This document shows positions 1-64,000 of a stretch of 64,000 nucleotides of DNA, piece by piece; the first letter of the stretch is position 1; each line of letters opens with the position of its first letter. A program made the translations under genes and the position numbers. The notes under the pieces were generated by a model. That model was not told the DNA's origin, ran no database searches, and worked only from the letters and a program-made list of their open reading frames with translations. Where the stretch lies: contig NC_034009.1 of NCBI RefSeq assembly GCF_000346465.2, positions 18,619,606-18,683,605 of the forward strand, given 5' to 3'. This DNA is from Prunus persica. Its lineage: Eukaryota; Streptophyta; Magnoliopsida; Rosales; Rosaceae.

Positions 1-3000
1 GAGCCTCATTTTTGTACTGCTTCAGGATGGTGAACATGGCAGAGAGGTTAGGGATGTGTTGGTCAGCTGTGCGACTCTTGACTAGCATGTCATCGACATA
101 CACTTCCATGGTATTGCCAATCAGTGGGGCGAAGAGGCTGTTCACCAGACGCTGATAAGTAGCCCCGGCGTTCTTGAGGCTGAAAGACATCACCTTATAG
201 CAGTAAAGGCCACGATCCGTAATAAAAGAGGTGTGGGCCTGATCTTCGGGGTGCATGAAGATCTGATTGTAACCTGAGTAAGCATCCATGAAGCTAAGGA
301 GGGCGTGGCCAGCTGTGGCGTCGACCAGCTGGTCAATGCGGGGTAGGGGGAAGCTGTCCTTTGGGTAGGCCCGATTAAGGTTGGTGTAATCGACACAAAT
401 GCGCCAGCCCTTTCTTGGTTTACGGACCATCACGACATTGGCCAGCCATGTAGGATAGTCAACCTCCCTGATGAATCCGATACTACTCAATCGATCCACC
501 TCCGCCCTCATAGCCTCATAGCGCTCGGGATCATAAGCACAACGCTTCTGTCGGACTGGTCGGATGACAAGATTGACGCTAAGCCTATGGGATATGATGT
601 CTGGTGATATGTCAGGCATGTCATTGTAGGACCATATGAAGACTTCGAAGTTGAGGCGGAGGAAGGCGACCAGGTCAGAGCGAAGCTCTGGCGAGATGGA
701 GGTGCCGATCCGGACTTGTCGATCCGGGATATCGTCATGGAGGGTAACCAGCTCTAGGTCTTCCATGGGTTCGGCTTGCTGTGTGATAGACTCCTCCCTT
801 GGGTCCTCAGGTGGGTCGGTGCCAGCTTGAGGAGGGACGGGCGCCATGGTTACCGCAAGGGCCTCACTCCTATATTGGCGATTGATGGATTTGACTGCTG
901 AAGCATAGCAGCTTCCGGCCCCGAGTTGGTCGCCGCGCACCATGCCTGGGCTATTAGGTGTAGGGAACTTCAACAGCAGCATATGCGTGGAAATAAAAGC
1001 CCTTATTTGGGCCAAGGCTGGGTGGCCGAGGATGACTTTGTAGGCTGTGGGACAATCAACGATAAGGAAGGGGGTAGTGATCGTCGTCCGCTGGGGTGCG
1101 GCCCCAATTGATATAGGGAGATGAATGCTACCAATGGGCTGGACCACATCACCCGAGAAGCTCACAAGGGGTGTGATGCTTCGGTCGAGTAGGTGAGATG
1201 GGACCTGGAGTTCATTGAAGGTGGTAGCAAACATCACACTGACCGAGCTGCCAGTGTCCACCAGGATACGCCCAACGTCGAAGTTAGAAATGTCAGCACG
1301 GATAATGAGTGGATCATCATGGAGGAGGATAACACCACGCTCTTCCTCCTCGCAGAAGGTAATGGGAGCCCAGCCCGACCTTTGGGTCTTCGGCGAGCGT
1401 CCCTGCTCAGTGCTGAAGACCTGGTGCGCATAGGTGGAGCAGACATAATGTTTGATTGAGTTGTTGGAGGTGCCAGCCAGGGTAGGACCACCACTGATGG
1501 TGGAGATCATGTTGATCTGTCGTTGGTGAGGGTTAGGCGGGGGTGCTAGGTTGTGCACATAGTTGTCCAGCTTTCCCTCACGGATGAGCCCTTCAATTAT
1601 GTTGCACAACGCAACACAAGATTCGGTGTCATGGCCGCTGAATTGATGAAAGCGGCAGAAGACACCCGTGTTTGGCATGGGCTTGCTGGATGGTCTTCGG
1701 AGGGGTGGCTTGGGGATGATAGAAGCTTCACGCACCAGGACATTCTCATAGGTGGTGTTGAGGGTGGTAAAAACCTCGAACCTAGGCCTGGGTGTGAATG
1801 GAAGTGGGGCCCGATCAGCTGTCTTGGGAGGGTTGCTTCCACTAGATTGATGGTGGTTGCCATGTATGCCACGTTTGTTATTGCTGAAGGGATGCCGGTA
1901 GCTATCCTTCTGTTTTGGTTGTTGGTTACCCTGGGTATTCGGGGCTGGGGTAGAATGCTGAGGCGGGGCTGAAGCGGGTGCTGATGCAGGTGGAGAATCG
2001 GCGAAAGTGTTGCGTGCCAGGTTGGCTGGGCCACGCTTGGAATTGAAGTATTCAGCCTTAGCATGGATCGCTGCCTATTTCATGAGCTCTGTATATGTGT
2101 TCCAACTGTTGCTATGAACCAGGTAGCGGAAGTTGGACTTACGGAGGCCGCTCTTAAAAGCACCGAAGGCAGCGCGATCGTTAGTGTCCGGGCAGCGGGA
2201 GTATTCGTGATTGAACCGAGCTGCATATTCCCGAAGGGGTTCATCCTCAGCTTGCTGAAGCATATACAAGTCGTCGACGGAGTATAGGCGATCAGTCTGG
2301 ATCATAAAATGATCCAGGAACGTCTGCTTGAAACTATCGAATGAGTTGATGGTGCGGGGGTGGAGTCTATAGAACCAATTCAGGGCCGCGCCGCTTAGGG
2401 TGGAAGGGAAGAGAAGGCACATGCCTTCATCAGTGAGGCCTTTGCACCCAAGGGCAGACTGGAAGGAGTGGATGTGGGTGAGAGGGTCCTCCGTGCCAGT
2501 GTAGAAAGCGATGCGGAGCGGCTGGATATCTTTCTCCTGGTGGTAGTGGAGGATACGTTCAGTAAAGGGCCCCGGTCGTGGTTTTGCCCAGAGGGGTTGA
2601 TGGCTGTGATGTTGTTCGCTCTCCAGACGTCGGACCTTTTCAAAGAGAAGCCTCATGGCCGGGTCGGCATGAGGAAGAGTTTCGGGTGCCAAGGGCCTGG
2701 AGACGGGGCAGATAGGGGCTAGGGAATGTTCCCAATCTTCCTGCGCCTCGGTGTGGTATGTTGGCCAGGCCTCCAAATTATAGAATTCCCAACTATCCGA
2801 GTCCCCGACACCTTCCTTATCGGGTATGCGGACGGGGCCTGGCGAAGGGCCCAGGTGTGTCACCCGTGGGTCTTCGAGGTTGACAGGGATAGGGATCGGT
2901 CCTGGTTGACGGTCCGAGATGCGATCCCTACAATCTTGGTAGATCCTGACTGGTTCATGGGGCCGGTCCTTCGGTGGGGGAACGCAAAGGAGTCGCAGCT

Positions 3001-3351
3001 GGGTTAGCTCCGGATGAAGGTGGTCTTTACCCTCTCGAAGCCTAGATTAGGCCGGGGCACTGTGGCTGGAATGTACTGGCTGGTTCGGCTGAGTATGCCC
3101 AACGTTCTGGGTGGGTCTTGTTGGGCATCCTGGGCGCGAGTCCTCTCTTGATTCCTCTTTAGAGAACGATAGTCATGCTCTAGCTCAGCATTCCGGCAAT
3201 GAAGATGCTCGTATTTCTCCGACATTTTAGTGATACTGCCGCGAAGGCGCTCCACTTCTGCCTGGAGAGTGGCATCTCCCGAAGATTTCCTTCGGGAAGT
3301 ACCATCGCGGGGGGTATGATGCTGGGTATCGCGGCTATCCTCGGTTGGCAT
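1..3351 (-). pseudogene. gag-pol polyprotein of the Ty3/gypsy element, partial and disrupted
   Basis: The N-terminus (3351 downwards) is a charged coiled-coil gag leader. The retrotransposon gag core follows at 2863-2075, with the typical tryptophan/arginine-rich pattern around LNWFYRL. In the same frame come a linker, an aspartic protease with DTGSS (about 1244-1258) and a reverse transcriptase with YVDD near 89-100. Two lesions are visible. A one-frame shift separates the leader ORF, which ends at 3004, from the gag core. An in-frame TAG at 2075-2077 sits where this family usually has a sense codon. I found no other stop in the parts I translated. RNase H and integrase would lie left of the window. 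The element is therefore young-looking but probably not autonomous. Confidence 0.85.
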
Positions 3352-3444
3352 AGCAGAGTGTGGGGTGAAGAAGAGGCAACAGGGCCTGATGGGTGAAGGA
3401 GCCAGCTGGGCTGATAGAGAGAGAGAGGGGATTCTAGTGTCGAT

Positions 3445-3462
3445 TTCCCACAGACGGCGCCA
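3445..3462 (-). other. Primer-binding site of the LTR retrotransposon
   Basis: Read on the minus strand, TGGCGCCGTCTGTGGGAA follows the LTR end after three bases. The TGGCGCC start is typical of tRNA primer-binding sites in plant Ty3/gypsy elements. I do not assign the primer tRNA. Confidence 0.7.
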
Positions 3463-3465
3463 AAC

Positions 3466-3970
3466 TGTTAATGCTCAAAATGGCTCGGCCAATATTGAGT
3501 CCAACTTAGTGATGAGATAGGTAGGGTCTTCAGCAGGGAAGAGGGCTGAGGCCTTGGGTGACCTAGGCTGGTGGGAGACCTGCAGAAGACAAAATGGTAG
3601 GAGCAATCGTTAAGCTTCGGACACCGGTGTGGTGCCGGCCGAAGGCTCTCCGATGCCTAAGTCAGTTACAAGTGGTAATTCTGGCAGAGTAACAGTAAAA
3701 GTGGGAGAATAGTTACCCTTTTTACTTGGGTACTGTTCCCTATTTATAGGGAAGTGAAAGTAGGAGGTTCGCACAAAGTTCCAATGTGGGACTTTGTGCA
3801 AGTCGTCGTGGTGGCGACATGTGTCCTGGGGATTAGGTTTGGCAGTTGGGAGCTTCGGCAAGTGTCTGGCACCTCAGGAGTATGTCTTCCTTCGGCAAGG
3901 GAGAAGGCGTGGCTGCCTTGGTGCTAGTCGCTTTGATGCTGGGTCTACTCGGTTCACTATGGTGTAAACA
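3466..3970 (-). repeat. 5' LTR of the Ty3/gypsy element
   Basis: The block begins TGTTAATG and ends GTAAACA on the plus strand, so it has the TG..CA termini of an LTR. It lies directly beside the primer-binding site and the gag leader. The partner LTR is outside the window. The adjoining five bases CCAGC (3971-3975) would be the target duplication, which cannot be verified here. Confidence 0.8.
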
Positions 3971-3976
3971 CCAGCA

Positions 3977-4297
3977 ATGTTAGGACTTGTTTACCATGCT
4001 CTTAGTATAGTTGCTACTCACCGTAGGGATCCTGGTTTCGCAGATGCATATCTTCCCATTCATTATATGATTGGATGGTTAAGGGAGCATTTTCCTGATC
4101 TATTTGATTGCCCCTGTGATAATGACTTTCCAGAACATTACCTTGTTCGAGCAAGGTATAGTCAGATTGAAGCCAAATATGTCAGCTCCAATCAAGCTAG
4201 AATCATCTTCAGGAGTGAATTTATAGTTTATTGCCCTAGTGTCTTTCTTGCACATAACGATCAACGAAGGCTCAAGAGCAAGAGATTCACCAACTGA
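3977..4297 (+). pseudogene. Plant mobile domain (PMD)-like coding fragment
   Basis: An open frame of 106 codons contains GWLREHFPDLFDCP and a following LVRARYSQIEAKYVSSNQAR segment. These resemble the plant mobile domain found in MAIN/MAIL proteins and in plant transposons, where a W-L-x-x-x-FP-x-L-[YF]-x-C block is followed by a basic A-R-x-[IL]-F segment. The usual domain is several hundred residues, so this is only a piece. Its 5' side is cut by the LTR element ending at 3970, which probably inserted into it. Whether it came from a host gene or from another transposon cannot be decided. The family call rests on remembered motif shape only. Confidence 0.5.
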
Positions 4298-4914
4298 TCA
4301 ATACTCTGTTTTCTTCTTATAGCGAGCTCTAAGAGATGAGATTATTATTATTATTTTTACTATATTTTTTCCCTTCAATAAGCGTTCTTGTAATTTGGTT
4401 CATCCACCAAGAATTCATTGGTAGGCCTTTCTTTCAGTATTCTATGCTCTTGTAATGTGGTTTTTCCACCAAGAACAATTTTCAAAATAAAGATTTCGTA
4501 GGATTTGGTTTTCCTATTTCACAGTTTATACTCATGTGAGGTTGGAGTTATTGCATAGTATACAATAGTTTAACTACGTGCTAACACCATCAATGGACAA
4601 GAATGAATTTGTGAAAATTTACGGCTACACCTAGCTTTTGGGCTAGCTTGCCTACGTTCCCTGTGAAGGAATCAAGCCGAATGCAGTTCACCCTCTTTGA
4701 ATTGAGGTAATGAAAGGAGATTTTGAGACTTGTGATTGAATGTAGCTTTTAAGGGACTAGACCTTTTGAAGGATTAAGTCTACCGTAGTTCTTTTACTTA
4801 GGCCGCCCTTTAGGGTTTTCAACCCTCAAAGTTTTTTTTTTTTTTTTATAGCTCTGATTTTTGCTTGGACCACCCTTTTAGGTTTTCAGCCCAATGAACA
4901 TTTTTTTTTACCAT
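4298..4914. other. Non-coding stretch between PMD fragment and old gypsy remnant
   Basis: There is no credible gene. A roughly 60-bp motif ending in a T-run is imperfectly repeated: GCCGCCCTTTAGGGTTTTC near 4803 and CCACCCTTTTAGGTTTTC near 4869. A (T)n tract lies at about 4832-4849. Confidence 0.5.
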
Positions 4915-5903
4915 CAGGCATCAAGCTTCTTGACGAATTTCCCATTCACACAAAGATATATGCACTTGCCTTCGTAGTTTGACAACTCGTAAGCACCCTT
5001 AGAGAAAACCTTAGTAATGACGTAGGGTCCCTCCTACTTTGGTTCAAGCTTACCACACATTTTCCTAGTAATGACAAAGGGTTCGGACAATTAAAACCAA
5101 ATCTCCAAATAAGAAAGATCTAAACTTAAAATTCCCCTGCAGCCTGAGCTTGATATATTTCAAGCCTTTATTGAGCTGCCAGTCTTTTCTCACCAAATTG
5201 TACGGTGTACATCCTGTTGAGTTGCGTATGGTAGTCCTATAAGCCCATAATGCTTCAGGAAGGCATTCATGTTAGTCTCTTTTGTTTCCTGAGACCATTT
5301 TCTTCAAGATATTGCACAATATCTTATTGAAAGCTTCAACTTGACCGTTTGACGACGGATTGTAACTCATGAAAAATGAGTGTTGAAACCTATACTTCTC
5401 GCACAACTTGGTCATGGACTTGCATTTGAAATACAATGCATTGTCAGATATTATCTTCAATGCATCGTCTGCTCGTACCTCCTTTAAAGGAATTGCTTCT
5501 GCCCACTTGGAGAAGTAACCAGTCACGGCCAAGATGTATTGATGTTAACATGATGACTTAGGCTTTATGATGCCCACAACATCTAATCCCCAAGCTTCAA
5601 ATGGCCAACACAAAGTTTTCGGATGCAATCGTTGGGGTAGCTAGTGTATAAACTCTCCATGCAACTGGCAATCCTTACATGTGGTTGCAAATTTCATTAA
5701 GTCTCGGACCATTTTGGCCAATAGTAATCCAATCGCTTCAGTTGATTTGAGAGTTTTGGACCGGCTTGCAAAGCACCGCAAGTGCTAGCATGAGTATCAC
5801 AAGAGGCTTTAGTTGCATCTTGTTTCGACAGGCACCTTAACAACATACCATCAAATGACCTTTTGTACAAGGTGTCGTTTAAATACAAAAATAAAATGGC
5901 CAT
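4915..5903 (-). pseudogene. Integrase remnant of the old gypsy element
   Basis: The upstream piece (5903-5697) ends in a DYYWPKW block like the H2C2 zinc-binding domain of plant gypsy integrases. The core piece (5532-5272) has the FSKWAEAIPL signature, SDNA, and SSNGQVEAFNK with the glutamate of the DDE triad. The first aspartate of the usual V-T-D-Y-F motif is a glycine here (VTGYFSKW), so the enzyme would be inactive even without the stops. A further stretch down to about 4915 matches the polymerase C-terminal tail (GPYVITKVFSKGAYEL). It is clearly a relic. Confidence 0.8.
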
Positions 5904-6500
5904 GCTCCGACATTAGATATCAGAGTGAATCTGCCTTGAAAATCAAAATGACTCTATGAGGGACGATATAGTGTCATAATTTCTTTACAGCAAACACCAA
6001 TGTGAGGCAGACCTTTTTGATGGGGGTTGTAAGTTTGTTTTACCCCCACAAGTGTTCTACTCAAGTAATAAACTGCATTTTATTTTTCATCCTCATTGTG
6101 TTGGGCGAGCAATTCCCCCAATGAGTGTTCTAATATGTACAAGATTAAAGGTTTCCCTTTAATTGGTGCCATTAGAACAGGCGGATTCAACAGATATTGT
6201 TTAATTCTTTCCAAAGCATTTTGACATGCTTGATCCTAAACAAACCGAACATCCTTCTTCATGAGCCTCGAGGATGATTGACACCTTCCAGAGAGATTTA
6301 AGAAGAACTGTTGTACATAGGCTAGTCTCCCTTGCAGCCCTCGCAACTCCTTTAAATTTCGAGAGGGACGCATTTCACAGATTTCCTTGATTTCTGTAGG
6401 ATCAATTTCAATTCTACGATGTTGACTGACAAAGCCAAAGAATTTGCTTGAAGTTACCCCAAATGCACAATTTAAGGGGGTTCATTTTCAACATGTGCTT

Positions 6501-7142
6501 TCAGAGTCTATCAAAAACTAGTTTTAAGTCACTCAAATGATGTTCTCTTTTTCTGTTTTTGACAACCAAATCATCGACGTAGCATTCAATGGTATTATGA
6601 AGCATGTCCTTGAAAATTGTCATCATGACTCTTTGGTAAGTTGCCCCTGCATTTTTCAACCCAAAACGCATCACAATGTAGCAATATATTCCTTTTGAAG
6701 TACGGATGGCAGTCTTCTCTTGATCCTCTGGAGCCATTTTTATTTCTTTGCAACCTGATAATCCGTCAATAAACGATAGAGCACCAAAACCGGTCGTTGC
6801 GTCTACCAATAATTCTGTGATTGGGAGAGGAAACTCATCTTTTGGGCATGCACCATTGAAGTCTCTATATTCCACATATATACGTAGTGCCCCAGTTTTT
6901 TTTAGGACTAGGACAATATTGGACAACAAAGTGGGATATAGGACCTCTCGGATAAAACCAGCAGCAATAAGCTTGTCAATCTCAATTTCTATTTGGATCG
7001 TTAGCTTTAGCCGAAAAAGATGTGGAGCTTGCTTCACCCATCGAGTCTCATCAGGTATCCCAAGTTTGTGAATTGCGACCTTTGGGTCCAAACCCAACAT
7101 GTATTGATAACTCCATGCAAATACATCTCGGTACTCTTGCAA
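6501..7142 (-). pseudogene. Reverse transcriptase remnant of the old gypsy element
   Basis: A 213-codon open frame carries the RT fingers/palm signature: IREVLYPTLLSNIVLVLKK, FPLPITELLVDATTG, MRFGLKNAGATYQR and the YVDD active-site box at its C-terminal end. Length and motif order agree with plant Ty3/gypsy RT. The SFIDGLSGCKEI segment differs from the usual S-F-x-D-x-x-S-G-Y-x-Q-I, having Cys-Lys in place of Tyr-Asn/Gln. The frame ends before the thumb and RNase H, and neighbouring pol parts are in other frames, so this is a fossil. Confidence 0.85.
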
Positions 7143-7367
7143 AAGTTGAGTGTATTCTTCTAATTCTTGCGGTGTTAACGAAGCACTGACAAAGATAGGT
7201 TTTGGACTGCCAGCTGTACCAAGATTAATTTCTTAGAGATCATCAATCGTGGCTTGACCTCCCTCCTCTATTTTTGGTAAAGCTGGTTGGACTATGTCAA
7301 TGAATTCCTCGATATCTAGAGGGTTATTGTCTTTGTCCACTTATTCTTCAAAAGAGGTACAGTTGAC

Positions 7368-9572
7368 TTAGATAGGGTCATCCATTATTTTCACCCTTTT
7401 GACTATTTTGATCACGGATTTCTCTTGACTCTTAACCTTCCATTTTCTTTTATTATGGACTTTCTTTTGTTGAGAATTGGAAGGGTTCTCTAAGCGTTGA
7501 AAGATTGAGATGCGGGGTAGTTGTCTGCCTCCTAAGCGTTTAAACACATAAATGCGAAGCGGCCTGGTATTTACCTCATCTTCCCTAAACATAGCTTGTT
7601 CCATATTAGTGAGCACTTCGGGCTCGGAAGTTTCTAGTTGTGGCCTTGGAAGAGACATTTTGAGCATGTCACTCTCATTTTGAACTGTGAGGCCAGCATT
7701 ACTTTTCTTCCCTTTTCGGCCTTTGAGTTTTATCTTTAGTGGAGCAGATGTTGTTTCTGGCAATGATGCCTTTTTGTGGACGACTACTCATTTACTGGGG
7801 CCATCATTTTTGCCAAAAGTGGTCAAAATGACCAAACTTCCCCTTGGGATAGACTGACTGATCTTTTGTAAGGGACAAATGTAACTTGTTGTCACCAGTG
7901 ACTCCATTGTTTATTTCAACGAGCCTGTTTCTAGTTTACAAGGATCCTTTTTTGAAGACTTAACAATTATCTTTGGCTTGGGAGCCTTTGAAGTCAGGAC
8001 TTCTTCAACTTTTGAGGATGACATACCACGAGGTGTTAGATTCAATCGAATTCCTCTTAAAGGTTTGGGTGCTTCTAACTTCTGTGATTTTCTTGCTTTG
8101 ACAGTCGCTCATTTATTCTCTTTATCAACCTGTGATGGCTATGTAAATGAGAGACCAGGTGAACTGTAAAACTTCGCATCAGGGTAATTTACCTCTTTGC
8201 CTCTGAAAGGGTCTGTGTCACCTGAAATACTCTTGACCCATTCTCCAAGTATTTGAAGCATTGGTGAAGTGTAGAAAGGACTATGCCATATGTATGGAGC
8301 CATGGCCATCCAGCAGGACGTTGTATGAAGTGTCAGCATCAATCACGTGGAATAAGGCGTCTAAATATAGGTCCCTTATTTCCATTTCCAATGCAATAGA
8401 GCCCATGGATTTTTGCTCAAGTTGGTTAAACTCTTGAATAGTCAACATGGAAGGAGACAACTGTCGGCACTCATCCCTATAGCATGGAGCGTCTTTAAAG
8501 GGATAAGATTCACAGAGATTCGATTATTTGTTATGCCTCCAACTTCGCCAGTGACGTAAAGAGGTCGATTATGAAATTTGGACCCAAGTAAAAAGTCATC
8601 TTCACCAAAAGTAATAACTGCCAGAGATGATGCACAAAACTTTTAGGTTTTAGTTTTGTGGATATCCGCTGATTTCAAACATGACTTGTATAAATTTGGC
8701 CTCATTAAAGCCATTACAAGTGTTTCCCTAAACTCTCAACATTTGTAACACGTCAAAGACACTTAAAGGAGAGTGGATGCACTTAAGATGAGCCAAAATA
8801 TCATACTTAACTACATGTGATTGTGATGACTCATTCATTTTATCGGTCTTGGGTTTAGGGTTCTTTGCTTTTGAGGAGGACGGTGGAACTTCCCTTGCAA
8901 CAGTCTTTTTTGACAAGGAGACTTTAATCTCTTTCACCTTTGACTTCTTCTCCGTTTTAAAGGAATCAACTTGTGCTTTATCAGCATATGGAATGCTTCG
9001 ACAGAAATAGAGGGTAATCTCATCAACCTCTATGTCAGTCTCATATTCCTCCACAGAAACCATGTTGCATTGCATAACTTCTTCCTCAACTTTGGATTCA
9101 CTTGAGAATAACTCAACTAGCAAAAACTCATTGAGTGTGACAGGACCCTTGCGGTTTATTCATATTCATCCTTTTGAGGGATTTGAACTTTCTTTTACAC
9201 CCTCTTTTTCTCTTATTTTTTAAGGATGGCATGCCTCAAAGCTTGATACCAGGATGAGTAGTAGATTTATGATTGGGTGGGAAATGTTTGGCCATACACT
9301 TTAACAAATATTTTTCGCCCTTCAGCAGATTGGTCGGCCAAAGAATCTTCCCATATCTCTGGACTAGGTGCAGTCATGAGCTCATGAAGAGAAGGAATTT
9401 GAAGATCACTAGACCATGGAGCATTTGGACATGCATGTACAATTGTGCCCCCATTGTTGGTATTAATACTTGCAACTTTCATTCCTTCTAGTAATGTAAA
9501 GGTGGGTGTGACTTTTTCCTTAATCATATTTGCTGTAGCTAATTGATGTCGGGAAGAAAAGTCTATTTCCAA
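7368..9572 (-). pseudogene. gag/protease-side remnant of the old gypsy element
   Basis: Several short minus-strand frames (7763-7368, 9123-8728, 9572-9267) are lysine- and serine-rich linkers. Near 8310-8340 a run reading DADTSYNVLL marks the protease C-terminal region typical of plant gypsy pol. The frames are not continuous and I cannot reconstruct domain limits. Assignment rests mainly on position upstream of the RT remnant. Confidence 0.55.
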
Positions 9573-9660
9573 CCCACCATTATTGAGGAGCTATTGGATT
9601 TTGTCCTTTAACATATAACAATCCTGGAGCGTATGACTAACGGCGGTGATACCGACAATA

Positions 9661-10030
9661 CACTACAATAAAAGTGTCTTTTTATGACCCAGGTTTAATG
9701 ACACATTGAAAATACACGTCATTAAATGCCATTATCTATGGCGCGTTTTTAAAATGCGTCATCGAAGTGAGTTTACGACACCGACACTCACTTCATGCGT
9801 CATTAAAATTGTTTTCAATGACGCAGGATGTGCATCATTGTTTCTTGTACATCTTGATGACGCCTTTCAGACGCCATTAAAATTATTTTTTCTACTGCTT
9901 ATCGTGAATTTAAAGACGTCGTCTATACGTCATGAAACATCTGTATGATGACGCATGTCCTACGTCATAGATGTACCCCACAAATTTTCTTAACTTAATG
10001 ACGTCCTCTACACATCATGAAATAGTTATA
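9661..10030. mobile_element. CACTA-type transposon end with subterminal repeats
   Basis: The sequence CACTACAATAAAA at 9661 is close to the CACTACAAGAAAA terminus of plant En/Spm (CACTA) transposons. The next ~360 bp contain many copies in both orientations of a TGACGCA/TGCGTCA-like motif (for example near 9750, 9800, 9860 and 9955). Dense short subterminal repeats of this kind are a hallmark of the superfamily. I could not find the matching opposite end or any transposase, so this is an isolated terminus or a deleted copy. Confidence 0.6.
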
Positions 10031-10348
10031 CGACAAAAGCAATCTTCGTTTTCTCAACAAAAGGTATGACACAGCCAAGAGTTTCATAGAATAGCATCTC
10101 TTTTTCTTTCTTCAGTCAAAGTAAACAACAAATATAATTGAAAACCAGCCAGTCCATGTCCTAAAGAGGCATGCGCCTCTTCTTTTTTCCTTCTTTTTGC
10201 TAACTTTGCTTCTTCTGTTTTCCTTTTGTTGCGTCTGTATGCAAACAATCACACAAAGCCATCTTCCAAAACATCGATGACTTCCTCTTCTTTTTCTTTT
10301 TTTCATCTGTATGTAAACAAACACACAAAGCCATCTTCCAAAACGAGG

Positions 10349-10358
10349 CTATATATAA
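10349..10358 (+). promoter_or_regulatory. TATA box-like element
   Basis: CTATATATAAG is a near-ideal plant TATA box. Just upstream a ~45-bp block (10229-10275) recurs at 10304-10350. No coding region follows convincingly, so this may be a remnant transposon promoter. Confidence 0.35.
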
Positions 10359-10780
10359 GCCTTTTCCTTTGTTTTGTCTATATGCACAACAAGTAGAGGA
10401 TAAAGAAGATCATCCAAGATAGAGAGAGGGGTTGTGCAACACAGCCCTATTTTCTTATTATTTGTTTTGACAGAATAACATGGCTTCTTTTTCTCGAAGA
10501 CCTCGATCCTTTTTTTCGCTGCTGCCTTTTCTTTTCTTTATGACTAAACACTTCTTTTCATTTTTTATGCAGTGCATTCAGAGAGAAAAAGAAAAGCTTT
10601 CTCAAGCAGAGAAAGAGAGAATTGGTCAGAGAGTCCAAGGGTAATACACATTCCTATTTTTCTGCACATTTTGGAATTAACTCCCAGAATATCATTTTTT
10701 TTGTTTTCCCATGGATTTCCTTTTCCTCAGCAAAGCTTTGTTGAAAGGGAATCATCCCGCAGATTTGCTATCCATCCATG

Positions 10781-10935
10781 TGATTTAAGGGTTGCCACCC
10801 AACATGGATTTATCATCCAAGAATTAGATTTAAGGGTGGCCACCCAAAATAAATTTATCATCCAAGAATTAGATTTATAGGTTGCCACCCAACATGGATT
10901 TATCATCCAAGAAATTGATTCAAGGGTTGCCACCA
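10781..10935 (+). repeat. 45-bp tandem repeat, about 3.5 units
   Basis: Each unit contains GATTTAAGGGTTGCCACCCA followed by a TTTATCATCCAAGAATTA segment. As the unit length is divisible by three, the array stays open in several frames, which explains the short overlapping ORFs on both strands. Confidence 0.8.
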
Positions 10936-13900
10936 TACAGAAATTAATGATGATGACAGTATACTTGTGACAATTTCTTTCGTCTCTGTGCTCTAGCAAT
11001 TTTTTCAGCAGCAGCCCTTTTTTTTCTTTCTTTTTTTTTTTTTTTTTTGCCCTCTTTGCTATTGTGCTTTTTATAGGCTAGATGTGAGAGACCTCTTTAG
11101 TGTAGGATGCTTCATTCAAATATTGAATAATCAGCCCCACAAAAATAAGAGCAACCAACTTCTCTTGAGAGATTTCATTAGTTGGTCAGACTCCCATCTT
11201 TTTTGAACTCTTTTCCGATACATGGTTTATCAAATTGTGTTTTATCTCTACCCTTAATTTGAGGCTTGCTGGATGTGTCACATAACCAAAGCCCATTTGA
11301 CTTCTATGTTGTTTCAATGCATATGGGTATCAAAGTTGTGCGATTTATCCAATCCGACGTTTGAATTTTTTGTGAATTTTTTTTATTTCAATAGTTCCAC
11401 AACATATCCAAAATTGGAGGCGACACCAAGATGGTCATGGGCGGTAATGTTGGGATGATTCGACCGTGAGGCTGAGTGGGTGATGAGCATTAAATCCGAC
11501 CGTGAGGCCAAATGGGTGGCGGCTGCAAGAACCGACGGTAAAGCTGTGCGGCTGCAAAGTCATGGCAGCCACAAGATTGTGAGTTTGCAAGGGTGCTCCA
11601 ACTGCATTGGCATGTGGCTGAGTTGTAGGCTCAACGGTTGGACCCAGTGCGGCGGTCGTGCTCATAGCCATGGGGTCGATAGGTGGTGATGTCGTCCTGG
11701 CCTTGGGGCAATGTGGTGGAACAATGCATATAGCCACGAACTCGTGAGGTGGAGCTGTGGTCTCGATAGTGAGGCCACGAGAAGCATCGCTTGGGCCTAT
11801 CGCAAATTGAGTCGTCGCACTGGCCCTGCTTCTTGTTTTCGTGCTTCCAATCATGGTTGTTTGGAAGGCTTCGATTGAGCAATGAGTAGGAGGAAACGGA
11901 TTATTTTGATTCAAGAGCACGCGTTGAATATAACTCGTGCTCTCAATGAAAGCACCAAATATGATTGAGCAAAATCCTGCACAAGGAATATTCGCAGGTT
12001 GATTCCTCGATCTTTGATCTTCCTTCTCTCTCTTCCTTGATCCATACGAAATAAATTTGAGTAAATAGACCACACCGAGGAGGGTGTTGGACAGTGGTGG
12101 ACCCAGGAATTTTCTTTGGAAGGGGCAACATTTAGAAGGTTAAAAGCTCAAAAGAAATACTTGAATTATTCAAAAGAGGATTTAGGGTTTATGGTTATAC
12201 AAAGATAACCAAATTAGAAAACAAAAATAATATCTCTAAAAAAACAACAATATTAAAATACATATTATAAAATATATAAAAAACTACAACAAAAAAAAAA
12301 TACATTCAAACTTGGAGGAGAGGGATGGATCTGCAGCAACACTCAAGAGCACGCAAAGCTTCGTGAAGAATCAAGACTTCAACGCAAGGCATCCCTTGGT
12401 TTATTTAATTCCAACTTGGACTCCAAGACCATGCTCTTCCATTCTGTGGAAATAAGGCTTCAAGTTTGCTCTTAGAATTTTATTTTATTTTATTTTTTTG
12501 CCTTGCCAAAACAACGTCGTTTGGCCGGGACTTAAAAACAAAACACGCACTAACAAAGAACATAAGAAGTCGTTGGGTTACTGAGGCATTTCTTCGAACA
12601 GGTGGTGGGCACGTCCAAGGTAGAGCTAAGGGGCAAACTCCGGTGACTTCAAAGCTTTTTCTTGTGCGCCTTTGTGGATTGGCTAGTGGTGTTGGCCAAA
12701 GGCCCTTGTATGCCTAAGTTCGATTAGATCTTGATAAAGATATGACAATAGCTAAAGTGGATGGAGTTTTCTCTTACGGGAAGAGTTGGATGGCCGGAGC
12801 CGTGTGTGGTGGCCGGAACCATGTGGGAGAGAGGGGAGAGAGAGTGGCGGCAAGAGAGAGTTTTAGGGTTCAAAAAGAATTACCTTGAATGCCTTGTGTA
12901 GCTATGTATTTATAGGCTCTTTGTATGCTATGGTCCTTATTTGGTTAGGATTATTCTTTCCCAAAAAGATGATAGGAATTAATCCAAGTGATTTGGTGAA
13001 AATTGGTTCCTTGATGTTAGGAGATATTCCTATCTTAAATCAAAGATAATTCCCCTATTTAATTAGGATTTAATTAGGATTTAATTAGGGTAATTAGTTT
13101 ACCTAAGGAATATTCTTTTTCCACATGTCGTCTTCTTATTGGCCAGCGAAATATGTGTTCCTACAGTAATCCAATGATTCCCCATCTATATTAATTCATC
13201 TATATGAGTGAATGTAGATCAATAATTCCCCATGTTTTTACTATAACTCGTACGTGGGAGGTGTATACAAAAACTATTTTTTGGAATGAAGGGTATGAAT
13301 AGGTCTTTTAAGTTGCATCATGCTTGACAAATCTTTAAAAATTGCCAAAAGTGGAACGACCAATTTGAATGCATTTTTATTTTATGTTGTTATATGCATT
13401 TTAATTTGATGTTGTTGTACTCGTTTTCAATTTAAGTGAAATTATATTATGTTTTGGAATTCCAATTTGTTTAGGTTATAATGTTCAGAAAATTAAATCA
13501 TGAATGTTTAAATAAAATACCGTCAAGAAAAATTAACCACAAAAGAATTAGTGGTTAACCATTCTTAAATATTTAATAAAACTGAGAGGTTGGAGGAAAC
13601 CTGTTTGAGTCCAAACAATATATTTGGAGGGAAAAATTTGAGTTTAGCCCCATTTAGGTTGGAGATGGTCTTAGGAGTTTTATTTGGATTAGAATTTTAA
13701 TGGATTATAAAGGGATTTAAATCACAAGTTTTCCTTTTTGTATAATTACCTTAATAACCATTTTTTAGTCCCAAAAAACCATGGCCGCTCTCTCCTTCTG
13801 CGAGTCCCAAAGACAAACTCCATAGAGGGAGGAGGAGGAAGAAGCGTCATTACTCCTTCTCCCCTCTTCTATCCTTGCCTTTTCTTTTTAGGCTAGTTAA

Positions 13901-14620
13901 TAAGTCCATTGGGATGTTTTGAATAAGAAGCCCGTTGTGGTGATTTTTTTCTGAGCTATGCTTATCTTGAAGTTCTTCGTCACCCCTTTTAGGCATTCTC
14001 AAAGGGGCTACATCATCTTCAACGAAGGTTGCTGTAAATAACTCAATTGTTCCTTGTCAAGGTAGTTGTTTTCATTTATTTGTTCGCTCTTACGCGCAGG
14101 TAGTTCGATGAAAATCATGTTTTTCCCAGATTTGTTAAGGATGCGGTGGTGGGTGTGGCCGGTATAGTGCTTCTTCAGGTGGTGGTGGTAGTGTTCGTTT
14201 AGGCTCATGGATTGCTTTAGGGTTTCGATTATGTTGGGTATGTGGGCTTTGTTTGGGTTTATGGTTCATTGTGGTGATGTGGGCTAATAGTTTTAATGCG
14301 GCTTTTGTCCGTTTTAGTTTTGTTTTTAATATGTTAATTTGTTGCCTTCTTGAGATTGATACTTTAGATGTCATGTTTATGTATTTGATTGTACTGTTGA
14401 AGTTTATCTAATGAAAATTTATACTTGATGGGAAAAAAAATGACATGATTTAGACGCAAATAGTTTTTGAATTTTTCAAAAGTCCTCAAACAAATCAATC
14501 AATTTGAACTCAATCATCTCGTCCACATATCAATTTGGTCAAATTGGTCGCATGTCATCATATTACAAACTTTAGAGGGGTATAGCGAAGCCAGGCCATT
14601 ATAAAGACAAGCAACCCTTA

Positions 14621-15103
14621 GGCCCTGTTTGATTCACGGAATGAATTAAAGGGAAATCATTTCCCATGTCATTTCCCAAGGAATGGAAAATGGAAGATTC
14701 CTTTTCCACGTTTGGTAATGCAGGGAAAGTAACTGGGAGATACCATTTTGTTTCTTTTCCTATGTTTGTTTTGAGTAGGAATGGAAAACAAAGCTTGTAT
14801 AAATTTTCAATTATACCTATACTAAATCAAATAAAAAAAAGAATGCATTTAATGATATATTGTAATTCTAAATTGTTAATGGGGACAAAATGGTCATGAA
14901 AAATGTGTATTTAATGTTAGCTCATTTTTCCAAACTTTCCCATGAGGAGGGAAAATAAAACTCAAGTTGGAAGGATGGCTTCACATTCCCCCCTACTTTC
15001 CCAGGGGCCACACAACGATTTCCTATGTCTGGACTTACCAAACATGAAAAAAGCAATTTATTTCTCATCCCCAAGTTTCCTTTTCCATAAACCAAACGGG
15101 GCC
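14621..15103. mobile_element. Tourist/PIF-Harbinger-type MITE, 483 bp
   Basis: The ends are inverted: GGCCCTGTTTGATT at the left and AACCAAACGGGGCC at the right. The element is flanked on both sides by TTA (14618-14620 and 15104-15106), the target duplication of PIF/Harbinger elements. There is no coding capacity. MULE copy A starts 17 bp to its right. Confidence 0.85.
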
Positions 15104-15111
15104 TTATAACA

Positions 15112-15120
15112 ATAGCAAAT
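15112..15120. repeat. 9-bp target-site duplication, left of MULE copy A
   Basis: ATAGCAAAT recurs at 34029-34037 immediately outside the other end of the element. Nine bp is the characteristic target duplication length of Mutator-superfamily insertions. Confidence 0.9.
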
Positions 15121-15128
15121 GGGAGCTT

Positions 15129-15156
15129 CTATAGTGAGTGAAAAGTTATAAGGGGT
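15129..15156 (+). repeat. Terminal inverted repeat, transposase side, copy A
   Basis: It begins CTATAGTGAGTG and ends AAGTTATAAGGGGT, and is inverted at 33993-34020 with two mismatches. The outermost eight bases (15121-15128, GGGAGCTT) do not match the other end. Confidence 0.9.
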
Positions 15157-15180
15157 GTTTTTGAGGGGTATGTAAGAGCC

Positions 15181-15197
15181 GTTGGATTTCATCCAAC
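15181..15197. promoter_or_regulatory. Subterminal hairpin, copy A
   Basis: GTTGGAT-TTC-ATCCAAC forms a perfect 7-bp stem with a 3-nt loop, 60 bp from the element end. The same hairpin with 9-bp arms occurs in copy B at 63742-63762. Confidence 0.5.
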
Positions 15198-16235
15198 AGT
15201 GAGTTTTTAAAAGAAGGTGCATGTAGAATCGGGTTGAAATCTAACCCATTAGAAACCCAACTTCAGTTGAAGATCTTTCCCTCTTTCCCTCTCTATGAAA
15301 AAATCAAGAACACAATCCTTTCTTTTTGAATGTAAAGCAAACCCACAATTAGAAGGATCCAAAGCTCCCAAACCCTATAGTCACTCCATTGTCATCAGCT
15401 CCTTGGGAGGCCTGCGATCTATGGTATCCTCGGTATTACGATTAATGGCTCTTACCTAGCTGTTGCCCTATTTTGATTCTATGGCTCAAGTGAAAACCCC
15501 TTCTGTTTTTCATTCAGCAGACAAGATTCCAGATGAAAGCAAAGTATCATATCTTTTTTTGTAGCTAGACGCAGCAGCAGCAGTTGTTCCTCGATTTTAG
15601 TAGAGATGGAGTCTCAAATACCAAAGAGTCTTCTCTAATGTCCACCACATTCTCTCAAGCTGACTGACTTCGGAGCTCCTGATTGATTTTGGGAGGTAAG
15701 TTCACTTGCTAGATTGATTTTATTGGGTTTGGTTTATTTTTTGTGAGGGTGGGAAATTCGTCATTTGTGGCATCAATAATGCGTCATTTGTGGAATCAAT
15801 AATGTGTCATTTCCTTATGAATATTCAATATACTTAGTTGATTGTTTTTGGTGGGGGTGGAAAATTATGAAATGTAGGTAAAAGATCCTAAACTTAGGCT
15901 TAATGACATTAGGAGTAAGCATTTGGAGAGGATATTGGGTGAAGTTTTGTAATTGGTGGTTTGAATTACATTTGTGTTCTTAGTTGAACATGTTGGTTCT
16001 AATTTTATTTTTTCCAGATTATTTCACAAGAGATGACGTAACTATTATTAAATTTTGCTTGCGTTTTGTGTAATCGGAATCCAACAAGTTAGGCTATGCG
16101 TGTTTTGTGTCAATTTGGGCAATGTTTTGTGTAAGTGGAATGCATTGATATGTTGTGATGCAGTAATGACTGATTAATGAATTAATATTTGCTATGCAGT
16201 AATATAGAAGTGGATCAATAATATACGTAGATAAA

Positions 16236-18512
16236 ATGTCTGGGGGCTCAGAGAGTGATGACTGTGTAACAGCTAATGGGAGGGTTTATATTCCTGAAGT
16301 AAGAAATGAGGAAACACCAGCAGTTGGGATGAAGTTCGACTCGCTTGACCTCGTTTACAATTTCTATAATAGATATGCATTCTTGGCTGGCTTTGGTATT
16401 CGACTTCATTCAAGCTTTTGGGGGGAAAATAAGAAAGAGATTTTGAGGAAAGAATTTGTATGTTGCAAACAAGGTGTATACAGGAGAGATGAAACTCAGG
16501 AGAGAAAAAGACAATGGGGAATAAGTAGATGCAATTGCAAAGCTAAGATTGTGGTTGTGAAGACAAATGGGAGCAAGAAGTATACCATCTCTCTTTTTGC
16601 AGAGGGACACAATCATAAGATGACACCCTCAGAAAGAATGCATTTATTGAGATCACACCGTCATATTTCAAATTCTACAAAAGTATTCACAAAACAGTTG
16701 GGTTCAGTTAATATTCTCATTCATCAGAAGGTAAGTATTTTCGAGGTGCAATCTGGAGGAATGGATAAAATCGGTTTTATCAAAAAAGATATCTACAATC
16801 TTGAATGTAGTGTGAATGGGAAGCTAAGGAATCACGATGTTGAACTAGTGATCGAGTATTTTATGGCTGAACAGAAAAAAAAATGAGGCTTATTATTTCA
16901 AGATTGAGGGAGATGGCCATGACAGGTTTAGTCGATGTTTTTGGGCAGATGCAACTTCTAGACGGGCGTACGGGTTTTATGGAGATGTTGTTGTATTCGA
17001 TACCACATTCAACACGAATCGATACGACTTGACATTTGCACCAATGTTGGGAGTTAATAACCATGGTCAGACAATTGTCTTAGCATGCGCATTTTTGAGC
17101 AAGGAAACGACTGAGTCGTTTATTTGGATGTTTGAGGAGTTTAAGAAAGCCATGCCAGGTGGGGAACCTAAAACGATCATTACAGATCAAGATGCGGCAA
17201 TGACCAAAGCGATTTCAATAGCCTTCCCAACTACATTTCATCGACTTTGCATATGGCACATCACATCAAAGTTCTCTGTTAAGTTACCACATTCTGCTTA
17301 TAAGGAGTATTGGCGTAAATTTCAGAAAGCCATATGGGATACTGACAATAAGGATGAGTTTGATGCAAAATGGAATATTGTGGTTACAAAGGATGGTTTG
17401 ACTGACCATCCTTGGCTAAGTTCAATGTTTGATTTAAGGGAATCTTGAGTTCCAGCCTACGCACGATAATTTTTTGCCGCTGGAATGTCAAGCAGCCAAA
17501 GAGCGGAAGGTTCTCATGGTTTTTTCAAGCAATACATATCAAAGAGAAATTCGTTGATGCATTTCATAATACGATTTGAGAGGGCACTTTCTCATCAACG
17601 TCAAAAAGAGTTAGTTGCTGATCACATAGATGCATTTGAAGTGGCTCAATGTATTCTACCGATGCCAATGAACAAACAAATGGCTACCTTGTACACAAGG
17701 ACAATGTTTCAAAAGTTTGAGCAAGAACTAATACAAAGTACAGCATGTCTCTTAAAGCTCAAAACAGAGGATGCTTCTAAAGTTGTCTTTAACGTGAGCG
17801 GAAGGAAAAATTGGGAAACAAGAGTGTAGCTGCTAAAGATTTGAATTTGTTGGAATTATTTGCAAGCACATCCTAGCATTGTTCAGAAAGGACCAGATTG
17901 AATATATGCCCGATAAATATATTTTGAAGAGGTGGAAGAAAACTGCGAAATCTGGATTGGTGTCAGATGCAAATGGCAACGAAATTAAAGACTCTGCATA
18001 TCCTGGTCTTTTAATAAAGCGGAGTACAATGTCTCGACTTGCTTCAGATGTGGTTGAGGATGCATTAATGAGTGAAGAAGGATGTGAGCTACTATCAGAG
18101 ACTCTAAAAAGTTTGCAGGTGAAGTTGAAGTTGTTGAAGGATGGACCAAGTAATAACGAAGTTGGAGGGTCCAGCTCTCAAACACAATATATGAAAGACC
18201 CTAAGAGAATGAGGTGCAAAGGAAGGTCGAAACGAGTAACGGGAGCAAAGGAAAAGGCAATGAAGTGAGGGATTAGACACTGTCGGGAGTGTGGACACAT
18301 TGGTCATGATAGAAGACAATGCCCAAGAAATTTGAACACACCGTAAGATGCTAACACTATTTATAATAACACCTAAAATTTGAATAGGTAAATGTGCTTG
18401 TGTTTGATGTTTATGCAGGACATCACCGTCAAACAATGACGAATCAACTCCAATAGATCGTAGTGACCCATTATTCGACGAATTTGACATGATGCACGGA
18501 CCAACTGAATGA
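16236..18512 (+). pseudogene. FAR1-type MULE transposase, copy A, disrupted
   Basis: This is homologous throughout to the intact transposase in copy B (60431-62751). Lesions: a one-base insertion in an A-run near 16875-16883 shifts the frame to a TGA; TGG to TGA at 17446-17448; CAA to TAA at about 17467-17469; a deletion of roughly 45 bp near 17826 that removes the first SWIM cysteines; and CGA to TGA at 18266-18268, just before the zinc knuckle. The 3' intron (donor GTAAGA near 18345, acceptor ending near 18418) and the short acidic last exon, ending at 18512, are still recognisable. Upstream, a GTAAGT donor at 15696 and acceptors near 16163 or 16199 suggest a ~0.5-kb 5' UTR intron, also conserved in B. 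No functional transposase can be made. Confidence 0.92.
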
Positions 18513-19189
18513 TTTATGTTTCTATTAAACAAAATCCGGTTGTTATGAAGACTAATGATCAGGTGAAGTTTTCTAGATTCAGTTTTTATTATTATTATTT
18601 TTTTGTTCATGTCCACCGATGAGCTCTTACTATGTCTACTGGTAATTGAAATGAAAATTTGCTTGGTTTCATTCTTGCATGAAATTTGGACATATGTTAA
18701 TTTTACGTCTTCTCCCTATTTAGAAATTTTCATAGACATTTGATAAAGTATCAAATTTTGAGTTACGTGAAGAAGCAATGACTTTTACCATGTAAAATGG
18801 GTAGTTTATGGTGAATTATGTTTTAACAGAGATTCATTGATTATATCACAGGCTAATGCAGTATTTCCAGCAGTCAGCTGTTATTTCCATTACCAGTAAT
18901 GATTTCCAGCAGTACCCACTTTTTCCGAATGTTATTTTCTAGTGTTTTACTGGTTATTAAGATCTGAGCTCGACTGGTTATTAGGGGCACGATTTTGTAA
19001 ACATTTGTAACTGAAGGATACTTGAAGCACTTTGTTGGAACAGAGTGATTAGAAAGCAGCGTGTAAAAAAGTACATTGCAGCTAATCACATTTCGAACGG
19101 TTGGAGAATATTAAAGGGTACACTAACATTTGAACTACTCATAATTCCACACACAAAAGAAAATTTGATTGCAAAACATATTATGTGCT

Positions 19190-19325
19190 CCCTCTTAGCA
19201 ATACCACGATCTCCCCAACCAACTGAACAACGGTAGCCACAATCACTCAGTCGTATTGGTCAGCTTCTTCTTAGCAGGTCTCACATGCTTATGGTCACTC
19301 ATGTCCTCAGTGATATAGACGAAAT
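19190..19325 (-). repeat. Duplicated 3' end of gene Y, copy A
   Basis: The segment resembles the last ~40 codons' end plus 3' flank of gene Y at 19688-19830. Its minus-strand reading ends with a similar HKHVRPAKKK-type basic tail and stop. The same duplicate occurs in copy B at 59666-59790, so it predates the split of the copies. Confidence 0.6.
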
Positions 19326-19730
19326 AAAAATTCAGCAATATTTGGAATTTTATTATATATAAATAAATCATAAACCATTCACTAAACAATGTATAGCACA
19401 TGTTATGTTACTTATGACTCACGTGTCAGTTTTTTGAGAAAAAGTACGCCAGCTCTTTAATGTGAATGGACATGATAATGGGGCTTTACTGATTCCCAAC
19501 TTGCTGTGATATTGACTGCTTATTGAATAATATTTCGATATTTGCAAAATATAATGTTAGACATAAGGAACACATGATGACTTGCAATACATAGTCCCAA
19601 TAATTATATATGAAGCAAATGAAACTGATATTTGTGTTATTTTAAATTAGATAATGACATTAAGGGAATATACTTCTAATTTGTGCAATACCACGATCAC
19701 CCTCAACCAACTGAACAGCGGTAGCCACAA

Positions 19731-20312
19731 TCACTTAGTCGTATCGGTCGGCTTCTTCCGAGCAGCTTTGACGTGCTTATGCTCATTCATGTCACCACCA
19801 TCGTCTAGTATCTCTCTCACAGCATCAGGGGACACATAGTCCCAATTATAACTTGTATGAATAGTTGCCGCAAATGCTCGGAATTTTTCGAATCCTTCGT
19901 TGAATGCCAACTCCAGTTCACTATGGTGCTCTTCTCATCGCATATGGTTCATCAAACAACCTTTAATTTCATCATTCATTACTGTATCCAACTCCTCAGC
20001 TTTCAGCTTCCTTTTATGACTCAACTTCAAGTACTTGTTCTTTTGGGAGAACGCTTTGTTCACTCTAATGTTAAGATCAGCCAAAATGGCATCGTCTTCA
20101 ACACATTTCTCGTGCCATGAATTGATCAGTCTAGAATTATAATCCAGCTTACTACTGACTGCATGTATTGCCTCTAATGGATCATCGGAGTCCCCCTCAC
20201 TCCCAAATGATGTTGAAAAAGGAAGGGGCCGGTGAGTATAATGTGGAAATAGAACCTGCGACTCCAATTTGTCATCTTCGATTGTGTTGTTGGCGCCTGA
20301 AGAGGTTGACAT
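19731..20312 (-). pseudogene. Gene Y (coiled-coil cargo protein), copy A, broken
   Basis: Homologue of the intact copy B gene at 58669-59250. The first 125 codons are open from the methionine at 20312 and closely match B. A TGC codon has become TGA directly after MNHMR. Beyond it the conserved tail (GF-x-KFRAFA, then the acidic DDGGD and basic KH-rich end) is still readable to 19731. The E2F-like site present upstream in B has been lost here by substitutions. It faces the transposase gene tail to tail and gene X head to head, as in B. Confidence 0.85.
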
Positions 20313-20630
20313 GCTTGAATAATCCTATTTGTTTTGGGAGGATGAGGATTGCATATGCAATTTCGTTTGAGAAAGGGAACATAGGTTTATAGACCAACAT
20401 ACCAAAGCTTGTGTGTAGTCAACATATGTACTTTCTTTCAATTTTTAAAAAAAGAGGTGTCATGTTTTCCTTTTCAAGCATGTCAAGCTCACATTCTCCT
20501 TACACCACTGATAGTGGTTTTAAGAAACTCAATGGAAGTGACATCTAGTTAGTGAACTCAACCAAACTAGTTAGGATTAAACTTAGATTGTATCAGACCA
20601 AAAATTAATTTATATATTGTCAACCAAATA

Positions 20631-20645
20631 TTTTTTGGCGGGAAC
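20631..20645 (+). promoter_or_regulatory. E2F-type site upstream of gene X, copy A
   Basis: TTTTTTGGCGGGAAC matches the E2F/DP consensus (TTTSSCGS family). It is repeated at 21172-21186 by the 541-bp duplication and is conserved in copy B at 58335-58348. Confidence 0.6.
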
Positions 20646-20771
20646 CCTTTTATTGGTATACTATCACCCCTTTCATAGAAATTCTCCCTCCACACAAAAC
20701 TCACTCCTCCACCAAATCTGTCTCCATCTACTGAAACTCTCTCCTTCATAGAAACTCACTTCCCCCATAGA

Positions 20772-21089
20772 ATGGATTTACTAACCAAGTTTGATGTGAG
20801 CATAATAAACACCCCTCCAAACAAAGACCACCTTCGAAATGCAAGTGAGTCACCAGACAATCAATGTCACATTCCTAGACAGAATGACCATTTTGTTGGA
20901 AGTTTTGAGTCTGAAAGAGTTCTTGCTTTTTGGAAGGAGAGGCATCTTCAACTTGGTGATGAAATCCAAAGGGCAAGGGCACGTTTGGAATTTGTTGAAG
21001 GCCAAATTGAAGATGACAAAAGGCAGGCCAATCTGGATAGGGCGAAGTTGCAGCGCATGAAGCGTAGACACAAACGAAGTGACATCTAG
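20772..21089 (+). pseudogene. Truncated 5' duplicate of gene X, copy A
   Basis: This is the first ~100 codons of gene X followed by a read-through into the duplicated promoter, where it stops. It arises from the 541-bp tandem duplication. It lacks the conserved C-terminal GF-x-YFRSYA and FDW motifs and is unlikely to function. Confidence 0.85.
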
Positions 21090-21312
21090 TTAGTGAACTC
21101 AACCAAACTAGTTAGGATTAAACTTAGATTGTATCAGACCAAAAATTAATTTATATATTGTCAACCAAATATTTTTTGGCGGGAACCCTTTTATTGGTAT
21201 ACTATCACCCCTTTCATAGAAATTCTCCCTCCACACAAAACTCACTCCTCCACCAAATCTGTCTCCATCTACTGAAACTCTCTCCTTCATAGAAACTCAC
21301 TTCCCCCATAGA

Positions 21313-21798
21313 ATGGATTTACTAACCAAGTTTGATGTGAGCATAATAAACACCCCTCCAAACAAAGACCACCTTCGAAATGCAAGTGAGTCACCAGACA
21401 ATCAATGTCACATTCCTAGACAGAATGACCATTTTGTTGGAAGTTTTGAGTCTGAAAGAGTTCTTGCTTTTTGGAAGGAGAGGCATCTTCAACTTGGTGA
21501 TGAAATCCAAAGGGCAAGGGCACGTTTGGAATTTGTTGAAGGCCAAATTGAAGATGACAAAAGGCAGGCCAATCTGGATAGGGCGAAGTTGCAGCGCATG
21601 AAGCGTAGACACAAACGACTTCGGAGTGTAGCTGTTCAAAAATACAAGAACTCATCTAATGCAGTGGAGTCAAAGAAGCGTGTGATGCAAGCTGGATTCG
21701 ACTACTTCCGATCCTATGCAAAACTCGTCGTACCCGGGTTTGATTGGTCATCTATTACCGTTTCCGACGTTAACAAATATACTCAGCAAGGGAAGTAA
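21313..21798 (+). CDS. Gene X: coiled-coil MULE cargo protein, copy A, intact
   Basis: A 161-residue open frame matches gene X of copy B (57715-58203) along its whole length. A polar N-terminus of ~45 residues precedes a highly charged helix (ERVLAFWKERHLQL onwards, rich in E, R and K) and then the conserved tail GFDYFRSYA and FDWSSI. This is the only cargo gene of copy A without a stop. I recognise no named domain. The tail is shared with gene Y, so the two are distant paralogues. Its TATA box looks weaker than in B (CATAGAAATTC versus CATATAAAATC). Confidence 0.75.
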   Translation: MDLLTKFDVSIINTPPNKDHLRNASESPDNQCHIPRQNDHFVGSFESERVLAFWKERHLQLGDEIQRARARLEFVEGQIEDDKRQANLDRAKLQRMKRRHKRLRSVAVQKYKNSSNAVESKKRVMQAGFDYFRSYAKLVVPGFDWSSITVSDVNKYTQQGK

Positions 21799-22627
21799 CC
21801 ATTTTGGTTCTCGTGTTTGAGCAGAGGCAAATCAGTGGAATTGGAATTTTCGTTAAACTCTGCTTTAAACCTATTTTGATGCTTACTACTATGGAAGATT
21901 TCAACCTTAATATTTTGATGTCTTTAATTACGATAACACAAGATGCAAAGAGCCCATCTACTTTAGTCATATGTTGCTGCCATGTCCATTTTTTTGTGAT
22001 CACGTATCAGATTTGGACATGGTTGCATCATATGCAATGTTGCCTTTATTTATTATATGTTAGGACAAAGTTTATGGAAAAACATTTGTGAGTGCGTTTG
22101 TGACAAGGTTATGGAATTATTATGTACCATTTATATATTATTTTTTGTACTGGTTCATCTCCTACTATTTCTTTCTTTCTTTATATTATATGTTTGTGGA
22201 ATCCCTCTCAAAGTTAACATATACTGTGAAAAAAATGCAGACTGAATATATAATCACTCATATAGACTAGGACAAATATTCACTAATATTTTAAAATTGC
22301 TTGACTTGTGTGAGGTTTTTCAGAAAAAGTATGGCATTATTTTATGTGATTGGACATGATAGAAAATATATTACTGATTCCCAATGCGGCGTCATATGGA
22401 CAACTTATTGAATACCTCTGACGCGTTCAAAACTCTAGGCGCAGTTGCATGTGGACAACTTATTGAATACCTCTGACGTGTTCAAAGCTCTAGGCGTAGT
22501 TGCAATGATGGCTTCAAAGCATGTGCAATTATTATATATGTACATTATTATAACAAAACATATTATTTTACATCCTTATATATGAAAGGAAACTAATTCT
22601 TGTATTATTACAAATTATATAACGAAT

Positions 22628-24597
22628 ATTAAGTAAATATACTTGTTAAAGTGAACAAAAATATATACTTAGGGTTAAGAGGAAAGTGAGTTATGTAAAA
22701 ATAATTTGGATTTTTTCATTGCGAAACGGATGATTTATAGGTTCCCCTAGATTTATAACATCACAAGGAGGTTTGAGTAATTTTTGGGGCATTTTTAGGA
22801 TTTTCCTACTATTTATTACCTTTTTTTCAAAGATTTTTGCACTAAAAAAGCCAAAATAATTGCAAGAAAACACCTGGCGCGATCTCAGCCCCTCACATTT
22901 CACCACTTGCACAAGTGTACGTCAATCAACATGGCCACATCCTTGCATTTTATCCTAAATTATTATTTTATTACTTTTTCTTAGAAAATTCATAACTAAA
23001 TACACAAAAATTAGAAAAATGATCCGAAAATTGCTACGAACTCATTAACACTCCATCTCCCTTGTTGAATTCCCCGATTCATGGTTACGTATTTTAAAAA
23101 ATTATTCCGAATATTAACGGGAGATGCTTGTTGAAGTAGGTTATTGAAGTTAAAGTTAACAAACATATATACTTAGGGTTAAGAGGAAAGTGAGTTATGT
23201 AAAATAATTTAGATTTTTTCATTACGAAACAAATGATTTATAGGTTCCCCTAGTTTTATAACGTCACAAGGAGGCCGGAGTAATTTTCGGGGCATTTTTA
23301 GGATTTTCCTACTATTTATTACCTTTTTTTCAAAGATTTTTGCACTAAAAAAACTAAAATAATTGCAAGAAAACACCTGGCCCGATCTTAGCCCATCACC
23401 TTTCACCACTTGCATAAGTGTACGTCAGTCAACATGGCCACATCCTTGCCTTTTACCCTAAATTATTATTTTATTACTTTTTCTTAGAAAATTCATAACT
23501 AAATACACAAAAATTAGAAAAATGATCCAAAAATTGCTACGAACTCATTGACACTCAATCTCCCTTGTTAAATTCCCCAATTCATGGTTACACATTTTAA
23601 AAAGTAATTTCGAACATTAACGGGAGATGATTGTTGAAGTAGGTTATTGAAGTTAAAGTTAACAAACATAAATACTTAGGGTTAAGAGGAAAGTGAGTTA
23701 TCTAAAACAATTTGGATTTTTTCATTGCGAGACGGATGATTTATAGGTTTCTTTAGTTTTATAACGTCACAAGGAGGCCCGGGTAATTTTCGGGGCATTT
23801 TTAGAATTTTCCTACTATTTATTACCTTTTTTCAAAGATTTTTGCACTAAAAAAGTCAAAATAATTGCAAGAGGACACCTGGCGCGATCTCAGCCAGTCA
23901 CCTTTCACCACTTGCACAAGTGTACGTCACTCAACATGGCCACATCCTTGCCTTTTACCCTAAATTATTATTTTATTATTTTTTCTTAGAAAATTCATAA
24001 CTAAATACACAAAAATTAGAAAAATGATCCGAAAATTGCTACGAACTCATTGACACTCAATCTCCCTTGTTGAATTCCCCGATTCATGGTTACACATTTT
24101 AAAAAATAATTTCGAACATTAACGGGAGATGATTGTTGAAGTAGGTTATTGAAGTTAAAGTTAACAAACATAAATACTTAGGGTTAAGAGGAAAGTGAGT
24201 TATCTAAAACAATTTAGATTTTTTCATTGCGAGACGGATGATTTATAGGTTCCCCTAGTTTTGTAACGTCACAAGGAGGCTCGGGTAATTTTCGGGGCAT
24301 TTTTAGAATTTTCCTACTATTTATTACCTTTTTTCAAAGATTTTTGCACTAAAAAAGCCAAAATAATTGCAAGAGGACACCTGGCGCGATCTCAGCCCGT
24401 CACCTTTCACCACTTGCACAAGTGTACGTCAGTCAACATGGCCACATCCTTGCATTTTACCCTAAATTATTATTTTATTACTTTTTCTTAAAAAATTCAT
24501 AACTAAATACACAAAAATCCCAATAATATTCCGAAAATTGCTACGAACTTATTGAGATTTCATCTTCCTACTGAATTCCCTGTTTCATGGTTATGCT
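22628..24597 (+). repeat. ~503-bp tandem array, four units, copy A
   Basis: The marker ACTTAGGGTTAAGAGG recurs at about 22667, 23171, 23674 and 24176, a period of 502-504 bp. Units share blocks such as CACCTGGCGCGATCTCAGCC (one base varies in some units) and CACAAGTGTACGTCA. The array lies between the 3' ends of gene X and the F-box-like gene. Copy B has about three units in the same place. Confidence 0.92.
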
Positions 24598-25252
24598 ACA
24601 TTAGTATTTTATTATTATTTATCCTAAATTATTTTTATTATTATTATATTACTTTTTAGCCTGTACATTTGTTAATTATATTTACTCCAACTTTTTTTTT
24701 AATTTTTATTTTTCGTGCGAATAGACCATTTCTGGTGCTAATTAGTTTCTCTCTTCTTCAATTTGTTAATTTTTTTTCTTTTTTAGGTTTAAGGGATGTT
24801 TTGAAAAATAAAATGGAAATATACAAGTCATCCATTCTACAACATCAGGAAAAAATTATTCAAAGTCATTCACTGTTCAAGTTTTGCTTAAGAAACGTGT
24901 AACCAAATCATTTGGGATATGCTAAGTGGGAAAATATCATTCCCAAGCACTGGTGAAAAGACACATACTCACTCCATGCATGCCTTTTCGTTTACCAAAT
25001 ATTAAGATTGCAATTGTGCAAAATATCTGTGTCAGTAAAATGTCATTCGTAGCCGTCTATGATATCAGTAATCATTCCACTATATAATATATATTATACA
25101 TTTATATATAAAACGGTTTATGACAGCACAAACACCAGACAAAATATATTAAAACCCAACATTTAAACAACATTTGTACAACGTAGCCAGCCAACCTAGA
25201 ACTGAAGAAAAGCAAGTCCACAATGCATAAAAATCGTAAAAGCATACTACAA

Positions 25253-26037
25253 CTAATTATAAGGGTATGGATTCCCTGGCACAACATACACACGCATCAC
25301 CTTGAACCAAAAAATACTCTCACGGTGCCATTTGCATCAATTGCAACAGTCCAGAAGGCAGGATTTATCCTTTCTTCAGTAGGCCAGCCTTGAATAACAA
25401 AACACTATTCATTGTTGTTACAAGCACTTCAGTGATTGAACTTAATCTTCCCATAGTAAAACATATCTACGATATGTCTTGCAACAGAGAAAACTCGGCT
25501 TAATATTCTTCTCAAAGCATCTCTGGTTCCTTTCATATCAATATTGCTACGTTGATTCAAAGGACACAAGAATTCTAATGCATCCTCTTTTGACTGACCA
25601 ATTCCGGACATGCCAAATAGTCCAACTAGATATTCCGCTTCCAAATGGCCTGTCGTGGCTGCAATGCGCATCCCATACAACGCTTCCACATTACCCTGCA
25701 TGAAAAACACTTCGAATGCTTCTCTAAATATCGACTCAGGGTTATCGCAAGCCCTGCATTGTTGCAAGAAATGCTGGACTGCAGGATTGGCATGGTACCA
25801 GCTAGGATGGTCTGGGTACTTTGCCATTGAAATGGTGTTCCACACTTGTGGAGTGTTTGCCAAAGTATGGAACAATGGGCACACAGATGCCATACGGAAG
25901 AGATCTTCCGATGATTGGGTTGCCACGTATAACATCACTTTAAACCAAGGTAACTCCGGGATGAAGGCTTGGGGCATATCCAAATGGAGATGCTTCCTTC
26001 TCTTTCCTCCGAGTGTAGTGAAATGTTTCGAATTCAT
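25253..26037 (-). pseudogene. F-box/Sel1-like cargo gene, copy A, broken
   Basis: Starting at the methionine at 26037, the first ~200 codons are open and match the intact copy B protein (54008-54790) through the F-box-like and Sel1-like parts. A TGA then replaces the first cysteine of the RCSAC motif, followed by at least two more stops before the end. The zinc-binding-like C-terminus is therefore lost. Its promoter keeps a TTTTCCCGCC site that copy B has lost. Confidence 0.85.
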
Positions 26038-26180
26038 TGAAATGTTTTTGGAATGGAACGATTTGAGGAGTGGAAGAGGGGAGAAATGAGAATATATGGG
26101 GTTTTGGTTTTGTTTTAGCCTCTGTTTGTAGTGTTTTGAAAAAGTCAATTAATAACCTATTTGCATAGCCATTTTTAGGA

Positions 26181-26190
26181 TTTTCCCGCC
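26181..26190. promoter_or_regulatory. E2F-type site in the divergent F-box/GRF promoter, copy A
   Basis: TTTTCCCGCC matches the E2F consensus. It lies about 145 bp upstream of the F-box-like start codon and about 50 bp upstream of the position of the TATA box seen in B. In copy B the equivalent bases read GATAGTGGGATAAA, so the site is destroyed there. Confidence 0.5.
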
Positions 26191-26646
26191 ATCAAATTCA
26201 TTGATACAAATGTGATGGATTACTGACTAGTCACAGAAGGTCACATCAGATACTTTTTCATTTTCCCACACCAAACTACCTCTAGTAATGTTATTAAAAT
26301 GGAACCAATGATGATGGATTCTTATCCAACTAGTTGCCTTAATGAAATATAAATAAAATATTATATTTCAAGCAGTGTCCCCTCATTTTTGAAATATTAT
26401 ATTACTTTTCGGGGTAAAAGGTGTCACAATTCTGACGGTACAGGTGTCCAAATCGTGACCAACCCACCCACACACAGAAAAAAAGGATATAATTCGATAT
26501 GGGCAGAGATGAGAGAGAGCTGAGTGAGAAGTTTAGGGTTATGAGTGAAGGGGTATGACTGAGAACTATGAGTGAGAAGGTATGAGTCCGAAGAGGTTTC
26601 AGTGAGAAGATCTGAGTGAGAAGAGGTACAAGTGAGAAGATTCAAC

Positions 26647-27042
26647 ATGTCTTCGTCTTGATCTCCCGCTCAAACAAAGAGGTGTCAGTATTGTGGAGCT
26701 ACAATGGTGCTTCGGGTTTCAAAATCAGATAAAAATCAAGGGAAGCCATTTTGGAAGTGTCTAACCTCCTATGTAAGTTTTCATTTCAAGAATATGTATG
26801 TGGGTGAAAAAAACCTAAGTCTAACTCTAACAGAATTATTTTGCATATATGATGCCTGCAATTAGGGAGCCACCAGTTGCAATGGATTCGAATGGGTTGA
26901 TGTAACCTCCGCTGAAGCAGAACAGCAAGATGACACGTATGATGCTACAGTGTTGAATATGCTGAAGTCCATTAAGGACTTGGTATTAGTTTTATTAGTT
27001 GTATCATTTGTCATATTATTTGTTCTTTTATTGATCAATTAA
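26647..27042 (+). pseudogene. GRF zinc-finger membrane protein, copy A, early stop
   Basis: Same two-exon structure as copy B (52915-53311). Exon 1 carries CQYC and FWKC, an intron begins GTAAGT after the TSY codons, and exon 2 starts at GGAGCC and ends at 27042 with a hydrophobic helix. Codon 5 is TGA where B has TCA. The next methionine lies after the first zinc ligands, so a functional zinc finger is unlikely. In the 177-nt second exon I count about seven differences from B. Confidence 0.85.
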
Positions 27043-27339
27043 GTGCACGGTTTCAAGGATTGTGAAAGTTCTACCCAAAAAGACATGTTGCACGTACCTC
27101 CAATGAGTTTTCAAACCCATTTTGTAATTTTTGTTCTTGAAATAGGTGGATTGGCATTGAATTTAAACAAAAGTATTTATTTGTTTGAAACCCAGCAAAA
27201 ACTTTCCAAGACTTACTTTTAAAAAAAATAAATTCATACGAAGACGATAAAATCACAATACAGGGCCAATACGATGCAATAATAAGACAATACATTTTTT
27301 TTTTGAAAATTGCATAATTATTTAGTGTATATAGATTGT

Positions 27340-27770
27340 TTATTTGCATATACTTAAAGTTTATTGATTGTTTACTGCATATAAATCGCATGATATTGAA
27401 TGTTTATTGAAGGTTTATTGATTGTTTACTACATGTATTTCGCTTGTTATTGCTCCAATATTGAATGTTTATTGAAAGTTTATTGATTGTTTACATGTTT
27501 ATTGAAGGTTTATTGATTATTAACTGCATGTATTTCGCATGTTATTGAACCGGTATTGAATGTTTATTGAAGGTTTATTGATTGTTTACGTGTTTATTGA
27601 AGGTTTATTGATTGTTTACGTGTTTATTGAAGGTTTATTGATTGTTAACTGCATGTATTTCGCATGTTATTGAACCGATATTGAATGTTTATTGAAGGTT
27701 TATTGATTGTTTGCTGCATGTATATCGAATGTTATTGCTCCAATATTGGATGTTTATTGGGGACAAAAGT
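27340..27770 (+). repeat. GTTTATTGA motif array, copy A
   Basis: I count 15 exact GTTTATTGA nonamers within ~430 bp, arranged in a higher-order unit of alternating -AAGG and -TTG contexts with interspersed GCATGTATTTCGCATGTTATTG. Copy B retains only about two copies of the nonamer, near 52760-52790 in inverse orientation. The array lies between the convergent GRF and Ulp1 genes. Confidence 0.85.
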
Positions 27771-27893
27771 ACCACTCAAGTAAGATTTAAGGGGGGGAAC
27801 GGACCTTATTCTTTCTTTTAGTTGGAAGAACAACTGTTAAGTATAATTTCCTATTCAATATGACTTCCTTATGGTTGGTGTAATTGGGGACTG

Positions 27894-28035
27894 ATGTATA
27901 TTGCATGTCTATTGTGTGTATATTGCATGTCTATTGTGTGTATATTGCATGTCTATTGTGTGTATATTGCATATCTATTGCGTGTATATTGTTTGTCTGT
28001 TGTGTGTATATTGTTTTTCTGTTGTCTGTGTATTG
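27894..28035 (+). repeat. 22-bp minisatellite TGTATATTGCATGTCTATTG
   Basis: About six units of a 22-bp repeat, becoming degenerate towards the right, are followed by inverted versions (CAATAGACATGCAATATAGA) around 28090-28140. A related array occurs in copy B at 52380-52560. Confidence 0.85.
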
Positions 28036-28141
28036 TTGTTTATTTCCTTCGTAAGCAATAAACAATCAATACACATACAATAAATGTAAGATATACACGC
28101 AATAGAGAAGCAATATAGACGCAATAGACATGCAATATAGA

Positions 28142-29030
28142 CGCACCAATATACATTACTTTTATACTACTAAGCTGCCCAAAACCAATAAAAAAAGAAA
28201 ATCAACGAATTTATTAACAGATTATAAAGGAGAGAGGGATTCAAACCCGAGGGGCAGTACGGAACCAATAGGGAGTTTTTATAGCATTACACCTGGGGAC
28301 ATTTTTTCATGTGTTTCTATAAAGAGGGCATGGTTGAATAAAACATTGGAGGCGAGGCCATAGCCGCTTATTCCCCTTACAGAATTACCTTATTAAGATG
28401 CAACCCATTGCGATTAAGTCAAGGCATGTTGAACGGCTTAAAGATTAGGATATGATATTTGAAATGGTGGCTTGCATAAATGATGACATATCACTTTGCA
28501 ATGATGTAATACACTTAAAAAGCCATCTTCAAATCCCAATTCACATATGCAGTCTTTAAATCCCAATTCAATGCAGTTTGGTTAAGGTTATGTAAATGTC
28601 GTGAAGGAGTTAGGCTAATATTACACAGATGTTTGTTTCATTAAATCCAAAAATACTTTACACTCTATAGGCACATTCTATGTATGGGAATGACATGTGT
28701 CTAACTTCAAAAACTCATCTGCCTATCCATTTAGATTGCCTACGTGCAATAGATTTACAGATCCATTTACTTTTCTCCTCACCAAGCCTCAGCATCTCCA
28801 TTTCAATTTCTTCATTTTTCTGTCTATGCTCTGCATCCAACTCCATATACATTTAGCACAATATAAGAATAAACGTAGCGTAGTATCACACTAATCACAA
28901 TGAAAGCATGCATCCGCTATAATATTTGCCACTATTTTGGTTCTAATTGTTATTGTCCAATAACTTAAACCTAAAACTATGTACAAAAATACACTAAGAT
29001 TGAGAAAGATGAAAGAAGAATAGAGGAGCA
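28142..29030. other. Sequence partly absent from copy B
   Basis: Compared with B, copy A has extra DNA at about 28142-28372 and about 28612-29030. Read on the minus strand, 28865-28700 gives a short acidic/basic coiled-coil-like open stretch (MELDAEHRQKNEEIEMEMLR), which could be a captured exon fragment. No family can be named. Confidence 0.4.
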
Positions 29031-29145
29031 GAGGTAGAATTCGAAAAGGACCCGTAGGTCTCTATTGTGTATTTACATGAGTTTGAAATTAGACATTCCC
29101 AAAACCTATTTAATCATCATGTACCTAAACCAAGTTCAACCAATA

Positions 29146-32100
29146 TCATGGCATGTAAGCATCTCCCCCGTGTATCTCTGCAGCCAATTTCAACCGAAAA
29201 AAGGGCATGTTCTGCGAGGTGCAAGTAGCTAACGGAATCTCAGCGCTCAAAAGCTCAATGTACTTCAACACGAACATGCCACAATCACCTCTGAAGCAAA
29301 ATAAGAACTCGATCAATTCAACTAATGACATTCTAACGAAATTGACAATTTAAAGTAATAAAATTAAATAAAAAGTTGTGCTTACTGATTAGACTGTTGT
29401 GGAACATCCACACGCTCTATTGGCCACAGACACCACCAATCTAGGCTGCAATTGTTTGCGTAAACACCTTTTTCATAAAAGTCGATGGTGTTGAGAAGAT
29501 TTGGAATCGTAATTGAAAGCGGGGTGAGTTCTTCCTTTAAGATCTCATCTGGAATAAGTGAAACCTTTGAATCGTACACTTTGATTTCACACAAAACCAG
29601 ATCAATCATTACAGCCACCCAATGCTTGTACTTCGTCAACATACAAGGGGCATACACCTTATATGCGTTCTGCCAATCCATCCCACACGCCGGAACCTTG
29701 CCATTTACAACGTTCAGTAAACTGTTTCTAATTTTCCACCCAACCTGCTCTTTTTTTCTTTTATTATCTGCAAAGCGAGTATGAATGTGATTCTGTGAAA
29801 TAGAAAACAATCAATGGTTAAACACCTCCACAAAGCAAGTATGGATAATTTGTAATTATTAACAGCACTTGGTCAAGGCCCATGACATACCATAAAAAAT
29901 ACATCGGTCGTTGTCTAGTCCGATATTTCTACTTCCTCCAACTCTTGTTGTCGCTTCCGGATGAGATACAACCCCAAATCAATGTGCTGCAACATGTTTT
30001 TCTTGTCAATCTCATAATCTATGTACATTAAAACAAATGCATAATCAATTAAACTTACATCTCCTTTCAGCCAACCATCAGCTTTGACGAGAGAAGCGAA
30101 GAATTCAATCTCAGCTTCCACGTTGTCAAATTGCACCACCAAACTATGAATATAAAAAAGTTTTAGAACACAACAATTAAAAAATATATACACCCATGCC
30201 TTCTATCTCAAAAAACAAGGGACTTACTTTGGGTTATGGCGCCATTCCCAACAAAGTTTCAGCAATTTTACCATATCATCATGCGGAATCGCCTTCATTG
30301 GGTCTAACATCTGAAGTCGGATTGTCTCTGGCAGAGTTTTTTGAACCAATTCACTACCTTCAATGATCTTCCACATAGGAATGATCCTCTTCCTCTTCCG
30401 TAATTGGACCTCTTGTTCTACAGCTTTACCTTTATCATTCAACCAAACGTTCAACTGAGATAGCACAACTGTAGGTTGATCCAAATCAATGTCCCTGAGA
30501 GTAAACTCAACCTTTGTCCCCTCCGTGCTCTCGCCAATGTCATCGCCAAGCAACATAACTTCATTATCTTCTTTCTCACATTGGTTTCTTTGCACTTCCT
30601 TTTCCTCACTTCTTTGTCTTTTTACTTCCTTGCCCTCCCTTCTTTTTCTTTGCGGATCCTCTCCCTCACTGCTTTTTCTTTGCAGTTCCTCTCCCTTGCT
30701 GCTTTTTCTTTTCACTTCCTCTCTCTCACTGCTCTTTCTTTACGCTTCCTCTCCCTTGCTGCTTTTCACTTGCTCTCCTTCACTTCTTTTCCTTTGAGCT
30801 TCCTCTACCTCACTTAGTTTTCCTTGCACTTTACCCCCTTCAATCCCCTCCTCTTCCTTTTCCTCTCCCTCATTTCTATTACTTGGCCCTTCACCCCCTT
30901 CAATCCCTTCATCTTCCTTTTCCTCTCCCTCATTTCTGTTACTTGGCCCTTCATCCCATTGAATGTCATCCATTTCCTCACTTCCCTTAAATAGATGTGA
31001 GATGACACAACGATTCGTCCTCTCTTTCAGTAAAGCTAGGTCCCTCCTTACTTCCTGCTCAAACTGAGAACCTAAACAGTGGTCTAAAAGTTTTTCCATC
31101 CGTATGACCTTTAACTCAAGGACGTCTTTTTCCCGCTTTACTTGAAACAACTCGGACCTCAATAAGCTTACCACCTTGTTCAACTCATCAAGGTCAACAC
31201 ATGAAGAAGGAATTGACTCTGCCAAGACAACAGCAGGGCGATCCTGTGGCCAACTCCAATATGGTTGTCTCATTTTCTCTTCACTCGGACATAGCGCCCG
31301 CAATTGAACTGACTGTTTCAGAATACAGATAAGAGTCATATTCAATCATTCTACTTCATAATTTCATTGAATCTTATAAATAGTTCCAAAGGCTGCAAAC
31401 CAAACTTCTTTGCTCTGGAAAAAATAATTGTTCAACTTTCTCATCTCGGGAACAGACATAGTAGTTCTCCATCGCAAAATACGCGGGACAGCTGTCGGAT
31501 CAACAACCTTGCAGTACTTCAGGTCCGCCATTCTAGGAATTAATTCATATACCCAAATCTACACAATTCACAGGACAAAAGTCATTATTTAAGTTTTAAA
31601 GTCCACAAAACATAACTGACATGAACATTATTACCATGTACTTGGAAAGCATACGTGAAACCTTTAAAACTCCAGCCACCCCTTTGAGCTTCACCATGCT
31701 TATCCTTCTTGCCCTTCTCATTTCTCCGGCTTGTTCCTGCTACCTTACTTTTCCCATTCCCTCTTCCCTCTTCATTTTCAAAGCTTTTCACATACTTTGT
31801 TGGTGCAGAAAATAGACTGTCTTGGGTTTTATCAAAGGACACCGAACCCCACGGATACCTATTGAACGCATCCAAGTCCTCTACAAAGGTTAGGTAATTT
31901 AGATTGATGTTCAAATGTTTGTCCCTTCCCAAAACCACTAACTCAGCAAAGTAAACAAGAGCTAGCTTGTAGGTGTCATCTTCCTCTGTGCACCTCAGAA
32001 ATGCTTCTTCTAAAGCATTACATGTAATTCCTTCGTCTATAAAATATCTTTTCTGAAGTCTAATTTCATCACTCTCTCCACTGGAAACTTCAGGCACTTC

Positions 32101-32427
32101 CCCAAAACGAAGCCCTGTGATCAAATAGAAATCCTGACGAGTGAACTGAGCAACGTCACACCCTATTAAGAAACTCAGTCCATCCAAGTCTTTTACACCC
32201 TGCCCTGCTACTCTACGCAACACAACCCCATGCACAATCTACCCGCTAAACTGAATCTTATTTATATTCAGAAGATGGCCAAAGCATGATGTCTTAAATT
32301 GTTCTAATTGTTCCGCACTCAACTTCGCTCGAATTGCAGCTAGAGATGAATTTGCATGTGAGCAGTTGTTTACCCATGATGAATATGCCTCTGACTCTGG
32401 CCATACCAGCTCCACGTTGGATCCCAT
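29146..32427 (-). pseudogene. DUF1985/Ulp1-type protease, copy A, broken
   Basis: The six-exon layout of copy B (48680-52035) is preserved. Exon 1 is 32427-31642 and the last exon ends at 29146. Two stops are evident: CAG to TAG just after IQFSG in exon 1 (about 32236), and CAA to TAA in the repetitive exon 3 (about 30740). Catalytic-domain exons are open and keep KHW, the YDSK aspartate and GDCG, with PQQSN upstream. The acidic repeat in exon 3 has fewer units than in B. Full-length protease cannot be made, though a C-terminal piece could be if an internal start were used. Confidence 0.9.
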
Positions 32428-33039
32428 TTCCTAAAATACAAGATGAAATAACGTGAACACATATACTACCACGTATTTGCACAATCACATTGGTATTTAC
32501 ACAACTAGTCAACCAGGCACATTATAAATTTTACAAAATACATGAGCATAGGGATTACTGATCACAGGCTTTAACATCATCAAAGCAATATGACAAATTT
32601 TGTGCAAATACCTGTTAATGCAATGATTATGTGAATTACAAATAATTTCATGTGTTTTATTTATGGATCCAAACTCCAATCAATGGTTGATGCATGAGTG
32701 AGTGTGAGTGCAATCTAGGCAAGTTCTGCACTTCACACACATGACAATTATTGTCATCTCATACACAACAAAAAATAAATAAATAAGAAATATAGTGGAA
32801 GGAAGCAAAGCAAAGCATCTACTCTGCTATCTGCTTGCTAAGCCATTGCCACATCCTTCTTTCTTTCTAGCTTTTTCTTCAGTCAGCCACAATCATCATA
32901 AATCAACCTTTATTTCAAATGCTTTGCACTTTTATTCATGAGTTTATTATTATTTGTTCTCATTTCTCATAGGCAAATTTAGTAACAAATGAAATAATAT
33001 TTATTTCAAAAATATATATAAATTCTAGCGCCAGAAAGG

Positions 33040-33640
33040 TACTCTGCACTCTGCACTGCTTCAAATGTGGAAGCTTTTGAGGGCCTCCTCCAATTCAACA
33101 CCATTATCTTATTCATATCATTATTAACATGTTATTGATATGTTATTGATATGTGATTGACTTGATTTTCATTCGTTTTTTAACATATACCCAAGCAAAA
33201 ATTAACATGCAAGTGAAGCACAAAGAAGAGATGCCAAATCCAACAACATCGATGGTACAAATTGGGGAAAATCGTTACTCTAACCCTAAACTCAAATTCC
33301 ATAAATTACTCATCAAATGATTTGCACTTCTATTCATGAGTTTATTATTATCTGTTGTCATGTTTCTCAGGCAAATTTAGTAACAAAGGAAATCATATTT
33401 ATTTCAAAAATATATATATTCTAGCGCCAGAGACATAATCTGCACTATGCACTGCTTCAAATGTGGAAGGTTTTGAGGGCCTCCTCCAATTCAACACCAT
33501 TATCTTATTCATATCATTATTGACATGTTATTGACTTGATTTTCATTCTTTTTTTAACATATACCCAAGCAAAAATTAACATGCAAGTGAAGCACAAAGA
33601 AGAGATGCCAAATCCATCAACATTGATGGTACAAATGGAA
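33040..33640 (-). repeat. ~380-bp direct duplication in the Ulp1 upstream region, copy A
   Basis: The block holding TCTAGCGCCAG, GGCCTCCTCCAATTCAACACC and the AAGCACAAAGAAGAGATGCC stretch occurs twice (about 33027-33260 and 33420-33640). The same duplication is present in copy B (about 47520-48120), so it is ancestral to the family. Confidence 0.75.
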
Positions 33641-33992
33641 CCTACCACTTCCAACGAATACGGCTTCTCTCCTTCCCCTTCCACTGCTTCGCCCCTTCAC
33701 TGTTTTGGAATCCACACCTTTGCCCCTTCTACTCAAAATAAATACTTTTTCAGGGTCTGGAGAACGGAGTGGCTTCAACCGTTGCCTTCAACCGTTTCTC
33801 AGAGATATGGGTTTTAGAGAGATGAGTTTTTTATGTTCAAACTTCGAACTTGCCTCTTCTTCTTCTTTTTTGGACGTGCTAGATATTCAATTCGGGTTTG
33901 GGTTCCTCACCTACCCGATTGTAAAACTTTATCTCAATTCTCCCCAGCCCTTGGATTGATCTGATGACTATAAAGTGAACCCCTTATAACTT

Positions 33993-34020
33993 ACCCCTTA
34001 TAACTTTCCACTCATTATAG
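33993..34020 (-). repeat. Terminal inverted repeat, Ulp1 side, copy A
   Basis: Inverse of 15129-15156 with two mismatches. On this side the core AGTTATAAGGGG is present twice in tandem, 14 bp apart, unlike the transposase side. Confidence 0.9.
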
Positions 34021-34028
34021 TCTAAGCG

Positions 34029-34037
34029 ATAGCAAAT
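34029..34037. repeat. 9-bp target-site duplication, right of MULE copy A
   Basis: ATAGCAAAT, identical to 15112-15120. Confidence 0.9.
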
Positions 34038-35012
34038 AGCCTACTTATAGCCCTCTCTCTTCCCCCTTATTGGTGGACTTCAACGGGCCCTACAAGCTCA
34101 TGTGTCAATTCTTCGCATTTTAAATCAATTTCTAGTGACCAAGAAAGACCAAAATGAAAGAGAGGAATTCAATCAAACCTACTTTCGTAAAATCATCAAT
34201 TGTTCAACAAAATATAGCTATTTCGCCCAGTAGACAAAATAAAACTTATGTGGTTCGAATGGGGTTCTTAGTGGTTTTTTCCCCCTAATGTTATGATACT
34301 TTTTTAATATATAATTTTTAAACTATTGTAGCTTCAAAAATAATTCATTAATTAAAAATTAACTCTTTAATATTTCATTTGAATTTTTAAAATTTTAAAT
34401 ACTAAAATTACTAAAATTCCCATGCCACCTCGATATAAGATACCAAAATAAAAAAGCACAAAGCAATAATGTCGAACAGAATAACGAAGAAATAAAAAAG
34501 AAATTGTTAAACAAAAATTTGAGTTTGGGTCATATGCATTGGAGCAAAAATGAAAAATTGTAGCACAAGATCTTGAGCGTAGCCTTTGCAAGCGCCGGCT
34601 AATAGTAGAATTTCCCTCTCTACTCCTCCTCCACTTCCCCTCGGTTAACCTAAGGGTGGTGGTATCTTTACGAGAGATTGAAAAGCTATTTCTATAACCA
34701 GATAGAACTTTGAAATAGCTTTGTTCACTTTATAACTGGGTTTAGGCAAGGCTACACCCTGCTAAACAAAGCACAGTCCACTTACACAACAGTAAAACAT
34801 GCTGCGGCGTTTCAGTTTGACTTTTGCACAAGGGAGCAGTGTAGAGGCAGTGAACAGCCGTCTGTAGAGATTCAAACTGGTATACAAACTTTATCGCATG
34901 CACTGTTAGGTACGATTTGCACTCCTTTTTCTTACTTAAGTTTGGTCAAAGAACTAATAATAAATCATGGGCAACATTTAACACAAACAGAGAGAAGATC
35001 AAATGACATACT
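34038..35012. other. Intergenic sequence between MULE A and FAR1-domain gene 1
   Basis: AT-rich DNA with no ORF or repeat I can support. It presumably includes the 3' UTR and terminator of the gene ending at 35013. Confidence 0.5.
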
Positions 35013-36431
35013 CTAGTCTGAGTATGAACTGTCTTGCTCTTCAGATTCAAGTTCTCTCATATTGTTAGTTGCCAGTTCAACTTTCAATGATAACCTCTGA
35101 GTATGTTCCTCGATATATTTCAATACAATCTGTAGCTTCTCTTGATAAGCTGCAGACTTCTTTTTCTCTCGATGTAGCTCCGTGGACAGTTCCCGGATTT
35201 TCAAGTCCTTCTCATCCTGAAAACAGAGAACTAATATCAGACACTGTTGTAATTTAAGCTCATATAGGAACTTGTAAATATACACTTATTAGGCAGGATG
35301 ACACATGATTTCAACAAGCAGCTGCACAAAAATATGATTATTGAGGCATTAGCTCATAAATTTATTGGTACTAAGACCTATCTAGCAAATGTCTACTTGA
35401 TTTGACCTCAGAATCATAGCCACCAAACCTCTTGCCCAACCAGAATTGCTTTTGGCCAAAAGGACTTGCATACCTATGGAATAGCATATGTATGACCAGG
35501 TACCAGTTGACATCAAAGATGGAAATTTTCAATTCTTCAGAATTTTCATTTTCTTAAATAAAAATAGAACACAGTTGAAGTGTTGTACTATCATCGCTAT
35601 GAATTTAAATTTTTATATTTTTTTAAAACTGTCAGACCAATAAGAAAATAAATCCCCAATTACAAGTCACATTCTGCTCAGCATCTCTTACATATCAGAA
35701 TAATATAAGTTCATACAGCCAAACTGGATGCTCATTTTGTTTTTTTAAACCAATTCAAGGATTAATTATTCAAACCTAGTTCTTAGTTCCAATTCATATA
35801 ACTCCAGTCTCATGCTAACTCCTCAAAAGAATCTTGCAACATAAGATTAAAATTCTATTATAAGCACATTTACATACCAAAACGAAGACCAACATACCTC
35901 GCAGAATGCAATCCTATGTGATCGTCGAGGTGGTATTTTGTTAGGATTCAACTCATGATTATGTTCTTTTACAAAACCATATATAACCCACTTGCCTCCA
36001 TCCTTTGCCGTTATCCTCAACATTGCATTGCATCCCTTTCTGGTGGCTGGCCGTGATGGAAGAACTCTGTTTTGACTCGTTGCATATTTTTCTGCTCGGA
36101 AACCTTCTTTTGAGCAAACAAACTCCCGGCCAATTATTGCGTTATCTTTTAGTGAACGACGGGTACGATTGTTCCGTATTGTAAATCCCATATGCCTACC
36201 ATACATCTCATAAAAATCTCTAGCGTCTTCTGCTGATTCAAATTCCATCCCAATAACCGGTTCCAAAGTTAAAGAAAAATCTTGGCTAGATGTTTCAATC
36301 AAATTATTATCTACATCAGGAGTATATGATAGCTCGTCATCAGCTGTTTCATGACTGGAAAAAGTTTCATCTAGCCAACACCTGTAGTTTCTCTCAGGGC
36401 TAAATCCTTGTCCTGAGGTGCTTGCCATCAT
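35013..36431 (-). CDS. FAR1 DNA-binding domain protein (FRS-related-factor type), gene 1
   Basis: The gene has two coding exons, 36431-35898 and 35216-35013, giving 245 residues. The donor is GAG|GTATGT and the acceptor TTTTCAG|GATGAG, both in phase 0. Residues ~60-165 form a FAR1-type zinc domain with GMEFESAEDARDFYEMYG, C106, C134 and the HNH pair H157/H159. The C-terminal exon (DEKDLKIRELSTEL...) is a coiled coil. There is no transposase core or SWIM finger, which matches the short FRS-related factors (Arabidopsis FRF type) derived from FAR1-like transposases. Such proteins are nuclear DNA-binding factors thought to modulate FHY3/FAR1 targets. A 5' UTR intron is suggested by GCAG|GTTA just before the ATG and an upstream exon ending near 37571. 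No lesion is visible, so this looks like a real host gene. Confidence 0.85.
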
Positions 36432-37518
36432 TAACCTGCAAAAATGAGATATAGTATAAATAAGAGCATCGGATCAAAGCCCAAGGGACAAGCAATGGTA
36501 GCAAGTTAGCAACTAAAATTCTATCTTACCTGAAGTATCCAATTTATTCCAGAAATAAAGTCAAAATATGCAAGTAATAGTGCGGATTGTCAGCAATGAG
36601 ACCTAAGCTTATGATTAGGCAAGACAAGGACTTTTTGAAACCCATCACCTAGAGAGTCTGGAATTTGTCCTTGACTGTGCCCATGATATTGAACTTGACG
36701 GCTACATAACACCAAAAGCGTCCACCCATGATAAAATGAGAAGGCTACAATGCAATTTTGTTAAAGAACTCATCACCAACTGTAAAGTTCACTTGTTTTG
36801 CTATCTTTTCGCTCTATATGGCTCACACATACACTCTATTCAAACATAAATGAGAACCAATCTCTGAAGCAATTCATAGGCACATCACTTGGGAGTTGCC
36901 CTCTCAGATACAATACCTCAGTATAAAAATAAATAATAAACAATAACACTTGAATCCATATCTGCAGATCCTCGGATCTTGACAGAAGGGTAGCTAGAGT
37001 AATAGGGGAAAAATCATTTATAGCTACTGGGTTCCCCTCATCCACTCAAGAATGAAAAAGGGTAGATGCAAAGAGCTGCATCAGAAGATCCAGCAGAGGC
37101 TTGCTTGCCTCATGGAAGAGTAAAATCTTGTCTTTGCCTAGACAATCTGTATCTACTGCTATCTCCATACGTGTACAACGCCGAATGTGAAGCTGCCTGC
37201 CTGAATCAGTTACCTAAGTCATTGACAGCTACCACCAGGACTAACCCACTCAACTAGGAGTCAAATTTTTCAAAGGGGAGTAGTAAATTCACAATACTCA
37301 TTGACTCATTAGATCAATAAAGAAATCCACATAACATAATTCAAACTTCAAGGTTCAACCTATATAATATAACATGAATCTGAAAGCAACAAAATTTGCT
37401 AAGAATCTAACACATTGCTAAACTGTGCAAGATTCTTAGCAGCCTAAAATGAACCCCTCTACAAATTTTCCAAATTGGTCTTCAACTGTTCATAAACACA
37501 AGAACAACAACAATAAAT

Positions 37519-37562
<44 letters not shown>
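37519..37562 (+). repeat. (GA)n microsatellite
   Basis: About 20 GA units lie just inside the putative first 5' UTR intron of FAR1-domain gene 1, read as (CT)n on the gene strand close to its donor at 37570. Confidence 0.95.
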
Positions 37563-37565
<3 letters not shown>

Positions 37566-37699
37566 GATACCTGGCAAGTACTAGAAATTGAAAACCCAAA
37601 ATGATTTTAGCGTTCTTTTGGGTTCTACAGTCTGAGATTTTGGTGAACTGATCAGCAAAGGAGGTTTTGCTATCAATGGAACTTGGAAGCTACAGTTCG

Positions 37700-40600
37700 G
37701 TCTTCCCCTGTAAAAAGCGTTTTTTGGGTCAATTTAAATAGCATTTTGTCTGTGTAAGCACTCTAGAAAAGAATACAATTTTCTGTTGCAAAAAATAGAA
37801 AAAACAAAACAAAATTTATTCGAAGTCAATGATCTTTGACCTAATAGTCCCACCCAAAAAAAATAATCTCAAATCTAAAATCCCAAAACGGGCAAATGAT
37901 GAAAACATCCTCAAAGTGACAAAAATGAATTAAGAATTAGGACACATAGGTCCTTTTTGTTTTTTATATGAAAAGAACACTTACAATGAAAAGGCACTAA
38001 AACACGATGTGCTAGAGGTCAAAATAAAACGTGTTTACAACAGAAAGGGTTAAGCCATTCTCGCATAAACGGGAAGGAGAGAGGCTATGTTCCAATTTAG
38101 CTAAGGCACTAGCCATGAAGTTTGTCAATTCATAAGTTAGTAGTAGCACCATTTTCATTTGTTTGCATAGCATGTAGGAGTATCCTCTAGTTAGAGGCAC
38201 GTCTGAGAAGAAAAACTCTTTGGTTCTCTCTAGCTTTCAATAAAACAGCTTTGCTTTCAACATTTTCCATCTCTTATGTTTCAATTTCCTTTTACGTTTC
38301 AAGCTCCAAGCAACACTAGTACTCTTTAAGTAAGTTTCTTATCTTTTATTTTATGTTTATTCAAGCAAACATCTAGTCCAAAAAACACTATCACAGTTAT
38401 ACTATTATCTTTCTAAACTAGGGATCATACTTTCTTTGAATACTTTGTTATAGTGAAATGCTTGCTATGTTTGGAAACTATTCACCCGTTTTGATTTAGT
38501 CCTGTGATGGTTTGGTAAAGTTCCATATTGGCTTGAGAACCATTTGTGGTCAATAAGTCAACTTTCTTTGATGTGCGAGCGTGACACTATTAGCAATTAA
38601 AAATCCTAACAGACTTATGAAAAATAGATAACTTGCGCTTCAAGTTACTGACGTTGAACAAGTGATTGTGAATTTGGGTGAGGAATATCTCAAGTAAGTT
38701 TTTTTCTTGCCTCAGACTGGTGAGGACTTCACAATTTTTCATAGTAAATTAGTAGTTTTGGCCAAAATGAATATTGAGAATAAATCAAACTGTTTTATGG
38801 AAAACTACCTATTACACAACTTAAAACAATAGGGAACTGCCATGTTTGAAAGGACAACGGAACATTGGGTTTCAATTTTTGCTTGGATTGTTGCCTGTGA
38901 CTCATGCTAGATTAGATGTATCTATACTGGATTCAAACGTCAGCACCTTCAACTGATGAGGTTCAACTGGAAATCGATACCGATGTTGAGATTAGCAGAG
39001 CTTCAATCTATTTGAGCCATGGAGAGGCTTGTTGGATAGGCAGAATTGAGATCTCTTCAGTCTGGACGAGGCTGGAAGTGGCTGGATTGATGATTGCTAG
39101 TATGGAGCTGCACTGTAGTACATGTTTTGCTTGATTATGAATCATCCAAGAGCTATTCTTCTGGGAGATCAAGGCATCTCTGTAAATTTGTTGAGGTTTT
39201 CATATTATGAAAAACTCAAGTTCTGCTGTTTGATTTGGCTTATGTTGAACCAAATTTGTAACGAGAGAAATCTCGTTTTCTTTGTGAATTGCTTCCCTAA
39301 ACTGAACTGGAGTCAGAAGTCTGAGTTCTGCCTGTTTTGTTTAGGAGCTGTATGAATTTTCAAACCAACTAGTTTGATTGCTTTAGAGTCTTAAGGCTTT
39401 TGAGATCGAATGATCTTGTTTAGAATTTGTCAATATGACTTGAGAGTTTTTATTTTGATTGAATTTTTTGGCTTTCTTTCACCATGTTCACCTCCTTTCA
39501 TATTTATAGAGAATCTGAATTAGGGTAAATCTTTTGAAAGGTTTTTATTTTTATTTTTCTAATGTAAAGAAGGAGGAGTTATTATTCTGAAAAAAAAAAA
39601 CAAAAAAAAAAAAAAAAAAAACAACAGACCCATCAACAGTTAGTTTTTATGATGGTCCATTTGTTTTTTCGACAAACAACTTCCCTGTCTCCTATTTATC
39701 TCTTGTAAACACAACTTGTCTTGATGTAGAGCCCTTTATGAGTCTAGAAAGGAAACTTGGCCCTCTTTTTCTGGCATAAAATGGTTTATGGGGAGTGATT
39801 TTCCAATTAGACTTTCTACCAGCTCCCCATCACTTCCTCTGCCCAGTTGAAAATTTTGACTTCAGAGTCACGTGTGCTTTTTGAGAGAAAGATCTTCCCA
39901 AGAAAAAAAATCTACTGACTTGAACTTTGGAATTGAGATCAACGGTGATGATGAATTTTTTTATATTTTGGAGAGATTAGAAGCTGGGCTTAATCTTTAA
40001 ACCAATTAAAAACTGATTGTCCAGATTAAATCACCATTTAATGGTAATTAATCTTTAATTTGTAAATTTATTCCTCATAATTGGTTCACAAAGGCCTGGG
40101 CCTCTAAATTCATCTGGGCTGATTTCTGGCTTTAACAAACAAAGCCCAAACTCATGTTTTTGACATGGGCCAAAAGTCAATTAGGCTAGCGTGTGGAATT
40201 TAGGCCCAAACAAAAATAAAGGGAAAAAAAAGTTCTTGTAAAAATAACTGAATATCAATCTGGAAGCCTATGAACTCTATACATGTGACCCTATGAGTAA
40301 ACCACAAAAATCTAAAAAAGCAAAACATGGAAACCTGTAATCTATGTTTTCATTTGATTTCAAACATAAAAACTCCCCTCTATTAGTCTCTGTCATTGGG
40401 CTTGAAACTTTGGTAGTATCTATTGTCATCAGCCATGCTAATGCTATCACCATTAGAGGCACAACGCTTTGTCAGCCATATATGGACTTCAAAGTTGCTA
40501 ATTGGATTCCAATATGAACTTTAACATTGCAAAGATGAATCAATAACTCTATGAGTGCCTTGTTAAATATATAATACAAATATATGGCTTATTAAAAATA

Positions 40601-41360
40601 ATTATGTAATTTTAATTATGTAATTAGTTAATAGAGATGAAGGAAATCATAGAACAAAAGCTTTCCTTCAACTCAATGTTGGGTGGATGCAGTACTCATA
40701 GTACACTAGAACTTAATGACACTTATAAATAATAATGGAGAGACTAGTTAGGAATCAAGTCATATTCATGGTTCAACTCCTCCAATGATATAACATGGGA
40801 TCAAACCTTTGTTTTTATGTTTAGAATCAAATTGAAAATTGAGATTGCATATATTTCTTTTTAGGTTTGTGGGTTTTTACTTTTGAGGGCGTTTGAGTAT
40901 TTTTAGATGAATTTTTTGTTATTTTTGAAAGTTTTTATAAAATTGATATTTATAAAAATAATAAATAAAATTTAACTATTTTTTATGAAACCTGACAGAG
41001 CCCCCACTCAAATTTGTTATCTGACCCTAGTTTAGCATTTTAATAATATTTCACTTATCTGCTAGCTAGTTGCTATTATTTTATATCTTTATTGAAAATG
41101 CGCGGGATGGAAATTTTATATAGCTTTCCATTTCTTCTTCTTTTTCTTTAGCTAATTAAGCTTGAGGGGGCCTACTTATCCAACCTTATGTCATGCTCAA
41201 GTATACCTTGACCTAGCTTCTAGACTGAGAAGTGAGAACTATAAAATTGGAGAATTTGAGGCAAAAGATGACGATGAAGATTTGCACAGCTTGGTATTGG
41301 AAAGCAGTTGTGTACTCTAGACACCAACTTTTTCCCACTCTCTCACATCACGCGGAACGT
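37700..41360. other. Intergenic region between the two FAR1-domain genes
   Basis: No gene is supported. It contains A-rich runs (39591-39621), short unlinked ORFs and AT-rich sequence. Confidence 0.5.
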
Positions 41361-41910
41361 AGAGCACTTCCAGCAGTTTGTTCTTTGTCATGATAAGGGT
41401 CAGAGCTAAGACAGCTACTATTCACGTGAATAGTGGCTGCCTTTGCAAAAAGTTGTGATGTTTTCACTAATTGTCATGGCAACAACTATTTACATGAGAT
41501 ATGAGGTGAGAAATTTGTATAGAGTTTTGGTGTGGGAAGTGAAAACTATGACTAAGTATTTATTTATTTTTAAATGCAACAACTATTCACATGAGATATG
41601 AGGTGAGAAATTTATATAGAGTTTTGGTGTGGAAAGTGAAAACTATGACTAAATATTTATTTTTTTTAAAATCTGAATTTTTTTTGTATTTTTTTTATAA
41701 AAATTTTGTTGCTAACATCATCGCTGACGTCAGCAAACCAGGGCTTGAACTAGGGTTGATCTTGCCTGAGGGCTGGCCTGGTTTCGTGGGCCCCACCTTC
41801 TACCAGGGCTAGCCCTTGCTGTTGAAAACGTTTTTTGACCCAACCCCATCCCGCGCGCCCCCCCGCCCCGTGCGGCGCCCGAGCCCAGCCTTAGCTGCTG
41901 GAAGTGCTCT
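41361..41910. mobile_element. MITE with AGAGCACTTCCAGCAG terminal inverted repeats, 550 bp
   Basis: The left end AGAGCACTTCCAGCAG is repeated inverted at the right (CTGCTGGAAGTGCTCT). The interior is unusual: a two-fold ~100-bp tandem repeat (41477-41678) and a very GC-rich 3' part (41845-41885). No coding capacity. A related right end occurs at 63845-63976. I could not fix a target-site duplication, so the superfamily is open. Confidence 0.7.
41477..41678 (+). repeat. ~101-bp tandem repeat, two units, inside the MITE
   Basis: The block ACATGAGATATGAGGTGAG...GAAAACTATGACTAA occurs twice with few mismatches, separated by an AT-rich spacer. Confidence 0.85.
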
Positions 41911-42726
41911 TATCAAATTATGAGACTCCTTAACTTTTTATCTCATACCATGACGTGCAGTTTGATTAAGTCGTTGTGATTAAAGGTTGCATGTCTAATT
42001 AAGATCCAATATTGAAATAATTTCAGATGTTTTCCTTCACTTTGTCCTTGTCGGTTAATAGGACGGAAGCTTAATGAAATGAATCAGAATTAAAACCTCA
42101 GATTCATACTAGAACTGCCTAGGACCCATGTCGGGCGAGTGAGGGATAAAAGTTAGTGTGTGTAAACGAATTTTCCATAGTATATTTATTCAAAAAGAAC
42201 CTTTTCCAGTCCAGACTAAATAGTATATATCAAACTCTAGATTGAACAAAAAGCCAATCTACTCATAAAATAGGCATGCCATGATTTAAGTCATGACATT
42301 CAAATCGTAGAACATCAAGCTCCAGTTTACTTTCTACAAAAAAAACCATGCGGCTTTTCAAGTCAATACATTGTTCAACCAATTTCTACAAAACTCCCCA
42401 TTTTCTCCTAATTAATTAGGAAAAACAGGAAATTTAATTCTTTGATCCTGGTATTTAAAGAAGTTCATAATACGAGCCTCCTTTGTCATACTCATGGCTC
42501 AATCATCAGCTCTCCTCACAACCCCTACTTGGTCATGTCCCCATCACAATCTTATACGTTTACTTTCAATGCTTTGTAAAAGGCAGGACAGCATTCAGAA
42601 GCATCCTAATTTTCCTACTTATCTCAATCCAGATTTTCCGATTCGAGAAACAAAATTGAAGCCATAACTAGAACTGAAGGCAACTGAATGACTTACTATA
42701 CTCACACAACTTCTGAAAAGTATCTA

Positions 42727-44776
42727 TCATGTAAAACCTACTGTTTTAGCTTCAAGCACTTTTAGATTGTCAAAGACTGATTGAAGTTTTATTGATAGGT
42801 GATTGTTATGGTCTTCAACATCCTTCATAAAGGCAAGTAGCTGTTCTCTATATGCTGCACTTAACCGCTTCTTCACTCGCAGTTGTGCAGTTAACTCCTG
42901 AATTTTCTTATCCTTCTCATCCTGGTAATATAGATGCAAAAACGATGATAAATGATCTCTGTGGAAGGGAAAAAAAAGTGCATACAGTGTAAAAGAAAAC
43001 AAAACCAAGAAAGAAAAAAAGACCCAACAGATTTAGAAAATCCCAAATGCAAGAGAACAATAAGTTGGACAATTCAAATTACAAACTTTCACCAAGCATA
43101 AGGCTTGGACCTTCTAAAAGGAAAGAAACTATAAATATGAAGATAGTACAAAAGCTCATGAGTTGAATAGTTTGAAAGAGCAGCAAGAGAACAGTGTGGT
43201 AAATGAGAGTACAAAGGCCATAAACAGATGCCAAAACTTGGGAACACAGTAAGCAATGTTCAAAAAGGGAAAAATACATGGATTTAGAAAGAATATATTA
43301 AGGTGTTGAATTACCAAGGTAAGCTCATGAGTAAAACACAACTTGGATGCTTCCGATGTAGTCAAGATGTCATCAGAAGATACTTGGATCACTCTGTAAT
43401 TTTCCTTTTGCACTTTTAAATGTATGTTCTTAATGTTAATTTGGAAATGTAAGGAGTCAAATTACAGTAAAAAAGCTATAAATAAATAAAAACTGATTAA
43501 TCCAATAGTCTAGTTCAGCTGGCATCATTGAGTACAGGGAGATAGCTTCATAGGGAGAAAGAAAGAAATATGGTAGCTTTCAACTGTGACTTGGATTTTG
43601 TCCTTCATTTCATTGAATATAAGTTGCAAGCATTATTTATGTACTCACATTGAATATCAAACACAAACTACAAAACATGCCAAAGTCTGCAACTTTGGAG
43701 GCACTACTGCTTTCCAAATATATAAATAAGGATTAAAAACAGACCTCCCTACAACATTGTAGCAGTTCCTAAAATATGAATTGGTTAAAAATTTAAAGGT
43801 TCCCAGACGTATCCAACAGCCATAGTCTATCATCCTCTCCACTGCTATGTAATCTCAACCCTTCCAGTACTTGTAACGTGTCTACTAACTTCCTACCTTC
43901 CTCATCTTTAGGTTTCTTCTAAAACCAAAGTCCGAACTTAAAGGAAAATTCTTATCCAAAACCACCCTTGTGCTAATGGGCAACGTATAGGCCATGGGTC
44001 TTGATCATGACCCAGCCTAGGTCCAATCTGATTTTTTTTCTCTTTTTTTGATTTTTGGCTTTTAAGTTTTAAATGTTATAGGTTCAACTAAGATCTATTA
44101 AGTTAACTTTGGTTTATTTATATAAGTTAGTTAATCATAGTCAATTAAGTTTAAATTCTCCTCGATTGTCTTGTGATGCAGGTGACTAAGTCCGTTTACG
44201 TTGGGAAAAGGAAAATATAAAGAAAATTTTCAGTCATTTTCAAAGAATTTGGATCATTCTATTTCTCATAGTATAATATTAATGGCAGTGGTCGTAAAAG
44301 GATATGAAAACACTAGATTATCAGTAACTGGATGCATCCAACTACATGAGAACATATGCAACATAAGAGAGGCTTACAAGCGTTCGGCGACTCTTTTGTG
44401 ATTGAACCACTAACGGATGATTATGGTCCTTCAAAAACTTCTTGACAACCCAACTTCCAGGCTTCTCTTGCCTCAACAACACCATGGCTGTGCAAAATTC
44501 TCGTTGTGCACACTCCTGCATTACTTTTCTACCATTATCAGAGACCCCTCTACATCCAAGTCCACGAGAAATTATTGACCCATCACGCTCAGACTTCCGG
44601 GATGACAGAACACGGGTCAAAAATCCTACGCGACTGGCATAATCATCATAGAATACTCTGGCAGCATCTTCTGATTCAAATAGCATACCCTCATATGGTT
44701 CTTGATTTGTGCTAACTTCAACAATAGTTGTTTCCCCTCCTTCAGAAGTGTACATTGTCCCATTCTGATCATCCAT
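42727..44776 (-). CDS. FAR1 DNA-binding domain protein (FRS-related-factor type), gene 2
   Basis: Coding exons 44776-44378 and 42921-42727 join in phase 0 to about 197 residues. The donor is CTT|GTAAGC and the acceptor TACCAG|GATGAG. The FAR1-type domain has YEGMLFESEDAARVFYDDYA, C75, C95 and H118/H120 (DHNHPL). The last exon (DEKDKKIQELTAQL...) aligns with the coiled-coil exon of gene 1, so the two are paralogues in the same orientation ~6 kb apart. A conserved-looking open stretch near 43313-43400 might be an extra exon, but I found no clean in-frame acceptor. The start at 44776 is the first ATG after an AG acceptor. A 5' UTR exon with donor GTAAGT ends at 45927. No lesion is visible. Confidence 0.8.
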
Positions 44777-44946
44777 TTGCACCTCCACTATAGGACAACA
44801 TATATCAAGTTATAAGATACACTAACGCACACCTGTCAACCATGTCATCGAGCAGACCCTTTAGTATTGCATATTCATACAATAACTTGAGATTTGCAAG
44901 GAAATTAAATGAGAAAATCATAGAGACCATCCAATAAAGGAAAAAC

Positions 44947-44947
<1 letters not shown>

Positions 44948-44977
<30 letters not shown>

Positions 44978-44978
44978 T
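44948..44978 (+). repeat. (TA)n microsatellite
   Basis: An uninterrupted AT-dinucleotide tract in the 5' intron region of FAR1-domain gene 2. Confidence 0.95.
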
Positions 44979-44979
44979 G

Positions 44980-46038
44980 AAATTATCATTGCATTTTTGG
45001 AATGTGGTAATGTAAGATTAACACAGAAAGTCTTTACAAATGGTCAAGCCTTGATATAGAAATTAAGGTGAATTATCAAAGATAGGCAAGCGCAAAGATA
45101 TGCAGTCAACTCAGAAAAGCCTTGATGAAAGATACTTATGGGAAGAGAAAAGGAATGAAATTTGGATCACATAAGTTACCATGTTCTAAAGTGTACGAAA
45201 CCTCAATCAGACATGGTAGAACAAATGTACAAGATGCAGTTAACGTGATGTAAATGTTTCATTCGGCACACAAAAAACAAAGAAAGAAAGAAAAAAAAAT
45301 CTTGCAAAGTTTAGGTATATCTCAAGCAGTTCTCAAGCTTATGCCAAACTTTGAAAAGAAAAACAACCAAAACATTCAAGAGCTTCGTCTGTTGCTTATA
45401 GTTTGCTCATAGATGAATGTGCAAACAACTTGTTTTTGCATTTAAGATATATTTTTGAGAAACTTCAAAATAAATAAGTAAAAAACCCAATTGCATATTT
45501 GATTTGTCTTTTCTGATCCTTAATTAATACATGAAAATGTAACCAAACACAGCCATTCTCAATCTTTTCCTGCCTTCTTGATTTCCTTTCCAATTACTCT
45601 CTTATTCCTCAAATTTCTTAGCAGTTAGAAACGAACGCAGCATTTCAAAATTTACTATCATCAATTATATTGATAGACAAAATTAATAATAAAACAGGTG
45701 GACCAGAAAGTATTGCCACCAAAGAATCATTACAACCCATTAAAATAAAGTTGAAATATCAGAGATACACAAATAAATAAAAAAACAACAAGACAATAGG
45801 AATTTCAATAAGCAAGAAAAAAATAAGGTCAATAAATCAATGGCGAAAGCCCAAAAAGAAAAAGCAAGAAAGGTTATAGCATTCAGTGTAACAGAAGAAT
45901 GGAAAGAGGGGTTGGATTGGACTTACTGGAATTCAAGAGGACTTTCAGTGAGGTGGTAGAAAGATAGAATCAGAGAGAGAGAACTCGGGTTATGAAAAAG
46001 GAGCAACTCGTTCTGTGTCTTGGAGAAGTTTTCAGACT
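44980..46038. other. 5' intron and leader region of FAR1-domain gene 2
   Basis: On the minus strand a leader exon with CT-rich sequence ends at 45927 with CCA|GTAAGT. The rest is AT-rich intron without other recognisable features. Confidence 0.5.
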
Positions 46039-46048
46039 GTTTATAGTG
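46039..46048 (-). promoter_or_regulatory. TATA box of FAR1-domain gene 2
   Basis: CACTATAAAC on the minus strand lies ~110 bp upstream of the leader-exon donor. Confidence 0.45.
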
Positions 46049-47014
46049 TTTGATGTAAGAAGAACCGCACACGTGGTAAATCATAGGAACTTATTCAAGT
46101 ATACCAAAAAAAAAAAAAAACGAAACAACAACGTTCTAAAATTTATTAAAGAACAAAATAATAATATTTATTTTCGTTTTTTAGGGCAAATTATTGAAAT
46201 TCCTTACCATAAGTCAGGATAATAAACGTGTCAAGAATACTCAATCCAACATCGACTCATTTAATAAATATATCGTGTTAAATAAGTTATCTCGTTAATG
46301 CATGTTTAACAAATTATCGAGATTGCTACATTTGATTCTTATCATAATTTGACCAAAAATAGAATTCTTATCATAATCAAATAAGGAATGTTTTCTAAAG
46401 CCTTGCAATAAATTGACTTCAATTGCCTCTAGTTTATATTCTCCCCTATGTATGGTATAACTTTTTTTGGGTCAAAATGTGGTAGCATCTAGTAATTAGC
46501 TAAAAATGTAATCGGTAAAAATTAAAAACAAATAATAATAATAATAATAAAGAATAACTTGCATGGGACATACAAGAATCACTTGCATTCTTGAGTATTG
46601 GGCAATAAGTAAACAAATAGTAAAAATCAACAAAGACCCACATATCAAATTACGGTCATAAAAAACGAATTAAAAACATAAATTTCGATCATTTAAACAA
46701 ATAATTGCATTTAGCAATTTATTTATATATAAAAATAGTGATCACATTTTGCCTCTTTGTATGTATGAAGATTGAGAAAGAAAAATAAAAGAAATTTTAA
46801 AAAATGAGAAAAATGAACAAAAATGAAGAAAAAGAAAAAGAAACAAAGAAGTGGGTTGGTGGGTTGGTTGGTATTACACGGGTTGACACGACCCATTTAA
46901 TAAACGGATTACATAGGTATTTTAGTGGGTTGGCAGGTTAATCCGAAACTTACCTGTTTATTAAACGTATCATAGCGGATTGACCCAAAAAAGTCCGAAA
47001 ATTGAATCGTGCGA
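46049..47014. other. AT-rich spacer left of MULE copy B
   Basis: Simple repeats (AAT)n near 46531-46550 and A/G-rich DNA. A stretch with AACGTGTC, GGGTTGACACGACCCA and TTTAATAAACGG near 46220-46990 resembles non-autonomous transposon sequence, but I could not define ends. Confidence 0.4.
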
Positions 47015-47023
47015 GTTTTAAGT
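47015..47023. repeat. 9-bp target-site duplication, left of MULE copy B
   Basis: GTTTTAAGT, repeated exactly at 63821-63829. Confidence 0.92.
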
Positions 47024-47031
47024 CGCCAAGA

Positions 47032-47059
47032 CTATAATGAGTGGAAAGTTATAAGGGGT
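47032..47059 (+). repeat. Terminal inverted repeat, Ulp1 side, copy B
   Basis: Begins CTATAATGAGTGG, with the AAGTTATAAGGGGT core followed at once by a second AGTTATAAGGGG copy. The outermost eight bases, 47024-47031 (CGCCAAGA), resemble copy A's same end (CGCTTAGA) but not the opposite end. Confidence 0.9.
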
Positions 47060-48679
47060 AAGTTATAAGGGGTTCACTTTATAGCCATCAGATTAATCCA
47101 AGGGCTGGGGAGAATTGAGTTAAAGTTTCACAATTGGGTAGGTAAGGAACCCAAACCCGAATTGAATATCCAGCACGTCCAAAAAGAAGAAGAAGAGGCA
47201 AGTTCGAAGTTTGAACAGAAAGAACTCATCTCTCTAAAACACAGAGGTCTGAGATACCCAATGAAGGCAACGGCTAACGACAGTTGAAGGCAACGATTCG
47301 CCACTCCGTTCTCCAGACCCCGAGAAAGTATTTATTTGGAGTAGAAGGGGCAAAGGTGTGGATTCCAAATCAGTGAAGAGGCGAAGCAGTGGAAGGGGAA
47401 GGGGAGAAGCTGTATTCGTTGGAAGTGGTAGGTTCCATTTGTGGAGCAAAGAAACAAAAAGACCCCACACAGACACCTTGCAATAACCAGCATTTGGTGA
47501 GTAATTTATGGAATTTGAGTTTAGGGTTAGAGTAATGGTTTTCCCCAATTTGTACCATAAATTTTGTTGGATTTGGCATCTCTTCGTTGTGCTTCAGTTG
47601 CATGTTAATTTTTGCTTAGGTATATGTTAAAAAAAGAATGAAAATCAAGTCAATAACAAGTGAATAACATGTCAATAATGATATGAATAAGATAATGGTG
47701 TTGAATTGGAGGAGGCCCTCAAAACCTTCCACATTTGAAGCAGTGCATAGTGCAGATTAAGAAGAGGCGCTAGAATATATATATATATATATATTTTATG
47801 AAGTAAATATGATTTCCTTTGTTACTAAATTTGCCTGAGAAACATTTGAACAGATAATAATAAACTCATGAATAGAACTGCAAAGCATTTGATGAGTAAT
47901 GTAAGGAATTTGAGTTTAGGGTTACAGTAATGGTTTTCCCCAATTTGTACCATCAATGTTGTTGAATTTGGCATCTCTTATTTGTGCTTCAATTGCATGT
48001 TAATTTTTGCTTGGGTATATGTTAAAAAACGAATGAAAATAAAGTCAATCACATGTCAATAACATCTCAAAACCTTCCACATTTGAAGCAGTGCAGAGTG
48101 AAGAGTACCTCTCTGGCACTAGAATTTATATATTTTGTGAAATAAATATTATTTCATTTGTTACTAAATTTGCCTATGAGAAATGAGAACAGATAATAAT
48201 AAACTCATGAATAAAAGTGCAAAGCATTTGAAATGAAGGTTGATCTATGACGATTGTGGGTGACTGAAGAAAAAGGTAGAAAGAAAGAAGGATGTGGCAA
48301 TTGCTTAGCAAGCAGATAGCAGAGTACATGCTTTGCTTTGCTTCCTTCCACTATATTTCTTATTTATTTATTTTGGGTTGTGTATGAGATGACAATAATT
48401 GTCATGTGTGTGAAGTGCAGAACTTGCCTACATTGCACTCACACGAGTATGGATCCATAAATAAAACACGTGAAATTGTTTGTAATTCACATAATCATTG
48501 CATTAACAGGTATTTGCACAAAAATTGTCATATTGCTTTGATGATGTTAAAGCCTGTGATGAGTAATCCATATGCTCATGTACTTTGTAAAAGTTGTAAT
48601 GTGCCTGGTTGACTAGTTGTGATTGTGCAAATACGTGGTAGTATATATGTTCACGTCATTTCACATTGTATTTGAGGAA
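47060..48679. other. Upstream region of the Ulp1-type gene, copy B
   Basis: Non-coding, with a direct duplication of ~400 bp (GTAATTTATGGAATTTGAG and TTTCCCCAATTTGTACCAT recur near 47500 and 47900). An AT-dinucleotide tract at 47775-47793 follows GGCGCTAGAA. Small ORFs here are not conserved between copies. Confidence 0.55.
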
Positions 48680-51600
48680 ATGGGATCCAACGTGGAGCTG
48701 GTATGGCCAGAGGCAGAGGTATATTCGTCACGGGTGAACAACTGCTCACATGCAAATTCATCTCTAGCTGCAATTCGAGCGAAGTTGAGTGCGGAACAAT
48801 TAGAACAATTCAAGACATCATGCTTTGGCCATCTTCTGAATATAGATAAGATTCAGTTTAGCGGACAGATTGTGCATGGGGTTGTGTTGCGTAGAGTAGC
48901 GGGGCAGGGTGTGAAAGACTTGGATGGACTGAGTTTCTTATTAGGGTGTGACGTTGCTCAGTTCACTCGTCAGGATTTCTGTTTGATCACAGGGCTTCGT
49001 TTTGGGGAAGTGCCTGAAGTTTCCAGTGGAGAGAGTAATGAAATCAGACTTCAGAAAAGATATTTTATAGACGAAGGAATTACATGCAATGCTTTAGAAG
49101 AAGCATTTGTGAGGTGCACAGAGGAAGATGACATCTACAAGCTAGCTCTTGTTTACTTTGCTGAGTTAGTGGTTTTGGGAAGGGACAAACATTTGAACAT
49201 CAATCTAAATTACCTGACCCTTGTAGAGGACTTGGATGCGTTCAACAGGTATCCGTGGGGTTCGGTGTCCTTTGACAAAACCCAAGACAGTCTATTTTCT
49301 GCACCAACAAAGTATGTGAAAAGCTTGGAAAATGAAGAGGGAAGAGGGAAGGGGAAAAGTAAGGTAACGGGAACAAGCCGGAGAAATGAGAAGGGCAAGA
49401 AGGATAAGCATGGTGAAGCGCAAAGGAGTGGCTGGAGTTTTAAAGGTTTCACGTATGCTTTCCAGGTACATGGTAATAATGTTCATGTCAGTTATGTTTT
49501 GTTTTTCTTTAAAACATAAATAATGACTTTTGTCCTGTGAATTGTGTAGATTTGGGTATATGAATTAATTCCTAGAATGGCGGACCTGAATTACTGCAAG
49601 GTTGTTGATCCGACTGCTGTCCCGCGTATTTTGCGATGGAGAACTACTACGTCTGTTCCAGAGATGAGAAAGTTGAACAATTATTTTTTCCAGAGCAAAG
49701 AGGTTTGGTTTGCAGCCCTTAGAACTATTGATAAGATTGAATGAAATTATGAATTAGAATGATTTAATATGACTCTTGTCTGTATTCTGAAACAGTCAGT
49801 TCAGTTGCGGGTGCTACGTCCAAGTGAAGAGGAAATGAGACAGCCATATTGGAGTTGGCCACAGGATCGCCCTGCTGTTGTCTCGGCAGAGTCAATTCCT
49901 TCTTCATGTGGTGATCTTGATGAGTTGAACAAGGTGGTAAGCTTGTTGAGGTCCGAGTTGTTTCAAGTAAAGCGGGAAAAAGACGTCCTTCACTTAAAGG
50001 TCATACGGATGGAAAAACTGTTGGACCAATGTTTAGGTCCTCAGTTTGAGCAGGAAGTAAGGAGGGACCTAGCTTTACTGAAACAGAGGACGAATCGTTG
50101 TGTCGTCTCACATCTATTTAAGGGATATGGGGAAATGGATGACATTCAATGGGATGAAGGGCCAAGTAACAGAAATGAGGGAGAGGAAAAAGAAGATGAA
50201 GGGATTGAAGGGGGTGAAGGGCCAAATAATAGAAATGAGGGAGCACATAAGGAAGAGGAGGGGATTGACGGAGAGGAAAAGAAAGAGGAGGGGATTGAAG
50301 GAGGTGAAGGGCCAAGTAATAGAAATGAGGGAGAGGAAAAGGAAGAGGAGGGGATTGAAGGGGGTGAAGTGCAAGGAAAACCAAGTGAGGTAGATGAAGG
50401 GCAAAGGAAAAGAAGTGAAGGAGAGCAAGTGCAAGTAAAAAGTAGCAAAGGAGAGGAAGCCCAAAGACAGAGCAGTGAGGGAGAGGAAGTGAAAAGAAAA
50501 AGCAGTAAGGGAGAGAAATTGCAAAGGAAAAAAAGGGAGGGCAAGGAAGTGAAAACACAAAGAAGTGAGGAAAAGGAAGTGCAAAGAAACGAATGTGAGA
50601 AAGAAGATAATGAAGTTATGTTGCTTGGGGGTGACATTGGCGAGAGCACGGAGGGGACACTGCTCGAGTTTACTGTCGGGGACATTGATTTGGATGAACC
50701 TACAGCTGTGCTATCTCAGTTGAACGTGTGGTTGAATGATAAAGGTAAAGCTCTGGCACAAGGGGTCCAATTACGAAAAAGGAAGAGGATCATTCCTTTG
50801 TGGAAGATCGTTGAAGGCAGTGAATTGGTTCCAAAAACTGGGGCACAGACAACCGGACTGAAGATGTTAGACCCAATGAAGGCGATTCCGCATGATGATC
50901 TGGTGAAATTGCTGAAACTTTGTTGGGAATGGCGCCAGGACCCAAAGTAAGTCCCTTGCAATTATAAGATAGAAGCATGACTGTATATAATTTTTTATAT
51001 ACAGTGTTCTAAAACTGTTTTATATTCATAGTTTGGTGATGCAATTTGGCAACGTGGAAGCTGAGATTGAATTCTTCGCTTCCCTCGTGAAAGCTGATGG
51101 TTGGCTGAAAGGAGATGTAAGTGTAATTGATTATGCATTTGTTTTAATGTACATACATTATGAGAATGACAAGAAAAACATGTTGCAGCACATTGATTTG
51201 GGGTTGTATCTCATCCGGAAGCGACAACAACAATTGGAGACAGATTCGGTAGAAGTAGCGGACTGGACAACGACCGATGTTTTTTTTATGGTATGTATCG
51301 GCCTTCACCAAGTGCCGTTAATAATTACACATTTTCCATACACACACTAGTGGAGGTGTTTAAGCATTGATTGTTTTGTATTTCACAGAATCACATTAGT
51401 ACTTGCTTTGCGGATAATAAAAGAAAAAAACAGCAGCTTGGGTGGAAAATCAGAAAAAGTTTACTAAACGTTGTAAATGGGAAGGTTCCTCCGTGTGGGT
51501 TGGATTGGCAGACCGTCTATAAGGTGTATACCCCATTTATGTTGACGAAGTACAAGCATTGGGTGGCTGTAATGATTGATCTGGTATTGTGTGAAATCAA

Positions 51601-52035
51601 AGTGTACGATTCAAAGGTTTCACTAATTCCAGATGACATCGTAAAGGAAGAACTCGGCCCGCTATCAATTACGCTTCCAAATCTTCTCAACACCATCGAC
51701 TTTTATGAAGAAGGTGTTTATGCAAACAATTGCAGCCGAGATTGGTGGTGTCCGTGGCCAATAGAGCGTGTGGATGTTCCACAACAGTCTAATGAGTAAG
51801 CACAACTTGCAATTTAATTTTATTACTTTCAATTGTCAATTACGTTAGAATGTCATTAGTTTAATTGATCGAGTTCTTGTTTTGCTTCAGAGGCGATTGT
51901 GGCATGTTTGTGTTAAAGTACATTGAGCTTTTCAGCGCTAAGCTTCCGTTAGCTACTTGCACCTCGCACAACATGCCTTTTTTTCGGTTGAAATTGGCTG
52001 CGGAGATAACAAGGGGAGATGCTTACTTCCCATGA
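48680..52035 (+). CDS. DUF1985/Ulp1-type cysteine protease, six exons, copy B
   Basis: Exons 48680-49465, 49550-49702, 49796-50946, 51032-51290, 51389-51795 and 51891-52035 join in frame to 966 residues. Residues ~35-200 resemble DUF1985 (CFGHLL..., FLLGCDVAQFTRQDFCLITGL). A W-x-F-KGF segment and IWVYELIPRM follow. Exon 3 begins with a coiled coil and then has a long E/G/K-rich tandem repeat (50157-50560). The C-terminus is a C48 (Ulp1) peptidase with H840 (KHW), D857 (VYDSK), C922 (GDCGMF) and oxyanion Q916 in PQQSNEGDCG, the spacing of SUMO proteases. Such enzymes cleave SUMO or a related modifier. Ulp1-like genes are known MULE cargo (Kaonashi-type). The gene is convergent with the GRF gene. 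The start is the first ATG of the conserved MGSNVELVW, shared with copy A. Substrate is unknown. Confidence 0.9.
50157..50560 (+). repeat. In-frame acidic/basic tandem repeat in Ulp1 exon 3
   Basis: Units of roughly 20 residues of the form GPSNRNEGEEKEEEGIEGGE are followed by shorter K/S/E-rich units. Copy B has at least one more long unit than copy A. The repeat produces spurious serine/leucine/phenylalanine-rich ORFs on the opposite strand. Confidence 0.85.
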
Positions 52036-52379
52036 TATTGGTTGAAGATGACAAATGGTACATGAGAAGGTTTTGGGAATGTCCATTCTCAAACTAATGT
52101 AAATACACAATAGAGACGTACGGGTCCTTATCGAATTCTACCGCTAACTCCTTCATGACGTTTACATGTTTGTTAACCAAACTGCATTGAATTGGAATTT
52201 TAAGACTGCATATGTAAATTGGGATTTGAAGATGGCTTTTTAAGTGTATTACATCATTGCAAAGTGATATGTCATTGTTGATGCAAGCCACCATTAATCG
52301 CAATGTGTTGCATCATAATAGGTGTCTAAACATGCGAAAGGTTTTCCGCAGCTCAGTAGCATCAAAGTAGAAACAAAGA

Positions 52380-52800
52380 CAATATACACAAAATCAACAT
52401 ACATATCACAAACGCACCGACAAGCAATACACACACAACAGACAAACAATATACACAAACTTGGCCTGCCATATACAGAGAATAAATATGCAATATACAC
52501 ACAGTAGACATGCAATATACACACAATACTCCCTTAACACACACAATAGACATGCCCTTGTCATTGTTGATGCAATATACTTGGGAATGACAACCATAGG
52601 GAAGTCGTATTGAATAGGATATTAAACTTAACAGTTGTTCTTCGTACTAAAAGAAAGAATAAGGTTCGTTTCCCCCCTTCTTTCTTACTTGAGTGATACT
52701 TGTGGCCCCAATAAACATCCAAATGTGGGGCAATCATATTCCATATACATGCAGCAAACTGTCAATAAACCTTCAATAAACATTCAATATCGTTTCTATA
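52380..52800. repeat. TATTG/CAATA motif arrays between Ulp1 and GRF genes, copy B
   Basis: CAATATACACACAATAGACATG-type units (52380-52560) and CAATAAAC units (about 52705-52790) correspond to the larger arrays of copy A at 27340-28035. Confidence 0.75.
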
Positions 52801-52914
52801 ACATGCGAAATACATGCAGTTACGAAATATTACAAAATGGGTTTAGGGTCTCATTGGTGGTGCGTGCAACATGTCTTGTGCGGGAGAACTTTCACAATCT
52901 TTTAAACCGTGCAG

Positions 52915-53311
52915 TTAAATGATCATTAAAAGAACAAATAATATGACAATTGATACAACTAATAAAACTAATACCAAGTCCTTAATGGACTTCAGCATGT
53001 TCAGCACTCTAGCATCATACGTGTCATCTTGATGTTCTGCTTCAGCGGAGGTTACATCAACCCATTCGAATCCATTGCAACTGGTGGCTCCCTAATTGCA
53101 GGCATCATATATGGAATATAATTCTGTCAGAGTTAGACATAGGTTTTTTTTCACCCACATACATATTCTTTAAATTAAAACTTACATAGGAGGTTAGACA
53201 CTTCCAGAATGGCTTCCCTCGATTTTTTTCAGATTTTGAAACCCGAAGCACCATTGTAGCTCCACAATACTGACACCTCTTTGTTTGAGCGGGAGATGAA
53301 GATGAAGACAT
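52915..53311 (-). CDS. GRF-type zinc-finger protein with C-terminal membrane helix, copy B
   Basis: Two exons, 53311-53186 and 53091-52915, joined in phase 0 (TAT|GTAAGT, TTAG|GGAGCC), give 100 residues. A GRF-type zinc finger spans ~10-55, with ligands C13, C16, C38 and C47 and the closing GFEWVD. The intron falls between the third and fourth ligands. Residues 81-100 are almost entirely V, L and I, a predicted membrane helix. Small plant GRF proteins with this layout are common and their function is largely unknown; GRF fingers in other proteins bind single-stranded nucleic acid. The gene shares a ~700-bp divergent promoter with the F-box-like gene and is convergent with Ulp1. It is present in both copies, so it is cargo rather than a chance insertion. 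Confidence 0.85.
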
Positions 53312-53913
53312 GTTGAATCTTCTCAGTTGTACCTCTTCTCACTCAGATCTTCTCACTGAAACCTCTTCGGACTCATACCTTCTCACTCATAGTTGTCATT
53401 CATACCCCTTCACTCATAACCCTAAACTTGTCACTCAGCTCTCTCTCATCTCTGCCCAAATCGAGTTATATTTAATTTTTTTGGGATCATTTGGTGGGTT
53501 GGTCACGATGTCGACACCTGTACCGTCTGCATTGTGACATCTTTTAGCCCAAATTTTATTCATTTATTTATATTTCATTAAGGCAACTAGTTGGATACGA
53601 ATCCGTCATTAGTAGTTCCATTTTAATAACATTACTAGGGGTAGTTGGGTATGGGAAAATGAAAAAGTATATGATGGGACCTTCTGTCACTAGTCAGTAA
53701 TCCATCACATTTGTATCAATGAATTTGATAGTGGGATAAACCCAAAAATGGCTATGCAAATAGCCATTTAATTAACTTTTTGACTGTCTGACTCTGTATG
53801 CACCGTTATGACGTTTTCCCTTCTTTTGTCTTAAGTTTTAATTCACTGGGGTTCAGTTTCTTTCAAAATGGTCAACTTGGAAAAACCCCAACTGGAAACA
53901 CCTTTTCAAAACA

Positions 53914-53921
53914 CTATAAAC
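53914..53921 (+). promoter_or_regulatory. TATA box of the F-box-like gene, copy B
   Basis: CTATAAAC; in copy A the equivalent reads CTACAAAC, so it is weakened there. Confidence 0.5.
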
Positions 53922-54007
53922 AGAGGCTAAAACAAAACGTGTACCCCAAATATTATCATTTATCCCCTCTGCCACTCCTCAAATCGTTCCATTCCAAAAA
54001 CTTTTCA

Positions 54008-54790
54008 ATGAATTCGAAACACTTCACTACAGTCGGAGGAAAGAGAAGGAAGCATGTCCATTTCGATATGCCCGAAGCTTTCATCCCGGAGTCCGCTTGG
54101 TTTCAAGTCATGTTATACGTGGCAAAAGAATCATCGGAAGATCTCTTCCGTATGGCATCTGTGTGCCGATTGTTCCGAACTTTGGCAAACAGTCCACAAG
54201 TGTGGAACACCATTTCAATGGCAAAGTACCCATACGATCCTATCTGGTACGGTGCCAGACCTGCGGTCCAGCATTTCTTGCAACAATGCAGGGCTTGCAA
54301 TAACCCTGAGTCCATATTTAGAGAAGCATTCCAAGATTTTTTCAGGCACGGTAAGGTGGAAGCGTTGTATGAGATGCGCATTGCAGCCACGGCAGGCCAT
54401 ATGGAAGCGGCATATGTAGTTGGACTACTTGGTATGTCCGGAATTGGTCAGTCAAAAGAGGATGCATTACAATTCTTGTGTTCTTTGAATCAACGTAACA
54501 ACATTGATATGAAAGGAACCAGGGATGCTTTAACAGGAAGATGTCGCGGAGCATTTGTTGCAAGACATATCGTAGATATGTTTGACTATGGGAAGATTCA
54601 GTTCAATCGGTGCAGTGCTTGTAATAACAATGAATGGTATTTTGTTATTCCAGGCTGGCCTAGTGAAGACAAGATAAATCATGCGTTGTGGACTTGTTGC
54701 AACCGATGCAAATGGCACCGTGAGAGTATTTTTTGGTGCAAAATCCTGCGTGAGTATGTTGTGCGAGGGAATCACGTATTTTTGCATTAG
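54008..54790 (+). CDS. F-box/Sel1-like protein with CxxC C-terminus, copy B
   Basis: A single exon of 260 residues. Residues ~27-72 resemble the degenerate F-box of plant proteins like At1g67623/At2g35280 (VMLYVAKESSEDLFRMASVC, then LANSPQVW). Residues ~85-160 show the CNNPESIFREAF and AATAGHMEAAYVVGLLGM helices of the same family, related to Sel1-like repeats. The C-terminus has C202xxC205 and C230/C231xxC234, suggesting a zinc ribbon. F-box proteins recruit substrates to SCF ubiquitin ligases; whether this divergent F-box binds SKP1 is not shown. The start MNSKHF is the ATG conserved with copy A; upstream in-frame codons are not. A TATA box (CTATAAAC, 53914-53921) lies 87 bp upstream. The gene is convergent with X across the ~503-bp array. 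Confidence 0.8.
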   Translation: MNSKHFTTVGGKRRKHVHFDMPEAFIPESAWFQVMLYVAKESSEDLFRMASVCRLFRTLANSPQVWNTISMAKYPYDPIWYGARPAVQHFLQQCRACNNPESIFREAFQDFFRHGKVEALYEMRIAATAGHMEAAYVVGLLGMSGIGQSKEDALQFLCSLNQRNNIDMKGTRDALTGRCRGAFVARHIVDMFDYGKIQFNRCSACNNNEWYFVIPGWPSEDKINHALWTCCNRCKWHRESIFWCKILREYVVRGNHVFLH

Positions 54791-55434
54791 TTTTAGTACG
54801 AATTTACGGTTTTGATGCATTGTGGACTTGCTTCTCTTCACTTCTAGGTTGGCTGGCTACGTTATACCTAGCTCAGTTTAAATGTTGTTCAAATGTTGGT
54901 ATTTTGTCATAAACCGTTTTATATATAAATGTATAATATTTATTATATAGCGGAATGATTACTTACATCATAGACGGCTAGGAATGACATTTTACTGACA
55001 CAGATATTTTGCTCACCGACCCCAATCTTCATATTTGGTAAACCAAAAGTCATGCATGGAGTAAATAGGTGTCTTTTCACCAGTGCTTGGGAATGACATT
55101 TTCCCACTTAGCATATCCGAAAGGATTTGGTTACACGTTTCTTAACCTAGGGGGTTGAACAGTGAATGACGTAGACTATTTTTTTGTGTGGAAGGAGTAC
55201 AATGGATGACTTGTATATTTCCATATTATGTTTCAAAACATCCCTTCAACCTAAAAAATAAAAAAATTAACAAATTGAAGAACAGAGAAACCGATGAGCA
55301 CTACAAATGGCCTATTCGCACGGAAAATAAAATTGTTTTAAACAAGTTGGACTAAATATAATTAACAAATGGACAGCCTAAAAAGTAATATCATAATAAT
55401 TATAATAATTGTGGATAAATAATAATAAAATACT

Positions 55435-56830
55435 AATGTAGCATAACCATTAAACAGGGAATGCAGTAGGAAGATGAAATCGCAATAAGTTCGTAGAAAT
55501 TTTCAGATCGTTTTTCTAATTTTTGTGTATTTAGTTATGAATTTTCCAAGAAAAAAGGTAATAAAATAATAATTTAGGGTAAAATGGGAGGATGTGGCCA
55601 TGTTCGGTAACGTACACTTGTGCAAGTAGTCAAAAGTGACTGGCTGAGATCGCGCCAGGTGTCATATTCTTGTTAATTTTGGATTCTTTTGTTCAAAAAT
55701 CTTTGAAACTAGGTAATAAATAGTAGGAAAATCGTAAAAATGGCCCAAAAATTACTCCGGCCTACTTGTGACGTCATAAAACTAGGAGAACCTATAAATC
55801 ATTCGTCTCGCAATGAAATAATCCAAATTGTGTTACATAACTCACTTTCCTCTTAACCCTAAGTATTGATGTTTGTTAACTTCAACTTGAATAACCTACT
55901 TCAACAAGCATCTCCCGTTAATGTTGGGAATTAATTTTACAAATGCGTAACAATGAATCGGAGAATTCAGCAACGGAGATGGAGTGTCAATGAGTTCGTA
56001 GCAATTTTCGGAAATAATTTTGAATTTTTGTGTATTTAGTTATGAATTTTCCAAGACAAAAGGTAATAAAATAATAATTTAGGGTAAAATGGGAGGATGT
56101 GGCCATGTTGACTGACGTACACTTGTGCAAGTAGTTAAAAGTGATGGGCTGAGATCGCGCCAGGTGTCATCTTCTTTTAAATTTTGGATTCTTTTGTTCA
56201 AAAATCTTTGAAACTAGGTAAAAAATAGTAGGAAAATCGTAAAAATGCCCCCAAAATTACTCCGGCCTACTTGTGACGTCATAAAACTAGGAGAACCTAT
56301 AAATCATTCGTGAAGCAATGAAATAATCCAAATTGTGTTACATAACTCACTTTCCTCTTAACCCTAAGTATTGATGTTTGTTAACTTCAACTTGAATAAC
56401 CTACTTCAACAAGCATCTCCCGTTAATGTTGGGAATTAATTTTACAAATACGTAACAATGAATCGGAGAATTCAGCAACGGAGATGGAGTGTCAATGAGT
56501 TCGTAGCAATTTTCGGATAATTTTTTTATTTTGTGTGTAATTAGTTCTGATTTTTGTAAGGAAAAGTAATAAAATAATAATTTAGGGTAAAATGGGAGGG
56601 TGTGGCCATGTTGACTGACGTACACTTGTGCAAGTAGTCATCAGTGACGGGCTGAGATCGCGCCAGGTGTCCTCTTGCTATTATTTTGGCTTTTTTAGTG
56701 CAACAATCTGTGGACATAGGTAATAAATTCTACGAAAATCCAAAAAATGCCCGGAAAATGAGAAAATGAAAATTATTTGTACATAACTCACTTTCCTCTT
56801 AACCCAAATTCACGTTAACACGTATATTTC
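55435..56830 (-). repeat. ~505-bp tandem array, about three units, copy B
   Basis: The unit marker CTCTTAACCCTAAGTA recurs with a ~505-bp period (about 55852 and 56357; the third is partial). Units share blocks with the four-unit array of copy A, including AGATCGCGCCAGGTGTC. Two units carry a perfect TGACGTCA (55769-55776, 56274-56281) about 20 bp before a CTATAAATC box. Confidence 0.9.
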
Positions 56831-57714
56831 GGATAATATTCGAAATATAATTTCTAATAATACAATATTTAGTTTCACTATATACAATAATATGTTTTGT
56901 TATAATAATGTACATAAAAAATAATTGCACATGCTTTGAAGCCATCATTGCAACTACGCCTAGAGCTTTGAAGACGTCAGTTTGTATTCAATAAGTTGTC
57001 CACATGCAACTGCACCTAGAGTTTTCAACACGTCAGAGGTATTCAAGAAGTTGTCCACATGCAACTGCACCTTGAGTTATTAACACGTCACAGGTATTCA
57101 ATAAGTTGTCCATTTGACGCCGCATTGGGAATCAGTAATATATTTTCAATCATGTCAAATCACATAAATAATGCCATACTTTTTCTCAATAACATCACAC
57201 AAGTGAAGCAAGTTTAAAACCCTTAGTGAATATTTGTCCTAGTCTATATGAGTGATTATATAATCAGTTGCATAATATTTTTTTCACAGTATATGTTAAC
57301 TTTGAGAGGGATTCCACAAACATAAAATATAAAGAAAGCAAGAAATAGTAGGAAATGAACCAGTACAAAAAACAATATATAAAGTGTACATAATAATTCC
57401 ATAACCTTGTCACAAACGCACTCACAAAAGCTTTTCCATAAACCTTGTCCTAACATATAATAAATAAAGGCAACATTGCATATGATGCAACCATGTTCAA
57501 ATCTGATAAGTGATCAAAAACAAATGGACATGGCAGCAACATATGGCTGAAGTAGATGGGCTCTTTGCATCTTCTGTTTTCGTAATTAAAGACATCAAAA
57601 TATTAAGGTTTAAATCTTCCATAGTAGTTAGCATCAAAATAGCTTTGAAGCAGAGTGTAACCAAAATTCCAATTCCACTTATTTGCCTCTGCTCAAACAC
57701 GAGAACCAAAATGG
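56831..57714. other. 3' flank of gene X and spacer, copy B
   Basis: Non-coding. It contains a short triplicated block: AAGTTGTCCACATGCAACTGCACC and close variants, about 56995-57115, spacing ~50 bp. Copy A has two such blocks at about 22390-22500. Confidence 0.5.
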
Positions 57715-58203
57715 TTACTTCCCTTGCTGAGTATATTTGGTGACGTCGGAAACGGTAATAGATGACCAATCAAACCCGGGTACGACGAGTTTTGCATAGG
57801 ATCGGAAGTAGTCGAATCCAGCTTGCATCACACGCTTCTTTGACTCCACTACATTAGATGAGTTCTTGTATTTTTGAACAGCTACACTCCGAAGTCGTTT
57901 GTGTCTACGCTTCATGCGCTGCAACTTCGCCCTATCCAGATTGGCCTGCCTTTTGTCATCTTCAATTTGGCCTTCCACAAATTCCAAACGTGCCCTTGCC
58001 CTTTGGATTTCATCACCAAGTTGAAGATGCCTGTCCTTCCAAAAAGCAACAACTCTTTCAGACTCAAAACTTCCAACAAAATGGTCATTCTGTCTAGCAA
58101 TGTGACATTGCTTGTCTGGTGACTCACTTGCGTGTCGAAGCCGGTCTTTGTTTGGAGGGGTGTTTATTATGCTCACATCAAACTTGGTTGTGCTTATGCT
58201 CAT
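57715..58203 (-). CDS. Gene X: coiled-coil MULE cargo protein, copy B
   Basis: 162 residues. Residues 47-125 form a long charged coiled coil; 129-137 read GFDYFRSYA and 144-146 FDW. The same tail order (GFDKFRAFA, then YDW) occurs in gene Y, which is divergently transcribed from the other side of a ~465-bp promoter, so X and Y are distant paralogues. I recognise no named domain; charged coiled-coil proteins of this sort occur in other plant transposons and their function is unknown. The start at 58203 is chosen because homology with copy A begins within a few codons of it and a TATA box lies ~95 bp upstream; the open frame extends further upstream but crosses the promoter. Copy A's X is also intact, which implies retained constraint or recent decay elsewhere. 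Confidence 0.78.
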   Translation of the reverse strand: MSISTTKFDVSIINTPPNKDRLRHASESPDKQCHIARQNDHFVGSFESERVVAFWKDRHLQLGDEIQRARARLEFVEGQIEDDKRQANLDRAKLQRMKRRHKRLRSVAVQKYKNSSNVVESKKRVMQAGFDYFRSYAKLVVPGFDWSSITVSDVTKYTQQGK

Positions 58204-58295
58204 TCTTTGGGGGGAATGAGTTTGTTTGCTTCTTCTGAGAGTATCGGTAGATGGAGACAGATTCGGTGGAGGAGTGAGTTTTGTGTGGAAGGAGA

Positions 58296-58304
58296 TTTTA
58301 TATG
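58296..58304 (-). promoter_or_regulatory. TATA box of gene X, copy B
   Basis: CATATAAAA on the minus strand, ~95 bp upstream of the chosen ATG. Confidence 0.5.
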
Positions 58305-58334
58305 AAAGGGGTGATAGTAATACCAAGAAAAGGG

Positions 58335-58348
58335 TTCCCGCCAAAAAA
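58335..58348 (-). promoter_or_regulatory. E2F-type site of gene X, copy B
   Basis: TTTTTTGGCGGGAA on the minus strand, ~35 bp upstream of the gene X TATA box. It is conserved in copy A. Confidence 0.6.
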
Positions 58349-58536
58349 TATTTGGTTGACAAAGTAGAAATTATTTTTTGGTCTGATACAATCTAAGTTT
58401 AATCCTAACTAGTTTGGTTGAGTTAACTAAGTAGATGTCACTTCCATTGACTTTGTTTCAACCACTATCAGTGGTGTCAGGAGAGTGTGAGGTTGACATG
58501 CTTGAAAAGCAAAACCTGACACCTATTTTTAAAAAA

Positions 58537-58549
58537 TTCCCGCCAAAAA
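58537..58549 (+). promoter_or_regulatory. E2F-type site of gene Y, copy B
   Basis: TTCCCGCCAAAAA lies ~40 bp upstream of the gene Y TATA box. It mirrors the site of gene X. Confidence 0.6.
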
Positions 58550-58588
58550 GTACATATGTTGACTACACACAAGCTTTGGTATGTTGGT

Positions 58589-58597
58589 CTATAAACC
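58589..58597 (+). promoter_or_regulatory. TATA box of gene Y, copy B
   Basis: CTATAAACC. It implies transcription starts near 58620, which favours the ATG at 58669 over the one at 58627. Confidence 0.55.
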
Positions 58598-58668
58598 TAT
58601 GTTCCCTTTCTCAAACGAAATTGCATATGCAATCCTCATCCTCCCAAAACAAAGAGGATTATTCAAGC

Positions 58669-59250
58669 ATGTCAACCTCTTCAGGCACCAACAACACAAT
58701 CGAAGATGACAAATTGGAGTGGCAGGTTCTATTTCCACATTGTACTCGCCGACCCCTTCCTTTTTCAACATCATTTGGGAGTGAGGGGGACTCCGATGAT
58801 CCATTACAGGCAATACATGCAGTCAGTGGCAAGCTGGATTATAATTCCAGACTGATCAATTCATGGCACGAGAAATATGTTGAAGACGAGGCAATTTTGG
58901 CTGATCTTAACATTAGGGTGAACAAAGCGTTATCCCAAAAGAACAAGTACTTGAAGCTGAGTCATAGCAGGAAGCTGAAAGCTGAGGAGTTGGATACAGT
59001 AATGAATGATGAAATCAAAGGTTGTTTGATGAACCATATGCGATGCGAAAAGCACCATACTGAACTGGAGTTGGCATTCAACGAAGGATTCGACAAATTC
59101 CGAGCATTTGCGGCAACTACTCATACAAGTTATGATTGGAACTATGTGTCCCCTGATGCTGTGAGAGAGATACTAGACGATGGGGGTGACATGAATGAGC
59201 ATAAGCACGTCAAAGCTGCTCGGAAGAAGCCGACCGATACGACTAAGTGA
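58669..59250 (+). CDS. Gene Y: coiled-coil MULE cargo protein, copy B
   Basis: 193 residues. An acidic/serine-rich N-terminus contains GSEGDSDDP (37-45). A helical, charged middle spans ~60-135. The conserved tail GFDKFRAFA (140-148) and YDW (155-157) is shared with gene X. The end combines an acidic DDGGD with a basic KAARKK stretch. The ATG at 58669 is preferred: the TATA box leaves almost no leader for the in-frame ATG at 58627, and copy A has a stop between the two. No named family recognised. The gene is convergent with the transposase. A second copy of its 3' end lies at 59666-59790 and might serve as an alternative last exon. Confidence 0.78.
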   Translation: MSTSSGTNNTIEDDKLEWQVLFPHCTRRPLPFSTSFGSEGDSDDPLQAIHAVSGKLDYNSRLINSWHEKYVEDEAILADLNIRVNKALSQKNKYLKLSHSRKLKAEELDTVMNDEIKGCLMNHMRCEKHHTELELAFNEGFDKFRAFAATTHTSYDWNYVSPDAVREILDDGGDMNEHKHVKAARKKPTDTTK

Positions 59251-59665
59251 TTGCGGCTACCGCTGTTCAGTTGGTTGAGGGTGACCGTGGTATTGCACAT
59301 ATACTCCCTTAATGTCAGTATCTAACTTAAAATAACACAAATATCAGTTTCATTTGCTTGATATATAATTATTGGGACTATGTATTGCAAGTCATCATGT
59401 GTTATAATGTCTAACATTATATTTTGCAAATATGGAAATATTATTCAAGAAGCAGTCAATATCACAGAAAGCCGGGAATCAGTAAATGCTCCTTATCATG
59501 TCCATTTACATTAAAGAGCTGGAGTACTAATGTGTTAAAAAAAAAATTGACACGTGAGTCATAAGTTACATAACATGTGCTATACATTGTTTACTGAATG
59601 GTTTATGGTTTATTTATATATAATAAAATTCCAAATATTGCTGAAGATTTATTTCGTGTATATCA

Positions 59666-59790
59666 CTAGGGATATGAGTGGCCATAAGCATGTGAGACCT
59701 GCTAAGAAAAAGCTGACGAGTACGACCCAGTGATTGTGGCTACCGTTGTTCAGTTGGTTGGGGAGATCGTGGTATTGCTATGAGGAAGCA
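59666..59790 (+). repeat. Duplicated 3' end of gene Y, copy B
   Basis: Resembles 59190-59300. It reads MSGHKHVRPAKKKLTSTTQ-stop, against MNEHKHVKAARKKPTDTTK-stop in gene Y, and is preceded by a possible acceptor (CACTAG). The same duplicate exists in copy A. Confidence 0.6.
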
Positions 59791-60430
59791 CATAATATGT
59801 TTTGCAATCAAATGTTATTTTGTGTGTGGAATTATGAGTATTTATGTAAGTTAGTGTACCCTTTAATATTTTTCACCTATGTATCGAAATGTAATTAGCT
59901 GCAATGTTATGTTTTTTTTTTACCCGCTGGTTTCTATTTGCTCTGTTCCAACAAAGTGCTTCGAGTATCCTTCACTTACAAAAGTGTACAAAATCGTGCC
60001 CCTAATAACCAGTCGGAAAAAGTGGCTGCTGCTGGAAATGATTACTGGTAATGGAAACAACAGCTGGCTGCTGTAATTGCTGCATTACCCTGAGGAATTG
60101 AAAAATGAATCTCTGTTAAAACAAATTTCACCCTAAACTGCCCATTTTACATGGTAAGAGTCATTGCTTCTTCACATAACTACAAATTTCAAACTTGATC
60201 AAATGTCTATGAAAATTTATAAATAGGGAGAAGACGTAAAATTAACATGTCTCCAAATGTCTTGGAAGAATGAAACCAAGCAAATTTTCATTTCAATTAC
60301 CAGTGGACATAGTAAGAGCTCATCGGTGGACATGAACAAAAACACAATAACATTCAAAAACTGAATCTATAAAACTTCACTTGATCATTAATCTTCATAA
60401 CAACCACATTTCGTCTAATACAAATATCAA

Positions 60431-62751
60431 TCATTCAGTTGGTCTGTGCATCCTGTCAAAATCATCGAATAATGGGTCACTACGATGTATTGGAGTTGAT
60501 TCGTCATTGTTCGACGGTGATGTCCTGCATAAACATCAAACACAAGCACATAAAAATTTTACCTTTTCATATTTTAGATATTATTACAAATAGTGGTAGC
60601 ATCTTACGGTATGTTCAAGGCTGGGCATTGTCTTCTATCATGACCAATGTGTCCACACTCCCGACAGTGTCTAATCCCTCGCTTCATTGCCTTTTCCTTT
60701 GCTCCCGTTATTCCTTTCGACCTTCCTTTGCACCTCACTCTCTTAGGGTCTTTCATATATTGTGTTTGAGAGCTGGACCCTTCAACTTCGTTATTACTTG
60801 GTCCATCCTTCAGCAACTTCAACTTCACCTGCAAACTTTTTAGAGTCTCTGACAGTAGCTCACATCCTTCTTCACTCATTAATGCATCCTCAACCACATC
60901 TGAAGCAAGTCGAGACATTGTACTCCGCTTTATTAGAAGGCCAGGATCTGCACAGTCTTTAATTTCGTTGCCATTTGCATCTGACACCAATCCACATTTC
61001 GCAGTTTTCTTCCACCTCTTCAAAATATATTTATCGGGCATATATTCAATCTGGTCCCTTCTGAACAATGCTAGGATGTGCTTGCAAATAATTCCAACAA
61101 ATTCAAATCTTTTGCAGCTACACGATGCGTGGTCAGAATCTTTGACATATACGACTTCTGCCACTCTTGTTTCCCAATTTTTCCTTTCGCTCACGTTGAA
61201 CACAACTTTACACGCATCCTCTGTTTTGAGCTCTAGGAAACATGCTGTACTTTGTATTAGTTCTTGCTCAAACTTTTGAAACATTGTCCTTGTGTACAAG
61301 GTAGCCATTTGTTTGTTCATTGGCATCGGTAGAAGACATTGAGCCACTTCAAATGCATCTACGTGATCAGCAACTAACTCTTTTTCACGTTGATGAGAAA
61401 GTGCCCTCTCAAATCGTATTATGAAATCCATAAACGAATTTCTCCTTGATATGTATTGCTTGAAAAAACCATGAGAACCTTCCGCTCTTTGGCTGCTTGA
61501 CATTCCAGCGGCAAAAAATTGTCGTGCGTAGGCTGGAACCCAAGATTCCCTTAAATCAAACATTGAACTTAGCCATGGATGGTCAGTCAAACCAGCCTTT
61601 GTAACCACAATATTCCATTTTGCATCAAACTCATCCTTATTGTCAGTATCCCATATGGCTTTCTGAAATTCAGGCCAATACTCCTTATAAGCGTCACGTG
61701 GTAACTTAACAGAGAACTTTGATGTGATGTGCCATATGCAAAGTCGATGAAATGTACTCGGGAAGGCTATTGAAATCGCTATGGCCATTGCCGCATCTTG
61801 ATCTGTAATGATCGTTTTAGGTTCCCCACCTGGCATGGCTTTCTTAAACTCCTCAAACATCCAAACAAACGACTCAGTCGTTTCCTTGCTCAAAAATGCG
61901 CATGCTAACACAATTGTCTGACCATGGTTATTAACTCCCAACATTGGTGCAAATGTCAAGTCGTATCGATTCGTGTTGAATGTGGTATCGAATACAACAA
62001 CATCTCCATAAAACCCATACGCCCGTCTAGAAGTTGCATCTGCCCAAAAACATCGACTAAACCTGTCATGCCCATCTCCCTCAATCTTGAAATAAAAAGC
62101 CTCATTTGTTTTCTGTTCAGCCATAAAATACTCGGTCACTAGTTCAACATCGTGGTTCCTCAGCTTCCCATTCACACTACATTCAAGATTGTAGATATCT
62201 TTTTTGATAAAACCGATTTTATCCATTCCTCCGGATTGCACCTCGAATATACTTACCTTCTGATGAATGGGAATATTAACTGAACCCAACTGTTTTGTGA
62301 GTACTTTTGTAGAATCTGAAATATGACGGTGTGATCTCAATAAATGCATTCTTTCTGAGGGTGTCATCTTATGATTGTGTCCCTCTGCAAAAAGAGAAAT
62401 GGTATACTTCTTGCTCCCATTTGTCTTCACAACCACAATCTTTGCTTTGCAATTGCATCTACTTATTCCCCGTTGTCTTTTTCTCTCCCGAGTTTCATCC
62501 TTCCTGTATGCACCTTGTTTGCAACATACAAATTCTTTCCTCAAAATCTCTTTCTTATTTTTCCCCCAAAAGCTAGAATGAAGTCGAATACCAAAGCCAG
62601 CCAAGAATGCATATCTATTATAGAAATTGTAAACGAGGTCAAGCGAGTCAAACTTCATCCCAACTGCTGGTGTTTCCTCATTTCTTACTTCAGGAATATA
62701 AACCCTCCCATTAGCTGTTGCACATTCATCACTCTCTGAGCCCCCAGACAT
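60431..62751 (-). CDS. FAR1-type MULE transposase, intact, copy B
   Basis: Two coding exons, 62751-60608 and 60524-60431 (CC|GTAAGA, TGCAG|GACA), give 745 residues. Residues ~33-130 are a FAR1-type zinc DNA-binding domain (C76/C77, C99/C101, H125/H127). The MULE catalytic core follows, with D255 (VVVFDTTF), D317 (ITDQDAAM), HRLCIWHI and E424 (SSQRAEGSHGFF). A SWIM finger has C544, C546, C556 and H558, and a zinc knuckle C696/C699/H704/C709 precedes a 30-residue acidic tail in exon 2. All motifs needed for a DDE transposase are present. The family is the source of the host FAR1/FHY3/FRS regulators. It acts in the nucleus on the element's ends. A 5' UTR intron is suggested upstream. The gene is convergent with gene Y. 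Confidence 0.95.
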
Positions 62752-63784
62752 TTTATCTACGTATATTATTGATCCACTTCTATATTACTGCATAGCAATT
62801 ATTCATTCATTAATCAGTCATTACTGCATCACAACATATCAATGCATTCCACTTACACAAAACATTGCCCAAATTGACACAAAATACGCATAGCCTAACT
62901 TCCGATTACACAAAACACAAGCAAAATTTCATACAAGTTACGTCATCTCTTGGGAAATAATCTGGTCAAAATAACATTAGAACCAACATGTTCAACTAAG
63001 AACACAAATGTAATTCAAACCACCAATTACAGAACTTCACCCAATATCCTCTCCAACTGCTTACTCCTAACGTCATTAAGCCTAAGTTTAGGTTCTTTTA
63101 CCTACATTTCATAATTTTCCACCCCGACCAACAACAATGAACTAAGTATATTGAATATTCATAAGAAAATGACACATTATTGATGCCACAAATGACGAAT
63201 TTCCCACCCTCACAAAAAATAAACCTAACCCAATAAAATCAATCCAGCAAGTGAACTTACCTCTCAAAATCAATCGGGAGCTCTGAAGTCAGTCAGCTTG
63301 AAAGACTGTGGTGGAAATTAGAGAAGACTCTTTGGTATTTGAGACTCCATCTCTACCAAAATCGAGGAACAACTGCTGCTGCGGCTTCTAGCTACAAAAA
63401 CAGATAAGCTACTTTGCTTTCATCTGGAATCTTGTCAGCTGAATGAAAAGAGAAGGGGTTTTCACTTGAGCCATAGAATCAAAACAGGGCAACAGCTAGG
63501 TAAGAGCCATTCTTCGTAATACCCAGGATACTATAGATCGCAGGCCTCCCAACGAGCTAATGACAGTCGAGTGACTATAAGGTTTGGGAGATTTGGATCC
63601 TTCTAATTGTGGGTTTGCTTTACATTCAAAAAGAAAGGCTTCAGTTTTTCACAGAGAGGGAAAGAGGGGAACAACTGAAGTTGGGTTTCTAACGGGTTAG
63701 ATTTCAACCCGATTCTACATGCACCCTCTTTTAAAAACTCACCGTTGGATGAAATCCAACGGCTCTTACATACCCCTCAAAAAC
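62752..63784. other. Upstream region of the transposase, copy B
   Basis: Non-coding 5' UTR/intron and promoter, highly similar to copy A 15157-16235. It includes a two-fold AATGACACATTATTGATGCCAC-type repeat degenerate in B and clearer in A (15761-15810). Confidence 0.5.
63742..63762. promoter_or_regulatory. Subterminal hairpin, copy B
   Basis: CCGTTGGAT-GAA-ATCCAACGG is a perfect 9-bp stem with a 3-nt loop, 58 bp from the element end. Confidence 0.55.
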
Positions 63785-63812
63785 ACCCCTTATAACTTCC
63801 CACTCACTATAG
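63785..63812 (-). repeat. Terminal inverted repeat, transposase side, copy B
   Basis: Inverse of 47032-47059 with two mismatches; followed by AAGCTCTC up to the element end at 63820. Confidence 0.9.
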
Positions 63813-63820
63813 AAGCTCTC

Positions 63821-63829
63821 GTTTTAAGT
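63821..63829. repeat. 9-bp target-site duplication, right of MULE copy B
   Basis: GTTTTAAGT, identical to 47015-47023. Confidence 0.92.
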
Positions 63830-63844
63830 TGTATAGCAGCTTGG

Positions 63845-63976
63845 GCTGATCTTGCCTTCGGGCCTACCCAGTCTTGGTAGAGCCCACATCCTACCTAGGC
63901 TAGAATGCATTGGTTGAGAGGTTTTTTTAGTCCAAAAGCCATTGACAAAAGACCATGGGTGGAAATGCTCTAAAAA
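63845..63976. mobile_element. Right-end relic of the 41361-type MITE family
   Basis: CTTGCCTTCGGGCCTACCC...CCTAGGCTAG...GGTGGAAATGCTCT parallels the right third of the MITE at 41361-41910 (CTTGCCTGAGGGCTGGCC...CAGGGCTAG...CTGGAAGTGCTCT). The left part is not seen. Confidence 0.5.
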
Positions 63977-64000
63977 TAGGAAACGGAATAAGGAAAATAA

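Follow-up and report, generated by a model that had tools for sequence, protein, structure and literature searches.

The 64-kb window analysed here, a stretch of 64,000 nucleotides of the peach (Prunus persica) genome, contains a complete MULE of 16,797 bp at positions 47024-63820 (+ strand), hereafter copy B. It is bounded by perfectly matching 9-bp TSDs, GTTTTAAGT, at 47015-47023 and 63821-63829; MULEs are recognised by TSDs of 8-11 bp, and perfect 9-bp TSDs also flank copy A and both family-4 copies discussed below. Its ends carry an imperfect 28-bp subterminal inverted repeat (47032-47059, +, and 63785-63812, -; 26/28 positions identical), the yardstick for VANDAL elements being an absent or short degenerate TIR. 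Open reading frames and Pfam matches confirmed an earlier sequence-only reading that copy B holds six genes on strands + - + - + -: U (DUF1985/Ulp1), G (GRF), F (F-box/TPR), X, Y and T (transposase). That reading also held that every neighbouring pair is either divergent with a short shared promoter or convergent around a repeat array. The orientations stand, and at the 'short shared promoters' the predicted ATGs lie 697 bp apart for G-F and 466 bp apart for X-Y, but tandem arrays occupy only two of the three convergent gaps (U/G and F/X), the tandem-repeat listing giving none for the Y/T gap. As six genes on random strands alternate strictly with a chance of 2/64 (0.03), a single alternating element is weak evidence, and the repetition of the pattern in further copies is inheritance rather than independent evidence.

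Gene U extends over 48680-52035 (+), with predicted exon joins; it was recognised by Pfam matches, alignment of the Cys motif and coding repeats. A DUF1985 exon (frame 48623-49519, +; Pfam PF09331, 61.5 bits) and an acidic tandem-repeat exon (49763-50950, +) precede two Ulp1/C48 exons (51371-51799 and 51865-52035, +) across which the PF02902 domain is divided. The variable region, with coding repeats of 30/60/90 bp and an acidic stretch of 154 aa, forms a tandem peptide-repeat linker, and the catalytic-Cys stretch of the Ulp1 part aligns to SENP2. No Pfam match to DUF287 was found in the five exon frames tested, and the first Ulp1 exon had no match by sequence in the PDB. The AlphaFold model of DUF1985 was of too low confidence for a fold search (pLDDT 39.1), so that DNA binding by this domain lacks structural support. 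Judged by its sequence, U has domains of the VANC/KIU anti-silencing proteins. In the accessible parts of the respective sources, VANC proteins are described as having the domains DUF1985 and DUF287 besides variable regions in which peptide motifs repeat in tandem, and target motifs that sit in tandem repeats of noncoding regions (PMC5735166), and KIUs as VANC genes bearing Ulp1 (PMC13317346).

Gene G (52915-53311, -) is predicted to comprise two exons encoding a GRF zinc ribbon of 100 aa (PF06839, 32.6 bits against a cut-off of 25.9), and its C-terminal hydrophobic segment looks like a membrane helix. Gene F (54008-54790, +) encodes 260 aa with F-box-like and TPR_27 domains and conserved CxxC pairs at the C-terminus. 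It had no match in the PDB by sequence at E 0.1, but sequence comparison revealed a resemblance to a host gene, from which it was probably captured once. Among the four families examined, F-box and GRF genes occurred only in the two of FAR1 type. Gene X (57715-58203, -; 162 aa), which has no match in Pfam, is a paralogue of Y (58669-59250, +; 193 aa), and the X/Y pair accompanies U in 4/4 families examined. The predicted structure of Y consists of a long helix (residues 45-151) and short C-terminal helices (mean pLDDT 76.8, pTM 0.35), and its sequence has a conserved C-terminal motif; comparison of this model with PDB folds gave a single match at E 9.5, and the PDB gave no convincing match by sequence. 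All 68 named sequences among the 78 matches to Y belonged to Prunus and none to other genera, and an NCBIfam profile search made no useful addition.

Gene T (60604-62751, -) encodes a transposase with FAR1, MULE and SWIM domains. Pfam identified the MULE transposase domain (PF10551, 102.4 bits) and the FAR1 DNA-binding domain (PF03101, 72.3 bits), which on domain content places T with the Jittery/FAR1-type transposases. It gave no Pfam match to PF03108 (MuDR type), which marks transposases of the VANDAL clade and is present in those of families 2 and 4; the transposase of family 1, to which copy B belongs, is 18.7% identical to that of family 2 over 364 residues and had no match to that of family 4. 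With an open transposase frame of 726 codons, copy B differs from Pack-MULEs, defined as carrying captured fragments and no transposase. Its Ulp1 (C48) gene lies on the strand opposite to the transposase as in KIU/KI-MULE elements, although copy B contains six genes instead of the three of a KI-MULE.

The U/G gap of copy B holds an array of CAATA motifs at a pitch of 11/22 bp (52380-52789), with a larger corresponding array in copy A (27394-28137). The F/X gap contains three tandem repeats of ~505 bp (55472-56696) and a 55-bp tandem repeat of three units, each with AGTTGTCC (56949-57112). Genome-wide, CAATA triples at 11-bp pitch numbered 2,571, against 36 in a reversed control and 23 at 10-bp pitch; the window itself has 19, and 100 shuffles of it yielded none. 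The spacers vary between the cores (48 distinct ones in 40 hand-picked matches) while core and pitch are fixed. CAATA arrays occupy intergenic gaps in families 1, 2 and 4, and thus, like the targets of VANC proteins, constitute a short motif arrayed in the noncoding regions of the element itself, although the VANC21 motif YAGTATTAY is absent from copies A and B. Of three array sites picked for having no listed family gene nearby, two were without these genes within the 8 kb examined. Family 3 has no CAATA array in 4/4 copies although U is present, which means that either its motif is a different one by now or the binding is not done by U; no clear alternative 11-bp motif was found in that family.

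Copy A, of 18,908 bp (15121-34028, -), has perfect 9-bp TSDs, ATAGCAAAT, at 15112-15120 and 34029-34037. It mirrors the plan of copy B, as had been noted from the sequence, but in a decayed form: it has X in tandem duplicate, and only pieces of F and T could be matched. Across the genome the complete series of six genes, intact or decayed and always in this order, turns up at no fewer than 44 places. Far from most members being devoid of the cargo, 44 of the 57 transposase-bearing clusters (T at least 80% identical) have all six genes, and the same set in the same order is found in 4/4 copies of family 3, a distant MULE family with 26-54% protein identity to copy B (transposase 47-49%). Both observations bear out the suggestion that the cargo is not the result of random capture. 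Between family 3 and copy B, pN was 0.28-0.52 and pS 0.64-0.95 across all six genes; their retention while synonymous sites are at or near saturation indicates long-term purifying selection. Low dN/dS had been proposed as the sign of function, and this is clear at depth (pN < pS for all six) but mixed within the young family 1. Between family-1 subclades dN/dS was 0.33 for T and 0.46 for U, whereas the intervals for X (0.68), Y (0.73) and F (0.84) include 1, as does that for U among the youngest copies (1.03). These values come from the NG86 method, the bootstrap (60 or 200 draws) resampling codons only, and the intervals are too narrow because pairs share branches. The copies were hand-picked from lists, with open frames as the criterion for those of a-type. 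Copy B was set beside 10 others for X, Y and F (8 a-type counting B, 3 b-type), beside 9 for U (7 a-type counting B, 3 b-type) and beside 6 for T (4 a-type counting B, 3 b-type).

VANC domains reportedly include DUF1985, DUF287 and Ulp1, and what makes the target motifs effective is reportedly their sequence, their density and a helical periodicity. The peach element is a MULE whose six genes form one conserved set, and we consider it rather probable, on the strength of sequence comparisons, that U is a protein of VANC type, expected to bind the 11-bp-pitch CAATA arrays of its own element and to remove host silencing from them. U would then act as the array-binding protein, undoing DNA methylation as the Arabidopsis VANC does, while its Ulp1 part might act on SUMO-marked host proteins. 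The X/Y pair may be partners of U or T, and F and G could be additional effectors of the FAR1-type lineage: by way of its F-box, F would bring in a host ubiquitin ligase, and G would contribute a zinc ribbon that may sit at a membrane. U and T stand at the two ends, both pointing inward, in 4/4 families examined, and the alternating strands may be a by-product of this arrangement rather than a conserved trait.

Transposases commonly bind repeated subterminal sites, and the arrays accompany X/Y as well as U in families 1, 2 and 4. It is therefore conceivable, though we think it unlikely, that X, Y or the transposase, and not U, binds the arrays, which would then serve transposition or transcription instead of anti-silencing. 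Yet they lie inside the element, between genes, and the motif is the same despite FAR1-type transposases in family 1 and MuDR-type ones in families 2 and 4. Least probable of all is that the arrays are plain minisatellites that arose through replication slippage and have no protein to bind them. The arrays of copy A are locally expanded, with longer units repeating, as slippage would have it, but a fixed core and pitch with variable spacers, the identity of both in three diverged families and the rarity of the 10-bp pitch all argue against this.

Similar weighing applies to the gene set and its layout. The earlier reading saw in the strictly alternating strands a sign of selection for co-regulation, which divergent promoters and convergent ends would provide. 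Within family 1, 64 of 65 clusters with at least three genes keep the alternation, the 65th (Y- X+ F-) being its mirror image; the genes shared by family 4 alternate too (U+ X- Y+ T-), and so do those of family 2, in which the X/Y pair is inverted as one block, if a RAD51-like gene is left out. However, copies within one family are not independent, the RAD51-like gene does break the pattern in family 2, and in family 3 the strands are U+ G- F- X+ Y+ T- in 4/4 copies. That family retains the six genes and their order but not the alternation, and for this reason we rejected alternation as a selected trait, an idea that retains little probability. Passive, Pack-MULE-like capture, by which F, G, X and Y would be functionless hitch-hiking host sequences, appears equally improbable. 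The likeness of F to a host gene, the stops in many copies and the family-1 dN/dS of F, X and Y are what it would predict; against it, all six proteins remain alignable between family 3 and copy B at such synonymous divergence, X/Y stands beside U in every family examined, and F has kept its CxxC pairs.

Families 2 and 4 share U, X and Y with family 1 but have a MuDR-type transposase. A more far-reaching version of the proposal that U is an anti-silencing protein, which we advance tentatively, is that U, X/Y and the CAATA arrays form a portable anti-silencing module serving two transposase types, one lineage of which has acquired a SUMO-plus-ubiquitin weapon: U would locate the arrays and strip SUMO, and the captured F-box protein would turn a host ligase on the silencing machinery.

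The closest parallels are the VANDAL/VANC elements of Arabidopsis, which, in the portions of the reports at hand, share with the peach element its MULE nature, a DUF1985 gene, a peptide-repeat region and noncoding motif repeats; VANDAL21 has the ORFs VANA, VANB and VANC and the motif YAGTATTAY, which the peach element lacks (PMC5735166, PMC10398659). The peach element further differs in its FAR1-type transposase, its 28-bp imperfect inverted repeat and the added F and G, and DUF287 was not found. The Kaonashi (KI) MULEs/KIU of Arabidopsis and the ULP-bearing MULEs of melon and rice likewise have the Ulp1 gene opposite to the transposase, but, as far as the available text goes, KI-MULEs contain three genes in all, the Ulp1 gene included, against six here, which comprise F-box, GRF and FAR1-type transposase genes (PMC2528002, PMC13317346). 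Jitvine-1 and Jitvine-2, Jittery-like elements of grapevine (11.9 and 14.4 kb), are likewise long MULEs, and according to the same paper ULP coding sequence follows downstream of the transposase ORF in certain Jittery-like families; the accessible part of that account, with which we compared by description alone, does not mention F-box, GRF or an X/Y pair (PMC2528002). From what is available of two further reports, the barley MULE Abermu, of a type termed previously unreported by its authors, carries additional ORFs, of which one lies on the other strand, but has three ORFs against six peach genes, and the citrus CitMule has a FAR1 + MULE + SWIM transposase and 9-bp TSDs in 3/4 copies, as in peach, but a single 5-exon transcript unlike the six-gene element (PMC9168764, PMC4334395). 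Literature on Prunus Mutator-like elements, on MULEs with Ulp1 and on MULEs with GRF yielded no account of the peach element, the Prunus Mutator element encountered being FaSt, described in the text at hand as a MITE of 349 bp with an 82-bp TIR and a 9-bp TSD.

The MULEs of the compared papers, in the parts available, have one to three genes, while this peach DNA transposon has held six together up to or near synonymous saturation. The association of U, X/Y and arrays with two transposase types suggests that plant anti-silencing is a module able to go with different transposases. U and the 11-bp-pitch CAATA array offer a testable protein-DNA pair, and could become a sequence-specific tool to erase DNA methylation outside Arabidopsis. 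The polerovirus P0 protein, an F-box silencing suppressor, directs a host ubiquitin ligase against a silencing factor. By analogy F may be another F-box protein of a parasite put to such use, P0 being viral and no sequence relation between them being claimed; the element appears to have kept F, an F-box gene probably acquired in a single capture, as a working component.

We confirmed that the six-gene cassette lies inside a real MULE. Copy B (47024-63820; 16,797 bp) has perfect 9-bp duplications, GTTTTAAGT, on both sides and a subterminal inverted repeat that is short and imperfect (26/28 matching), and the related copy A (15121-34028; 18,908 bp) is bounded by the duplications ATAGCAAAT. The element is a real, conserved six-gene MULE of the same kind as elements with VANCs (the Arabidopsis VANDAL anti-silencing proteins) and KIUs (the Ulp1-bearing genes of KI-MULEs). 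By Pfam, U contains DUF1985 (61.5 bits) and an Ulp1/C48 domain split over two exons; G a GRF zinc ribbon, scoring 21.3 (under the cut-off) from the first exon alone and 32.6 against a cut-off of 25.9 with a predicted intron removed; F the domains TPR_27 (66.1) and F-box-like (25.5); and the transposase T the domains FAR1, MULE and SWIM. X and Y had no match in the Pfam search and are paralogues of each other across 61 C-terminal columns (97.1% probability in hhalign). The U of copy B carries KHWVAV, VYDSK and GDCGMF, as an Ulp1 protease would be expected to have around its His, Asp and Cys, the first two being what we take to be the His and Asp contexts; SENP2 aligns with the Cys stretch (E 3.6e-5). 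X is single in copy B and in tandem duplicate in copy A (20527-20826 and 21068-21367, a 541-bp step), and the gap between F and X holds tandem repeats of about 503 bp in both (22645-24628, four copies, in A; 55472-56696, three copies, in B).

Six-frame genome searches for each gene, followed by clustering, gave minimum copy counts (of 713 candidates for the transposase, 62 were scored). A transposase match of ≥80% identity was present in at least 57 of 61 transposase-bearing clusters, and of these 47 carry U, 48 carry G, 51 carry F and 55 carry X, with the same number for Y. All six genes occur together in at least 44 of the 57, one of the 44 having the full set twice, so the cargo is not mostly lacking, even though decay is common. 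Ten clusters lack U; five of these, judged by distance, have a U match within 30 kb and are perhaps copies broken by later insertions. Orientation was standard in 64 of the 65 clusters that contain at least three genes, the remaining one being its mirror image. Since the clusters are copies of one family (family 1), this constancy is inherited by descent.

More distant MULE families occur in the same genome (loci L009-L028). Family 3 has the same six genes in all four copies, and its transposase can be aligned to T, FAR1 part included; one copy, f3a, shows TTCTTGATCA at both flanks by inspection. Its layout is U+ G- F- X+ Y+ T- in all four copies, so the strict + - + - + - alternation from which the sequence-only reading had proposed selection for co-regulation is not kept as a general feature. 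Family 4 (two copies, 99.2% identical across 15.5 kb, with differing 9-bp TSDs and, by inspection, inverted repeats of about 50 bp) reads U+ X- Y+ T-, its X being an open frame picked up in the genome search. Put in that orientation, the two copies of family 2 read U+ Y- X+ (RAD51-like +) T-. Both families have MuDR-type transposases, and neither F nor G was found in them at E 1e-3; F and G were found in only two families, both FAR1-type. In all four families U and T are terminal and read inwards, and U is accompanied by X and Y. PMC2528002 offers two options, in one of which MuDR-like and Jittery-like elements captured Ulp1 independently and repeatedly. The X/Y pair common to the families argues against this one, and speaks for a U-X-Y module shared by common descent or transferred. 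The RAD51-like open frame (314 aa; L021:6425-7366, minus strand, with a counterpart in L018) is 99.7% identical between the two family-2 MULEs; it appears XRCC3-like by inspection, which raises the question of a captured recombination gene.

Whether the cargo is constrained depends on the distance considered. Between subclades a and b of family 1 (dS 0.05-0.08), dN/dS was 0.33 for T (0.22-0.52), 0.46 for U (0.23-0.87), 0.68 for X (0.32-1.53), 0.73 for Y (0.35-2.01) and 0.84 for F (0.55-1.37), the last three intervals including 1. Inside subclade a the ratios were 1.03 (U), 0.90 (F), 0.79 (X) and 0.39 (T), with Y undefined (dS 0), and inside subclade b 0.31 (U), 0.75 (F), 0.97 (X), 0.43 (Y) and 1.08 (T); several b-type copies contain stops. 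These values do not exclude neutrality for F, X and Y, nor for U among the youngest copies. Copy B against family 3 (four copies for G, F, Y and T, three for X and DUF1985) nevertheless indicated constraint for all six genes: pS was at or near saturation (0.64-0.95), pN was 0.28-0.52, and the upper bounds of dN/dS were highest for Y (0.68), followed by X (0.61) and by a 54-codon stretch of U (0.60). Aligning by protein similarity biases the comparison toward conserved stretches, but a neutral frame could hardly be aligned over so large a synonymous divergence. When copies of family 3 were compared with one another, 30 of 39 ratios lay at 0.4-1.5 (range 0.15-4.16), as expected for decaying copies.

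Of 74 genomic TPR_27 matches, 67 are F sites that have a further gene of the family no more than 16 kb away. The best match overall, C1:10756779 (125.6 bits), is among the seven others; its 263-aa open frame combines TPR_27 with an F-box-like domain slightly below cut-off, and we take it to be the host gene. Four more, at 40-49% identity to F, look like family-3 remains, and two are weak. F is 38-44% identical between families 1 and 3 (31-34% for one fragmentary protein), and the host protein is 22-28% identical to either. These identities, with the common position of F in the two families, would fit a single capture predating their split, and the unrooted three-group tree also allows two. CxxC pairs are present in the host protein and in the F of copy B and of f3a. 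Other Prunus have long F proteins (260-261 aa), and Y as well.

In the U/G gap of both copies, the word CAATA recurs at 11, 22 and 33 bp (34, 21 and 13 pairs in copy A; 3, 5 and 1 in copy B), with variable spacers. In copy A, spacings that are not multiples of 11 give at most three pairs each within 5-29 bp, and six each at 30 and 32 bp. Triple motifs number 19 in the window against none in 100 shuffles, and 1,241 + 1,330 genome-wide, where the reversed pattern gives 18 + 18 and a 10-bp pitch 16 + 7. Window sequence outside copies A and B contains no array of three or more units. Families 2 and 4 have arrays too, with up to 17 units in family 2. The roughly 100 array matches listed from the first 4.9 Mb of C1 fall, grouped by eye, into nine places, four of them with a family gene within 6 kb. 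Three further places, covered over 8 kb each, comprise L065, with a Y relative, and L064 (C1:219000-226999) and L066 (C1:3761500-3769499), in which U, X, Y and T all lack a match; these two are perhaps non-autonomous elements.

U resembles VANC, as described in PMC5735166, in its DUF1985 domain and tandem-repeat variable region, and its element likewise has short-motif arrays in its own noncoding parts; according to PMC13317346, KIUs are VANCs bearing Ulp1. From these likenesses we infer that U would bind the CAATA arrays and reverse silencing. The 11-bp pitch is about one helical turn, so that several U molecules could sit along one face of the DNA. A weak point of this binding model is family 3, where U stands beside no array of three or more units in any of four copies; this family would have altered its motif, as reported for VANC targets. 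Copy B holds four sites of the VANC6 motif AGTTGTCC/AGTTGTAC, three of which fall one to each unit of its 55-bp repeat; copy A holds two, both inside the 55-bp repeat, and 28 kb of flanking sequence contains a single site. These tandem repeats (56949-57112 and 22393-22504) have units containing the exact Arabidopsis target AGTTGTCC, which may be a second hint to VANC-like action or possibly chance. What X, Y, F and G contribute is likewise inferred.

Outside both MULEs, positions 1-4000 have a GC content of 0.54, against 0.32-0.42 elsewhere, and minus-strand open frames of 156-323 aa. Between copies A and B lies a 97-bp tandem duplication (41468-41661), 91% identical.
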